Source: Daphnia pulex (Eukaryota; Arthropoda; Branchiopoda; Diplostraca; Daphniidae). Taken from it: 64,000 bases of DNA. Below, one piece after another: positions 1-64,000 of the stretch; within the stretch, counting starts at the first letter, position 1, and each line of letters begins with the position of its first letter. A program made the translations under genes and the position numbers. Under the pieces are notes generated by a model. The model did not search any database and was not told the DNA's origin. It was given only the letters and a program-made list of their open reading frames with translations. Location of the stretch: NCBI RefSeq assembly GCF_021134715.1, contig NC_060022.1, forward strand, positions 2,919,001-2,983,000, in the 5' to 3' direction.

Positions 1-1500
1 AGAAATTGTATAACCCCTAATTCTCTAGAAGATAGGGAAGTACGTCACTCCCAAAATGTAAGGCACAAACGTTAATCGAATCAAAGGGTATATAGGCTTT
101 CATATCCACCTAGCTAACTATAGATGCGCTGTATTAAATTTGGGAGCAGTGGATCAAACCGAGCGCGGTGCATTTTGAAGACGTCCGCACGTTTCGTTAT
201 CTCAATGCGTGCGTGCGTATCAAATTTTTCGGAAGTGATACAAGTGCAATACAAATCATTTTGAATTTGGCTCATCTTACCGTTACAGAAAAACGTTTAC
301 GTAAATGCCAAATTGGATTCAGAATTCCTGATAAAAATGTAACTGATGTATCAAATTCATATTCCACGTGAATCCTTTCCCTCGTCTGGAAAGGTAATCC
401 TCTTTTAATAAATGATTGGTCGTGATATGTTTTCTGCTTCAATACATATAGTATACCATCTGAAGCTAATTTAATAAACTATTGTTAAGGAAGGAGTTGA
501 AATAAATAAGAAGAAATATGGCTTAAAATTTGAAACCATTTAAATTTTCTGCATTGCCCCGGCAAACACCAGAAATGATTTCCTATGATACATATCACTG
601 GCCCAATAGTTTATGTAAGGTGATCCAATTATAAGAACATCGTTCCGTAGAAGTACCCGCTGTGTACACCAGCGAGACGCAAATTGTTTTGTGAATGGAA
701 TTTCAATGGCGCGGGATTAAAATTGTCCAAAACTCTTAATAACTGGAATAGTGACGATGGTGCCAATAAAATGGGTGATGGCGGAACACGTTTGCTAATC
801 ATTATAGCTGATTAGCTATAGTTAATCATGTGGGTGTTACCTGGTTAAACTGCAGGCTAGGCTCTAACGAATATAAATCCTATGCATCATAATCTTGGGC
901 GTACGGACGCACTTGCAAGAAATCCAATTATACCACTCGGAGCGCGAACTGGAACACTGAGAAAAAGATGAAGGGTGATATGACGATGGACTTGGCTCTA
1001 CGTTACGTAATCACTGTAAGCCATATTGTGTATGAGGAAGTATGTCGCTCTTCTCTCTGTCGTTCTTCATGGAAATGAATTCCAGAAACAATTTAGCTTG
1101 AAAAAAAAAGTGATTGGCTCTTCTCATTGTATAAATGCTGACATTTTACTCCTTTCAAATTACGTAGGCATCACTGAATTTAATCTGTGCAGTTAGAAGT
1201 GATATTAGACATTATCAATAAAACGGTTTCTCTTATGTAAGATGAAATTTTACAAGATTATCTTCGTCAAAAACAGGGATGAAAAATGTTTACGCCTTCA
1301 AGCATGACGAATCATTTCTTAAAAAGAAGTGTAGATGCAACCCTTCAGGGAATCTTTTCCTCGGCTATCCGACACTTACCGCATGCTAACTGCATTAGAA
1401 ATATAACATCGGAAACAACTTTAATGTGATGGCACGTACGCAAGCGGCGAGGTGCCATTCAAAGGTTTCCCCGATAAAAGTTAAGGCGGCAAAATGCACC
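1..1500. other. Intergenic DNA upstream of the first opsin
   Basis: AT-rich sequence with only short open frames that match no family I recognise. A weak TATA-like TATTTAA at 1514-1520 and an initiator-like TCATTC at 1554-1559 precede the first opsin, but their spacing is longer than usual, so I do not call a promoter. Confidence 0.5.
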
Positions 1501-1650
1501 TCGCAGGGACCAGTATTTAAGGATGCAATATCCAGGGAGAACGAAGAGCGAGCTCATTCACTGAGTAGATCCAGAGTAGAGGTGACCTTTACTTTTGACT
1601 CCTCATTTTGAATTTACTCCTCTGATATTCGATCAATAAAAACAACCAAG

Positions 1651-3156
1651 ATGGAAATTCTGTCGAACGCTACTTTTGCTCACCGTAAGACGGAACTTGT
1701 CTGGGGCTTTCCTGCCGGCGCATCACTTATGGACACGGTTCCAGAAGACATGCTGGAAATGATTCACCCTCACTGGAAAAAGTTCCCTCCAGTGAACCCA
1801 ATGTGGCACTACATATTGGTAAGTTCTATTCTTAATTATTAGTTTGTCCAATTCACATTTGATTTTGAAATAGGGAATTGCGTACTTCTTCTTGGGTATT
1901 ACCTCCATCACAGGTATAAACTACACATTTCTCGATATTTCCTTTTTTAAAATAGAGTCAACTTCATGTCCGCTTTGCTCCTCAATGTTATAGGGAACTC
2001 CTTGGTTCTCCATCTGTTTTTGAAAACCAAGGAGTTGAAAACTCCTGCCAACATGTTCGTCGTCAACTTGGCCGTCTCCGATCTGGGCATGATGATCTCG
2101 CAATTCCCCATGTTTTTCTTCAACTGCTTCAGCGGAGGTGTCTGGATCTTTGGCCCTTTCATGTGTGAACTCTACGCCTGCACCGGGTCCATCTTCGGTC
2201 TTGGCAGCATCTGCACCATGGCCGCCATCAGCTACGATCGTTACAACGTTATCGTCCATGGCATGAAAGGGACCCCTATGACTTACGGTAAGCTGTTTTT
2301 CCGTTTCTTTTATGCCTATAACTAAAATAAAAAAGGTTTAAACTAAATTAGAAAACTAAAATTTACAAATGCAGGCAGAGCTGCTGCATTGCTGCTCTTT
2401 TGCTGGACTTACGCAATCGGCTGGAGCATTCTTCCCTTCCTCGGTTGGGGAAGATTCATTCCGGAAGGAATTCTAGATTCGTGCTCTTTTGATTACCTGA
2501 CTCGCGATTCTTCGGTACTATAAGATGAATGAAGCAGCAAACTTTTGATTTTAAATCTTCAAATACCTATACATTATTCATTCCAAAACAGACTGTATCG
2601 TACACTTGCTGCCTGTTCGTCTCCAACTATTGCACGCCCCTTCTCATCATCACTTTCTGCTACTATCACATCGTCAAGGCCATTATGCATCACGAAGAAG
2701 CGCTGCGTGAGCAGGCCAAGAAGATGAACGTCACTTCTCTTCGTTCCAATGTCGACCAGAACGCCCAGAGTGCCGAGATCCGTGTCGCCAAAGTCGCCAT
2801 GATGAACATCACTCTGTGGATTGGCATGTGGACACCTTATGCGGCCATCGTTTTGCGAGGAGCTTTCGGCGACCAGGATAAAATCACGCCTTTGGTCACC
2901 ATCTTGCCAGCTCTGATTTGCAAGTGTGCTTCGATCGCCAACCCAATCATCTACGCCATTTCACATCCCAAATATCGTGTGGTAAGATCGCACACTATAA
3001 ATAGTTTGGCGGATAAAGTCTTTCATTCAAATCAATTTCTTGCAGGCTCTGCAAAAGGAGATTCCCTGGTTCTGCATCAACGAGCAACCTTCGAATACTA
3101 AAGGAGACACACAGTCGCAAGGATCCGCTTGTACAACTTCAACTGACCAGGCCTAA
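1651..3156 (+). CDS. Long-wavelength-type arthropod opsin (opsin 1), six exons
   Basis: Rhabdomeric visual pigment, a seven-helix receptor that binds retinal and couples to Gq in photoreceptor membranes. Exons 1651-1818, 1874-1913, 1994-2287, 2375-2514, 2592-2981 and 3046-3156 join in frame at GT-AG junctions into 380 residues. Visible marks are an N-glycosylation site near the N terminus (NAT), the arthropod segment VWGFPAGAS, the DRY motif after helix 3 (ISYDRY), the rhabdomeric third loop (ALREQAKKMNV to AEIRVAKVA), Lys325 in helix 7 as the retinal Schiff-base residue, then NPIIYAISHPKYR. The tail is rich in Ser, Thr and Gln. Exon lengths 2 to 6 are identical to those of opsin 2, so the two are tandem paralogues. 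The start is the first Met before the conserved N-terminal segment. The long-wavelength subclass is inferred from these motifs. Confidence 0.95.
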
Positions 3157-5269
3157 AAACGATAAGCAATATCGAGAATTATTAGTTCGGATACTTAATT
3201 ATATTCGCGCTCCATCACTCTTCTTCACGGTTTGACACTATGCAAGAAAACTCATTAAAAGGAAATCGGATTCAAGGCAATAATAATAATATATATTTTT
3301 TTTAATCCAGAAGTAGAATGAATTGTTTGTTATTTAAACGGAAATATTAATGAATTTGTTAGAGTTGGATCAGTGCTCTACTATGCAAAAAGTTTGATTG
3401 TCTGTACCTATTATATTGTATACCTCATGGCATTGTTCATTGATGTTCTTATTTAATAAGATCATTTTCTAGCTTTTCCTTCACAGCGTATTCGAAGAAT
3501 GAAGACTCCATCGAGCCATCGATTACGTCTCTTTCTCAGAAATATGTTAATTTCAACCATATTTTTTTGTATGATATTCGACAGCTAAAGTTAATTGTCA
3601 AGTTAGTCATCGTCTTATCGTCATCACGAAAAATCGATCAACATGCCATACATTTACATACTCATCGTATTATAACAACCCCGTACGTTAGACTTTATTG
3701 AAAATCGTTAATACACTACCCAAGCATGAACAATATCGATTGCCTTTTATTCTGTCTCATTTTTTCCAAGCGCTTGAACAGTAGCATTAAGCCTTCGTAT
3801 TTTCCTTTCTATCTATTTTAATTACAACTTAACATGCCACCAAGTTATTATCAAAGTTGCTGCAACACTAGGCAGCATTCTTTGCGTGTTCGTTATTTGT
3901 TTAGAAATGGTAAATCAAACTCTACTTAGTATAATTGGCTTCATCGTGCAATGCTTCAAGTAGGTATAGATACAAGGGACAAACGGGACATCGCGCACGG
4001 TAGGATTATGACACTTGTAGAGCGTGTAGCTTGAGTGAGCTTACAATGGTTTCTCCATTTTGCCAATTCAGAGCACTGGTTACTTTTCAAAATAGCATCA
4101 ACCCAAAATGCGATGTTTGTATAGAACTAGGTGTGACTTTCGAGACCCTACAAGTTTTGACGAATAAAATGATCCGTGTGTTTGGGATATAAAATTCAAC
4201 CCACAGGTTAGAATGGAATTGAAACATACTGTACATATTTCTAAAACCTTTGTCATGTGAAAACGACCTCTCAACCTTTCATTTCAGCCTTTAAGTAACA
4301 GGATTACAAGCATTTCCTAAAACACTTGAGTAGTACTTCCATTCAAAAGGTTTTCAGACTTACAGACAGCCAGTGGGCAAATACTTGCGAATTTTTAGAT
4401 GATACACGGACAAACAGCAAAAGCCATAGTAATGCCAACAAGAACAACAAGTCATTGATGGATAGAACATAGAAGCAAAGTGGTGATAAAGCTGTCGCAG
4501 AGGCCAACTCTTAAACTATTGCAAAGGAAGCATAAGCGTGGAATAACATTTAACGTGAAAAGCTCCTTAGATGCCCTGCTAAAACTATGTCGGTAGGCTA
4601 ACGATAAAAAAAATTTCCGAAGCCGTTTGGGCCTGACAGGCCTGGCAGAATTAAAAAATGCGGCGCAATACAACTACGCATCGAAAAACAAATGGCTTCT
4701 GTGAATTGCAAGAACTCAAGAAGTGCTTAGGGCGTTTGAAGTTAAATTGTTCGGTTAAACCTCAAAAAAGCATATTAGTCTCCGTCTCAAGTTTTGGTAG
4801 GCTTACTTTTACATATTTATATTTTACCTTCTCTAGTTTTAAACTTTTTTATAATGTGTTCGCATTCTTATTTTTCACTCGACTGCGTTTAAGTTAGAAG
4901 CCTTTCTTCTATTTAATCTCTCTGTGAGGAAGGAGATGGGTTATTAAAGAAAATAAGGGGGTCGCAAAAATTTGATCTCCTATACGTATTACGCTCAGGT
5001 ACGTGCAACACAATAAATCTAAGACGAATATTTTTTTAAATTCCAATAGATTTTTGCTTCCATGTCACTGTAATATGTAACACCAACTCCAATATTCAAT
5101 AAAGCTTGGATTTGATTGGACTAGCAAAGTGATAAAATGGCATGAATCTAACACATGCTACAATAATAAGGTATTTAAAAAATTATTAAGTATACGTGCG
5201 ACTTTATCCGTCTACTATTACGCTGAGACTCTTTCAGGAACAATCCTCTCCTCCATCCGGGATTGTCAA
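3157..5269. other. Intergenic DNA, convergent 3' ends of opsin 1 and the xylosyltransferase
   Basis: AT-rich sequence with an AATAAT and AATAAA-like tail region just after opsin 1. Small open frames around 4452-4897 have no recognisable domain. I see no RNA gene or transposon end here. Confidence 0.5.
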
Positions 5270-6691
5270 TTAAATCTTCAGGAGTTTTGGCAAAGAAGTC
5301 ATTAATTTTCCGCAATTGGTATCCACAGTTTCTGTAAGGCTCTTTTTCATATTGGTCAACAATGTTTGCAAATCTTCACCGAACGAATACTATAATAAAG
5401 TTAAAAATGTTAAGGGGGAAATAAGAATTTTTTTATTGCGATTGGTTTAACTCTTATACCTGTTCAATAGAAGCATACACAGCCTTGAACGCCGGCTGTT
5501 TCTTGTTATGGAAGCTACCTCTGTTTCCGTGGAGAACATGTATACCTTGTTCTTCAGCTGTCTTACAAACGCTCATGTACATACTAGAAAGGAGATGATA
5601 CAAACTCGTATTCCGTGAATGAAAAAACAAACATTCAAATACGGTATATCTCACCAATGGTCTGGACGGTAGTTGTAGTGGCAAGGATAAACGTAAAGCT
5701 TTTCGGGGTGAAAATGGAAGACAATATTAATGATGTCTTGGTCTCCCCATACTATTTTGCTTTTATACTCATGATATATGGGAACGACATATTTTTCCCA
5801 ACCAAAGTGCCGCATTCTTGTCAAATTCATCAACATCACTCCAGAATTTACACCTAATAAAATTCAAAATGAATATACTTGAAAATCAGTAAAATTTCAA
5901 GCTGAAACTTTCAATAATAACACACTACCCAAATTTCCATAGTAAGGATGTCTTGCAAATCTGTTATACCACCCAGTCGAGAAATCTTCATGCTCAGGGG
6001 CAACAGCAGCCATCTGCATTTCATCCATTTTATTAAAATGTTCCCACACATTCAATGGGGAAGTGAGGAAAATTGTGTCAGTATCCATGTATAATACAGA
6101 ATCCACATCTTGCAGCAAACTCTAAAAGGAAAAGATGAGAAAAATATCAAAATTTAATACTGATGCAATGTACACAAAACGTTATCATAAACTCACCGGA
6201 AGGAAAAGTCTTTGAGAGGCACACGGTTTGAATAGTTTCTTCCATTCTTCAGCCTTGTCAGCAGGAAAAGTTATGGGGCGGAGATCAAGAGACATACGGT
6301 TTAAAACTTTGTCAGGCCAGAGTTTGACTGTTCCATTTAAGGAGGAAGTTGCAGCATCATCGGCAAATAGTATAAATTTGATGAAGATACTACTCCTAAT
6401 CAAGGCAGATTTGATCATAACTATTGTTTCATTTGTTCGATTCCCACAGACAACTGCAGCTATGTGAATTTCTTGGGGCTTTTCAATTTTTACATTTCCA
6501 TGGGGATGTTGCTTGGGTGTATCAAACCCTACATCCCTCATGGATTGAGGCACAGAGGAAAGAGTAGAATCTATTTTAGTAGGGATTTGTTGGGGTTGCT
6601 GCAGTCTGAAAACCCAGAAAAAATTCCACAGGACTAGTATCAGAGAGATGAATATTACAGCACGTATAAAAAACATAGTTTTTCTCGCCAT
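5270..6691 (-). CDS. GXYLT: Glucoside xylosyltransferase-like GT8 glycosyltransferase, five exons
   Basis: Probable Golgi type II enzyme that transfers xylose to O-linked glucose on EGF repeats, for example in Notch. In transcript order the exons are 6691-6197, 6121-5929, 5853-5655, 5583-5460 and 5389-5270, giving 376 residues, somewhat shorter than vertebrate GXYLT1. The N terminus is a short cytoplasmic stretch ([10 protein letters not shown]) followed by one membrane anchor (residues about 9-28). A stem follows, then the catalytic domain beginning at [12 protein letters not shown]. The metal-binding DxD motif is in [11 protein letters not shown]. Further family segments are [22 protein letters not shown], and [15 protein letters not shown] near the C terminus. 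The gene lies head to tail between two opsins and has no evident functional link to them. The family call is firm; exact acceptor specificity is inferred. Confidence 0.9.
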
Positions 6692-6824
6692 TTGGAAAGC
6701 CTTGTTGGTGGAGTTACATTATCAATAGAGCAAGAAGAATCCATGTAATGGAAACTGTTCAACACTTTTATTCAGTTGTTGTTTTTGTAATTCTATCCAA
6801 AGTTTTCGAAACGCATCATAACTT

Positions 6825-7769
6825 GGGCGTCCCTAAACTGCGAAAGCGAAACGCGAAACGCGAAACGCCTAAAATGCGGAAAAGCTGTGCGAAACGGACC
6901 AAAATTTTGGGACCGTTTCGCGGGACCAAATGCCGGAGGGCATACTAAAGAGCGAAACATCTTGCGAAACAAAAAGTTTTCCTTTTCTCCACAGAGGTCC
7001 AAATTGACGGAGATTGCCGCCATTTTTCATTGTCTCCCGCTATGATGAGGCATTAAAGGAGGAAGGGGGGCAATCAAATTCGATTTCTTCGCCACTACCC
7101 CTGTTTGTTTTAATGCGCATTTTACGATTATTAAACTAATGAAAGACATAGAGCAGCACGTTATGGTGATATTTTTAAATAATAAAATATTAGGTAATGG
7201 CCCAGGGATTATACATTACATTAAATAATTTAAATCAACCAGTAGGTACGTGCACAAAGAAATAATCGGTCATAACAGTATGAGTGCCTTATATCAAGCT
7301 AAAAATCAAAGCTACCATGTTCCAAATCAAGCTAAAATTTAATCAGCTAAAACTTTCCTTAAAATTAAGAATGATAATCTGATTGATATTTGATACTGAT
7401 ACATGGGAACGAGAAGTTCCATTAATTTTTTTATACCAATCTTCTAATTAAAAACACCTATTGCATATTGCATTCAAGGTATTCCGTATTCATGGTCAAC
7501 ACACAAATAGACTAGCCATAAGGTGCGCGAAACTCGAAGTCTCGAAAATTTGAAACTCTTAACAATTTGTTTGTTGACGGCATCCATTGTCGTCTGCTAC
7601 CAAGACGTTTACACTGCGACGTTTCGCAAACACCGATTTCGCAGTTTAGTACGGACCCAAAGACTAAAATGCGAAACAGGGTCCCAACTTTTGGGTCCGT
7701 TTCGCACAGCTGTTTCGCATTTTAGGCGTTTCGCGTTTCGCGTTTCGCTTTCGCAGTTTAGGGACGCCC
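6825..7769. mobile_element. Non-autonomous DNA transposon with long terminal inverted repeats (MULE-like)
   Basis: The left end GGGCGTCCCTAAACTGCG at 6825 returns as its reverse complement ending at 7769. Similarity continues inward for well over 100 bp, including a GCGAAAC tandem motif in both arms. The element is flanked by a 9-bp direct repeat, TCATAACTT, at 6816-6824 and 7770-7778. A 9-bp target duplication with long inverted repeats is typical of Mutator-like elements. No transposase frame is present in the 945 bp. The superfamily is inferred from target-site length and repeat length alone. Confidence 0.8.
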
Positions 7770-7778
7770 TCATAACTT

Positions 7779-10380
7779 CGTCAATTTTTTCTCGGAACGT
7801 CAGAGAACAAGCCACACGTCAGTTGCCACCAAGTGGGATTTTTGGGAACTTAAATTCAAATTTTGAATGGCAGCAAAAGCGGGAATTTGGAATGTGGATA
7901 AGTGCGAGGAAACACAGCAACCACGTTGGTGCGATCGTCAATCGAGTCTCGGCCAAGGTCTCGGCAATGCTAAGGTTTCAATTAATTTAATTCGTGCTAA
8001 TATGCAAGTGTGGGTTATGTAAGGAGAATGTCTTGAAATCGATAAAATCCTATTAGAACTGTTTCTCAGCTGTTCTCTGGGTATCTTGCTGGGTAACCTT
8101 ACAGAAGTGGTATAAATGTGCATAATTTTGCATTTCTTTTACTTTATAGTCAATGTAAAAAAAGGCATTTGCGTCATATAAAATTGGATTGATCCATTAT
8201 GCGTTTCTATAGTCATGAAAGAAAATAATAAATCACGAATTCACGCATCGCGCTACGTGACAATTTGCGGAGTATAAGCCTTACTAGTTTTATGTCAATT
8301 GATCCAATTACAGATAGGTGCCGGCTGGTACACCTGAGCACCATAAAGAAGGACCTACATAGTACCCTGACATAGTAATCCCTTTCACAACTCTAATATT
8401 GCTGCTACTGCTGTTTCACACCCAATTTGTGAATGGAAACAACAGTCGGAAGCAATTAATAATGTAACAGAGGCTCTTGATTAATAATTAAATATAGTCA
8501 CTTGCGTCATCGTTCCTGAGATTCACATTGAAGTTTATTCTTGCATTATTAGCAACCCAGTAATATTAAACCAAATTTGGCAACGGATGAAGCACTTCGG
8601 CATTATATGGTTACTTTGGAATGTCTAGCTTAAAAAAGTCGCTAGTTCTATACGCCCCTTTTGCCTTTCATTTGAAAACCTTTTGAATTAAAAGAAAACC
8701 AGGCGGCAGGAAACAATACCGACCGTACCTACTTTCCTGACTAAAAACAGCGAGCTTCAACTTATTTACCCCCCTCCCCCCTATTTTTGTCTTTTTTGTT
8801 TTTCAATCCGATTATTGTTCAAAAAGCCAGCAGCACTCACGTGGTGTCAGCGCAAAGGAAAAGTTACGATATCAGCCAGGGCAAGTCCACGCCAGAAAAC
8901 TTAAATTACCTTTTTCTTGAAAGTCCCTTAATTGATGTTGATTTGTGTAGAGGCATAAAGTCGGACACACATTCTTTAGTTACCTTCGCAGAATGCAACC
9001 TTAGACCTTAACTGGCATATAATTAGGAATGATTTTAACACAGTTAAGTATGAATCAAGGCAATACACAATGTATAGTATTTAATATAAGGAAGTTTTCT
9101 GTTTTCATCCGAGTCTGCGGTTATTATAAAATTGTCTAACTGTGGTCTCACCTTGGGTTTCACCTGATGGGGTGGACAAATTTTCACAGGTCTTTAGCCA
9201 AGACTCTTCATTTCCTTTATGTTTTATTGCGGGAATTTTCCCCAGTTTATACAACAATCTAATCTTGTAAACATTGTTTACATAACAGAAAAGCTTTTCT
9301 ATAGTTTCTTTTTGTTCTACTTTACTTCTAAATAAACTTATAGATATTATGTTTGTAAAAAAAAATAAGTAATATAGCTTTGATGATGGTCAGTGCTGAG
9401 AAAAAATTTATCGGTTAGCTATCCGAGTTCTGTTGTAGAGAGAGAAACAAGGCGTACCCATTAACCCCTAGATTAAAATCAAGAGCATCCTCAATAGTTC
9501 AATTTTCTACCTGGTTTCGATAGACAATGAATTCAAGGATTCTGCAAAACTCATTGGAGACTGGCTTTTTATGAGGCAGGACAAAAATCTTTTGCAAAAG
9601 AAACACTCCATAAGTGTATACTTGTGTAATCTTGAATATGGTCACGTTGCAATACACATCGTCTAGGTCACCTTGGTGCGCCAAGCGAGTCAGTATAAGT
9701 ACAGAATTATATAATTCGCGCATACAGCACGGTGTACATATTTCTTCCAATTTGATTCGTAAGAAATCTAAGCAAAACTGCTACTGACAACAACAACAAA
9801 AAATCGCGCCATAATTGAAGAGGCCATATAGGATTCTCACCACTGGATCCTCATTCCATCAGTACCATAAAAAAACTGGCCAATAATGAGACCATGCAAT
9901 AAGGGGTTATCCTACCTATGGGGAAGTTACCCTACTTGAAACACACAAGAAATAGAAAGAAAAGCTATAGTCCGTATATGGCTACATTGTCACTTCAAAA
10001 TATATCGACAACTTTTAATATTTTTAGGTGTGGCGATATAATGTGCTGTCACGCCCGCACTATATAGTCTCAACGCCCATCTATTGGAAGTATTTTCCCC
10101 ACAGTTCCTCATCACTATAGGTGGCAACTAACTCAATTAGAACATATTGCAATTCTTTATGAGCGGCGTTCATTTTTCTTTTCAACACGGCGCGTGTCAA
10201 TGAGAAGCCACTCAAATGTTTCTCAAGACATAATTTGAGGGGAATTAGAAAGACAATGAGTTGCGGGGTAGTACTTAAGGACACAATAACCGTAGGATAC
10301 CGCAGGACAAGCCCATTTACGAGGTAGAAGTTGAACACCTAGCTTCCCGGCGGTCTACTCCGAAGAAAGTTGGCGGATAT
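7779..10380. other. Intergenic DNA upstream of opsin 2
   Basis: About 2.6 kb between the transposon and opsin 2. Minus-strand open frames at 9499-9750 and 10081-10338 are the longest but have no motif I can name. No RNA gene or repeat boundary was seen. Confidence 0.5.
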
Positions 10381-10387
10381 TATATAA
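10381..10387 (+). promoter_or_regulatory. Candidate TATA box of opsin 2
   Basis: TATATAA lies 42 bp before the predicted start codon, with an initiator-like TCATTA at 10417-10422. The implied 5' leader would be only about 10 nt, so either the leader is very short or the true promoter lies elsewhere. Confidence 0.35.
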
Positions 10388-10428
10388 CACTCACATAAAA
10401 GACGGAAGCAACATCTTCATTATTCGAG

Positions 10429-11948
10429 ATGGAGAATTTACTACTGAATGCTTCTGTAGCTTATCGCTCAGCAGGAAAGCCCCCACTAGTCTGGGGCTTT
10501 CCTCCCGGTGCATCCATTATCGACACAGTTCCAGAAGACATGTTGGAAATGATCCATCCCCACTGGAAGAAATTCCCTCCAGTCAATCCAATGTGGCACT
10601 ACCTATTGGTGAGTAGTAGTAATTTTCCCTTTCCAATTTGCATGATTCAAATTAATCAAACTTTTCTGTTCCAAAAAATTCAGGGTCTCATCTACATTGT
10701 TTTGGGAATCACTTCCATCACTGGTGGGTGTTACACTTATTGTTGTTGTTTCCCTATACAATTTTGAATGAAATAAAAACAAATTTGGATTTATGTTTTT
10801 GATAGGAAACTCTTTGGTTCTTCATCTGTTTATGAAGACTAAGGATTTAAGAACTCCGGCGAATATGTTTGTGGTAAATTTGGCTTTTTCCGACGTGTGC
10901 ATGATGATTACGCAATTCCCCATGTTTGTCCTCAACTGCTTCAATGGGGGAGTCTGGCTGTTTGGGCCTTTATTCTGTGAGCTTTACGCTTGCACCGGAT
11001 CAATTTTCGGTCTCTGCAGCATCTGCACCATGGCCGCCATCAGCTACGATCGCTACAACGTTATCGTCAATGGGATGAATGGAACACGAATGACATTCGG
11101 TAAGTTCTAAATAAATAAATGGATGATAATTTGCCATGTGGAAATTAACTTGATTAAAATTTGCAGGCAGAGCAGCATTGTTCATTCTCTTTTGCTGGGT
11201 TTACGCTATTGGCTGGAGCATCCCTCCCTTCGTCGGATGGGGAAAATACATTCCGGAAGGCATTTTAGATTCCTGCTCATTTGACTACCTCACGCGTGAC
11301 ACGGCGGTAAATGACCTAACAAACACAATTATGGCCTTTGTCTAGAAAACAAATTTGAAATGATTTAATTGACTTGCAGACTATTTCCTTCACTTGCTGC
11401 TTGTTTGTCTTTGACTACTGCTTCCCACTCATTATCATCGTTTATTGCTATTACCACATTGTCGGAGCCATCGTTCACCACGAAAAAGCGTTGCGTGAGC
11501 AGGCCAAAAAGATGAACGTCTCCTCGCTCCGTTCCAATTCCGACCAGACTGCCCAGAGCGCCGAGATCCGTGTCGCCAAAATCGCCATGATGAACATTTC
11601 TCTGTGGGTAGCTGCTTGGACACCTTACGCCGCCATTTGCTTGCAGGGAGCCGTCGGAAATCAGGATACGATCACGCCTTTGGTCACCATTTTACCAGCT
11701 CTGATTGCCAAAAGCGCTTCGATCTTTAATCCTATTATCTACGCCATTTCGCATCCGAAATATCGTCTGGTAGGACAATCAATAAAAATTCAAGAGAATA
11801 ATTAATATTCAAAGTTAATACGTGTTACGTTTTCCAGGCTCTGCAGAAAACGGTTCCATGGTTCTGCATTAACGAGACCGCTCCACCAGCATCATCTGGA
11901 GGAGACACGCAATCGCAGGGATCCGCCTGCACGTCTGCGACTAGCTAA
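10429..11948 (+). CDS. Long-wavelength-type arthropod opsin (opsin 2), six exons
   Basis: Second complete rhabdomeric opsin. Exons 10429-10608, 10684-10723, 10806-11099, 11167-11306, 11380-11769 and 11838-11948 give 384 residues. Exons 2 to 6 have exactly the same lengths as in opsin 1; exon 1 is 12 nt longer. It has an NAS glycosylation site near the N terminus, the ISYDRY motif, the retinal Lys at residue 329 in PALIAKSAS, and NPIIYAISHPKYR. The C-terminal tail GGDTQSQGSACTS resembles that of opsin 1 and carries many Ser and Thr residues that could be arrestin-linked phosphosites. Its exon 5 is nearly identical to that of the truncated opsin downstream, which suggests recent gene conversion or duplication. 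Confidence 0.95.
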
Positions 11949-13440
11949 ACGAAATTTGAATGGCATATCTTCTTTCACCCTTAATTTTACTCTCTCCGGT
12001 TCGAAACTACTAAATTTAACCAAACGAAATTCTACTCGATTCTACTTCAATTATATCAAAGGGGAAATGTCTACTGTACCTTTATACGCGCGTAAGTTTG
12101 GCAACCTTTCGTCAGGTCTTTTTATGGGCATCAAGGTGTTTCTGTTAACCGCGCCCTGTTTTCCAATCAATTTAAACGCATCCTTATATTATAGTTTGTA
12201 CTTTTAATGAGCTGGCTTTCTATATATTGTACTGTCAATTCAACCAGCAGCCTATAACAAAAGTAATCATTTCTCAGCTTAAATCAAAAGGGATATCTTT
12301 GAGTTGACAGCGCACGACTCTTTTCCCAGAAAATAGAAGTATAGCCTAGTTATTTGTTTTATGATATGTACCTACCGATATGACCTTGTATGATGTAAAA
12401 TGTTCTTTATCACATTCTGAGTATTTATGTCAATAAGGTTTACAAAATCAAAAGACACATACACATATTTACCCACTATGTAGCTACGAAACCTAGATTG
12501 AGATTGAATATGAGATAGGATTAAACTATATAGTCCAAGCAAGTATAAATTGTTGTTACTTAATTACTTATCAGCATCGTTCTCGTATATTTAATTACCA
12601 TTATGTAGATCTCATCACGTTGCTCGCAAACAGCCCATACACCCTGCATGAGACAATTATTTCTAGGTATTACGTAATAGTATGCTAATAGCCGCGCAGG
12701 GAAGTTAATAAAAGAACACTTGGAGCTAAATGTGTTGCACCGTTATGGTTTCGGCTTGTATCATCAAGGTGAAACAGACGTGAAATTATTTGCAATTAGC
12801 TTTGAGCTCGAGTAACACTGGTCAAAGATCTATTGAAGTAGCTCGTGCTTTTAAGGTTTCAAGTTGTTTCTTTTTCATCAACCCTATATACAGCAGTGTA
12901 AATAAGACTAAAACTCTTTATAGTGATAAAATATGCGGACGACTAGTTCTCTGTTCCGCACCAAAAATCTCTTGTTTGGCTTCTTGACGTCAATTTGATG
13001 TGTCCTACATTATATAAAATATATCCAATGGCGGTTAATCTTTTTGAGAAAAGAAACGAAACAAGTAAAATAGCCATAAAAGATTGTTGGGTTTAGATAA
13101 CAGGCGAATCATTTCATGTACAAACCATACCGTCACGTTGAAAAGAAAATGGATTACTAAGAAACTGACCTTGCAAATCCTGTTAAGCACACGCGGATAG
13201 CTACATCCTGTGCTGAAATCCAACCCCCTTGTTGAAAACTCAAACAATAAGCTTGCTTAATTGAAGGTGTAGTCCAGACCACCAAATTTGCTATACCTTT
13301 ATAGGCTAAACGATACAATTCATGATCCAAGTTAACCTATCAGTAAGAGGTTATCCTAATCATCGCCTCAATGTGGGTCTAAACCTAAACGGTATAATCC
13401 AGTTAGTTTACATGATTGATAATAGGGTGTCGTGGTAATA
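11949..13440. other. Intergenic DNA between opsin 2 and the truncated opsin
   Basis: About 1.5 kb. I looked for opsin exons 1 to 4 (the VWGF, DRY and FCW segments) and found none, so the third opsin has no visible 5' half here. Confidence 0.55.
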
Positions 13441-13462
13441 ACCAACCACAATTGTGGTTGGT
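13441..13462. repeat. 22-bp perfect palindrome at the opsin 3 breakpoint
   Basis: ACCAACCACAA is followed directly by its exact reverse complement. It ends six bases before homology to opsin 2 exon 5 begins at 13469, so it marks the junction of the truncated copy. Confidence 0.8.
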
Positions 13463-13468
13463 ATATAT

Positions 13469-14018
13469 GACTACTGCTTCCCACTCATTATCATCGTTTA
13501 TTGCTATTACCACATTGTCGGAGCCATCGTTCACCACGAAAAAGCGTTGCGTGAGCAGGCCAAAAAGATGAACGTCTCCTCGCTCCGCTCCAATTCCGAC
13601 CAGACTGCCCAGAGCGCTGAGATCCGTGTCGCCAAAATCGCCATGATGAACATTTCTCTGTGGGTAGCTGCTTGGACACCTTACGCTGCCATTTGCTTGC
13701 AAGGAGCCGTCGGAAATCAGGATAAGATCACGCCTTTGGTCACCATTTTGCCAGCTCTGATTGCCAAAAGCGCGACGATCTTCAATCCTGTTGTTTACGC
13801 CATCTCACACCCGAAATATCGTCTGGTAAGTTTTAGCAAAAAAAATGTCCAGGAACAGGTTTTTTAAATGTTTGCTTTTGTAACAGGCTTTACAAAAGGC
13901 ACTTCCGTGGTTCTGCATTCATGAAAAAGAGGAAAAAGAGCCACCTCAAGATCGAAGAGAAGATTCTCAATCAATAGCAACAACTAATACAAATTCTTCT
14001 GACGTGACGTTGCCTTAA
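13469..14018 (+). pseudogene. 5'-truncated opsin (opsin 3), exons 5 and 6 only
   Basis: Coding homology begins abruptly inside exon 5 at DYCFPLIIIVYCYYH and runs to 13825. Exon 6 follows at 13887-14018 and ends in its own stop. The retained part covers helix 5 to the tail, including the retinal Lys (IAKSAT) and NPVVYAISHPKYR. Helices 1 to 4 and any start codon in opsin context are missing. Exon 5 matches opsin 2 at about 97 percent by eye, yet intron 5 and exon 6 (tail EKEEKEPPQDRREDSQS) are clearly different. The preserved frame and splice sites suggest a young truncation, or a gene whose front lies elsewhere in the genome or was lost from this assembly. A working receptor cannot be made from this fragment. 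Confidence 0.85.
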
Positions 14019-14253
14019 ATTATTACGGGCACTGTCCGTGAACAGAAAAGAAAACCATGAATCTCACTCTACGATGTCTCCGAATATATTAAAAATTGAT
14101 CCTCATAGTTACTGTACTCATCAACATGAATTATTAACCCTTCACCCTCAATCATTTTAATTGGAACACCAAATATACTGCAAGTCTTATTAGTTCTTCA
14201 TGATTCTCATTCTGTCCAACAAACACATAAAAAATAAGTGACCTATTTATATC

Positions 14254-14326
14254 GCCGAAATAGCTCAGTTGGGAGAGCGTTAGACTGAAGATCTAAAGGT
14301 CCCTGGTTCGATCCCGGGTTTCGGCA
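14254..14326 (+). tRNA. tRNA-Phe (GAA)
   Basis: Full cloverleaf: acceptor GCCGAAA pairs with TTTCGGC, discriminator A. The D arm is GCTC-AGTTGGGA-GAGC, the anticodon stem TTAGA/TCTAA encloses loop CTGAAGA, and the T arm contains GGTTCGATCCC. No intron. A run of T six bases downstream fits RNA polymerase III termination. Confidence 0.97.
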
Positions 14327-15268
14327 ATTCTTTTTTCCTTCTTGGCATAATGGTCAGTGTTAGGTAATATTGTTGTAAAAGCAATGGGGAGGAAACAGAA
14401 AACATTTAAATTCCTTTGAAGTACAAGTATGGCCATAGCCGAGTCCTTGCTAATAAGCGTGTACTGACTGCCCCGTTTGCTGCCGTATGCTGCCCTACCG
14501 TGATACACGCATTCTGATTGCACGAGGACGAGTGTGCACTCGCACCAACTCACGAGGGGCAAGTAAGAATTGACTTTCCGTTTGTTTGAAGCCACTTCAA
14601 TTTTACCATCTACACGTCACCCCAGGACATATGAAATTTAAAAACTAAGGGCGCGATAACCAAATTAATATGTAGGAACGGGCGTGGTTAAATGGATTTA
14701 ATCGAGGTGCCGAGATCAAAGGTCCACGCATTATCTAGTATTCACTTAGCAGAAGAGGGATTTTTTGATAAGAAATGATAACGTACAATATCAAAAGTAG
14801 TAATCCATTTACACAGTTTACATTGCCTCTCTCATGTATCTCTATGATGCACTATATATGCGTGGTTATATAACCTGGGGAAAAAATTACGCATTGCGCA
14901 CCATATCTTGTCCAAGTGAATCCAAAGAAACCTACAAATATGAAGGATGTCAAATCAAGTTAACGTGCAAAGCCCTAGGATAATCTCGAACGGGATATAA
15001 ACGTCCGTAAACGACATCCCAAATTTTTGTTTTCACCGGGGAACTGAACGAGATTCATCCGAAGAAATAAGGCTCCTGTTATTATCTATTTCTTTTGAAA
15101 GAATTTGTAATTAGCTTTTCTAATACATAGTTCAGAAGTGTAGACTAGATTTTATTTTGGAGCAACAAAGTAAGTGAAGCAGCCAAGAGAAATGAAAGAA
15201 AGACGACAAACGTAGTTGCTAAGATAATTAAACACTGTTCTATTTATCTTCGATTGTCTAAATAAAAT
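14327..15268. other. Intergenic DNA between tRNA-Phe and the CHH-like gene
   Basis: No supported gene in about 940 bp. The minus-strand frame at 14293-14595 overlaps the tRNA and is not coding. Confidence 0.5.
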
Positions 15269-15296
15269 ACTTCGTGCGTTATTGCACGCACGAAGT
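15269..15296. other. Perfect hairpin in the probable 3' UTR of the CHH-like gene
   Basis: ACTTCGTGCGT and ACGCACGAAGT are exact 11-bp inverted arms around a 6-nt loop. The hairpin lies about 140 nt past the stop codon of the neuropeptide gene, on the expected 3' UTR side. An RNA stem is possible; function is unknown. Confidence 0.6.
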
Positions 15297-15438
15297 AAGG
15301 AACTGGAGAAAATTCGCACTGTTGCCCAAAGACGAAATTTCTAATAAAATAGGCTGATGCACATAGTAATATAAGATCTAGAGAGGAGGAGCGCACGCTC
15401 TGTTAATCACGATATTATAATCTTGAAAGTTGCGTTAT

Positions 15439-15889
15439 TTAGCGGCCAATTTTGTCGATCATTTCGGAGTAATCTGGATCCTGGTCCCCCATAAGCAAGA
15501 CTTTGAGACAAGCCTTGAAGAAAGGAGTTGTAAAACATTCCAACCTGGATATACACCAAAACACAACTATAAGATTAATTTAATTTTGCGAGTTGGGGTC
15601 AAAAACTAATTTACCTGCAAAGTGTGTGAAACTCGGGTGAGCGATAGAGACTGGAGCAATCATGGCAAATGCGGTTCAGCCGATTAAAAATGCTTTTGTC
15701 GTAAAGCCCATTGCAAGAGGAGTGGTGATCGCTTGATAGAGCAGACATGGCCGATGTTGGATAACAGGGAAGAATTGCAAGCAAAACCACAAGTACAGTG
15801 GTTAGGCCCAAAAGAGTTCGAATGGAGCAGGAACTGTGTGATTGGCGTCCAGAGTCCATGACTATCTTCGTGTTACTGAAGCGTGTCAT
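15439..15889 (-). CDS. CHH/ion-transport-peptide family neuropeptide precursor
   Basis: Secreted neurohormone of the crustacean hyperglycemic hormone superfamily. Exons 15889-15615 and 15544-15439 join in frame. A hydrophobic signal core (GLTTVLVVLLAILP) is followed by the mature peptide. Its six cysteines fall at the family spacing exactly: gaps of 16, 3, 13, 4 and 9 residues. The segment SCNGLYDKSIFNRLNRIC resembles insect ion transport peptide and lacks the extra Gly of type II hormones. The C terminus reads DKIGR before the stop, so trimming of the Arg and amidation through Gly would leave an Ile-amide. No dibasic site separates signal and hormone, so there is no CHH-precursor-related peptide, as in ion transport peptides. 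The start is uncertain: Met at 15889 and Met at 15859 are in frame, and an acceptor at about 15895 suggests an upstream exon could supply the real start. Confidence 0.88.
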
Positions 15890-16538
15890 TGGATCTGTGA
15901 AAAAAGAAATGGTCCTACTACTTATAGAGCGACTCAAAATAGTCGAACAGGAGAAAATTTGCAAGGTTCCTCTTTTCTCCCTTTTTTATGACTTTGCATT
16001 GTTACAAATACTTTTTTTTAGAAAGGGAGAAAAGGCTCTGAGTATAACGTTACGCAGGGTTTTGTTGCTAATTTTGGACCCTTTTCCAATTGATATTCTC
16101 AGCCACGTAGACCGAACCTTTCTTTTTCTTTTTTAAATTGAGCCAAATGGTTGGTTGGTCAGACAGAGTTCACAGAGTTGTGTCTGCTTTTACATGGTAC
16201 ACGCGATACCGCCTTCATTTGTTTTTGTTTTTCGCATGGCTTTTCAGCAGATTTTCATTTAGTTCCTAATTGTCGTCTGTTGTTAAGTGACCTCGTGATC
16301 TTCAGAGCAATCCAACTCGTGTCGGGACAGTAAGTAACGACAATCAAGATTCTTCCATTTATATTAAGATTTCACTGTACCTCGTAAACAAATCGGTAAT
16401 GATATGCTGCTAAAATTGTGTATTTTCACAAATGATTAAGGCTACAGTTTTAACATTGTAAGAAGACAAAAAAAAACCTCGGAAGAACGTCAAATCAGAT
16501 TAGAAATTTAGTGTAGCGTAAAGTATTTCGTCTGGGAA

Positions 16539-16985
16539 TTAATGAGACTTGCGAAAAGCCACGTCACAAGCAATCAAACCATCTTTCCAGGCTTTTCTTG
16601 CCTCAGTGGAGAAGGATTGACCGAGTTCTTCTTCCATGACCGTAAACATGACCTCACCAAATAATTTAAGATCATCAGGCTTGACAGCTTTGAAGACTGG
16701 TGAATTTAGGTGGGGGCATTGTTTAGGGTTCTTGCCTAGGTTCTCCATGTAGGCATTCAAACCGGCCAGGCAAGTGTAGACTTGGTTGAGGAAATGACTG
16801 TTGGTTGGCAGGTCAGCCAAATCGACATCGGCGAAGGCAGCGAACTGCTTCTGGGCCTCGGGTTTCAGTTTGAAATAACGAATAAAGGCTTTGGGGGCGA
16901 TGTTTCCATTCTTCTTGGCGATTCTCCAAGTTCCTTGGACCAAAGTGCGATCAGCCTCCTTCATGGCGTATTCACGGGTCTGAGT
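16539..16985 (-). other. Globin-domain exon (exon 58)
   Basis: This exon encodes residues 854 to 1001, beginning TQTREYAMKEADRTLVQ after an acceptor at 16986-16988. The whole globin fold, helices A to H, sits in this single exon, with no intron at the usual B12.2 or G7.0 globin positions. The C terminus (STEARKAWKDGLIACDVAF) is a typical helix H. Upstream peptide sequence continues in frame through the splice site, so it is not a stand-alone globin, although an internal Met at 16964 could start a shorter product. Confidence 0.9.
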
Positions 16986-19900
16986 CTGAAGATGAAAGAC
17001 ATTTGTTTACGAGATGAAAGGACAGAATGTGTTTAAAGTTAAGACACCCTACCTTGGAACTGTGACCACATTTGTGGGGGCATTTGGTTCCATGTTGACT
17101 GTGAGGGCACTTAGATCCTTGTTTACTGTATGGGCATTTTGATCCATGACCATGGCTGTAAGGACAATTGGATCCAAGCTTGAGAGATGATTTCTGTACA
17201 ATAATTATTGATTCAATAAGACATGTTCAATTGATTTGATAGCAAAATATGTTTACTTGAATTCCGAATGGGCATCCTTGTCCATTAGCAGATTTCTTCA
17301 GATGGGGCAGCAGCAGATGAGTAAATAGATTATTGTTCCAACTGTAATTGTTTCTGTTTTATAACATTTAAGAAAAGTAAACTGTACCTTGAAGCCATGA
17401 GGGCAACCACTAGCTGAAGCATCGGCGGTCTGTAAATGAATAAGAAAAAATTGTTAATTATTTTTCTCTTCTCATTTTAAATCAGGAATGAGGAATTTAC
17501 CGTGAATCCATAAGGACATTTACTTCCGGCAACCATCTGTTTCTGTTAAAATAGAAAACAAGTAAGTAACACTTAAGAATGATTCTTGATTCACAAACAA
17601 GTTTAATATAATTAACTTACTTTGATTCCAAAGGGACAACCGTGTCCAGAACCGGAAGACTGAAAGAATCGAAACGATTGTGACGCTGTTATTTTGAGAC
17701 GAACAAAATGGTCCTGCAACTAATTACTTACCACGAAGCCGAGGGGACACTTGCCATCGGTCGATTGGGTGAGCTAAACATAAGAAAAAGTATTTCATAC
17801 AATTAGTGCCACATCTATACAAGTTCACTGAAGAATTCAAATTGACTTACCGAAAATCCAAATGGGCATTTCGAGCCTTCAACTAGTCCTCGCTGAAATT
17901 TGCAACAGGTTAATTGTAACTATAACCTAACAGGATATAATATATTTTCTTAGCAACTATTAGTACCTTGATACCGAAGGGACATCCACCAGCATTTTTC
18001 TGTTAGAATAAAATAAAATTGGGTTAGGTTGGGGTTGCATGTTATGAGTAGTGGTAACACCAAAAATTACCTTGAATCCGTAAGGGCAACCGGAAGCTGC
18101 TGCTCCCTCCTTCTGTTAGATTACGATGAATGCAAAGTTATTTGGGTTAGTTCTCTTTGAAAGCTGACTATTTCAATTAAACTTACTGTGTATCCGTAAG
18201 GGCATAGAGTTCCTTCTACCGAACGTTTCTGTTTCATCGTAAAGGATATCATCGATTAATTTCCATAGTCATCACATCATGTGAAATACTTTTCTATTCT
18301 TTTTGCTATGGTCATTAAACTGTACCTTGAGTCCAAGAGGGCATCCCTTTCCAGAAGTAGGTCCCTAAACGTAAAAAATAATCCGCAAGAGTTAGATAAA
18401 GTCAAAAACGAAAAATTAAATTGAAGTTTACCTCAAATCCAAGTGGGCATTTTCCATCAGTAGCAGCCTCTCTCTGTTACAACGAAAACGCCAATAAATT
18501 TTTGTTACTTAAAATTTTATTACGAAAAGGCTTGTTCGCTGTTTAAAAAAATATTCTCACCGTGTAACCGAAGGGGCACGTAGATCCTTCCACCAATCCT
18601 CGCTGAAGTCGGGTGAACGGTAAATTGATTAACATTTATAACGCGAATATTAATCATCCTAAAATGTTACCTTTAAACCAAGAGGGCAGCCAGAGTCAGA
18701 TTTCTGTAAAAATGTAGATATGTGCATGTAGATCTTTTACAACTCTGAAGTAAAATGAAATATTTGGTTTACCTTGAAGTTCAGGGGACAACCGGGCTTA
18801 ATCTCAGATGCCTGCGCAAAATAATTCGTCATTTTTTGGTCGTAACATATTTACCATCAAATGAAGCGCAAAGTTGGTTAAATTGAAGCGATACTCACGG
18901 AGTAGCCGAATGGGCAACGGGTGGAATCCGATGAAGATTGCTGTAAGTTAGAAATTAGAAAAATGTTGTCAAATTTTGTCGGTTATTGATCGCAAAAATT
19001 AAAGATCTTTACCTTGAATCCGAATGGGCAAGGATCGCCAGAGCCAGTCTTCTGTTAGTTTCAAAAAAATACTATGTTAATGGAATTTCCCTTCGAATTA
19101 AAAAGAAAATCAACTAAACGAAATATAAATTACATTGAATCCATGTGGGCAGTTTCCGTCATTGAATCCGACCTTCTGAATAAGACAATTAAGATAATTA
19201 AATAATTCTACGACAAAAAAATAATTCTAATTTTGTATTCTTATAGACTAACCGGGTATCCGTAGGGGCATCTGCTCTTGGCCTTGTAGTCGGCTTTCAT
19301 CTACTCACAAAAAACATATAAGGTAAGTGATTTGAAGATCTTTTTTTTAGTTCCTAAATGTATAATTTCAATCGCAATATTTACCGAGTGGTAAGGACAT
19401 TTGTGCGCAGTTGCTTGTGTTTTCTAGTATCGAAAAATAATTTTAAATCAAGTAATTGAATTTTAATAAGTGCCATTCATTGCTCCTCCTTTACTTACGC
19501 TGAAACCATAAGGGCAGCCAGATGCAGATTTCTATTAAAATTCAAAAGAATGTTAAGTTTTAGATTCTTTTTTCTAGTTATAGTATGGTTTGTTGAGGAT
19601 TTTGTACCTTAAAGCCGTGGGGGCATCCGTTAGCTGCAGCATCACTCTGCTATTGAAAACATAATGCGAACGTTAAAATATGAATACTTGATTCAATTAA
19701 ATTATATTCATACGCCAAATCCGTAGGGGCACTTGCTTCCTGCAACTAGTTGTTTCTATTTAAAAAAAAGAATAGCATTTTGTTAGTATTTACACTAAGT
19801 AATCGTTCTAATTGATGTTTTTAATAATGCAATTTACCTTCAGTCCGAGTGGGCAGCCATTACCAGAACCAGTCGACTATAATTTAGTAAAAGAAATGTA

Positions 19901-22900
19901 TTAAAAATTGATGCGTACGGTAGGAATGTTAAGTGCGTTGGGTACCTTGTATCCAAATGGACACTTTCCGTCATTAGCTCCTTCGAACTGTAAAAGTTTT
20001 TAAAGTTAGGGAGATTAATAATTGGAAAAAAATGACTATTAAAATTGCAGATTTTCTGCAGATTTTATACAGAATTTTAACTTACAGTGCCGCCGTAAGG
20101 GCATTTGGATCCAGCGACTAATCCTTTCTGTATTAATTGAGAATTAAGATAATGTAATTTTCCGTTGGAAGTCAATGATGGAAAGATAATACGGGTACCT
20201 TGAGTCCCAATGGACATCCGGAGACACCTTTCTTGAAGTTGTGAGGGCATCCTGGTGCAGCCGCATCTTCTCTCTAAACAAAACAGAGATACTTAGATTT
20301 AGACTTTGTCCTTGTGCAATCATGTGAAATCAGCTTACAGTGTATCCGAAGGGGCATAGAGATCCTTCAACCAATTGTCGCTATACAGAAGTACCGGTAC
20401 AAAGTTTGTTAACAGCAGTCATTACGAAAAAAATGAACTAAATTGGGGAATGGCAATTGTACCTTAAAGCCAATAGGGCAACCCTTTCCAGTCGAGACTC
20501 CCTAAAAAAACAAAAAGAAAACATTAACATCTGGCTATTACTTGAGGGGAAATTCGAACTTGAAAGGAAATAAAAACTTACAGAAAATCCAGCGGGGCAC
20601 TTTCCGTCGCCAATTGATTCTTTCTGCAATTTTAATTAATTTTTAAATGAAGCTCTAAAATTACTAATCATTTGTCAAAAATACGTTGTATCCGAATGGG
20701 CACTTTGATCCTTCGACGAGTCCTTTCTGCAAAATTAAAAGTAAACGGGATTAGAGTTGGGCTAAACGGACTAACCAAGAAATAAAAGCTCGATCGTACC
20801 TTCACTCCTAGTGGGCATCCCGTGTCAGTATTCTGTTGATTTCAATTAAAAGTTATAAAGAGAATGCAAGCGAACAGTTTTTGTGACAAATACGTTACCT
20901 TGAAGCCGTAAGGACAGCCAGACTTGGAAGCGGAGGCTTTCTAAAAATGCGAAAAATGGAATTTGTAAAGGCGGAATTTTGCGGATTTTTTTTTTCTAAC
21001 TTACGTCATATCCGAATGGGCATTTGGTTCCAGCCACAGATGATTGCTATTTATGATACAACAAATTTTAGAAATTAATATCATTAAGTCTAGATACAAG
21101 TGCCTTTAAGGATATTTGCTCGGATATTAGTTCTGGCAGAATAGTTACCGCAAAACCCCATGGGCATCCAGCACTTGAACCAGTTGCCTGAAAATAGAAA
21201 ATAACTATGGTTACCACTTGCGAGCTGATGAAGCATTAATCAAAATTGATTTACTTTGAATCCATGTGGGCATTGTCCGTCATTGAATCCGGATTTCTGT
21301 TGACAATAATAAGTGAAAACCACGACAAATGATATCTTTAAAAACAAAATCATACCGGATATCCGTACGGACAGCTGCTTTTAGTCCTGTATCCAGCTTT
21401 TTTCTACTCGAGCAAAAATGATAAATTAACGTAATGCAAATTCAACGCCAGCCGAACTCGGAATACAAAATGACTTTTCCGGATTGTTCTTACCTCGTAA
21501 CCATATGGGCATTTGTTAGAAGCTGTAGCGGGTTTCTGGGTAGGTACCATCAAAGAGAAAAAATGTAACTGAACCCGCTCTTATCGATTTTGAATTAAGG
21601 TGATTTTTCTTGTAACTCTACACTTACATTGAAGCCATAGGGACAGCCAGAAGCCGATTTCTGTTTAAACGCAGAAATGTTTTAGAAAATGTGTAAAAGA
21701 GTGTTAAAGAATAAAAATTAAAATCATACCTTAAATCCATGTGGGCAACCATGGGCCGCCATGGCAGCTCCCTAATAGATGCGACGAAACATTAAAATCT
21801 AAAAAAATTATAAATAACAAAGCACTGAAAGTCCATACATCGAATCCGTAAGGGCATTTGCTTCCTGCAACTAGTTGTTTCTGCGTGCAACAAACAAAAC
21901 ATAGTTAGAGTCAATTCCGAAAATCTTTGTCAACCAAGTAAAAATATATTACCTTCAGTCCAAGAGGGCATCCATTTCCGGATCCAGATGACTAGTAAAT
22001 GAATAAATAATGGATTAAAAAATTTTGTAAGCAATATTTACGGATCGGTTTGTTTACCTTGTATCCGAAAGGGCATTTACCGTCGTTAGCCGATTCAAAC
22101 TTAAATATAAGTTGATTAAGTTAAAAAATGATCAGAGGAAGTAATTTAATGCAAATACTGTGTTGATAACTTACAGTTCCACCATACGGGCATTTAGAAC
22201 CAGCTACTAATCCTTTCTGTAATAACAAATGACAAAAGTTTGATTTCCTCTGTTTTGTAACTTTGGCGCGTTTTTAAAATAACATCTGTATTTGATCTCT
22301 TAGGATATTGGTACCTTCAGTCCCAATGGACATCCGGAAGCACCTTTCTTGAAATTGTGAGGACAGCCTGGAGCAGCCGCATCTTCACTCTGAAACACAA
22401 GGTAAAAAAAAAATCTGATTTAGATCTTTTCTGTAAGGCAAGTTATTTCACTAGATGAACTTACGGTGTATCCGAAGGGGCATAGAGATCCTTCAACCAA
22501 TTGTCGCTACAAAAGTACAAAGTATGTTAATAACCGCTAACTAAAATGAATTGCTACAAGCGCGTTTTTAGTAATTCAATTCTACCTTGAAGCCAATAGG
22601 GCAACCCTTTCCAGTTGAAACTCCCTAAAATAATAGATTACAATTTTGAAATGAAACACTTATGACACAGGATTTAGATGAATATTATTTAAAGCCAACG
22701 CACGGAAAATCCAGCTGGGCACTTCCCGTCACCGATAGATTCTTTCTGCAAACAGGAAAATAATTCACATAAAAAAACCGAGCGCTTTAATTGAAAATAA
22801 TTTCTGAAACTTACCTTGTATCCGAATGGGCATTTAGATCCTTCAACCAATCCTCTCTACAAAACGAGAATTACGAAAATAACATTGTGAAAATACATTT

Positions 22901-23907
22901 TCCAAGTCTACAACTTACCTTAACGCCAAGTGGGCATCCTTTGTCGGAATTCTATTTTTAATTAAAATAAAAAAAAAGACAATCATTATTATTTGAAATT
23001 ATGTTTTAGTTTGTTTACAAAGAGTTTCACAAGATAGGTGTTATACCTTAAAGCCATAAGGACAGCCAGATTTGGAAGCGAAGGCGTTCTAAAATTGACA
23101 TGCAAAAAATTACGTTAATTAAATTTCAATTTTTCAAGTAGGAAGTCGAGCTATTAATGTTATACAACTTATTTTCAACTTACGTCATATCCGAATGGAC
23201 ATTTGGTTCCAGCGACAGACGATTGCTATTTTGAAATGTCAGTTGGTTATATCACATCAGAAAAGGATTTTAAGACCCAATTTAATTTTGCAAACAGACC
23301 TTATTAAATCCCCAGGGGCATCCACTTCCGGGGCTAGTATTCTATGAAACAGAATCAATCAATATTTTGAAATGTGACTTGAGTATGAAACACTGAACTT
23401 ACTTTGAATCCATGAGGACACTGTCCATCATTGAATCCAGATTTCTAAAGTTTAAATGTATGAAAATTAATTATTATTCTATAAAACGTCTAGATCACAG
23501 TTAAATAAATGCACTTACCGGATATCCGTAAGGGCATTTGCTTTGGGTTCTATAACCAGCGGATTTCTTAAAATAAAACAAATAATACAAATAAAAACTG
23601 GTATGTCGCAATTGATTACATAATAATGGGTTAACATACCGTATATCCGTAAGGGCACCCTGTTCCTTTACCAGTTAAGTCGATGGCGCTCTGCAATATT
23701 GAAAAGGGAAAATTAGCTTATTAATTTTTACAACAAATGGGAGCATTCAAAATTCGAAACATTTAATCAAAGCAGAAAGGAAGACAGAAAAAGTTATGAT
23801 CTCACATGAGGGTTCTTCCCAGCAGATCGTTTGCTGTAAGGGCAATTGTGAGCGCTTACTGCTGCCAGGCAGACAGCAATCAAAATGAGAATCTTAGTGA
23901 TACTCAT
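16539..23907 (-). CDS. Secreted 58-exon Cys-Pro-repeat protein with C-terminal globin domain
   Basis: Predicted product of 1001 residues, 57 introns, every intron phase 0 and every coding exon a multiple of three. Exon 1 (23907-23806) encodes a signal peptide (MSITKILILIAVCLAAVSA) and a first motif, NCPYS. Exon 2 is 23690-23640. Exons 3 to 56 are short units of 11 to 16 residues (two of 25), each ending in a pattern like SKCPFGYK or GCPHGFK. Exon 57 (17193-17053) packs four motifs, CPYS, CPYS, CPHS and CPHK, in a Gly, Ser and His rich stretch. Exon 58 (16985-16539) encodes one whole globin domain. That domain shows the helix A Trp (TLVQGTWRIAKK), a CD-region Phe (QFAAF), a probable Gln at the distal E7 site (FLNQV), and a probable proximal F8 His inside KQCPHL. 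There are about 62 Cys-Pro motifs outside the globin. Splice sites are canonical GT-AG throughout. Daphnia blood haemoglobins are two-domain globins, so this is a different protein. Function is unknown; binding of many haems or metal ions is a hypothesis. Confidence 0.9.
17257..19300 (-). repeat. Microexon super-unit C (exons 39-56)
   Basis: Eighteen exons, 18 repeats: 19300-19253, 19175-19134, 19051-19013, 18940-18899, 18811-18773, 18703-18671, 18602-18561, 18473-18432, 18364-18326, 18228-18187, 18112-18071, 17999-17967, 17892-17851, 17773-17732, 17659-17621, 17542-17501, 17429-17388, 17295-17257. It is more diverged from A and B than they are from each other. Where A and B have the fused 25-residue exon, C has separate 14- and 11-residue exons (KEGAAASGCPYGFK, KNAGGCPFGIK). 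C therefore shows either the ancestral state before an exact intron loss, or an intron gain. Confidence 0.88.
19385..21403 (-). repeat. Microexon super-unit B (exons 21-38)
   Basis: Eighteen exons, 19 repeats: 21403-21356, 21296-21255, 21187-21149, 21046-21005, 20940-20899, 20832-20800, 20726-20685, 20623-20582, 20501-20463, 20380-20339, 20273-20199, 20127-20086, 19987-19946, 19876-19838, 19755-19714, 19649-19608, 19531-19499, 19423-19385. It is closest to unit A and shares with it the fused 25-residue exon (APGCPHNFKKGVSGCPLGLK). Several peptides are identical between A and B, among them KESIGDGKCPAGFS, GVSTGKGCPIGFK and RQLVEGSLCPFGYT. Confidence 0.88.
21494..23566 (-). repeat. Microexon super-unit A (exons 3-20)
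   Basis: Eighteen exons encoding 19 Cys-Pro repeats. In transcript order: 23566-23519, 23444-23403, 23341-23300, 23225-23184, 23088-23047, 22951-22919, 22856-22815, 22745-22704, 22624-22586, 22506-22465, 22389-22315, 22216-22175, 22099-22058, 21991-21953, 21880-21839, 21771-21730, 21660-21628, 21535-21494. Lengths in residues run 16,14,14,14,14,11 then 14,14,13,14,25 then 14,14,13,14,14,11 and a last 14. The 25-residue exon holds two repeats with no intron between them. Order and sequence match unit B exon for exon (KSGFNDGQCPHGFK is identical in both). Confidence 0.88.
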
Positions 23908-24007
23908 GGTGCTTTTCTCAAACTTGTGTAAAATTTGTGCTTCCAATTCGTGGTTGGATGGTCCTTGTAGTCGACCAGTTTCTGAAGCTCAGCATCTTCG
24001 TCTTGGG

Positions 24008-24015
24008 TTTATATA
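24008..24015 (-). promoter_or_regulatory. TATA box of the Cys-Pro-repeat globin gene
   Basis: On the minus strand TATATAAA starts 32 bp before an arthropod-type initiator TCAGA whose A is at 23983. This places the start of transcription about 76 bp before the start codon. Position and spacing are what a focused arthropod promoter should show. Confidence 0.6.
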
Positions 24016-24019
24016 CCCT

Positions 24020-25588
24020 GTCGTCCGTCGTCCTTGTCACTCATGAAATTCCATATCAACCAATCTAGATGGCCGGTCAATGTTTCCAACCACCCAATAT
24101 CCTGTTGATTTCATCATAAGCCAGCAGCTCCTTCGGATGGACTTGGTTTCTCCGTCGCATCAGTCTAAAAACAGATAAACTCTGGGTTTACGCCTTCGTT
24201 TTTTTTGTGTGTGGCCTCGTTTTGATTCCAAGATTTCACTAGACAAACGCTGTCGAAAGATGCAAGTCGTCTTATGATTCATTCGCCATGCTAGCTTTAT
24301 GTAAAAAAAATTCGACGAGCAAATAGACTCACAGTCAATGTCTATTACCCAAAAATGATTAAGAAAACTGGCTACCGCAAATATTGGTTACATAATTATA
24401 TTTGTTACATAATTTATAAAATCTGAACTAATATTTGTGCGTGTGAGACTGTAAGACACTTCGTGTAAACGCTATAAATATTTCTAGTATATGTGGAAAT
24501 TACGTGTTTAGGATTCAGTTCAATAAAGTTAAATAGAATGAGAAGATTTGGTGTATTCTGGTGTATTCGATGGGAAACAAGCGTAACATTTTGTTCCCTG
24601 TAAAAACATGCTGTGTCACACAGAAAAGGCAACGCTTCAACAGAAATTTATCAACAAAATGTTATCTCGCTTCTAGCCAGTCAACAGTTTCGACAGAACA
24701 GCTGTTGCTGCCTTTGACCTATACATGAAACATGAGCAATTTTGAACTTTCGAGAAACCTTTTGCTTCGGCCTTAAGACAAAGAAATATCGACAAAGAAT
24801 ATGATTAAATGTGATTATTTAAAGCACTTCATGATGAGTCGTGTTCCGATTTGTTTCAAATTCGTTTAATAATTACTGGATCCGGCCGGCATCATATTTG
24901 TACTTCATGAAAGATTTAACTCTAAATAGAACAAATCCTAACTCTTCCAATTTATTATTTGGGGTCGCTAGATAATAAAAATAAGCTTTTCTCAAATCAC
25001 TCAAACTTAACGATTCAGCAATTAAACGCTTTTTTTTCTTCAAATTCATACTGAAGTTTCGGCGTCATTTCGCTTTTTTCGGCTACGATATCTTTGTCTT
25101 GCAGCATCTTGCTCAACGAAAATGAATATGCTGCGTATCTTTCAAAAATGAATAAAGGTCACGCAGATAAGATGAGTTTATGTGTACGACGCACCAGACA
25201 ACTTTTGGGTAATTTTATTCACAGCTGCAGATGAGGTCAAAAATTATGAAGTTATGTAACAAAAATTTTAAAAAAGAATTAAAAAAAAAATTATTATCCT
25301 CGATTTAGTCCTGGCATTCACATTTATTAGCGTATCCAGGGTGGAGTAGGATCTGTTGATCTTTCTCAATTTTGTCTAGTCGTTTGCCACAAGGGAAGAT
25401 GGTAATTCCTTTCCAATGAGAAATTCCAAGGACTTGAACCGATACGAATCCCAATCATTTGCACCTGAGTCGCAATCGCTATCCAACATACCTTGGTTGC
25501 ACATTATTACGGCAGCGAAAGAATAAAATATGAAATCGATTTTCAAAAGTAAATCAAGCAACGTCAATCCGAAATCAAATAAATAAAA
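24020..25588. other. Intergenic DNA between the globin gene and the inverted duplication
   Basis: AT-rich, with no supported gene. A single ACGTG core near 24494 is too common a word to call a hypoxia element. The outer breakpoint of the left arm is at 25588/25589. Confidence 0.5.
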
Positions 25589-27424
25589 GTTCTCTCAGAC
25601 CACGGAATGGCATCAGTTTCGTTTGAAAAGAACGTTGTGAAACTTGACGAAATGGTCAAAGATATTGGTAGCTCGGCGTACTGTTTTGATTGCGCAGAAG
25701 GCTTAACTCCGACACTCCTTCCGGTCAACGATTCACAGAGTAATTAAAATATATATTTTGCATGCTGCTAATGAGATTATATTGTGATTTTGTCCAGGTG
25801 CAAGAGATAGAATCGCCTCGAAGATGGAGTGCCGCAACGAGGACGTGCGCATCTACGACAAGTGGGATTTTCCTCGCCGTCATCACTATGCAGACAGTCG
25901 GAGAATATCCAGCCTCCTCTTCGATCTCGGCATTCATTGGAGAGCGATAGTTGGCACGGAAGATTACTTGCCGGGAGGTCACGGATGGGACAACATTTAC
26001 AGCGACATGGCAGCCATATTCGTGGCTCAGGGACCATCATTTCGTCGTGACGGCTCGACAGTGGATCCATTCTACAATATCGAATTGTACAATTTAATGT
26101 GCTTACTGACTGATGTTAGTCCAGCCCCCAATAACGGTACGTGGGGTGCTTTGCATCATTTATTGGCCAAAAAGCCATCAGAGCTGCCTGTCAACGATAT
26201 CGTTGCTACTTACATTCTTGATTATCCGCTGGATAGTCACGGGCAGCGAACGCAGTACATGGATCACCAGAAACGTAGACGAGTTTGCGATCTCCTCTCG
26301 GGTAATAATGATCCTCGCCAAGTAAGTTTTTCCCTCCTTTCAAGTGTAATTTTGAACAGATAACTTAAATGATGGATCATCAATAGAATTTAGGATTTAA
26401 CCTGACGGAATCAGCTGCGAAGCAATTGGTAGAACTGCACGCTCCTTGGGGTTTGCCAGGTTCCAACAAGACAGGCGTGAAAGTGCTTATCAGTTCTGAT
26501 TTCATCATCGGTAAGTTTTTAAATTTAAAACAAAATAGAAACTAGGTAAATGCATATTTATGTATAGGTTTTAACGTCCAAGACGGGATACCATCTTGGG
26601 TATCCTATACCCTTTCGAATAGTACCAGACTATCAAATGATTCACTTACCCCATCGTGGCGAACTGATCCACGTCTTCGAGTTTCTGACGTTTCTATTTG
26701 TGATCGTCTGAAAGAAAATCCACAATCGTCTTCATTGCTTTTGGCTCCGCTCTTTTTCCCTAGTACGACAACACTATTTTTGATTTTTAAGTATGAAATG
26801 ATTATTTAAAATATTTACAAAGGGCTTAGCAGTTCGTTACGGCATCTGACGGATGCGTGGGTAGAAACCAACGCTATCGAAATCTCTGAAGCTTTCGAAA
26901 AGTATTGGGAATACATTGAAGCCACGATTGTACAGCTTTCGGCCGACCTTCCTGGACGATTGAACGTCTTAGCCGGGCCAGTGAGGAACTCACCCAGTCC
27001 AGCAATTTTCCTCGTCGTTTCGTACTGTCCCGATCCAATTGAGTTAGGTTGCTCCGAAGATCAATTGGACGTCCAATCTTTCATGTTTCCGACTCACCTT
27101 CACTACAGCCGAGACTGTTTATCGACGGATCTTTTTTCACGCAGTCACTTAACAACTGTGCGTGACGTAGAGAGGGCTTCCGGACTCCATCTTTTCCAAT
27201 CGCTTTCCAGCGAAGCTAAGGTTCAATTGTTGAGGTGCACTCCTTTGGCTTCTAGTTTATTAGTTGACCCTCGTCCCATTGAAAAAAAATTTTTTACGGA
27301 TAAAAATTCCGCATCAGATGAAGCTACTACTCTAACCTTTTTTTCTCGATGGGTCTTTAGTATGTTGTCACTAATTGTAAGTGCAATTTGGAATAATTTC
27401 AACGCTGATGTTAAATTTCCTTAA
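25589..27424 (+). pseudogene. 5'-truncated ENPP gene copy (part of exon 5 through exon 9)
   Basis: Mirror copy of the complete gene at 42348-45321. Exon pieces are 25589-25739, 25798-26321, 26387-26510, 26568-26762 and 26823-27424. Frames and splice sites are kept, and the protein differs from the complete copy at very few sites. It starts inside exon 5 just at the LSDHGM motif. The signal peptide, the catalytic Thr segment and the first zinc ligands are therefore absent, and no promoter is visible. It cannot encode a working phosphodiesterase. The near-identity points to a recent origin or to homogenisation between the arms. Confidence 0.9.
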
Positions 27425-28971
27425 AGATTTAACTGTTTTCTTCATTAATGCTTATAAGTCAGTAATATCTAGAAGCCACTTTTTTGGATTTAGATTGATT
27501 CTGGCTTTTCTTGTATGAAGAAATAAATCCTTTATAGGTAAGATAACACAACAAGCGAATAAGCTTGAATTTACATGGATTTTTACATTTACTGCTTCTT
27601 GGTTTAATAATCGCTGGCTTCTAATATACACAGATAAGCGAAAAGTGCGCTAAGTGATCATTGTTAATTTTTTCAGTTGCGATTGTATGTCTTGTTTATA
27701 CGACTTTTTGCTCCACCCTGCTTGGTTTAATGTTTTATCCCTCTTTGCTAGAGATTTTAAATTTTTAATGTTACATTTCTTTTTATGGTCGACTGTGTTT
27801 TTTTTTTTTCTGTTTGGAGCTTACCAATCTTAATACAATGCTCACGCAAAAAAAATTAATGAGTCTTCTGACCTGACCTCTTCTGATGGGTGTATGAATT
27901 GTCTATCTGCAAGGTACCCGAAGTAATAAGACAATAAATCAAGGTTTTACCGTTAATTCGGTTCTTATCCTGTAACAATTTCTTCAATTTTTGTTATTTT
28001 CGCTGATTTTCTACAGTCCAGCAGGTAAAACTGTAAAAGGGCAACAACGCTTCTTAGTTCTCACGGAAATTCGTCTGCAGTGCAAAAGTGAAAAGTTGTT
28101 GATGAAATGTAAGATTACTAAGCTTGGTCTTTCCGTTTCCTACATGTTTACAACTTTACAAGCCTTCGAAAGTGACATTAGCTCTTTGCAATTGCCAATT
28201 GCAGAGATCCCAGATGCGAAAATGGCCAAAACTGAAAATGGCAATGCTGCGCCTTTTACTTTAAACATGGCTGCTGCCAGTGCTGCCTGCTGACAGCCTG
28301 ACATTCAACGAGATCGTTATGGTGGTATTAAAATGTACCGGTACTGCGCCATTTTCCATTATGAAAGTTAAGTTAAAAATATTTTGTTTCGTTACGATAT
28401 TGTATGGTTGCTGAACGTAAAATTTTTACATGTTTATTCACAGGAAATCTAGCCTGTAATTTCAAATCTGCCAAATCACCTTATCAGTTGTCAGTTGTCA
28501 CGTCATTCACGTGACCTGAAACCATCCTGAAACTCATGTCGTTGCTTGCTACTGGTATCGGTTGTATGTACAACCCATGCAAAAACACTTGACAGCAAAA
28601 GTAAGTGTGTGTGTTTGATTATGTCAACCGATTTCCATTCAAATTTAGTTAATTGTTGACAGAGCAGATCTAGATCCTGTCTTGTTGTAGAATCGATTGT
28701 GTTGCATCTTCAATGGATATGTGGTTTACGATTCAATTTCCATGGGGTTGAACTAGACTTACTAAATTGTTAGTTGGGAAGTCTTGCCAAGTGTAGATTC
28801 TATGTAAAATGTATGATATCAGAATGGCAAAATGAGCACAAATTCACAAATAAAGTATCCGTTTAGTTTTGAGGGACTGTTTAGTTCAACTTTATGCCCT
28901 TCATTATATTACATCCAATGAGACATTTCCTTCTCAATATTAATTTAATATTTTTTCAATTGTTTTAACAG
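27425..28971. other. Arm DNA after the ENPP copy
   Basis: Mostly 3' flank and AT-rich sequence. An open frame at 27991-28293 (mirror 41479-41781) has no recognisable domain. Mirror of 40801-42347. Confidence 0.45.
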
Positions 28972-30032
28972 CATCTGAGTATGAGCTGCAGCCAGTTGGT
29001 GAAGGTGTACACAAACCCAAAGTAAGAGTGCTAAATTCATTTTTCAATAAATTTAATATTATTATTTTGAAGTCTTGCAGGGGACACTGACTGAATTGAT
29101 TGACCCGGCAAATGGCGGTTCTTTGCATTATTTCCATCCGACTACTTGTCCAGTCGTTTCAACTGAAGAATTTTTGCAGCGGATGGTGGAATATACGCGT
29201 AGAATATAATTACAAAGTATTAGGTCTGGAAGAAGAAAAGGTGGAAAGAACAGAACCCACTTCCAAAGAAGAAGAAACGAAATGAGCTTTTCTCGGTTGG
29301 CCTGTGCCGTTTCCCCTGACCAAACTTCTTTGATTCTTCTCTATGCGCACCTCTGCTTGGATCTTGACGTCCAGCTAGAAGATGCCGTTCGACTCCTTCA
29401 GCAAGTAACCCTATTCATTTAAATTTTGTGTGATCAAATAGAAAATTTCGTTTTGGTTGATGCGCAGGTTGAAACGCTGCACGATCATCGACTAATGGAA
29501 AAATGCATTCAGAAATTAAACCAGAAAATGTCACTAGTCACAAAAAAAGTAAGATTTTCATCTTTCCTGCAAATGTACGATTATTAATTAAACTTTATTC
29601 TTATTGTTTATTTATTTTATTGTTTGCTCATCAGAAGGTTATCCACCTTCGATCATCATTCGTTAAATACGCGGTGGGACTTGTTATGATATACCAACAT
29701 AGCGCTTGTAAGCCACCGTTACTGTGTGTAATCGAATCCTGGACACACCATGATCCACCGTAGGAGAATATTTTGTAACGTCCTTTTCGACGATGGGGAA
29801 TTCTTCCTTCGTTGCTGAAGGTAATCGTAATGAATTTCGAATCACCGAATTCCTACTCAACTTATTGGAATTTTTTTTTACAGATAATTTAAAACTCAAC
29901 ACTGATGTGTCGTTCGTCAGCAGCCATCCGAATATCGGGCTTTCTTTTGAACGTTTCAACGGCCGCCGATACTCCAATGCTGAGATGATCTTCCCAGAGG
30001 ATGAAGCCTTTGCTCTTTCCCTGGTCGGATAA
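28972..30032 (+). other. Unidentified exon-like set in the left arm
   Basis: Successive open segments bounded by good splice sites: 28972-29021 (ends GEGVHKPK), 29081 onward (GTLTELIDPANGGSLHYF to RMVEYTRR), about 29284-29404 (LACAVSPDQTSLILLYAH), about 29468-29548 (VETLHDHRLMEKCIQKLNQK), and a last segment from about 29882 to the stop at 30032 (LSFERFNGRRYSNAEMIF to FALSLVG). The composition looks coding and the ending is clean. I could not join all segments without interruption: the stretch 29700-29820 reads through an in-frame TGA in its best frame. I do not recognise the family. It may be the 3' part of a duplicated gene, possibly decayed. Confidence 0.4.
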
Positions 30033-31410
30033 AATTATACGTATTATCGTATCGTATTATGTAATTGTCTGCCTTTTACGTACATTAGCTGCTAAATAGT
30101 TTCGTCAAATTTTACGAGAAATCAAAAAATTATTTAGGCCATTCAGGTTGTTTTTCTTAAATTCAACCAATGTACAACTGTATGTAAAATTGTAAATCAG
30201 GTTCTTGTTTCACCTTTTCATTCATCATTTTGTAGCTTAAATCTTGTGTTATTTTGCAAACAATTTTAACTTTCACTTTACTTAAAAATTCCAGACAGAA
30301 CTCCCTCCTACCTCTGGGTATCAATCTGGGTCGCCTCTGACCCCAATTAAGAAGTAAAGGCCCCCTGTGTAAGAAAGGTAGGTAAAGGAAGGAATCCAAC
30401 ATAGAAGACTTTAAACGTAAACAGAAATCTAAAAGATTTATTTTGTAACAACTTACAAGTGATTTTTGTGCTACAAAATAGCACTTATAAACCAATAAAA
30501 TCAGACAAGGAAGAGCATTCACAAAGACAAATAAGTGGAAGAACACAACTAATTAAATGAGACAACACCCGTTATTTTATTAGGTGACATGTTGCTTTCT
30601 CACCCTCGATAATAACAGCGTCATTATTTTTTGACGCAGAAAAATTTGTTGATCTAGTTAGTAGTTGTCAATGAAATCACTCCTGTATCATGTAAGATCA
30701 GGTTCAGGTGCCTTAATCTTACTGCATGGATGACATTGGAAACAGGAGATTTGACATGGCAGTCAAATTAACAAACAACACATTGAATTGTGGCACCACA
30801 GACAGTAACAGCTTCAAGCACACCTTTCACCATCTCCATTAACAGCCTGAGCATCAATGGCCATTGAAACCTACAGAGAAAGATTCATCACAAGGCAAAG
30901 TGCAGAATAATAGAAATAAAGTGAAAAGTTAAAAAAAGTGACACGAAAAGGTAGCAGTATACGATATTCCGTCAAGAATCTGGAATCACTAACAGATGCC
31001 ATAGACAAGGCACAGATTCAGAAGAATCAAGAATGTCAACTGTGAACTGTCAATAAGCTGCCTTCTCGGCTTCTCCTCATTAAACCTTGGGGATTTCGTC
31101 TGTTGTGATGTTGATGTGTGATGCTGCAGTGCTTTTTGGTGTTTTTGGTGAAGACGAGATGTAAATTTGGAGAGGAGAATATTACGTGAGTATCAAAGTT
31201 ATTTGCCTTCGTTTGTTAGTTCTTTCTTTCAACTGTCAACGAGCTAGAGCGGACATTGTTTTCATGTATTTATTTTTTCTGACGCTAGACGGTTAGCCTT
31301 TGATCATTTTCCACTCAGTTTAGTTACGTTTACTTTGCACATCTCTGGAGAAATTTCTCGCTGCTACTACAAAGAAATTTTGGGTGATAACTGTCAGTTT
31401 CTCTTTCAGC
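30033..31410. other. Arm DNA without a supported gene
   Basis: A 127-residue open frame on the minus strand at 30163-30546 (mirror 39226-39609) has no domain I recognise and no splice context. The rest is AT-rich. Confidence 0.45.
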
Positions 31411-31799
31411 AACAAAGCTCACTTGTTAGATTTGTAATAATGGGGTTTTTTTTCTACTTCCGGTTTTCTCATTTCTGCCAGTAGTTTAGTAAATATTCAT
31501 CTGACACACAAAAGAACCACATATTCGTGATCCTCGTCAAATTTGTGGTAAAGTTCATGTTCTTTTTTGTACGTACGCGTACTTCCGGTTTCGAGAATTA
31601 TCCTGAACTATAGTTCAGGAAAAATCTCAATTTTGATCAAATTTTCGATTTCGTTTAAATTACACCTAATCGACCCCAAATTTCATGGAGATCACGAATA
31701 TTTGGTTTATTTTGTCGGGAGCTCAATGGTTAAGGCGCTATCGCTTACTTCCGGTATACTTCCGGAATATTTGCACAAAACTAGCAAGTGAGCTTTGTT
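31411..31799. mobile_element. Small inverted-repeat element (MITE-like), left copy
   Basis: AACAAAGCTCACTTG at 31411 returns as its reverse complement ending at 31799. Imperfect pairing continues about 10 bp further inward. The interior carries several CTTCCGG words and the palindrome CCTGAACTATAGTTCAGG. It has no coding capacity and I found no convincing target-site duplication, so the superfamily is unknown. Confidence 0.55.
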
Positions 31800-33207
31800 T
31801 TCTGGACAGTTCTAAAGATTGATTGCTAGGTTTTATCAAACAAATATGGACTTTTCAAGTTTTTTGAGTATCTTAAGACCATCTGCAAATACTGAGTTTT
31901 GAGACGTGTCAAATAGATGGCGTGTTGATTTTGTCAATAGAATGGCGGTTTGTTGTCAAAAGTTAAGCTATCCTTTCTTCAAAAATTAACAATGAATTCA
32001 TTGGTAAATTCGAGTTATTTCGTCTCTAACTTGTCGGTGATGTGTTCTATTCCGTGTATATGTTGGATAACCTTAATGTTTCCCATCAACTTTCAGGAGG
32101 AAACGTGAAAGGGTCGTGGCCGTCGTGCAGCTTACCGTCAACTATTTGTTCAAAATCATTGTATTCTACTGAATGTGCCATCGAAATGCTACAGGTAATA
32201 ACCAACACAAGCTTTATCCATTTCATGTATTGCTGAAACATATATTCTTCTCGTCTTTTATTAGGAGTCATAATTGTATTGGACTTGCTAGATCACCAAC
32301 CCCAGCATAGACCAATCTCTCATTTCATCTTCTCGAGAGAAGATTGGATAACTGATCTGTGGTTTCATGTGTAAGTTCACTTATCATGTCACTGAACTTT
32401 TTTTTCCATTGCAGTCTAACATGTATTTAAAGTATAGATCTCTACTTACGTCTATGGTCTATCTGATTTTTAAGAGGCGCTTTTGAGTGTTTACTGATAA
32501 TTGTTTATTCTTTTAGATCATAGACGTCAAGCACATTGATGACACAAATTATAAACAAGCTGACTTATTTTTCTTTTTTTATTTACAGGTTCTAAACTCC
32601 AGCTTTCTAAATTTGCATGGCAGACTTAATGATAAGTCATGTCCTTTCAAGAAAGTCAACAAGGTCCCTGTTTACTAACCTGTTGGCTGCTACCCTTGAA
32701 TCTCCCTTTTTACTTTCTTAAGCGGACATCTTTATTTGAGGTATTGCTTTCTGTCGCTACAATCTTGTTTGAATATTATTGTCATCCAAATAAATGTTCA
32801 TTCTGCTTACAGAGTAATCCTTCGCTACTTGTCATGGACTTCATCCACTGGTGAAAACCGACGAGAGAATGCTGTAATCCAAGACTGATAAATTGTGTAG
32901 TTAGATTCAATTACAAGTGCATTTCTGGGCTCCCTTCTTTTCTGTGGCCCCGTTTCCCTAACTAACCACTAACCAACGCCCGCCGGTGGTCACTCACCCG
33001 CTGTGAAACCAGGAGGAGGGGAGGGCTCTGGTCGAACGGGGACTTGGAAGGCGCATGATCCGATGAAAACTTTTGGAGGGTCATGAGTCTAACCTGGAAG
33101 CCTAGTATGACTACATCTCCCCGGAAAAACTTGCCTCGTACTTCTCTCTTCTTCTCGGTCCAGATACTATCTCTGGGGGCCGTAGACAAAACCTACAATT
33201 GCATGTG
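31800..33207. other. Arm DNA between the MITE-like and fold-back elements
   Basis: No gene supported. Small frames at 32639-32854 and 32962-33189 (and their mirrors) lack recognisable motifs. A 61-residue minus-strand frame at 32086-32271 has a hydrophobic run but no further support. Confidence 0.45.
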
Positions 33208-33640
33208 CGAGTTAAAACAAAGCAACCCACTACCCAATGAAACAAAAAGCCATGGTTTATTTTTTGCGGAAATCTGCATCAGTCAAGTTACAAATTTTTC
33301 TAATTCAACAACTCGCGTAGAATTTTGCATCTAGTCTATTAGTGCGAATCGCGATTCCATGTGTTTGGTAGTTTAGAAAATGGTTGTTTAAAAAACAAAC
33401 AATGGGGTGTTCTGGGTAGCCAAAAAAACTCACCATTGTTTGTTTTTTAAACAACCATCTTCTTAACTACCAAACACATAGGATCGCTATTTGCACCAGT
33501 AGACTAGATGCAAAATTCGACAGAAGTTGTTGAGTTTGAAAAATTTGTAACTTGACTGACGCAGATTTCCGCAAAACTATACCATCGCTTTTTGTCTCAT
33601 TGCCGCAGCGGTGGTGGCGGGTTGCGTTTAAACTCGTACA
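33208..33640. mobile_element. Fold-back (palindromic) element at the centre boundary
   Basis: Two arms of about 190 bp read as imperfect reverse complements around a short core near 33412-33424. Matching landmarks include AAGTTACAAATTTTT, GAATTTTGCATCTAGTCTA, and GGTTGTTTAAAAAACAAAC. Ends share GCAACCC and CGAGTTTAAAC-like sequence. The outer half of the left arm (to 33327) belongs to the large duplication; from 33328 inward the sequence is no longer mirrored at 36444. A second copy of much of the element lies inverted at 35120-35415. Confidence 0.7.
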
Positions 33641-34532
33641 GAAGAAAAATGTCTTGAACCGGACGCTCTGTTTATTGAATTTTTTCTACGTTTAAAAAAA
33701 AAATAATAAAAACTAGTGTGATGTATTAAATTTTTTTATTTATTACAGACATAGGGTTTGACATTGGTTTATGTGGTTTAGGGTATACATTTGAGGGTTG
33801 GTAGGTGTAATGTTTGTGGGGTCAGAAGAATTAGAAGGTATAAGTGTGTGGGGTTTGGAGATTAATTGGTAGGGATATGTTTGTAGGGTTATAAATTAAC
33901 TGTTTTTTAACCAAACTTGAAATATCCCCCTTCCACATCCTCCTCTTTCCTTTCCCAATCCCGAAGACATGTTTATTATTTGTTTGACATAAACATCCCC
34001 ATATTTCTTTTTTGTTCCTTCTTAACATATTAACGGTATACTACATTGACACAATGCCAATTTCATAAAATAATAATGCAACTTCGGTAACACGACACCA
34101 GCACCAAACGGCCAATTGAATTTGATGTAGAAAGATCTATAACCAGCATAGGCTGCAACAACGTACCACAGCGGACAGCAACTACGCGAACATACACGAT
34201 AAACCTGTAACCGAAATTAAATGAATTAATCTTCACCGTCAATGGAAATGCTGTCTGAAAAGACAAGGCTGTTAGTGTGATGTGGAATTCACCAGCATTG
34301 GCTGCGTACTGTTCGATGACCTCCGGCATGTCTTGGGCTTTCTCTTTGTCCGGCATTCGTCGGAGCAGCTGCTCCACTGTTCGTTGCGACTGGCTCCCTT
34401 CCTACACATATTTTCCATGTCTGCTTCGCATTTCTTATCCTCCCACGGCTCAGTTTTCTGTACGGCAAACAACAGAGACAAAAGAGGAAGTGTCGATTAC
34501 TAGACTCCTACCAGCACGCAATTGTTGTTTGC
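33624..34532. repeat. Direct repeat, copy 1 (central spacer)
   Basis: Repeated at 35529-36437 with a constant offset of 1905 bp and no differences that I noticed. It begins next to the fold-back element and ends inside intron 3 of the mS35 copy. Its first 280 bp are GT-rich on the plus strand, with many words like GTGGGGTTTGG. The remainder contains the last mS35 exon. Confidence 0.85.
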
Positions 34533-35119
34533 TTAACAAAACATTAGGACGTACCCAAGACTTGCTGACGAAAACATTCAGCAGATACATGGCGTAATTG
34601 ACGTTCTGCATTCTCAAAGGACACCGCTCAGAGACGATCGTCAGCACGTCAGTTTCTAGGTTGTAACGCTCTTTCACTAGTCGAAGCAGTTTATCCTTGG
34701 CGTGATTGTCCGATTTCAAAGAGCTCGATTTCACCTACATGAAGGAAGAAAAGAGTTACTTTTAACAGGATATGAAATGCTCTTTTTTTCTTCTTTTCAG
34801 ACCTGGAGTGTTACTATTATGGATCGGGCATCCCTCAATGAGGGGGAAGAATGGAGGTAATCACTAGTTGTGATTGTGATAGGTAAATGATTTTCAATCT
34901 TTTCGTTGGTATCCAACTCTTTCGGCCACTCTGTGCAGATCTCTATAAACAAATAATGCGTAAAGCTTTATAAATATATCTATTATACTGAAGGGTTCTC
35001 ACTTTTCGATGCTTGGCATTGTCTCTCAATGGCGGGTGGTGTCAAGTGAAGAAAGTTGGGGATCTTCAACAACTCTGCATTGGCAAATTTACCGGGTGGT
35101 GGTAATTCAGCGGTGGTGG
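34260..35119 (-). pseudogene. MRPS35: Truncated, broken mitochondrial ribosomal protein mS35 copy
   Basis: Exons in transcript order: from at most 35119 to 35003 (AELLKIPNFLHLTPPAI), 34942-34803 (CTEWPKELDTNEKIENHLPI), 34734-34555 ([14 protein letters not shown] to [18 protein letters not shown]), and 34457 down to about 34260 ([16 protein letters not shown]). This order matches the core and C-terminal part of mS35, a small-subunit protein of the mitochondrial ribosome. Introns are kept, so it is a DNA-level duplicate, not a processed copy. The N-terminal third is missing because the fold-back element starts at 35120. In the last exon the frame is lost after EADMEN: the family-like continuation SQSQRTVEQLLRRMPDKEK is in another frame, with a TAG where the family usually has Trp. 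A full gene is expected elsewhere in the genome. Confidence 0.8.
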
Positions 35120-35415
35120 AACCCGCCACCACCGCTGCGGCAATGAGACAAAAAGCGATGGTATAGTTTTGCGGAAATCTGCGTCAGTCAAGTTACAAAT
35201 TTTTCAAACTCAACAACTTCTGTCGAATTTTGCATCTAGTCTACTGGTGCAAATAGCGATCCTATGTGTTTGGTAGTTAAGAAGATGGTTGTTTAAAAAA
35301 CAAACAATGGTGAGTTTTTTTGGCTACCCAGAACACCCCATTGTTTGTTTTTTAAACAACCATTTTCTAAACTACCAAACACATGGAATCGCGATTCGCA
35401 CTAATAGACTAGATG
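35120..35415. repeat. Inverted second copy of the fold-back element
   Basis: Reverse complement of about 33328-33623 (positions pair to a constant sum of 68743). It abuts the truncated 5' end of the mS35 copy at 35120, so its arrival or rearrangement cut that gene. Confidence 0.75.
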
Positions 35416-35528
35416 CAAAATTCGACAGAAGTTGTTGAGTTTGAAAAATTTGTAACTTGACTGACGCAGATTTCCGCAAAACTATACCATCGCTTTTTGT
35501 CTCATTGCCGCAGCGGTGGTGGCGGGTT

Positions 35529-36437
35529 GCGTTTAAACTCGTACAGAAGAAAAATGTCTTGAACCGGACGCTCTGTTTATTGAATTTTTTCTACGTTTAA
35601 AAAAAAAATAATAAAAACTAGTGTGATGTATTAAATTTTTTTATTTATTACAGACATAGGGTTTGACATTGGTTTATGTGGTTTAGGGTATACATTTGAG
35701 GGTTGGTAGGTGTAATGTTTGTGGGGTCAGAAGAATTAGAAGGTATAAGTGTGTGGGGTTTGGAGATTAATTGGTAGGGATATGTTTGTAGGGTTATAAA
35801 TTAACTGTTTTTTAACCAAACTTGAAATATCCCCCTTCCACATCCTCCTCTTTCCTTTCCCAATCCCGAAGACATGTTTATTATTTGTTTGACATAAACA
35901 TCCCCATATTTCTTTTTTGTTCCTTCTTAACATATTAACGGTATACTACATTGACACAATGCCAATTTCATAAAATAATAATGCAACTTCGGTAACACGA
36001 CACCAGCACCAAACGGCCAATTGAATTTGATGTAGAAAGATCTATAACCAGCATAGGCTGCAACAACGTACCACAGCGGACAGCAACTACGCGAACATAC
36101 ACGATAAACCTGTAACCGAAATTAAATGAATTAATCTTCACCGTCAATGGAAATGCTGTCTGAAAAGACAAGGCTGTTAGTGTGATGTGGAATTCACCAG
36201 CATTGGCTGCGTACTGTTCGATGACCTCCGGCATGTCTTGGGCTTTCTCTTTGTCCGGCATTCGTCGGAGCAGCTGCTCCACTGTTCGTTGCGACTGGCT
36301 CCCTTCCTACACATATTTTCCATGTCTGCTTCGCATTTCTTATCCTCCCACGGCTCAGTTTTCTGTACGGCAAACAACAGAGACAAAAGAGGAAGTGTCG
36401 ATTACTAGACTCCTACCAGCACGCAATTGTTGTTTGC
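35529..36437. repeat. Direct repeat, copy 2 (central spacer)
   Basis: Second copy of 33624-34532. It contains only the last mS35 exon (minus strand, about 36362 to 36165) with the same frame loss as copy 1, so the damage came before the duplication. It ends seven bases before the right arm of the large palindrome begins. Confidence 0.85.
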
Positions 36438-37972
36438 GTGCTGCCAAAATTCTACGCGAGTTGTTGAATTAGAAAAATTTGTAACTTGACTGATGCAGAT
36501 TTCCGCAAAAAATAAACCATGGCTTTTTGTTTCATTGGGTAGTGGGTTGCTTTGTTTTAACTCGCACATGCAATTGTAGGTTTTGTCTACGGCCCCCAGA
36601 GATAGTATCTGGACCGAGAAGAAGAGAGAAGTACGAGGCAAGTTTTTCCGGGGAGATGTAGTCATACTAGGCTTCCAGGTTAGACTCATGACCCTCCAAA
36701 AGTTTTCATCGGATCATGCGCCTTCCAAGTCCCCGTTCGACCAGAGCCCTCCCCTCCTCCTGGTTTCACAGCGGGTGAGTGACCACCGGCGGGCGTTGGT
36801 TAGTGGTTAGTTAGGGAAACGGGGCCACAGAAAAGAAGGGAGCCCAGAAATGCACTTGTAATTGAATCTAACTACACAATTTATCAGTCTTGGATTACAG
36901 CATTCTCTCGTCGGTTTTCACCAGTGGATGAAGTCCATGACAAGTAGCGAAGGATTACTCTGTAAGCAGAATGAACATTTATTTGGATGACAATAATATT
37001 CAAACAAGATTGTAGCGACAGAAAGCAATACCTCAAATAAAGATGTCCGCTTAAGAAAGTAAAAAGGGAGATTCAAGGGTAGCAGCCAACAGGTTAGTAA
37101 ACAGGGACCTTGTTGACTTTCTTGAAAGGACATGACTTATCATTAAGTCTGCCATGCAAATTTAGAAAGCTGGAGTTCAGAACCTGTAAATAAAAAAAGA
37201 AAAATAAGTCAGCTTGTTTATAATTTGTGTCATCAATGTGCTTGACGTCTATGATCTAAAAGAATAAACAATTATCAGTAAACACTCAAAAGCGCCTCTT
37301 AAAAATCAGATAGACCATAGACGTAAGTAGAGATCTATACTTTAAATACATGTTAGACTGCAATGGAAAAAAAAGTTCAGTGACATGATAAGTGAACTTA
37401 CACATGAAACCACAGATCAGTTATCCAATCTTCTCTCGAGAAGATGAAATGAGAGATTGGTCTATGCTGGGGTTGGTGATCTAGCAAGTCCAATACAATT
37501 ATGACTCCTAATAAAAGACGAGAAGAATATATGTTTCAGCAATACATGAAATGGATAAAGCTTGTGTTGGTTATTACCTGTAGCATTTCGATGGCACATT
37601 CAGTAGAATACAATGATTTTGAACAAATAGTTGACGGTAAGCTGCACGACGGCCACGACCCTTTCACGTTTCCTCCTGAAAGTTGATGGGAAACATTAAG
37701 GTTATCCAACATATACACGGAATAGAACACATCACCGACAAGTTAGAGACGAAATAACTCGAATTTACCAATGAATTCATTGTTAATTTTTGAAGAAAGG
37801 ATAGCTTAACTTTTGACAACAAACCGCCATTCTATTGACAAAATCAACACGCCATCTATTTGACACGTCTCAAAACTCAGTATTTGCAGATGGTCTTAAG
37901 ATACTCAAAAAACTTGAAAAGTCCATATTTGTTTGATAAAACCTAGCAATCAATCTTTAGAACTGTCCAGAA

Positions 37973-38361
37973 AACAAAGCTCACTTGCTAGTTTTGTGCA
38001 AATATTCCGGAAGTATACCGGAAGTAAGCGATAGCGCCTTAACCATTGAGCTCCCGAAAAAATAAACCAAATATTCGTGATCTCCATGAAATTTGGGGTC
38101 GATTAGGTGTAATTTAAACGAAATCGAAAATTTGATCAAAATTGAGATTTTTCCTGAACTATAGTTCAGGATAATTCTCGAAACCGGAAGTACGCGTACG
38201 TACAAAAAAGAACATGAACTTTACCACAAATTTGACGAGGATCACGAATATGTGGTTCTTTTGTGTGTCAGATGAATATTTACTAAACTACTGGCAGAAA
38301 TGAGAAAACCGGAAGTAGAAAAAAAACCCCATTATTACAAATCTAACAAGTGAGCTTTGTT
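37973..38361. mobile_element. Small inverted-repeat element (MITE-like), right copy
   Basis: Mirror of 31411-31799, carried by the arm duplication rather than inserted independently. Confidence 0.55.
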
Positions 38362-39739
38362 GCTGAAAGAGAAACTGACAGTTATCACCCAAAATTTCTT
38401 TGTAGTAGCAGCGAGAAATTTCTCCAGAGATGTGCAAAGTAAACGTAACTAAACTGAGTGGAAAATGATCAAAGGCTAACCGTCTAGCGTCAGAAAAAAT
38501 AAATACATGAAAACAATGTCCGCTCTAGCTCGTTGACAGTTGAAAGAAAGAACTAACAAACGAAGGCAAATAACTTTGATACTCACGTAATATTCTCCTC
38601 TCCAAATTTACATCTCGTCTTCACCAAAAACACCAAAAAGCACTGCAGCATCACACATCAACATCACAACAGACGAAATCCCCAAGGTTTAATGAGGAGA
38701 AGCCGAGAAGGCAGCTTATTGACAGTTCACAGTTGACATTCTTGATTCTTCTGAATCTGTGCCTTGTCTATGGCATCTGTTAGTGATTCCAGATTCTTGA
38801 CGGAATATCGTATACTGCTACCTTTTCGTGTCACTTTTTTTAACTTTTCACTTTATTTCTATTATTCTGCACTTTGCCTTGTGATGAATCTTTCTCTGTA
38901 GGTTTCAATGGCCATTGATGCTCAGGCTGTTAATGGAGATGGTGAAAGGTGTGCTTGAAGCTGTTACTGTCTGTGGTGCCACAATTCAATGTGTTGTTTG
39001 TTAATTTGACTGCCATGTCAAATCTCCTGTTTCCAATGTCATCCATGCAGTAAGATTAAGACACCTGAACCTGATCTTACATGATACAGGAGTGATTTCA
39101 TTGACAACTACTAACTAGATCAACAAATTTTTCTGCGTCAAAAAATAATGACGCTGTTATTATCGAGGGTGAGAAAGCAACATGTCACCTAATAAAATAA
39201 CGGGTGTTGTCTCATTTAATTAGTTGTGTTCTTCCACTTATTTGTCTTTGTGAATGCTCTTCCTTGTCTGATTTTATTGGTTTATAAGTGCTATTTTGTA
39301 GCACAAAAATCACTTGTAAGTTGTTACAAAATAAATCTTTTAGATTTCTGTTTACGTTTAAAGTCTTCTATGTTGGATTCCTTCCTTTACCTACCTTTCT
39401 TACACAGGGGGCCTTTACTTCTTAATTGGGGTCAGAGGCGACCCAGATTGATACCCAGAGGTAGGAGGGAGTTCTGTCTGGAATTTTTAAGTAAAGTGAA
39501 AGTTAAAATTGTTTGCAAAATAACACAAGATTTAAGCTACAAAATGATGAATGAAAAGGTGAAACAAGAACCTGATTTACAATTTTACATACAGTTGTAC
39601 ATTGGTTGAATTTAAGAAAAACAACCTGAATGGCCTAAATAATTTTTTGATTTCTCGTAAAATTTGACGAAACTATTTAGCAGCTAATGTACGTAAAAGG
39701 CAGACAATTACATAATACGATACGATAATACGTATAATT

Positions 39740-40801
39740 TTATCCGACCAGGGAAAGAGCAAAGGCTTCATCCTCTGGGAAGATCATCTCAGCATTGGAG
39801 TATCGGCGGCCGTTGAAACGTTCAAAAGAAAGCCCGATATTCGGATGGCTGCTGACGAACGACACATCAGTGTTGAGTTTTAAATTATCTGTAAAAAAAA
39901 ATTCCAATAAGTTGAGTAGGAATTCGGTGATTCGAAATTCATTACGATTACCTTCAGCAACGAAGGAAGAATTCCCCATCGTCGAAAAGGACGTTACAAA
40001 ATATTCTCCTACGGTGGATCATGGTGTGTCCAGGATTCGATTACACACAGTAACGGTGGCTTACAAGCGCTATGTTGGTATATCATAACAAGTCCCACCG
40101 CGTATTTAACGAATGATGATCGAAGGTGGATAACCTTCTGATGAGCAAACAATAAAATAAATAAACAATAAGAATAAAGTTTAATTAATAATCGTACATT
40201 TGCAGGAAAGATGAAAATCTTACTTTTTTTGTGACTAGCGACATTTTCTGGTTTAATTTCTGAATGCATTTTTCCATTAGTCGATGATCGTGCAGCGTTT
40301 CAACCTGCGCATCAACCAAAACGAAATTTTCTATTTGATCACACAAAATTTAAATGAATAGGGTTACTTGCTGAAGGAGTCGAACGGCATCTTCTAGCTG
40401 GACGTCAAGATCCAAGCAGAGGTGCGCATAGAGAAGAATAAAAGAAGTTTGGTCAGGGGAAACGGCACAGGCCAACCGAGAAAAGCTCATTTCGTTTCTT
40501 CTTCTTTGGAAGTGGGTTCTGTTCTTTCCACCTTTTCTTCTTCCAGACCTAATACTTTGTAATTATATTCTACGCGTATATTCCACCATCCGCTGCAAAA
40601 ATTCTTCAGTGGAAACGACTGGACAAGTAGTCGGATGGAAATAATGCAAAGAACCGCCATTTGCCGGGTCAATCAATTCAGTCAGTGTCCCCTGCAAGAC
40701 TTCAAAATAATAATATTAAATTTATTGAAAAATGAATTTAGCACTCTTACTTTGGGTTTGTGTACACCTTCACCAACTGGCTGCAGCTCATACTCAGATG
40801 C
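39740..40801 (-). other. Unidentified exon-like set in the right arm
   Basis: Mirror of the set at 28972-30032, with the same splice signals and the same interruption; a few single-base differences are visible. Since this arm is the likely original, it is the better copy to test for expression. It lies 3' to ENPP on the same strand, about 1.5 kb beyond its stop codon. Confidence 0.4.
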
Positions 40802-42347
40802 TGTTAAAACAATTGAAAAAATATTAAATTAATATTGAGAAGGAAATGTCTCATTGGATGTAATATAATGAAGGGCATAAAGTTGAACTAAACAGTCCCT
40901 CAAAACTAAACGGATACTTTATTTGTGAATTTGTGCTCATTTTGCCATTCTGATATCATACATTTTACATAGAATCTACACTTGGCAAGACTTCCCAACT
41001 AACAATTTAGTAAGTCTAGTTCAACCCCATGGAAATTGAATCGTAAACCACATATCCATTGAAGATGCAACACAATCGATTCTACAACAAGACAGGATCT
41101 AGATCTGCTCTGTCAACAATTAACTAAATTTGAATGGAAATCGGTTGACATAATCAAACACACACACTTACTTTTGCTGTCAAGTGTTTTTGCATGGGTT
41201 GTACATACAACCGATACCAGTAGCAAGCAACGACATGAGTTTCAGGATGGTTTCAGGTCACGTGAATGACGTGACAACTGACAACTGATAAGGTGATTTG
41301 GCAGATTTGAAATTACAGGCTAGATTTCCTGTGAATAAACATGTAAAAATTTTACGTTCAGCAACCATACAATATCGTAACGAAACAAAATATTTTTAAC
41401 TTAACTTTCATAATGGAAAATGGCGCAGTACCGGTACATTTTAATACCACCATAACGATCTCGTTGAATGTCAGGCTGTCAGCAGGCAGCACTGGCAGCA
41501 GCCATGTTTAAAGTAAAAGGCGCAGCATTGCCATTTTCAGTTTTGGCCATTTTCGCATCTGGGATCTCTGCAATTGGCAATTGCAAAGAGCTAATGTCAC
41601 TTTCGAAGGCTTGTAAAGTTGTAAACATGTAGGAAACGGAAAGACCAAGCTTAGTAATCTTACATTTCATCAACAACTTTTCACTTTTGCACTGCAGACG
41701 AATTTCCGTGAGAACTAAGAAGCGTTGTTGCCCTTTTACAGTTTTACCTGCTGGACTGTAGAAAATCAGCGAAAATAACAAAAATTGAAGAAATTGTTAC
41801 AGGATAAGAACCGAATTAACGGTAAAACCTTGATTTATTGTCTTATTACTTCGGGTACCTTGCAGATAGACAATTCATACACCCATCAGAAGAGGTCAGG
41901 TCAGAAGACTCATTAATTTTTTTTGCGTGAGCATTGTATTAAGATTGGTAAGCTCCAAACAGAAAAAAAAAAAACACAGTCGACCACAAAAAGAAATGTA
42001 ACATTAAAAATTTAAAATCTCTAGCAAAGAGGGATAAAACATTAAACCAAGCAGGGTGGAGCAAAAAGTCGTATAAACAAGACATACAATCGCAACTGAA
42101 AAAATTAACAATGATCACTTAGCGCACTTTTCGCTTATCTGTGTATATTAGAAGCCAGCGATTATTAAACCAAGAAGCAGTAAATGTAAAAATCCATGTA
42201 AATTCAAGCTTATTCGCTTGTTGTGTTATCTTACCTATAAAGGATTTATTTCTTCATACAAGAAAAGCCAGAATCAATCTAAATCCAAAAAAGTGGCTTC
42301 TAGATATTACTGACTTATAAGCATTAATGAAGAAAACAGTTAAATCT

Positions 42348-45321
42348 TTAAGGAAATTTAACATCAGCGTTGAAATTATTCCAAATTGCACTTACAATTA
42401 GTGACAACATACTAAAGACCCATCGAGAAAAAAAGGTTAGAGTAGTAGCTTCATCTGATGCGGAATTTTTATCCGTAAAAAATTTTTTTTCAATGGGACG
42501 AGGGTCAACTAATAAACTAGAAGCCAAAGGAGTGCACCTCAACAATTGAACCTTAGCTTCGCTGGAAAGCGATTGGAAAAGATGGAGTCCGGAAGCCCTC
42601 TCTACGTCACGCACAGTTGTTAAGTGACTGCGTGAAAAAAGATCCGTCGATAAACAGTCTCGGCTGTAGTGAAGGTGAGTCGGAAACATGAAAGATTGGA
42701 CGTCCAATTGATCTTCGGAGCAACCTAACTCAATTGGATCGGGACAGTACGAAACGACGAGGAAAATTGCTGGACTGGGTGAGTTCCTCACTGGCCCGGC
42801 TAAGACGTTCAATCGTCCAGGAAGGTCGGCCGAAAGCTGTACAATCGTGGCTTCAATGTATTCCCAATACTTTTCGAAAGCTTCAGAGATTTCGATAGCG
42901 TTGGTTTCTACCCACGCATCCGTCAGATGCCGTAACGAACTGCTAAGCCCTTTGTAAATATTTTAAATAATCATTTCATACTTAAAAATAAAAAATAGTG
43001 TTGTCGTACTAGGGAAAAAGAGCGGAGCCAAAAGCAATGAAGACGATTGTGGATTTTCTTTCAGACGATCACAAATAGAAACGTCAGAAACTCGAAGACG
43101 TGGATCAGTTCGCCACGATGGGGTAAGTGAATCATTTGATAGTCTGGTACTATTCGAAAGGGTATAGGATACCCAAGATGGTATCCCGTCTTGGACGTTA
43201 AAACCTATACATAAATATGCATTTACCTAGTTTCTATTTTGTTTTAAATTTAAAAACTTACCGATGATGAAATCAGAACTGATAAGCACTTTCACGCCTG
43301 TCTTGTTGGAACCTGGCAAACCCCAAGGAGCGTGCAGTTCTACCAATTGCTTCGCAGCTGATTCCGTCAGGTTAAATCCTAAATTCTATTGATGATCCAT
43401 CATTTAAGTTATCTGTTCAAAATTACACTTGAAAGGAGGGAAAAACTTACTTGACGAGGATCATTATTACCCGAGAGGAGATCGCAAACTCGTCTACGTT
43501 TCTGGTGATCCATGTACTGCGTTCGCTGCCCGTGACTATCCAGCGGATAATCAAGAATGTAAGTAGCAACGATATCGTTGACAGGCAGCTCTGATGGCTT
43601 TTTGGCCAATAAGTGATGCAAAGCACCCCATGTACCGTTATTGGGGGCTGGACTAACATCAGTCAGTAAGCACATTAAATTGTACAATTCGATATTGTAG
43701 AATGGATCCACTGTCGAGCCGTCACGACGAAATGATGGTCCCTGAGCCACGAATATGGCTGCCATGTCGCTATAAATGTTGTCCCATCCGTGACCACCCG
43801 GCAAGTAATCTTCCGTGCCAACTATCGCTCTCCAATGAATGCCGAGATCGAAGAGGAGGCTGGATATTCTCCGACTGTCTGCATAGTGATGACGGCGAGG
43901 AAAATCCCACTTGTCGTAGATGCGCACGTCCTCGTTGCGGCACTCCATCTTCGATGCGATTCTATCTCTTGCCACTGGACAAAACCACAATATAATCTCA
44001 TTAGCAGCATGCAAAATATATGTTTTAATTACTCTGTGAATCGTTGACCGGAAGGAGTGTCGGAGTTAAGCCTTCTGCGCAATCAAAACAGTACGCCGAG
44101 CTACCAATATCTTTGACCATTTCGTCAAGTTTCACAACGTTCTTTTCAAACGGAACTGATGCCATTCCGTGGTCTGAGAGAACGATTATATCAACACATC
44201 CGAGAAGTCCATTGGCAGCCATGGTATTGAGTAATAGTTTGATTTGATTATCGACTATTACAATCTGTTCGTCCACCTATTTACTCCCGGAATCATATAA
44301 CAGGAATAAATTCATTAAACGTACAAGCCAAATTTTTGAAAGCATTTTACCAATGGTGACCAAGGGCCGTTACTGTGGCCTGAGCCGTCAGGTTCTTCTA
44401 GATATAAACCGATAAAACTTGGTCGGTTTGGTTGAGGAAGCTGTAGCCATTCTATAACTTGACTAACCCGCTGTTGGAACGGAATTTTCCCGTCATAAGG
44501 TAGCCAATAATCTGGTCGCCGATCGGGGTCGTCGATGTAAGATCCAGGCCAGAAGAAGGCAGCACTCTTTTTACCCTAAGAAATGTCGGTGACTCATAGA
44601 TGATTCAAGGAAATTGAAAACGGGGAAAGCCATTGACTTACTTGCCGTTTAAGGGTGTACCAAATGGGTTCGCCCGTCCACCATAGGGGATCGAGTAAAT
44701 TCGGGTCGGAAAAATTAAAACCGGCAGCCGGTAAACTGAAGTTGCGCCCGAGTTCAGGATCGTAAAATTCGTGGGCTACGATACCGTGCGATTCCGGATA
44801 CAAACCCTGTAGCGTTATAAGAAGGAAGAAAACATTATTTATAGGAAACCCCCCGCCGGAAATGTTGAGGAAGTGAGAGGGAGAGGGGGGAGACTAATAA
44901 GAACTCATTATGTTACTGTGACGATAGAGTAATGATTCGGAAGGGTGACAGTGGGGAAGACGGGAATCATGGAAGCCGCTTTGACACCACACCGGGCCAG
45001 ACGAAGAAGTCCATTCGTGGAGGATGCCAGCACTAATCTCCCGAGATAATCGGACCGGAAGCCGTCGAGAGAGATAACCAATAATGGCGGTTTCTTTACT
45101 TCTCCGTTAAGAGACAAGTACGTGTGGCATCGGGTCTCATCAACGTGAAATTCTGCACATGACTCATCGGCAAAATGATGGAGATTGAGAGCCAAACTGG
45201 CGCCAACCTTTAAAAACACACACCTCATTTCAAATATAACCAAGTCATTAGATTTTAAAAATATTTCAAGCTATTTTACCAGAAGACTAAACAAAGAACA
45301 GTAGGTGGGCGTTGTTCTCAT
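42348..45321 (-). CDS. Ectonucleotide pyrophosphatase/phosphodiesterase (ENPP family), nine exons
   Basis: Secreted or membrane-bound zinc enzyme that cleaves phosphodiester or pyrophosphate bonds of extracellular nucleotides. Exons: 45321-45280, 45207-44917, 44806-44642, 44575-44351, 44276-44033, 43974-43451, 43385-43262, 43204-43010, 42949-42348; 803 residues. Order of parts: signal peptide (MRTTPTYCSLFSLLVGASLA), metal Asp in LLVISLDGFRSDYL, nucleophile Thr in PVFPTVTLPNHYS, then GLYPESHG, zinc ligands in EEPDGSGHSNGP and LSDHGM, and YLPGGHGWDN, followed by a nuclease-like C-terminal domain. No somatomedin B domains precede the catalytic domain, unlike vertebrate ENPP1 to ENPP3. A hydrophobic run near the C terminus (FFSRWVFSMLSLIVSAIW) may be a membrane anchor. 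Its 3' two thirds lie in the duplicated arm. Confidence 0.93.
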
Positions 45322-46608
45322 AGTAACGAATTGTTTCAGAGAGTTCAGCTCGTGTAACAATCCGATGAGATCTCGGGACACGCACAATTTGGCACAAGTT
45401 TCGGGTTTCAACGGTGTTGTGCGCACTTTTTCAGCCGTTTCAAATTTTTCTCCCGGTGATTTTACTGTAAGCTGTTCACTTAGGCTTCATCAGCTAACTG
45501 ATTCCGCGGGCGTCTCTGAGTTATCTACAAATACCCGACGAGGGCGATGCCCAAAATAATACATTTATAAACAGAGTCGCCGACAGCCCGACAAGGTTCA
45601 CTTCTAACGTAAACAGTGCATTCTATTACTAGCGCTGTGCGCGCAGAGATGGTGCAGACATTGCGAAATCTCATGACGTTATACACTCACGGTATAATCG
45701 GTGCACGGGAATTTCATCTCGGTCCACTACCCATTACTCTTAATAAAAATTGATATTGATGCCAAATAAACGAGGGTCCCTCTTGGCCATAAATTTTTTT
45801 AGTTGCACTCTGTTTAAGTGTTAAAAGTTAAAACATGTTTGATTTTTTAAATAAACAATCTCAATTGTGAAACACAGGTTTGTCTGCAAATCATTCCATT
45901 ACTGTTCCTCCAAGAAAATCAGAATGTTTAAAATTGCAAGCAACAATATGCTTGCAAAGTAAACTTTAAACTGAAATGATATACAATGATGGTACCGAAG
46001 CATGAAACAGTTAAGGAAAATTTGCACGAAAAAAAAATAATTTGTGTTTACCATGTTAGTATGATTTTTCACATGCACTTGTGAACAACACTGGATTGAT
46101 TTGCCCACATACAACCTATGTTTGATTCACACTTGATTGTTAAATGTTTAAACAAATTCAAAATAATGAGTTTAACTGTAATCTCTGAAAGTGAAGAGCA
46201 AATATAAAATTTAGTGTTTACCATGTTTTCACACAATTGCTTTCCAGATTTTAGACAGCAAACATAGAAATACTTAAACAATATAATTTCAAATTGTATC
46301 TTACCTTTAGCTGAATTTCGAATGTAATCATTCCGATTCTGTTTTGTTTGTTTCGTCGTCTCATTTTATTGTAAACAAAAGGAAAGCAGACGACACTTTT
46401 CTTGATTTCTTCTACTATTGGCTATCTTTGAGAAATCGATTAAAACGATAGAAAATCGACCTCTCCCCTGATGCTGATAATTACTTTTTGACGGAAATCG
46501 CCATTCGCCACCCTCTTGGAAGCCAAGAGGAAATAATGAAATTAATTTATCACTGCCGTCCGTGTGCGTGAGTAATTAATATGGAAGGGGTTTCGAAAAC
46601 AAAATATT
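45322..46608. other. Intergenic DNA upstream of ENPP
   Basis: The open reading continues some way upstream of the ENPP start on the minus strand (AEKVRTTPLKPETCAKLC), so a longer leader or an upstream exon is possible, but the signal peptide supports the chosen Met. The rest is AT-rich with no supported gene. Confidence 0.5.
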
Positions 46609-46692
46609 AGGTCCCAACGAGACTCGAACTCGTGATCTCCTGCTAACTTCATGAATACTAGGCAGGCGCTTTGCCATCTAAGCCATGAGACC
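46609..46692 (-). tRNA. tRNA-Thr (AGT) with an 11-nt intron
   Basis: Acceptor GGTCTCA pairs with TGGGACC (with G-T pairs), discriminator T. The anticodon stem CCTGC/GCAGG encloses CTAGTA, an 11-nt insert at 46645-46655, and a final A. Removing the insert leaves a 7-nt loop CTAGTAA with anticodon AGT. The insert sits between positions 37 and 38, the canonical eukaryotic tRNA intron site. The T arm holds GAGTTCGAGTCTC. A TTTT run follows on the minus strand. Confidence 0.88.
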
Positions 46693-47802
46693 ATGAATCT
46701 TTAAAAAAATATTATTTATCTAAATTGTTAAAAAAAAATTGACAGAGAGAAATCACTTCAAATGCAATGAATCAGTCATGAAACATGATTTAAAAATAGA
46801 ACTAACCGACTAAAAATGAGAATCTTTATCTGTAACTGCTACAGGCATATTTGTTTTGCAATTACTGTTGATTGATGCTGGCATCTCTAGCTGCGAATAG
46901 CTAAAGCTTCATTCAATCTTATCCGAGTTTATGCAGACCATTTTTAATGAAAACAAAACAGTGCACCTAGTAGATGGAGTCGTAAAAAAAAGAATGGTTT
47001 AATTAGCTACGTGTAGCCTAGTATTATTATGCACGCATCGAGCTGGAGGCAGAGCTCTTCATGGGTTGAACCATAGTGATTATCTAAAACTATTCGGGGC
47101 CTTTACTGACGTTGATGAATTTATCAAACATAATGGCCCTTTTAATTGCAAATTCGTAACTTAATCAGCTGCACAAAGCCAAGTTTAAATGCATGGCATG
47201 TCTTCTTATAAATCTACGGCCAAAGGGATGAACACGGTGCATAAAATTCGTTAATTTAAATTCTATCTTGTTGGAGAAGATTTTTTGTTTCTTACAGAAT
47301 ATAAAACGTGTGCATTTTCTAGACAAGAAAAGAGGAAAAGAATTAATCCTGTTCGCTATGCAATTACTTGTGGCATTCTGAATATCATATGGGGGATGAT
47401 ACCTGATGTCACGATTGCGTACAAATCGCGCCATATGTTTGAGAAACTCTTGCCATTTTGTTCTTTCATTAGAAACAAAAAGAAATTATTCGACATAAAA
47501 ATGAAAATTGACACTGTTTTTATTGCTATTACAAATGTTATTAGAAAAACCATAGTTATACAACACACATTAATATGAGGCGTGACCAAAATGATCCCGT
47601 TCGGATTGGCGTTCCACTGCTGTAGCATTCCACTGTCAATGTTTTCGCCATCAGCTTCCGGTGTGCACATAGTTATTTATTTGTTGCCCTATTTTCAATT
47701 TGTTTCATCGTCTAAAAATCAGCCTAAATGATGGTAAAAATGCAGTCAGCAGTTTGAATTTGTAGTCAGAAAAGTTTCTTTCTTTCGGCGGGCAGTGCGA
47801 TT
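46693..47802. other. Intergenic DNA between tRNA-Thr and the HLH gene
   Basis: AT-rich, with overlapping open frames on both strands near 47165-47670 but no recognisable domain. The part next to 47802 is probably the 3' UTR of the HLH gene. Confidence 0.45.
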
Positions 47803-50800
47803 TCAACTCTGTTTCTTCCTGATCATGTGGTCGATTTTTTCCATGAAAGACGGCCACTGTTTGATGCCGTCCCGCTGCTGCTGCTGTTGCCGTTCGCTCA
47901 CCAGAAGGTGGGCCGTTTTTATAGCGTGAGGCGTCGGCAGAACGTGACCGATCCAGTGGCACAGCTGGCTCGGCTCAGGTTGAAGATCCGATTCGTTCCT
48001 CGTCACCTGTGCTGGACCCCTACCTGCGAACGGGAGACAATCATAAAACATTTTAAACTTCTCAATGTTACAAACGAAGGGAGTAAATGAATCATAAACA
48101 TTCAAAAAAATAATACAGCTCCAACCAAAATTTCCAGTAAATATTTAGACGGCGAAGAATAATTAACGGATATTAAAGACGGTGGTCATTCATTCTTAAC
48201 AATGGATATATGTAATGCACTCGTACAATTTAGAGAGAATAACGAGCCACAATAGTTGGCTAAACTTATCAGGGAACGACTGGAAAGAGAAATTAAATAA
48301 TAAACTTTTCCCCATCTATTCCATCAATGATGAGCTTTAAGACGCGATTAAGCTTTTGGATTGTTTGCTGAATAGTAGAGAAACCAAGAAACATTGAGTA
48401 GATGTACATAATGAAGTTTGACTGGGTTTAACTTTAAAAAAAAAGAAAAGAAAAGGAAACCCGCAAACAAGTTCTGGCGAATGGCTAAACGGGTACATAC
48501 GAATTACACCAGGCAGACATTTAGCGAACGATTATCTACGCCTGTTGTTCTCCTATTCATTTTTCTTTTCTTCGAGACCGAAAACATTCCACACGCCTTT
48601 ATATATACCGTACAGCCTTCACGAGCCATTCATCAAGCTGACAATCGATCCCCATTGTCCTTTTCCGTCTCTATTCTTTTCTCCTGGCCAGCCGAAGAAA
48701 CAAAAGCTGTGGAAATAACACGCCGCAGCATAGTATAATTACGTACACGCGAGAAGGGGGAGAATTCCCAAAAACGACTAAGCTTTTTTTTTTTCTTTCT
48801 TTCTTTAACAAAAAAACTCGGTAGATATTCGTTCGTGATGGCCAACCTCTCTCTCCTTATTGGAACGATACAACAACAGATGGGCACTGAGGGAAACGAA
48901 GGAATGTGCGTTCGGGGTCAAGGCGTGATTTTCCTTTTTTTTTTATCTCTCTCCACAAGAAAGAAATGAAAGGAGTGAATGAGTTGAGGAAGAAAGAAAA
49001 AAAAAACCAGTCACGCCATTCCGTTCTATCACGATTTTTCAACCTAGTTATTACAGGAGATATCCATCCCATTCGGTCGAGTTGCTCGGTACTTGAATCA
49101 TTTTCATTCGAGGATTATAATAGTACAGACAACAACAACTGGACAAAGAACGAATGAAACGTAAATAGGAGAGTTGATCGATGACTTTGTCCTTTTTAGT
49201 TTTGATTCGTTGGATTGTTTGTAAGTTTTGAACGATGCCCGTTACAACCTAATCGGGATACCCGTGGAATTTCGGTCCGTAACTCGCCTGTTTGCTGCGA
49301 TCAATTTCCCATTATCTGTTTTTGGGGGGCTGATTATTATTATTGTTCGATCCCTCGATCCGAGTCTCTTTCCCGGGTTTAACGAGCAGTTCCTCTTTCC
49401 AGATTGTACGCTATTTCCCCCCGTGTTTCATTTCCCTGCTGCGTTCCCGTTTTTACCTGTTGACCAGAAATAATTGTCCTCGATCGTTGGCCAGTCCACC
49501 CTTCATCCCACATGTATACGGTTCGACGGACTACCTTTCCCCTTTTTAACCGGGCAAACCATGCGTCTCTTCTTTTTTCTTCTTCCGTTCTTTAGTTATT
49601 CCCTCACCATGACGTCGCCGTTCCACGTGCACCCGCTCACGTGTAAGTGTGTGTGTGTGTGTACTGGGTCAATTGCTCTCGTCATTGTCAAAATGGTCAA
49701 TAACCTTTTTTTCTTTCTTCTTCCACGCCCAATTCCCAGCATATAAAAATGTTTTATGCATTGAAGACGGACATGGGCAATTGATCGCCGCCCCTCTTCC
49801 GCCGTCAATTTCCCAATTTTCCAATTGAGAAAAATGGCGGATATGCCTACCCATTTGGAATTTTCATTCAGTCTAAATCATTCCGAGCGAGAATTACATT
49901 TGATCACACGGCGCGAGGACCGCCACAAAATGACTTCCCGTCCGGAACCCCTAACCTTTTTGGAATCTTTTCAATTCAAAATAATGTGTGTGTGTGTGTT
50001 TTCTCTCCCCACGGCGCCCTTATTTATTTTTTTACTCCGGCGACAATTTAGACAGTCGACGACGACTCATTAACACAAAACCTCAATCTTTTTTTTTTTG
50101 GCACCGCCGACACACGCACGGAACCGTTACTCAGCAGCAGCCAGCGCTCATTCTTATTCCCTTTTTCTTTTCTCGTCTGTCTACTATTTTATATATGCAC
50201 TATATGCCTTCTATTCACCTTTTTTCCCAGCATACTATACTACAGTCTCCCCTTAATTTTACCACCAAGTTCCTTCGTCGTCGGTAATGAAGAATCGTGG
50301 GGGTCAGACGGGTCAGGAGCCCCACTCCGTTCCATCCGCACTTTAACCATTTAGCTGGGATTTTTTTCCCCCTCCTATTTAACCACGACACCAAGAAGAA
50401 GAAGAATGAAGGGGGGAAAAAAATTAAATAAAATGATGAAGAAGAAAAAAAAAAAAATTCAGAGGTTCACCATCTGTTGTGCTTTTCCCACGGCTCCATC
50501 TCCTTTTTTTTCTCCTTCTCGCTCCCCTTTTAGGAGGCGAAACAAGTTTCCCTTCGTTTTCTTATTTGTATCTTTTCTCGGTCGTGTGTGTGTGTGTGTG
50601 TACATAGGTCTTGGAAGAAGAAGAAGAAGGAACCACGACCGAAATCACTTCTAAAAGGGGCGGGATATCCCAGCCTACACTACATATACTATACCATCCC
50701 TCCCCACACCCAAACTACCTTCAATCTAAACCCTTAAAGAAAGGTATAAAATTGCCCTTTAACTATACACATTTCTGATGGGGCAACTCCCAATCCTCAC

Positions 50801-51615
50801 TTGATTATTTGGGGGTTCCCGTTTCACACAGTCGGCCCAATCATTCCGACCGTCGGAAATTCGATCCTTTTTTTTTCTTTGTCTTTCGAGTTTCTTTCAT
50901 TGCGTGTCGAAAAAAATTTTTTTTCTTTTGTGATTTCTCTTGATTCAATATAACGACTCGGCACACCTGTCGCTAGGAATAAATGTCTACGGCTCTACGC
51001 CAAGAGAAAGAAAAAAATGCTCAATGGAGCGGATGTTTTTTTACTCACTGGATACGGTGTCGGCGTCGGAGGTGGTGGCCAATTCCTGGGCCCTGAGTCG
51101 TTGAAAAAGAGCCACATGGAGAGAATCGATGTATTTGATGGCCTCTTCGATCACCTGCACCTGTTGTGATCAAAAATAGAAAATGAGTCAATCAGCCAAA
51201 GGACAGAAAAACATTAAAAAAAACCATAAGATAACGCGCCTGACGTCATCCCGATTTGTTCTTATTCCGGATAAGTAAGTGATATGACAAGTGTCAATCT
51301 ATTTCTTACCTTTGAGACGCGTGATTGGGCGGCGACGGCCGGCACCATGTTCTTGAGTCTGAGGTATTCTTCCTTGGTCATCCGTCTCTGGTGGCGCATC
51401 CTGCGCGCCCGCCGGAAGGCCGAGAAGCTCAACACCATCCCGCCGTTGCTGTTGTTGTTGTTGTAACTGTTGAGTGAGTGGTTGTTGTTGTTGCTGATTG
51501 CCGCACCTTGATTCCACCTGCGCTTCAACAGGCGCAATCGCCGACGCTCACGGACGGTGGCGGCAGCTGTCGGTGACACGGTTCTTTCACCGTCGGATGA
51601 CTCGGCGCAAGACAT
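47803..51615 (-). CDS. Helix-loop-helix protein, Id/Emc-like HLH, three exons
   Basis: Exons 51615-51310, 51160-51049 and 48023-47803 join in frame to 212 residues. The HLH core spans exons 1 and 2: helix 1 EEYLRLKNMVPAV, a short loop with VSKV, and helix 2 VIEEAIKYIDSLHVALFQRL. The register MxxEYxRLKxxVP then VSKVxVI matches Id and extramacrochaetae proteins, which dimerise with bHLH factors. It differs in carrying an Arg-rich stretch (RRARRMRHQRRM) before helix 1, so DNA contact is not excluded. Exon 1 has an Asn-rich run and exon 3 a Gln run. The splice between helix segments falls right after RVSK. The second intron is 3.0 kb. Subfamily assignment is an inference. Confidence 0.82.
48024..51048. 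other. Second intron of the HLH gene, low-complexity rich
   Basis: Strand-asymmetric purine and pyrimidine tracts and GT dinucleotide runs (49645-49662, 49984-49998, 50584-50601) fill much of this intron. Open frames on both strands are by-products of this composition. No other gene supported. Confidence 0.6.
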
Positions 51616-54600
51616 TTTTTTAAACCCAAACAAAAGTGTCGAAAGTGCGTTCGAAAAAAATAACCAAAATTTTTTTTCCGGCCGGAATTTTATGCGGAGA
51701 AGAGGAGACGACACACTGTTAAGGAGGAGGACGATGCGAACGGAACGAAGGCTCGGTACCAACTGACGGGCAACAGGTTTCCCGCAATCGGTTTGGCTTT
51801 ATCTGCTGGCCTCGCCTCCTTCTCGACTGCATGTGTTGTTGTTCCCTCCTTCTGGGCTCTCTCTCTCCCCCCCACGAGCAATGCACATTCTATAGGCTTA
51901 GAGATACACCCACCCATCGTTTTTCTTTTTTTCTTTTTCTGAACACTTTGAAATGCTTTATGGCATTTCCCTTTACCCACACAAACATAACAGCATGAAC
52001 CCCTCACATTCTCCACACTGGACAGCCGTCATCTTTATCGGGAAATTAACTCTCAGAATTCGCTCTTGTCTGTTTGTACAGGAAATTCAAATTAACATCT
52101 CTTTCTCGAGTGTCAACTAACAAAACTCGACTTGTTATTATCAACGGCCGATGGGTTTTTTTAAAAGGGGGAGGATTGTTTCCTAATCTATTAGTTATAG
52201 TCAGCGGATTATTGGGTTTATTCGGTACGCCGTACAATAACAGTTTATTTGCTTTTGCCTTCATGCAACGACGATTAACAAATTCCCCGAAAAAAAAAGA
52301 AATAAGAAAAACAAAATTCGTGCTGTGAGTACGTGCCGGACTTAAAAGTTCGTCAGGTGCGAACGGATGTGTGTATAGGCCGGTTGGCCAGTCTTTTTGG
52401 CCTCGGGAGAAGATGCCCATCACATTACGCTCTTTGAAGTAACACGTCAGCTTGAACACGACCGCTTTTTATAATGCGCGATCAAATGGGCCAGTCTCTA
52501 AGAAGAAGAAGAAGCAACTGGCGCGGGATAATAGAGGAGAGACGGAACTCATTCTTCGGCTTCTCCGGCCGGCCCCCCGAAGAAGAAAAAAAGCCTGAGA
52601 ACCTTCTCAAACAATTTCAAATGCAGACACACACGAGAAAAATCCATCAATTCGTTCACGTTCTCTCTCGTCCAGGGAAGAAAAGGAAAAAAAAAAAAAA
52701 GAATAACCGGCTGCTCCTTACGTAATTGTCCAAATGCTGGCCCAACTGTTTGACTCTAGTCTATACACATCGAGCGGTCGTCTCCTATTTACCTCGTCAT
52801 TCGATTGCCTACATTTTCTGAGCTGCGCCAACTGTTCATCCAACAGCCGATCATTCTGCTGTTGAGTCACGAAAGAAAAAAAAATCCGGACAATAAAAAA
52901 AGGAACGGCGAACAAAATGAGAAATTAAATTCTCCCAAAAAAGAAAAAAATCAGGGTGGACTCGATCGCCATCGACCGCAGATTGGATTGAAAATTACGT
53001 TGGGGGTCTAGAGAGAGACGGCGGAGGAGTCCAACAAGGTGTTGAGAACTCGGCCGTGATGATGTCGAAATCTACCACGGGGGCCAGCCAAGCCGTAGAG
53101 TGTTGCCGTCGTTTCGGACGCGGGACAGATGGTCGCTGGCTGCTTCTCCTTGCAGTTATTCCCCTTTTGTTGTTGGCGACTGTTGTTGTTGTTCAATTAT
53201 ACAACTTCTCAACCGTTGCCTCGAGTAAGAGAGTGTATAGGTATCGCAGTCGTTTCATTTCCAAACGAAACAGGAGAGAGAAAGAAAAAGAGAGAAAAAA
53301 AAGCGATGACAATCCAATCTACCGTAATGCCCTACAGAATAGTCTCAAAAAAAGAAAAAGAGTTGGCCCACCTCGAGGCCCAGCACCGGCTGTTGGCCGT
53401 TTTGTCTAATCAAAACAGCCGTGTGCTGTGCTGTGTTGCTCGGACAGAAGAGAGCAAAAGAGAGAAAGACAGATTCAATTATATTGGGACTAGAGAGATT
53501 TGTCTACTTCCATCATCTGCAGCAGCAACAGCAGAAGCAGCAGCAGCTCTTCGCCGTGAATGCTAACTAGCAATTGCAGCAATCAAGAACAAGTAGACCA
53601 GTTCACGATATGTCCACCGGCGGCGGGCTGGCGTAACGGGTGGTACGTGTGTAACACACACACAATTCATCACGGAGCGTCTAACAAAAGCGGAAGGATT
53701 CGCGGCCGCAAGAAAAAAAAAAAAAAATGTTATCCCGCCACACGAACGTGAAGCGTCGCCTCGCATGCGTGTACTATATTATCGTCCGTATACACACGCT
53801 ACTATATCTTTCCAATAGAGAGATGGAGGGGGGTCCCAGAGAAGTACTTAATTGTAAGAAAACATTAACATCAAGCACCTGTGCACCTCTCTACGGACTG
53901 CATAGACACACACACACACACACAGGCGGGGATATGGGGCCAGCAGCCAGAGTCTACACGTATATATATATACACACAAGCTCACACGGCGGACGACGTG
54001 TGTCCGCGCGCTTCTCTCTCTCTCCTCGCCCATGTGTGTGTGTCTGTCTTTAACCACCTGGATGATTTACACGTAGAATTCCGGGCGAGTTGGCCGAGGA
54101 GGTTTCACGCTGGGCGCTCCCGGGTCCTCTTTGTACAATTACATCTCGCGCATATCCCCGAGTAAAGAAGAAAAAGAAGAAGAAAAAAAAAATGTAGAAT
54201 TAGTCTATAGATATGCTCTTTTTTTTCTCCTATTATCTGCTATGTGCCATTGGGTATTCCCGGGTATTCCAACAGTTCAATGGGTGGCCATCGAGCGGAG
54301 AATGACAAACGGCTTCGCTCGGCGACCAACGTGCAATAATACTAAAGGCGGAAGAGCCCGTTTTCTTTGATACTTCATTTTTTCTCCGTTTAAAAACCGT
54401 CACTCATCACCTTTTCCTTTTTTCTTCTTCTTGTGGTCCACGGCCATCAGAAGAGTGGAGCTAACTCGAGAGTCTTTTCGCTTGATCGCCGTTTATTTAG
54501 ACCCCCGAAAGGCTTGACGAGAGAACCCGTTGAACAAGTGACGACTCTCTTTTGATCTTTCCCATCTTGTGCACCGTGAATTCTTGACGTTTTTCTTTTT

Positions 54601-57600
54601 TTTTTTACCTGTTGCTATCAAATGAATGCTGCTGCTGCTGCCCCCATAGTGATACTATACACCAGTCTACATCTGTTCCGTCCATGACGAACCCGTCCGG
54701 ATGGCAATGGCATTCTCTTCGCCTCTGAGAAATAAAAGACCTCGTGACGCTCTGACGTCTGAGTGAAAGTGACCACCTGTTCTATGTGCTGCTGCTGCTG
54801 CTCTGTCCTCCAGCAACCCTCCAACATCTTTTTCCGAATACAACGGCTGCTGCCAACTCTCTGGCTCTGGCATTCTCAATGCGGTGCGCAATCGCATCTA
54901 GACTATGGACAAACAACACACCGTGGTGATGACCGGCCACAGCCCGACGGCCAAAGCGCTCGGTTGGCCGTCTGTTGCTGTCAGCAGTCTAGCAGCCGGA
55001 CGCTCTCGTCCGAATCGGAAAGAGCAAGAAATTCAAAAAACAACTGGAAACAAAGTCAATAAAAGAAAAGGGGAGAAAAAAAAATAGATAAAAGAAAAAC
55101 GTCAAATAAAAGAAAAAAGAGACACCCAAACTCTTAATTATTTCGGCGATTCGCTTGGAAAACGACCGACCAGATAACAGGCCTCCCCCCCCCCCTCTAA
55201 AAAAAAGAGACAGGACATACGTTATAATAAAGCCAATAAGAGATAAACGAAGAGGAAAAAAAAACCGTGTCAGTGGTGGGCGAGAGATAGAGAACGAGGT
55301 ACAACTCTGAGCTGTTTTTCAGCGGCCGGCCTCCAGCAATAGACCCCGGTGTCGTTAAATAGAAACGAAACAACACAAAAACAAGACAACATAGTATTCT
55401 TGTGGACGAATTATACGATCATTAGAGTGTACAATCATATACACACACGCGTAATGGGACGAGAGGTGAACGAGAAGAGCCTTGGGAAAACAGCAGATGC
55501 TGCGACGGGAGCGCGGGCCATGTGGCCGGTCCATTCGGCCACCACCACCGCGACATTAGCGTACGGCCAACAGTCGGCAGAATAGAAATGTCAGAAAGAA
55601 AGAAAAAGAAGAAGAAGAGATACACTCAAATGGAAACAAAAGTGAACTCGTTCTACTTGGAACAGATAAAAATAAGAACTTCCCCAGCGGACAGATGTGG
55701 GAATTGTTGCGATAGAGCCGAGGCGTCAAGGACGGACTTTGTCAATGCGAAAAACGGCCCGAAAGAAAAAAATATATAACTCCACACAATATCTACTTAA
55801 ATAAGTTAACAACTATAGCTTGTGTTGTCTGCTGTTGTTTCTCATTTCCTCGGTTCTTTCGTCGAGCACATGGCACGCCGCCGCCGCCGGTTACAACCGA
55901 AATCATTTTCTTTCTTTCGTGTATATAGGGAAGAACCGCAGCCGTGAGTTGTTGTTGGCACGACCGGGACTTGCACTATTCGAGCCTATCATTAAGAAAG
56001 TTTCAGACTTTTTTCTTTTGGCCGCACAGCCGTTGTGTGTGTGTCGCCCATACAGTCGGCGTGAAGGGAAAGTGTGTGCCCGAGATTCTATTGGGGGCCC
56101 AGGTTATACTAAGACGGCCGCAAAACGTTTGGCTGTTTAGTCCCTTATATAGGATTATATGCTCGGCAGAAGTGAAATCGCGGTCGGCAATGTCTTGTTC
56201 ACCGTTCAGCCAACACGCACAATTGGTCTGTATGGCTGTTTCTTCTCATTTTCAAAGCGTGGAGCCCACACCATATGGCTTGGCCGTCATCGTCGTCAAC
56301 ATTCAATTGTTCCCAAAAGAAACGAAACGAACAAAAAAAAGAAAAAATAGTAGAGAGCCTTAGCTTTATTTCTCTCTGTGTGTGTGTCCGTTTCTTTTTC
56401 TCTCCTCGGATCCAAATAAATACGGTAGACTACACTGCAATTGTATAGGTGCACTTGACGAAGAACAATTGGGTGAAAGAAAGCTGATCGGGCTGAATTG
56501 CAAAATGTACTATACGTAGCCGGAATTAAGGTTCGTGCGCTGCTGGGCGCGTTCACTCTCCATCGGCGCTCTAATTAAACTTTTCCTTTTCGACTTCGAC
56601 CCGAATTGGACGGAGACTGTGTCACGTCGGTTTTCTCCGGCAACAACATTCCGATCCTCCTCCCACTCCTCGGTATCACATCCGCCACACATCCGCACCA
56701 AGGCGTGTGTTTCGATAACTAGACACAATGTAGAGAGCTGCAGAGCGCGTCTCTCAACAAGATGCCAGATGACAATTTCACATCGTTTTTTTTTTCCACA
56801 AGAATAAAATAAAAAAAATTACAACAGAAAACCAAATGCCTTTTCCCGAGAGTGATCTTTTTTTTACGTTCTTGTTTTTTTTTCTTTTGTGGCCTTACAC
56901 ATTGTATACGATTCCATCTTGGCCGATTCCCATCGCGATAAAATCCAAATCGTCTCCGCTGCTGGCCGGAATAATCTCCCTACAATACTACATCGTTGCC
57001 CATCTGCGACCGGAGCTGAGCCAAACGACAGTTGGTCGCCTTTTATTTTATTTTTCCTTTTCTTTCTTTCTTATTCGACAATTTGATTCTACAGACTTCT
57101 TTTTTTGTTGTTTTGGGGGAGGAGGTTCAATCTGTCAGCGGAAGAAAAAAAAAGACAGAGGAGAACCGGTTGTGTTTTGTTTCTTTTTCCACAACAAACG
57201 GAAGGTGCACAGACGTCGCTCCCACACAACCGGCGCGTAAAGGAGAGACGTCCGACCGACCGTGAATCCCTCCAAAACAGCAGCTTGGATGATTTCGTGT
57301 CTTCCAACAGAAGGCACAAGATGCAACAGCCAACAGCCAGATCAAAAGACAAAAGAAGAAATAAACGAAAGAAGAGAAAAATAAAAAGTTTCAAAACAAT
57401 GAACGACAACTGTGAATGCAAATGAACCTGCCGAGTGTACTATACTCTATAACTAGTGTAGCTGCTGGAAGGAAGAGTGCGTCAAGCGGTTCCAGCAGCC
57501 GGTAATAGTTTCCTACATCTCGTCTCTTTTTTGCCTACGTACTCGTCCCGAACACCCAACGAAAAAAGATGAAGGTGGCCACAGCTGCTGGTCTTGCCAG

Positions 57601-60302
57601 TTTCGTGTCAAAATTGCGTGACGAGACGAGCGTTACATTATTTCTTCTCGGCCAACAAAAGGGGTAACAGTATCAGCCCATCAAGTTGGAAGAGCACAGA
57701 CATAAGAAGACTTATTACGCAGGACATGAACGACGGGCCTTTTTATCTTTTTTAAGTTGTCGTTCGGGAGCCGGGTGATTATGTCCGCATGGATATACGA
57801 CGCGATGCGTGTAACATTTAAACCGGCGTACAAGAAATATTACCGACACGCTCGCCCACCTTGACCGCCCCCGAAAATGATGCGCGCTCATCATTTATCT
57901 TTAGAGCTGTCGCATTTCAACACAACCCTCCCGCCTCTTCCTCCCACTGAAACCCAAGAAAACCGCGACGGATTGCAGAATGGACCCGAAATAATGTGGT
58001 CGTCATCTTTTTCTTTCTCTTTTTCTTCTCCCCCCTCTGCTGACGAATCACATTACGGACGGAGAGGTTTTCCCTTTCGTTGCTACACAAGATGGAAAAC
58101 GAAAAACAATCTGGGTCAATGAGAAACAACTCTCTCACGTGGATATTATAATTCACACATATCACATTATACTCCTCAGCTATAGGTTCCATGGTGACAA
58201 GCGTATTAAACGAGCAACCCAAAAAGAATCCGAGGCTTCCAGATTTCATTCGCGGCCAATCAGACGTGACCGGGAATGATGTAACAACACCAATATCCAT
58301 TTCCAAGGCTTCTATTGTTGGCTGCCATGTTTGTTTGGTTTCTTTTTGGGGGACTGGTAACTGGACACTATATGCGCATTCGGTTAGTTTAACTTTGCCT
58401 TTCATTGATCGTTCAGATTGGACCTGGGGGGAACGCACAGAGTACGTGCACATAAAATGAGTTTAAAGTGACGTAAAAAAAAACCCGTCTGAAGTCACAG
58501 TCGTTGAGGCGGCCATCATTTTACGAGTGGGCGTAACTAACCAACCGATTCCACACTATCTTGTAGTAGTCGCCATTAACGACTGCACTATTTACCGTCC
58601 GGCTCTTCTCGGCCAGCGGAAAACGGAACGAAAAAATCAAAAGCGCCGCTCGTGTGTGAAGTTGGGAGGGAACTTGGCCAGATTATTATTCGAAAAAAGA
58701 AATGATCCGTACGTCCCACGTACTGTAATAATGTCAGACACACAGAAGCACTTTTTCTCTTCCCCCAACTTCAAGACACTTAAGCCCTAAATATTCCCGA
58801 TTGGCTATCAACTGTTTTCCCGCTGCCTACCAGACACCTCCTAATGGCGTACTGTATACACATACCTGTAATAATCGAGATATTTTGTTTTTTGCCTTTT
58901 TATTATTATTAGTCTTTTCCTTTTTATGGTGGAATTCGGATGAAAACATACGGCTCTATGCTTACACCCAGAGTCTCTTTTGGAAAGGTGTGATATAAAA
59001 TAAATTGGGCTGTATATCACATCGGGAGAAATGACGGTGTGACGCAAGAGGTTATTAAAAAATTTCGTGTTTCATTTTGAAAAATAAAATTTAAAAAAGG
59101 CGGAAAAGACGCGATCGATGTTTATCTCCATCTGCTGCTGTGAGCCACTGAGCCTTCTGTTCGCCCATGTCCTCGATCTCTTGACTGCATCAAATTAACA
59201 CTTGATATCATATCACGGTGATAACGACATCAAAAGCTGGAAAACTCTCGGAAAAAATAATTGACGAATAATTTGTTGCCCGGCGCAAATCGTTTAGAAA
59301 GTTGTCGGCAGATGAGTTTTTCCGGTTAAGTGACCGTGTCGCGCTGTGCACTTTCATCCGCTGGCAGCAGCATCAACATGTACTAAATTTGATCTTTAAA
59401 ATCCTCAAAGACTCGGCCTTGTTTCTCTTCAGTAACGGTGTTTTAAGAAAGGACGGAAAAAAATAAACCATTTAAAATGATACTCGACTTGACGGTCTTC
59501 TGGCGGTAAAGCTGGCGTATTACGTGTTACGAGTTTTCTCCATGTTTGGCACCTTTTCGCTAAAGCTCTTGCACGTCATCACGGGGGATGTTGTTCGACA
59601 ACACGAAGATATTAAACGAGTCCATTGAAAGGGTGAATCTGGTGGACGTGAGAGTGGACGTCGGACGGAACAGTTGCGAAGCTAGTCAAGTAAAGTGTAA
59701 CAGCCATTTTCTCTCGTGTTGAAACATGATGGGCATTAAAAGGGACTCTTTTAACTACTCGCGGATGATGGCCCGACGCAAGATGGCCAGCTAGAATCCA
59801 GATGGTGTGCCACGGTCAAAGTCCTTTTAATGAACGGTTACATCTTTTCCAACACTTGTACTTTTCAACAATCTGATGATCATGGCGATGCGGGTCGCTG
59901 GGAACGACTCGCTCAGAAGAAGAAAAACAAAAAATGACGTCAATTTAAGCAATCTAAATCAAAACATTTCTCATTTACCGCAAATGACGTCACGTACGCA
60001 ATTTATGACCCCCCCATGCGAACGATACTTTCGAAACCCGGATCTTTGTTTGGTTAAGATTTACGTTAAGACAGCCAAAATACTCAATATGTTTCTTGCG
60101 TGTATTACGATGGGCTTTCGGGGTAAAAATAAAGCCAAACGTACACTGGGTATTTCTCATTGGGAAACGCTTCATTAGAGAACCACAACAAATAACCGGA
60201 CTTTTAAAGCGTTCCCGGTGGTTCCTCTTTTTTCAGGCAACCTATAAATCAATAATTGACAAGACAACAAGTCTATAAGCAATTCGTCGAATAAGCCAAC
60301 AA
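51616..60302. other. Microsatellite-rich DNA upstream of the HLH gene
   Basis: About 8.7 kb with many simple repeats and no gene I can support: a CAG-type run near 53517-53550, a CA run at 53907-53924, CTG runs near 54626-54645 and 54784-54802, and frequent A-rich and T-rich tracts. Frames up to 178 codons (57917-58453, minus) contain no recognisable domain. The location suggests regulatory sequence for the HLH gene, but I see no specific element. Confidence 0.55.
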
Positions 60303-62527
60303 TTAAAGAAGTGAAATTCGTACCGCGGCTTTCAATGCCTGGTCCAAATCTGCAATCAGATCACCGACATCTTCCAGACCGACAGATAACCTTATCAAGT
60401 TATCCGTGATGCCTAAAGTGGCCCTTTCCTCAGCACAGACCGAGGCGTGAGTCATCAGCGCCCTAGAGAGTAAAAATCCCTGTAAAAAAATACTTTTGCA
60501 CACGCCAATTCTTAATAGACATAATCAAATAGCGCATTAAACTAATGCCCTGACCACCTTCAAAAAGGGAAACAATTTAACCGCTGCGTGCAGCGTACGG
60601 CGGATGATAAAAGCTGCAACTAAAAAAAGTAAGAGCTCAGCCACCAAGCTAGTTCATCAATTCTTTTGCATCAGCAGCAAGAAGTTGCGCGTTGTTTCAT
60701 GCAAGGCGCATTATGAACGTTATGGAGTTTACGATGTGAATAGCACAACAGGGGCATCAAGTGGCGTAGTCGTAAAAATTATCTCATCACTGTTGCACAG
60801 GGAATGAGTGTCGCTTTTCTTCTCTCCCACCTCTCATTCGGTGCCCACAGGCAGCGGCACACATATGGTGGCTGGCTTTGCCAGACAGCTCATTGAATTT
60901 TTTTTGTCGAAAATAATAGAAAGATACGCTAGGCAACAAATTAGGCACGAAATCGACTGGTGCCAGCTGTTACTTAATATCGAGAACGTTCCGACGGCCT
61001 CGTGTTAATACCATGCAAAAGAAATATTCGAAGCTGAAAAACTCACGGCAGTTCTGCTAAACTCTCGTATCCTCCCAAGCTTTCAGCCAAGGTGAAAACT
61101 TTGAGTGCCTTGAAGAAAGCGCGGGACTCGGGCAGTCCTCCCTTGATGTAGATGGTGATCATTCCACTATGACCGTAACACTGTCGCTTGGCAAGTTCAT
61201 GCTGCGGATGCGAGGGAAGTCCTAAAAAAAGTAGGTCGGTTTTTATTTTATTACACTGTTCACGGAGGGCAGCGGAAACAGCAGCAATTACCTGGGTGGA
61301 TGACGCGTTCAACGCAGGGATGGTTTTCCAGGTAGCGAGCAACGGCGAGGCCGTTTTTCATGTGCTCCCGCATTCGAAGGTGCAAAGTTTTCAAACTGCG
61401 GTTGACCAAGAAACAATCGAAAGGCGACGGAACAGGCCCAATAGCTGAACACCGTCATAAATTTCAAGCACCGACAACCAAACATTAAAAGGGTTTTTTA
61501 AAAATAGAAAGAATAATCTCAAAATTTACCGTTCTGGAGGAAGCGAAGGCGAGTATGAACATCATCGTCATTCGTCATTGCTGCACCCATAATTACATCG
61601 GAATGGCCATTCATGTATTTGGTTAACGAGTGCATAACAATATCAGCTCCTAATTCCAATGGTCGCTGCGCAACAGCAGACGGTCGAGAGAAACTTTCAG
61701 TATAGTTCGGCAAGGTTTGTAGCAAGCTATTTTTACCTGGAAATAGGAGGAAAGGAAAGTATTGTCCACAACCAAAAGAATATTTTCTCTCTTGTGAACA
61801 ATCTCAGCAACTGCTGCAATATCCACTAGCTTCAAAGTGGGATTTGTGGGAGTCTCCACCCACACCAGCTGCACTCAAATAAAAATTATCTTGGCATCTG
61901 CTTTATGACACAATATCTGATAATGAAGGCAGCTAACAGACCTTGGTGTTTTCTTGAATCGCTTTTTCAACATTCTCAGGATTAGTGGCATCAACAAAAG
62001 TGGTTTTGATATTCATGCGGTCAGCAACTTTCCTTAGGTAACGATTAGTTCCTCCATACAAATCATCCATCGAGACAATATGGTCTCCTGCACTGAGAAG
62101 GTGAACAATAGTGGTTGAAGCAGCCAGACCGGAGGCAAAAGTCAATCCTAGTTTAACATAACAAACAAAGACCAATTAGACCGTCAACTTAGTAGTGGAC
62201 TAACTTTACTTTATATTATGTTTGTATACCATGTTTAGCTCCTTCAAGAGAAGCTAGCACTTTTTCAAAGGTAGTTCTAGTTGGGTTTCCACTTCGGCCA
62301 TATTCATAACTCTAAAACCCAAATTCCCAAGGTCATAAAACATGGTATGGAATATAAACAGGTATTAAAGTTACTCTGAATTCAGCAGGGGCATCCTGTT
62401 TGAAAGTGGTGGCCAGAGAAATTGGGAGAACAACTGGCATGGCATCCCATTGTTCAGGATCTTGTGCATCATGAATAGCTCTGGTTGCAAATGTAGGATC
62501 TTGCTCTTTGAACCCTTCGACAGACAT
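60303..62527 (-). CDS. CTH: Cystathionine gamma-lyase, eight exons
   Basis: Cytosolic pyridoxal-phosphate enzyme of transsulfuration. It splits cystathionine to cysteine, 2-oxobutanoate and ammonia and can make hydrogen sulfide. Exons: 62527-62375, 62311-62230, 62147-61942, 61868-61737, 61665-61530, 61444-61292, 61221-61047, 60462-60303; 398 residues, near the length of the human enzyme. Family marks are the N-terminal [27 protein letters not shown], the cofactor segment [33 protein letters not shown] with the phosphate-site Asp, the Schiff-base Lys in [13 protein letters not shown], and [20 protein letters not shown] near the C terminus. An acceptor-like site (TATGTAG) 7 nt before the start codon suggests a 5' UTR intron, so I chose this Met over one 11 codons upstream. 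Confidence 0.97.
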
Positions 62528-64000
62528 TTTTGGCCTACATAAAAGTGAATTTTTCAGCAAATGTACAACAGTAGAAATAGAAACACTCAGTGTGCTTTAA
62601 TCCTTAATTAGATTACTCTTCGTGTGTGTCCCGAACTCGGGCTCAACATTCAAATGTGCTTGAAAATTTAGTCCCGATCGATAACGTTCGGGATATTTCT
62701 ACTATTCTCAAAACTTTACTTTTGGCTCTATTAGTCCAAAATATACCGAAATTACCTTTATGTATATGGCAGGAGGGGTGCAAAGTTCGGGACAAGTTAG
62801 ACAGCACGGCTATATTGACACACGTGGAAAACGAAAGTGATTTTGCCAGTCGTGATGTGCGCAGTAGAATTCCAGACTTTTATCAGATGTAGTCTGCTAG
62901 AGAAGCGGCTATTGATCCTGCACACATTCCCGATTCTGACCGATCCGCCGCTTTTAACTATACTTGATTCTGTGGAAAAATAAATGATAATAAACATACA
63001 CGAGAAAACTGGCAAGACCATAAAAAATACGAAAAAAAGATGTAATTTATTTTTGAAATCGCGATGCCGCTATGAAATTTGACCTTGCTAAAACAAACCC
63101 AAGGTAACCGAGCTTCCGCCCCCCTCAAGTTATCGACAGATGACGGGCTTCTATGTAGGATGCCATAGCGACGAATTACTTTACAGTAACCATAGACGTC
63201 CATGTCAAATTTCCAGTTGCCTCTCTACGCTATTCAGTTACATCTGATAACATCATTATGTGATGACGAAGCAAACCTAAAGAGAGTTTATTCAGTTGAT
63301 TTAAATCTTCAACACTCGAAAATTCAAGTTTTTCACCCAGATTCTTGATATGTTCATGACTGCGCACAACTGTCTAGCTGTAATGCACTATCTATTGTGC
63401 GCCAGACTGCGGGAGGCCAGTTTTTTTAAAACGTATTTGGTTAGTACATTACATGCCTCCTTCGTTCAACAAAGTCTGTCAGTAAAAAAAGAAAAACGAA
63501 CGTCACGGGTCATAATTTTTCTTTTTACATAAATCTCAAACGCAGTCGTTTCGACTGTTCTTAACTTCACCTTATGTTATTGTGTAATTTTAACTACAAC
63601 AAAAGCTTTTGTTTTTTTTTTTTAGTTTACTCTCGTCAAGGGCACGGTAGCAGAGAAGCAGTAGCTCAATTCGTATAATATACCAGTTTTGATCGTGAAG
63701 GCCAAAGAAACTGGAAAGGAAGTTGTTTGAACGCTCCAAACCTCGTCCAAATAAACGATATCACGAAAACAGAATTAGAATTCTTCTTCCAACAAAGTCG
63801 TTTTTTAATGGTTTATAAACTATTCGAGTCATTTGAGAAGGAAACGCCATTGGCAACAGGAATCCATAGATGCCCTCTTCGCAACTCTTTCTTTGTTGGA
63901 TAGAAAATTGCATTTGTAACCTTCGGAAGGCTATAAGGTTAACTAACTAGACCTATCATCTGCTGCCTGAAGTTTTCTGAAAACGCCAAGCGCGTTCATT
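62528..64000. other. DNA upstream of CTH to the window end
   Basis: No supported gene. A non-coding first exon and the promoter of CTH are expected within the first few hundred bases. Small frames on both strands have no motif. Confidence 0.45.

Follow-up and report, generated by a model that had tools for sequence, protein, structure and literature searches.

A Daphnia pulex gene joining an array of Cys-Pro microexons to a globin domain: an apparently undescribed type of globin protein

In the stretch of Daphnia pulex DNA analysed here (64,000 nt of contig NC_060022.1, referred to as the window in the following), 58 exons on the minus strand make up what looks like a real gene for an apparently undescribed type of globin protein: a predicted secreted chain in which 62 Cys-Pro (CP) motifs, most of them on microexons of their own, precede a single C-terminal globin domain. 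We are nearly certain, from the sequence evidence, that the gene model and the fusion of repeats and globin are correct. The union of these parts in one secreted protein is supported by the open phase-0 exon chain, by purifying selection on the repeats, by a second protein with the same parts (P0002) and by a paralogue with a single CP unit (L041). It extends the range of globin architectures by one, known here from two proteins, in which a repeat chain assembled from microexons is attached to a globin without the canonical proximal ligand. In the open-access literature, we found no architecture combining a CP-microexon array with a globin. The earlier, sequence-only reading of this DNA, which had proposed an undescribed architecture, thus meets nothing contrary there, although the globin domain itself has probably been catalogued as hemoglobin HbB. 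The word ‘system’ that it used exceeds the evidence, which concerns a single gene with a small family.

The computed results cover how the gene is built, the selection acting on its repeats, the conservation of its architecture and the substitutions in the globin pocket. Exon-by-exon translation yields a coding sequence of 3006 nt and 1001 residues with no internal stop, and re-translation reproduced exactly the coordinates, the 58 exons and the unbroken chain that had been read from the letters of the DNA (Table 1). All 57 introns are of the GT-AG type, in phase 0 and short (59-115 nt, median 74); one of them could be read through in frame. Accordingly, all 56 internal exons are symmetrical (phase 0 to 0). 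Every exon from 2 to 56 carries a CP cysteine (55/55), and 53 of these 55 are 33-51 nt long with a single CP, which agrees with the earlier description of nearly one repeat per exon; exons 13 and 31 (75 nt) hold two CP apiece. With one motif in exon 1 and four in exon 57, 62 CP motifs lie upstream of the globin, as had been estimated, and the one within the globin brings the total to 63. The predicted protein (~102 kDa) is basic, with a pI of 9.3. Its repeat chain is rich in Gly, Ser and Lys and has about one Cys per 14 residues, 14 being also the commonest Cys spacing in this part, while the tightest Cys pair, CPHKC, is found in exon 57, within which a 27-nt tandem array occupies positions 17073-17148. 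There are 67 cysteines overall and 66 in the mature chain, as Cys 13 falls in the probable signal peptide, whose cleavage after AVSA was placed by eye.

Table 1. Positions in the window of the features discussed in the text
Feature	Position	Strand	Basis
58-exon globin/CP-repeat gene	23907..16539	minus	exon-by-exon translation
TATATAA, a possible TATA box, ~100 nt 5' of the ATG	24009..24015	minus	read from sequence
Probable signal peptide encoded at the start of exon 1 (residues 1-19, MSITKILILIAVCLAAVSA)	23851..23907	minus	translation
Exon 1 (102 nt) with the first of the CP motifs, NCPYS	23806..23907	minus	translation
Exon 2, CP repeat (GCPYGYT)	23640..23690	minus	translation
Block 1, exons 3-20, 18 exons, 19 CP	21494..23566	minus	translation, lag similarity
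Block 2, exons 21-38, 18 exons, 19 CP, copy of block 1	19385..21403	minus	translation, dN/dS
Block 3, exons 39-56, 18 exons, 18 CP, more diverged copy	17257..19300	minus	translation, exon comparison
Exon 57 (141 nt), which joins the globin; four CP in close succession and several His	17053..17193	minus	translation
Exon 58, entire globin domain and stop, intron-free	16539..16985	minus	translation
Cys 925, aligned at helix position E11	16770..16772	minus	alignment
Cys-Pro motif in the globin F region (NPKQCPHL)	16713..16718	minus	alignment
Val 954, aligned with the proximal His F8	16683..16685	minus	alignment; gapped segment, exact column uncertain

The earlier description of the repeats, as units 11-16 residues long whose last residues are CP[FYLH]G, is nearly right: Gly stands at position +3 of CP in 53 of the 63 motifs, and the motif is followed by Y (20), F (15), H (11) or L (11), but also by W, A or I (two each). 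Signatures of an open CP microexon between AG and GT number 60 within the array; the rest of the 64 kb has two more on the minus strand and none on the plus strand, whereas 100 dinucleotide shuffles of the region gave a mean of 0.11 and a maximum of 2; the pattern was derived from the array itself, and the counts include alternative AG starts. Among lags of 1 to 35 exons, mean exon similarity peaks at 0.68 for a lag of 18, as against 0.27-0.38 for all others, and marks the duplicated blocks. Between blocks 1 and 2, dN/dS is 0.061 at a dS of 0.90 (16 of 18 exon pairs), while the introns of the duplicated blocks are close to the unpaired baseline in similarity. The array is therefore not a product of chance, and its repeats are under strong purifying selection. 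The repeats also follow an A-B-C triplet register (lag-3 permutation p 0.013 in block 1 and 0.0015 in block 3), which they have in common with P0002 (p <0.0005). In block 3, where exons 49-56 were paired by eye, the two units of exons 13 and 31 are apparently split onto exons 49 and 50.

P0002 lies on a 1556-nt contig and comprises 479 continuous residues with a signal-like start, 19 CP repeats, about a third of the number in the window, and a globin that is 60% identical to the window globin over 143 residues. As it holds these parts in the same order in one open frame, it corroborates the fusion. Its repeat part (residues 1-338) was modelled with pLDDT below 50, based on a two-sequence alignment. 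L041 is a paralogue from the same genome in which a signal-like start is followed by the sequence ECPRGYK, a phase-0 intron and a globin; its single CP unit, CPRGYK, ends at this intron, and such a one-unit arrangement is plausibly the ancestral state. With these two proteins, the earlier proposal of a secreted-type protein joining a CP microexon array to a globin gains support, the signal-like start being judged by eye. A further protein, P0001 (568 residues, from a 46.8-kb JGI contig), has CP[FY]GY repeats and no Pfam family; its match (1.5e-20) is perhaps partly due to composition, and both homology and convergence could account for it. The first protein search scored the 8000 candidates with the most shared words. 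With the P0002 globin as the protein query, only P0002 itself was found among 78 candidates; none of P0001, P0002 and exon 58 matches an NCBIfam family, and viral contigs yielded no relative.

In the genome, a repeat query gave 18 matches, all within this locus, and a DNA pattern with 0-1 mismatch was found at 10 places, nine of them in this locus. P0002 as the query matched globin exons but missed the window array, and diverged, intron-broken arrays would escape it. Since this very array was missed, the searches suggest only weakly that the CP array is unique to this locus.

Pfam recognizes one globin stretch in the 1001 residues (PF00042, 4.9e-10, residues 885-988), at the C-terminus as previously read, and this profile match and a globin fold place the domain in the globin superfamily. 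Of the marks of an O2-carrying hemoglobin, it has Phe CD1, conserved in 8/8 aligned rows, but not the proximal His F8. We compared its clade of five globins with three domains of extracellular two-domain hemoglobins from the same genome (L030, L043 and L044, called didomain-type on the basis of two globin matches ~0.7 kb apart in each), which are 37-39% identical to the window globin over 139-140 columns. In the clade, the F8 column reads V, V, Y, Y, Y (His 0/5), whereas all three didomain-type domains have His; E11, counted as E7 + 4, is Cys in 5/5 as opposed to Ile in 3/3; and the F region contains a CP in 5/5 as opposed to 0/3. The window chain further differs from the didomain hemoglobins in having one globin stretch rather than two, and the fetched regions of L043 and L044 contain no CP array. 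Three prolines fall within 11 residues of the F segment, where the structure models have no helix of at least four residues; this absence may be an artefact, as both models were built on two-sequence alignments and F-region residues 93-100 have pLDDT below 50.

L041, L042_A and L042_B have Tyr at F8, and the window globin has Q/V at E7/F8. Because the latter agrees with D. pulex HbB, described as having Val at F8 and a replaced E7 residue, next to Tyr at F8 in HbC, E, F and K (PMC7457136), the window globin is probably HbB, as judged by this residue description and not by the sequences of that paper. HbB and the other Daphnia HbL globins have the globin domain in common with the window gene; they are treated as monodomain in PMC7457136, whose main text has no occurrence of ‘signal peptide’, ‘repeat’ or words beginning with ‘cys’, whereas here the globin is joined to a CP array. 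A globin inside a far larger chain is also found in androglobin and other chimeric globins. Androglobin combines a calpain domain with a rearranged globin (PMC7457136), and Pfam, searched up to an E of 1, finds no calpain domain in the window protein.

Some apparent identities were rejected. Antistasin (PF02822) scores 28.9 with the window protein, against a cut-off of 21.2, and 15.8, under the cut-off, with P0002; however, the best stretch reaches no further than positions 10-22 of the 26-position profile, and each unit here has one Cys, compared with six per antistasin repeat (PMC6508894). The CPYGY of mussel byssus is part of foot protein Pvfp-5-2, EGF-like by eye, and was set aside as unrelated (PMC6508894), and ‘microexon’ in a paper on the predator response of D. 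pulex merely names a TopHat option (PMC4514973). Three solved-structure rows of RecA (E 0.0006 to 0.004), obtained with a 201-residue repeat stretch, were taken as chance, because they are 30-residue pieces of ~3 bits in concatenated RecA chains.

The gene probably goes back to a secreted globin that carried a single CP exon and grew through serial duplication of symmetrical phase-0 microexons and later duplication of an 18-exon block. Even without heme binding, it clearly illustrates how serial duplication of such exons can build a protein, and the one-unit paralogue persists in the same genome. The product would be one secreted, presumably flexible, basic chain with 62 single-Cys CP motifs, mostly CP[aromatic/aliphatic]G, in triplet register, ending in a globin that lacks the proximal His and has a CP segment and the E11 Cys next to its pocket. 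The likeliest mechanism, though itself less probable than not, is that the CP cysteines of the chain offer many weak thiolate sites for heme, as in CP heme-regulatory motifs. The whole protein would then bind or buffer heme polyvalently outside the cell, and the rebuilt globin would provide one more heme site, perhaps thiolate-ligated. If the repeats bind heme, a laboratory model genus would possess a polyvalent extracellular heme carrier and possibly a natural thiolate globin; it is, however, improbable that this is a new class of heme protein, an extracellular ‘heme sponge’ with dozens of ferric hemes on tandem CP-thiolate modules and a thiolate-ligated globin cap in which a Cys-Pro loop, with Cys at E11, has taken the place of the proximal His.

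CP heme-regulatory motifs usually occur few per protein, whereas 62 stand in tandem here, with many neutral 9-mers and putative heme binding. The known motifs, the best explored of their kind, likewise have a Cys-Pro core, usually with a hydrophobic or aromatic neighbour, which in the window gene is linked to a heme-protein fold; cysteine-based peptides show KD values of 0.40 to 6.36 uM, whereas heme is not bound by alanine-flanked CP and is bound less well when the net charge is negative (PMC6356037). The link to heme is favoured by the CP in the proximal region of the globin, where the His is lost, by the proline-rich F segment modelled without a helix, and by F/Y/L/I/V/W after CP in 50/62 repeats, K/R/N directly before it in 27/62 and the high pI. 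It is weakened by the net charge of the 62 9-mers, of which only 23 are positive (29 neutral, 10 negative), and by the 10/62 repeats that fit the strict [RKN]CP[FKLV]; as duplicates, the repeats are non-independent samples in all these counts. The loss of F8 His may equally reflect a globin without heme. Moreover, secreted cysteines often become oxidized to disulfides and would in that state be unavailable as thiolate ligands.

Disulfides within and between chains are central to a rather unlikely alternative, a structural matrix protein that forms an insoluble coat, gel or adhesive in egg, brood pouch, cuticle or gut lining, with the heme-free globin as its cap or anchor. The signal-like start, the composition of the repeat chain, its regular supply of cysteines in all of exons 2-56 and the lack of confident structure in the P0002 repeats (two-sequence alignment) are consistent with such a matrix, and in a globin without F8 His the clade-conserved E11 and F-region cysteines could pair. 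Yet the C-P-(mostly hydrophobic)-G unit is more specific than a cross-linking Cys requires, the exchange of Tyr with F, L and H makes Tyr cross-linking unlikely, a dN/dS of 0.06 and a triplet register common to P0002 are tight for an amorphous matrix, and the CP inside the globin is left unexplained. We also consider it doubtful that the protein is a thiol or soft-metal buffer, with 62 thiols binding Cu, Zn, Cd or sulfide or serving as a sacrificial extracellular antioxidant: the 66 cysteines of the mature chain and the His residues beside CP in exon 57 would suit this role, but the repeat cysteines are isolated, without CXC or CXXC clusters, and the Pro and hydrophobic residue after Cys would be superfluous for metal binding.

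A different kind of explanation, compatible with the others but itself decidedly improbable, is a splice-diversified secreted protein in which frame-safe skipping of the symmetrical exons generates many length variants. It draws on the schistosome micro-exon genes (MEGs), which consist mostly of very small symmetrical exons and encode secreted products, as the window gene does with secretion judged by eye, and on VAL-6, a VAL gene with a MEG-like exon array (PMC4350168). However, these genes, likened here by description only, belong to another phylum and carry another domain; strong purifying selection on the window repeats is contrary to what fast antigenic change would produce, and P0002, whose 19 repeats could be seen as a length variant, is possibly just a shorter gene. 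Finally, it is very hard to believe that the model is an illusion of annotation, with the globin on a separate transcript started at an in-frame Met of exon 58 (AMKEAD) or with a decayed array, given the single open frame of P0002, the order of signal-like start, CP unit and globin in L041, the dN/dS across the blocks and a gap of just 67 nt between exons 57 and 58.

The sequence-only reading had described a minus-strand gene of 58 exons that joins about 62 CP (Cys-Pro) repeats to a globin in an open chain of 1001 amino acids, and this is borne out by the exon-by-exon model. Its 57 introns are all GT-AG, in phase 0 and 59–115 nt long (median 74), and the coding sequence of 3006 nt is open. Since the intron lengths are spread over all three residues modulo 3 (19, 18 and 20) and only 1 of the 57 introns could be read through in frame, the frame is open only after splicing. 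The protein consists of a signal-like N-terminus (by eye), 62 CP motifs, each followed by F, Y, L, H, I, W or A, and one globin, which contains a 63rd CP; the mature form is basic (computed pI 9.3, 102 kDa). The description of nearly every repeat as one exon also holds, as exons 2–56 carry a single CP apiece, except exons 13 and 31 with two each.

A microexon signature was derived from the array itself: an AG, an open stretch of 11–19 codons that closes with CP and four further codons, and a GT, with alternative acceptors counted. On the minus strand it has 60 hits within the region and 2 outside it, while the plus strand of the window has none; when the region is shuffled by dinucleotides, 100 replicates yield a mean of 0.11 and a maximum of 2. 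Selection is the stronger test of whether the array is more than chance. Exons 3–20 (block 1) and 21–38 (block 2) are a block duplication, and 16 of the 18 exon pairs, the two of unequal length being dropped, differ by 84 synonymous and 28 non-synonymous changes (pS 0.525, pN 0.053; dN/dS 0.061). Intron identity between these blocks is 70% when paired, 67% when unpaired and 63% in shuffles. Exons 39–56 (block 3) are a third copy that has diverged further; when paired by eye, it seems to have the two units of exons 13/31 split between exons 49 and 50. Within the blocks, similarity is raised at lags 3 and 6, i.e. in a three-exon register (permutation p 0.013 in block 1, 0.0015 in block 3).

Searches of a protein database yielded two further CP-repeat proteins, of which P0002 carries a globin but P0001 does not. 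P0001, found with the full-length window protein as query, is a 568-residue protein from a JGI contig with many CP[FY]GY repeats; it matches no Pfam family (E up to 1) and has no signal peptide by eye. P0002, found with P0001 as query, begins with a signal-like stretch, followed by 19 CP repeats and one GCVLG and then by a globin with 60% identity to the window globin over 143 residues. Two of its units also closely match units of the window protein (KKSVSGTKCPYGYS to KRSVEGTLCPYGYT; KGMVAGSKCPYGIK to KGLVAGSKCPYGGT), and the triplet register recurs in its repeats (matched by 0 of 2000 permutations). Its 479 codons are open on a contig of only 1556 nt ('lgn' source), which suggests a spliced transcript. 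As its best match in the Daphnia genome is the window globin, at only 60%, P0002 is not another copy in this assembly.

Within this genome (133 Mb, 13 contigs), all 18 matches listed for the repeat query lie at the window locus, and none elsewhere. With P0002 as query, the matches listed were globin exons only and did not include the window array; a diverged array would therefore escape searches of this kind. The window globin gave 38 matches, and its best non-self match lies in the paralogue L041. This gene reads MLVHY..ECPRGYK, followed by a phase-0 intron and a globin with two further introns; it thus has one CP unit versus 62. The globin exon of the window gene lacks both of these introns while 57 introns are retained upstream, a pattern that cDNA-mediated 3' intron loss could have caused. 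Six regions around paralogous globins contain no array of the pattern CP[FYLHWIA][GS]; a single lone peptide fits it, and the CPRG of L041 falls outside it.

Features in the window and related globin loci of the same genome
Feature	Position	Strand	Remark
CP-repeat globin gene	23907-16539	-	58 exons
Hormone-like ORF	15611-15964	-	just downstream of globin; resembles crustacean hyperglycemic / ion-transport hormone precursor (by eye)
Inverted repeat, arms	25583-33327; 36445-44189		7745 nt each, 100% complementary, 3117 nt between
Repeated stretch	1990-2923		78% identity to its reference copy
Repeated stretch	10802-11711		82% identity to its reference copy
Repeated stretch	13468-13767		98% identity to its reference copy
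L041, globin paralogue	C9:2640451-2640998		
Best non-self match of window globin	C9:2640657-2640848		58%
Didomain-type globin locus	C10:2319491-2319979	+	
Didomain-type globin locus	C10:2340162-2340650	-	

The didomain-type globin loci on C10 score identically, lie ~20 kb apart in opposite orientation and are probably a recent inverted duplication.

The claim that no known globin is built in this way met no contradiction: searches of mainly open-access literature, main texts only, listed no recognisable description of CP repeats with a globin. Globin domains in multidomain proteins are left out of one survey by its own statement, in the sections consulted (PMC7771090). What appears new is the joining of a globin to a repeat chain, found nowhere recorded in this open-access literature. 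Schistosome MEGs and VAL-6 are alike in gene structure, according to the portion seen of PMC4350168, and we claim no kinship.

As to function, we favour a role of the CP cysteines as predicted thiolate ligands of heme, on the circumstantial grounds that CP is kept while the next residue varies, that a globin is attached, and that the globin's proximal segment carries CP where the proximal His is lost. CP alone is insufficient for heme binding and negative charge inhibits it, as stated in the part consulted of PMC6356037; among the nine-residue segments around the 62 motifs, 23 are positive, 29 neutral and 10 negative. Nearly as likely, the protein is a disulfide matrix protein. The repeat part of P0002 (residues 1–338) stays under pLDDT 50, with no confident predicted structure, which may also stem from the two-sequence alignment.

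Elsewhere in the window, the inverted repeat either arose very recently, has undergone gene conversion or reflects an error of assembly. By eye, the ORFs of the three repeated stretches resemble rhodopsin-type receptors and look like a small tandem opsin-like family.
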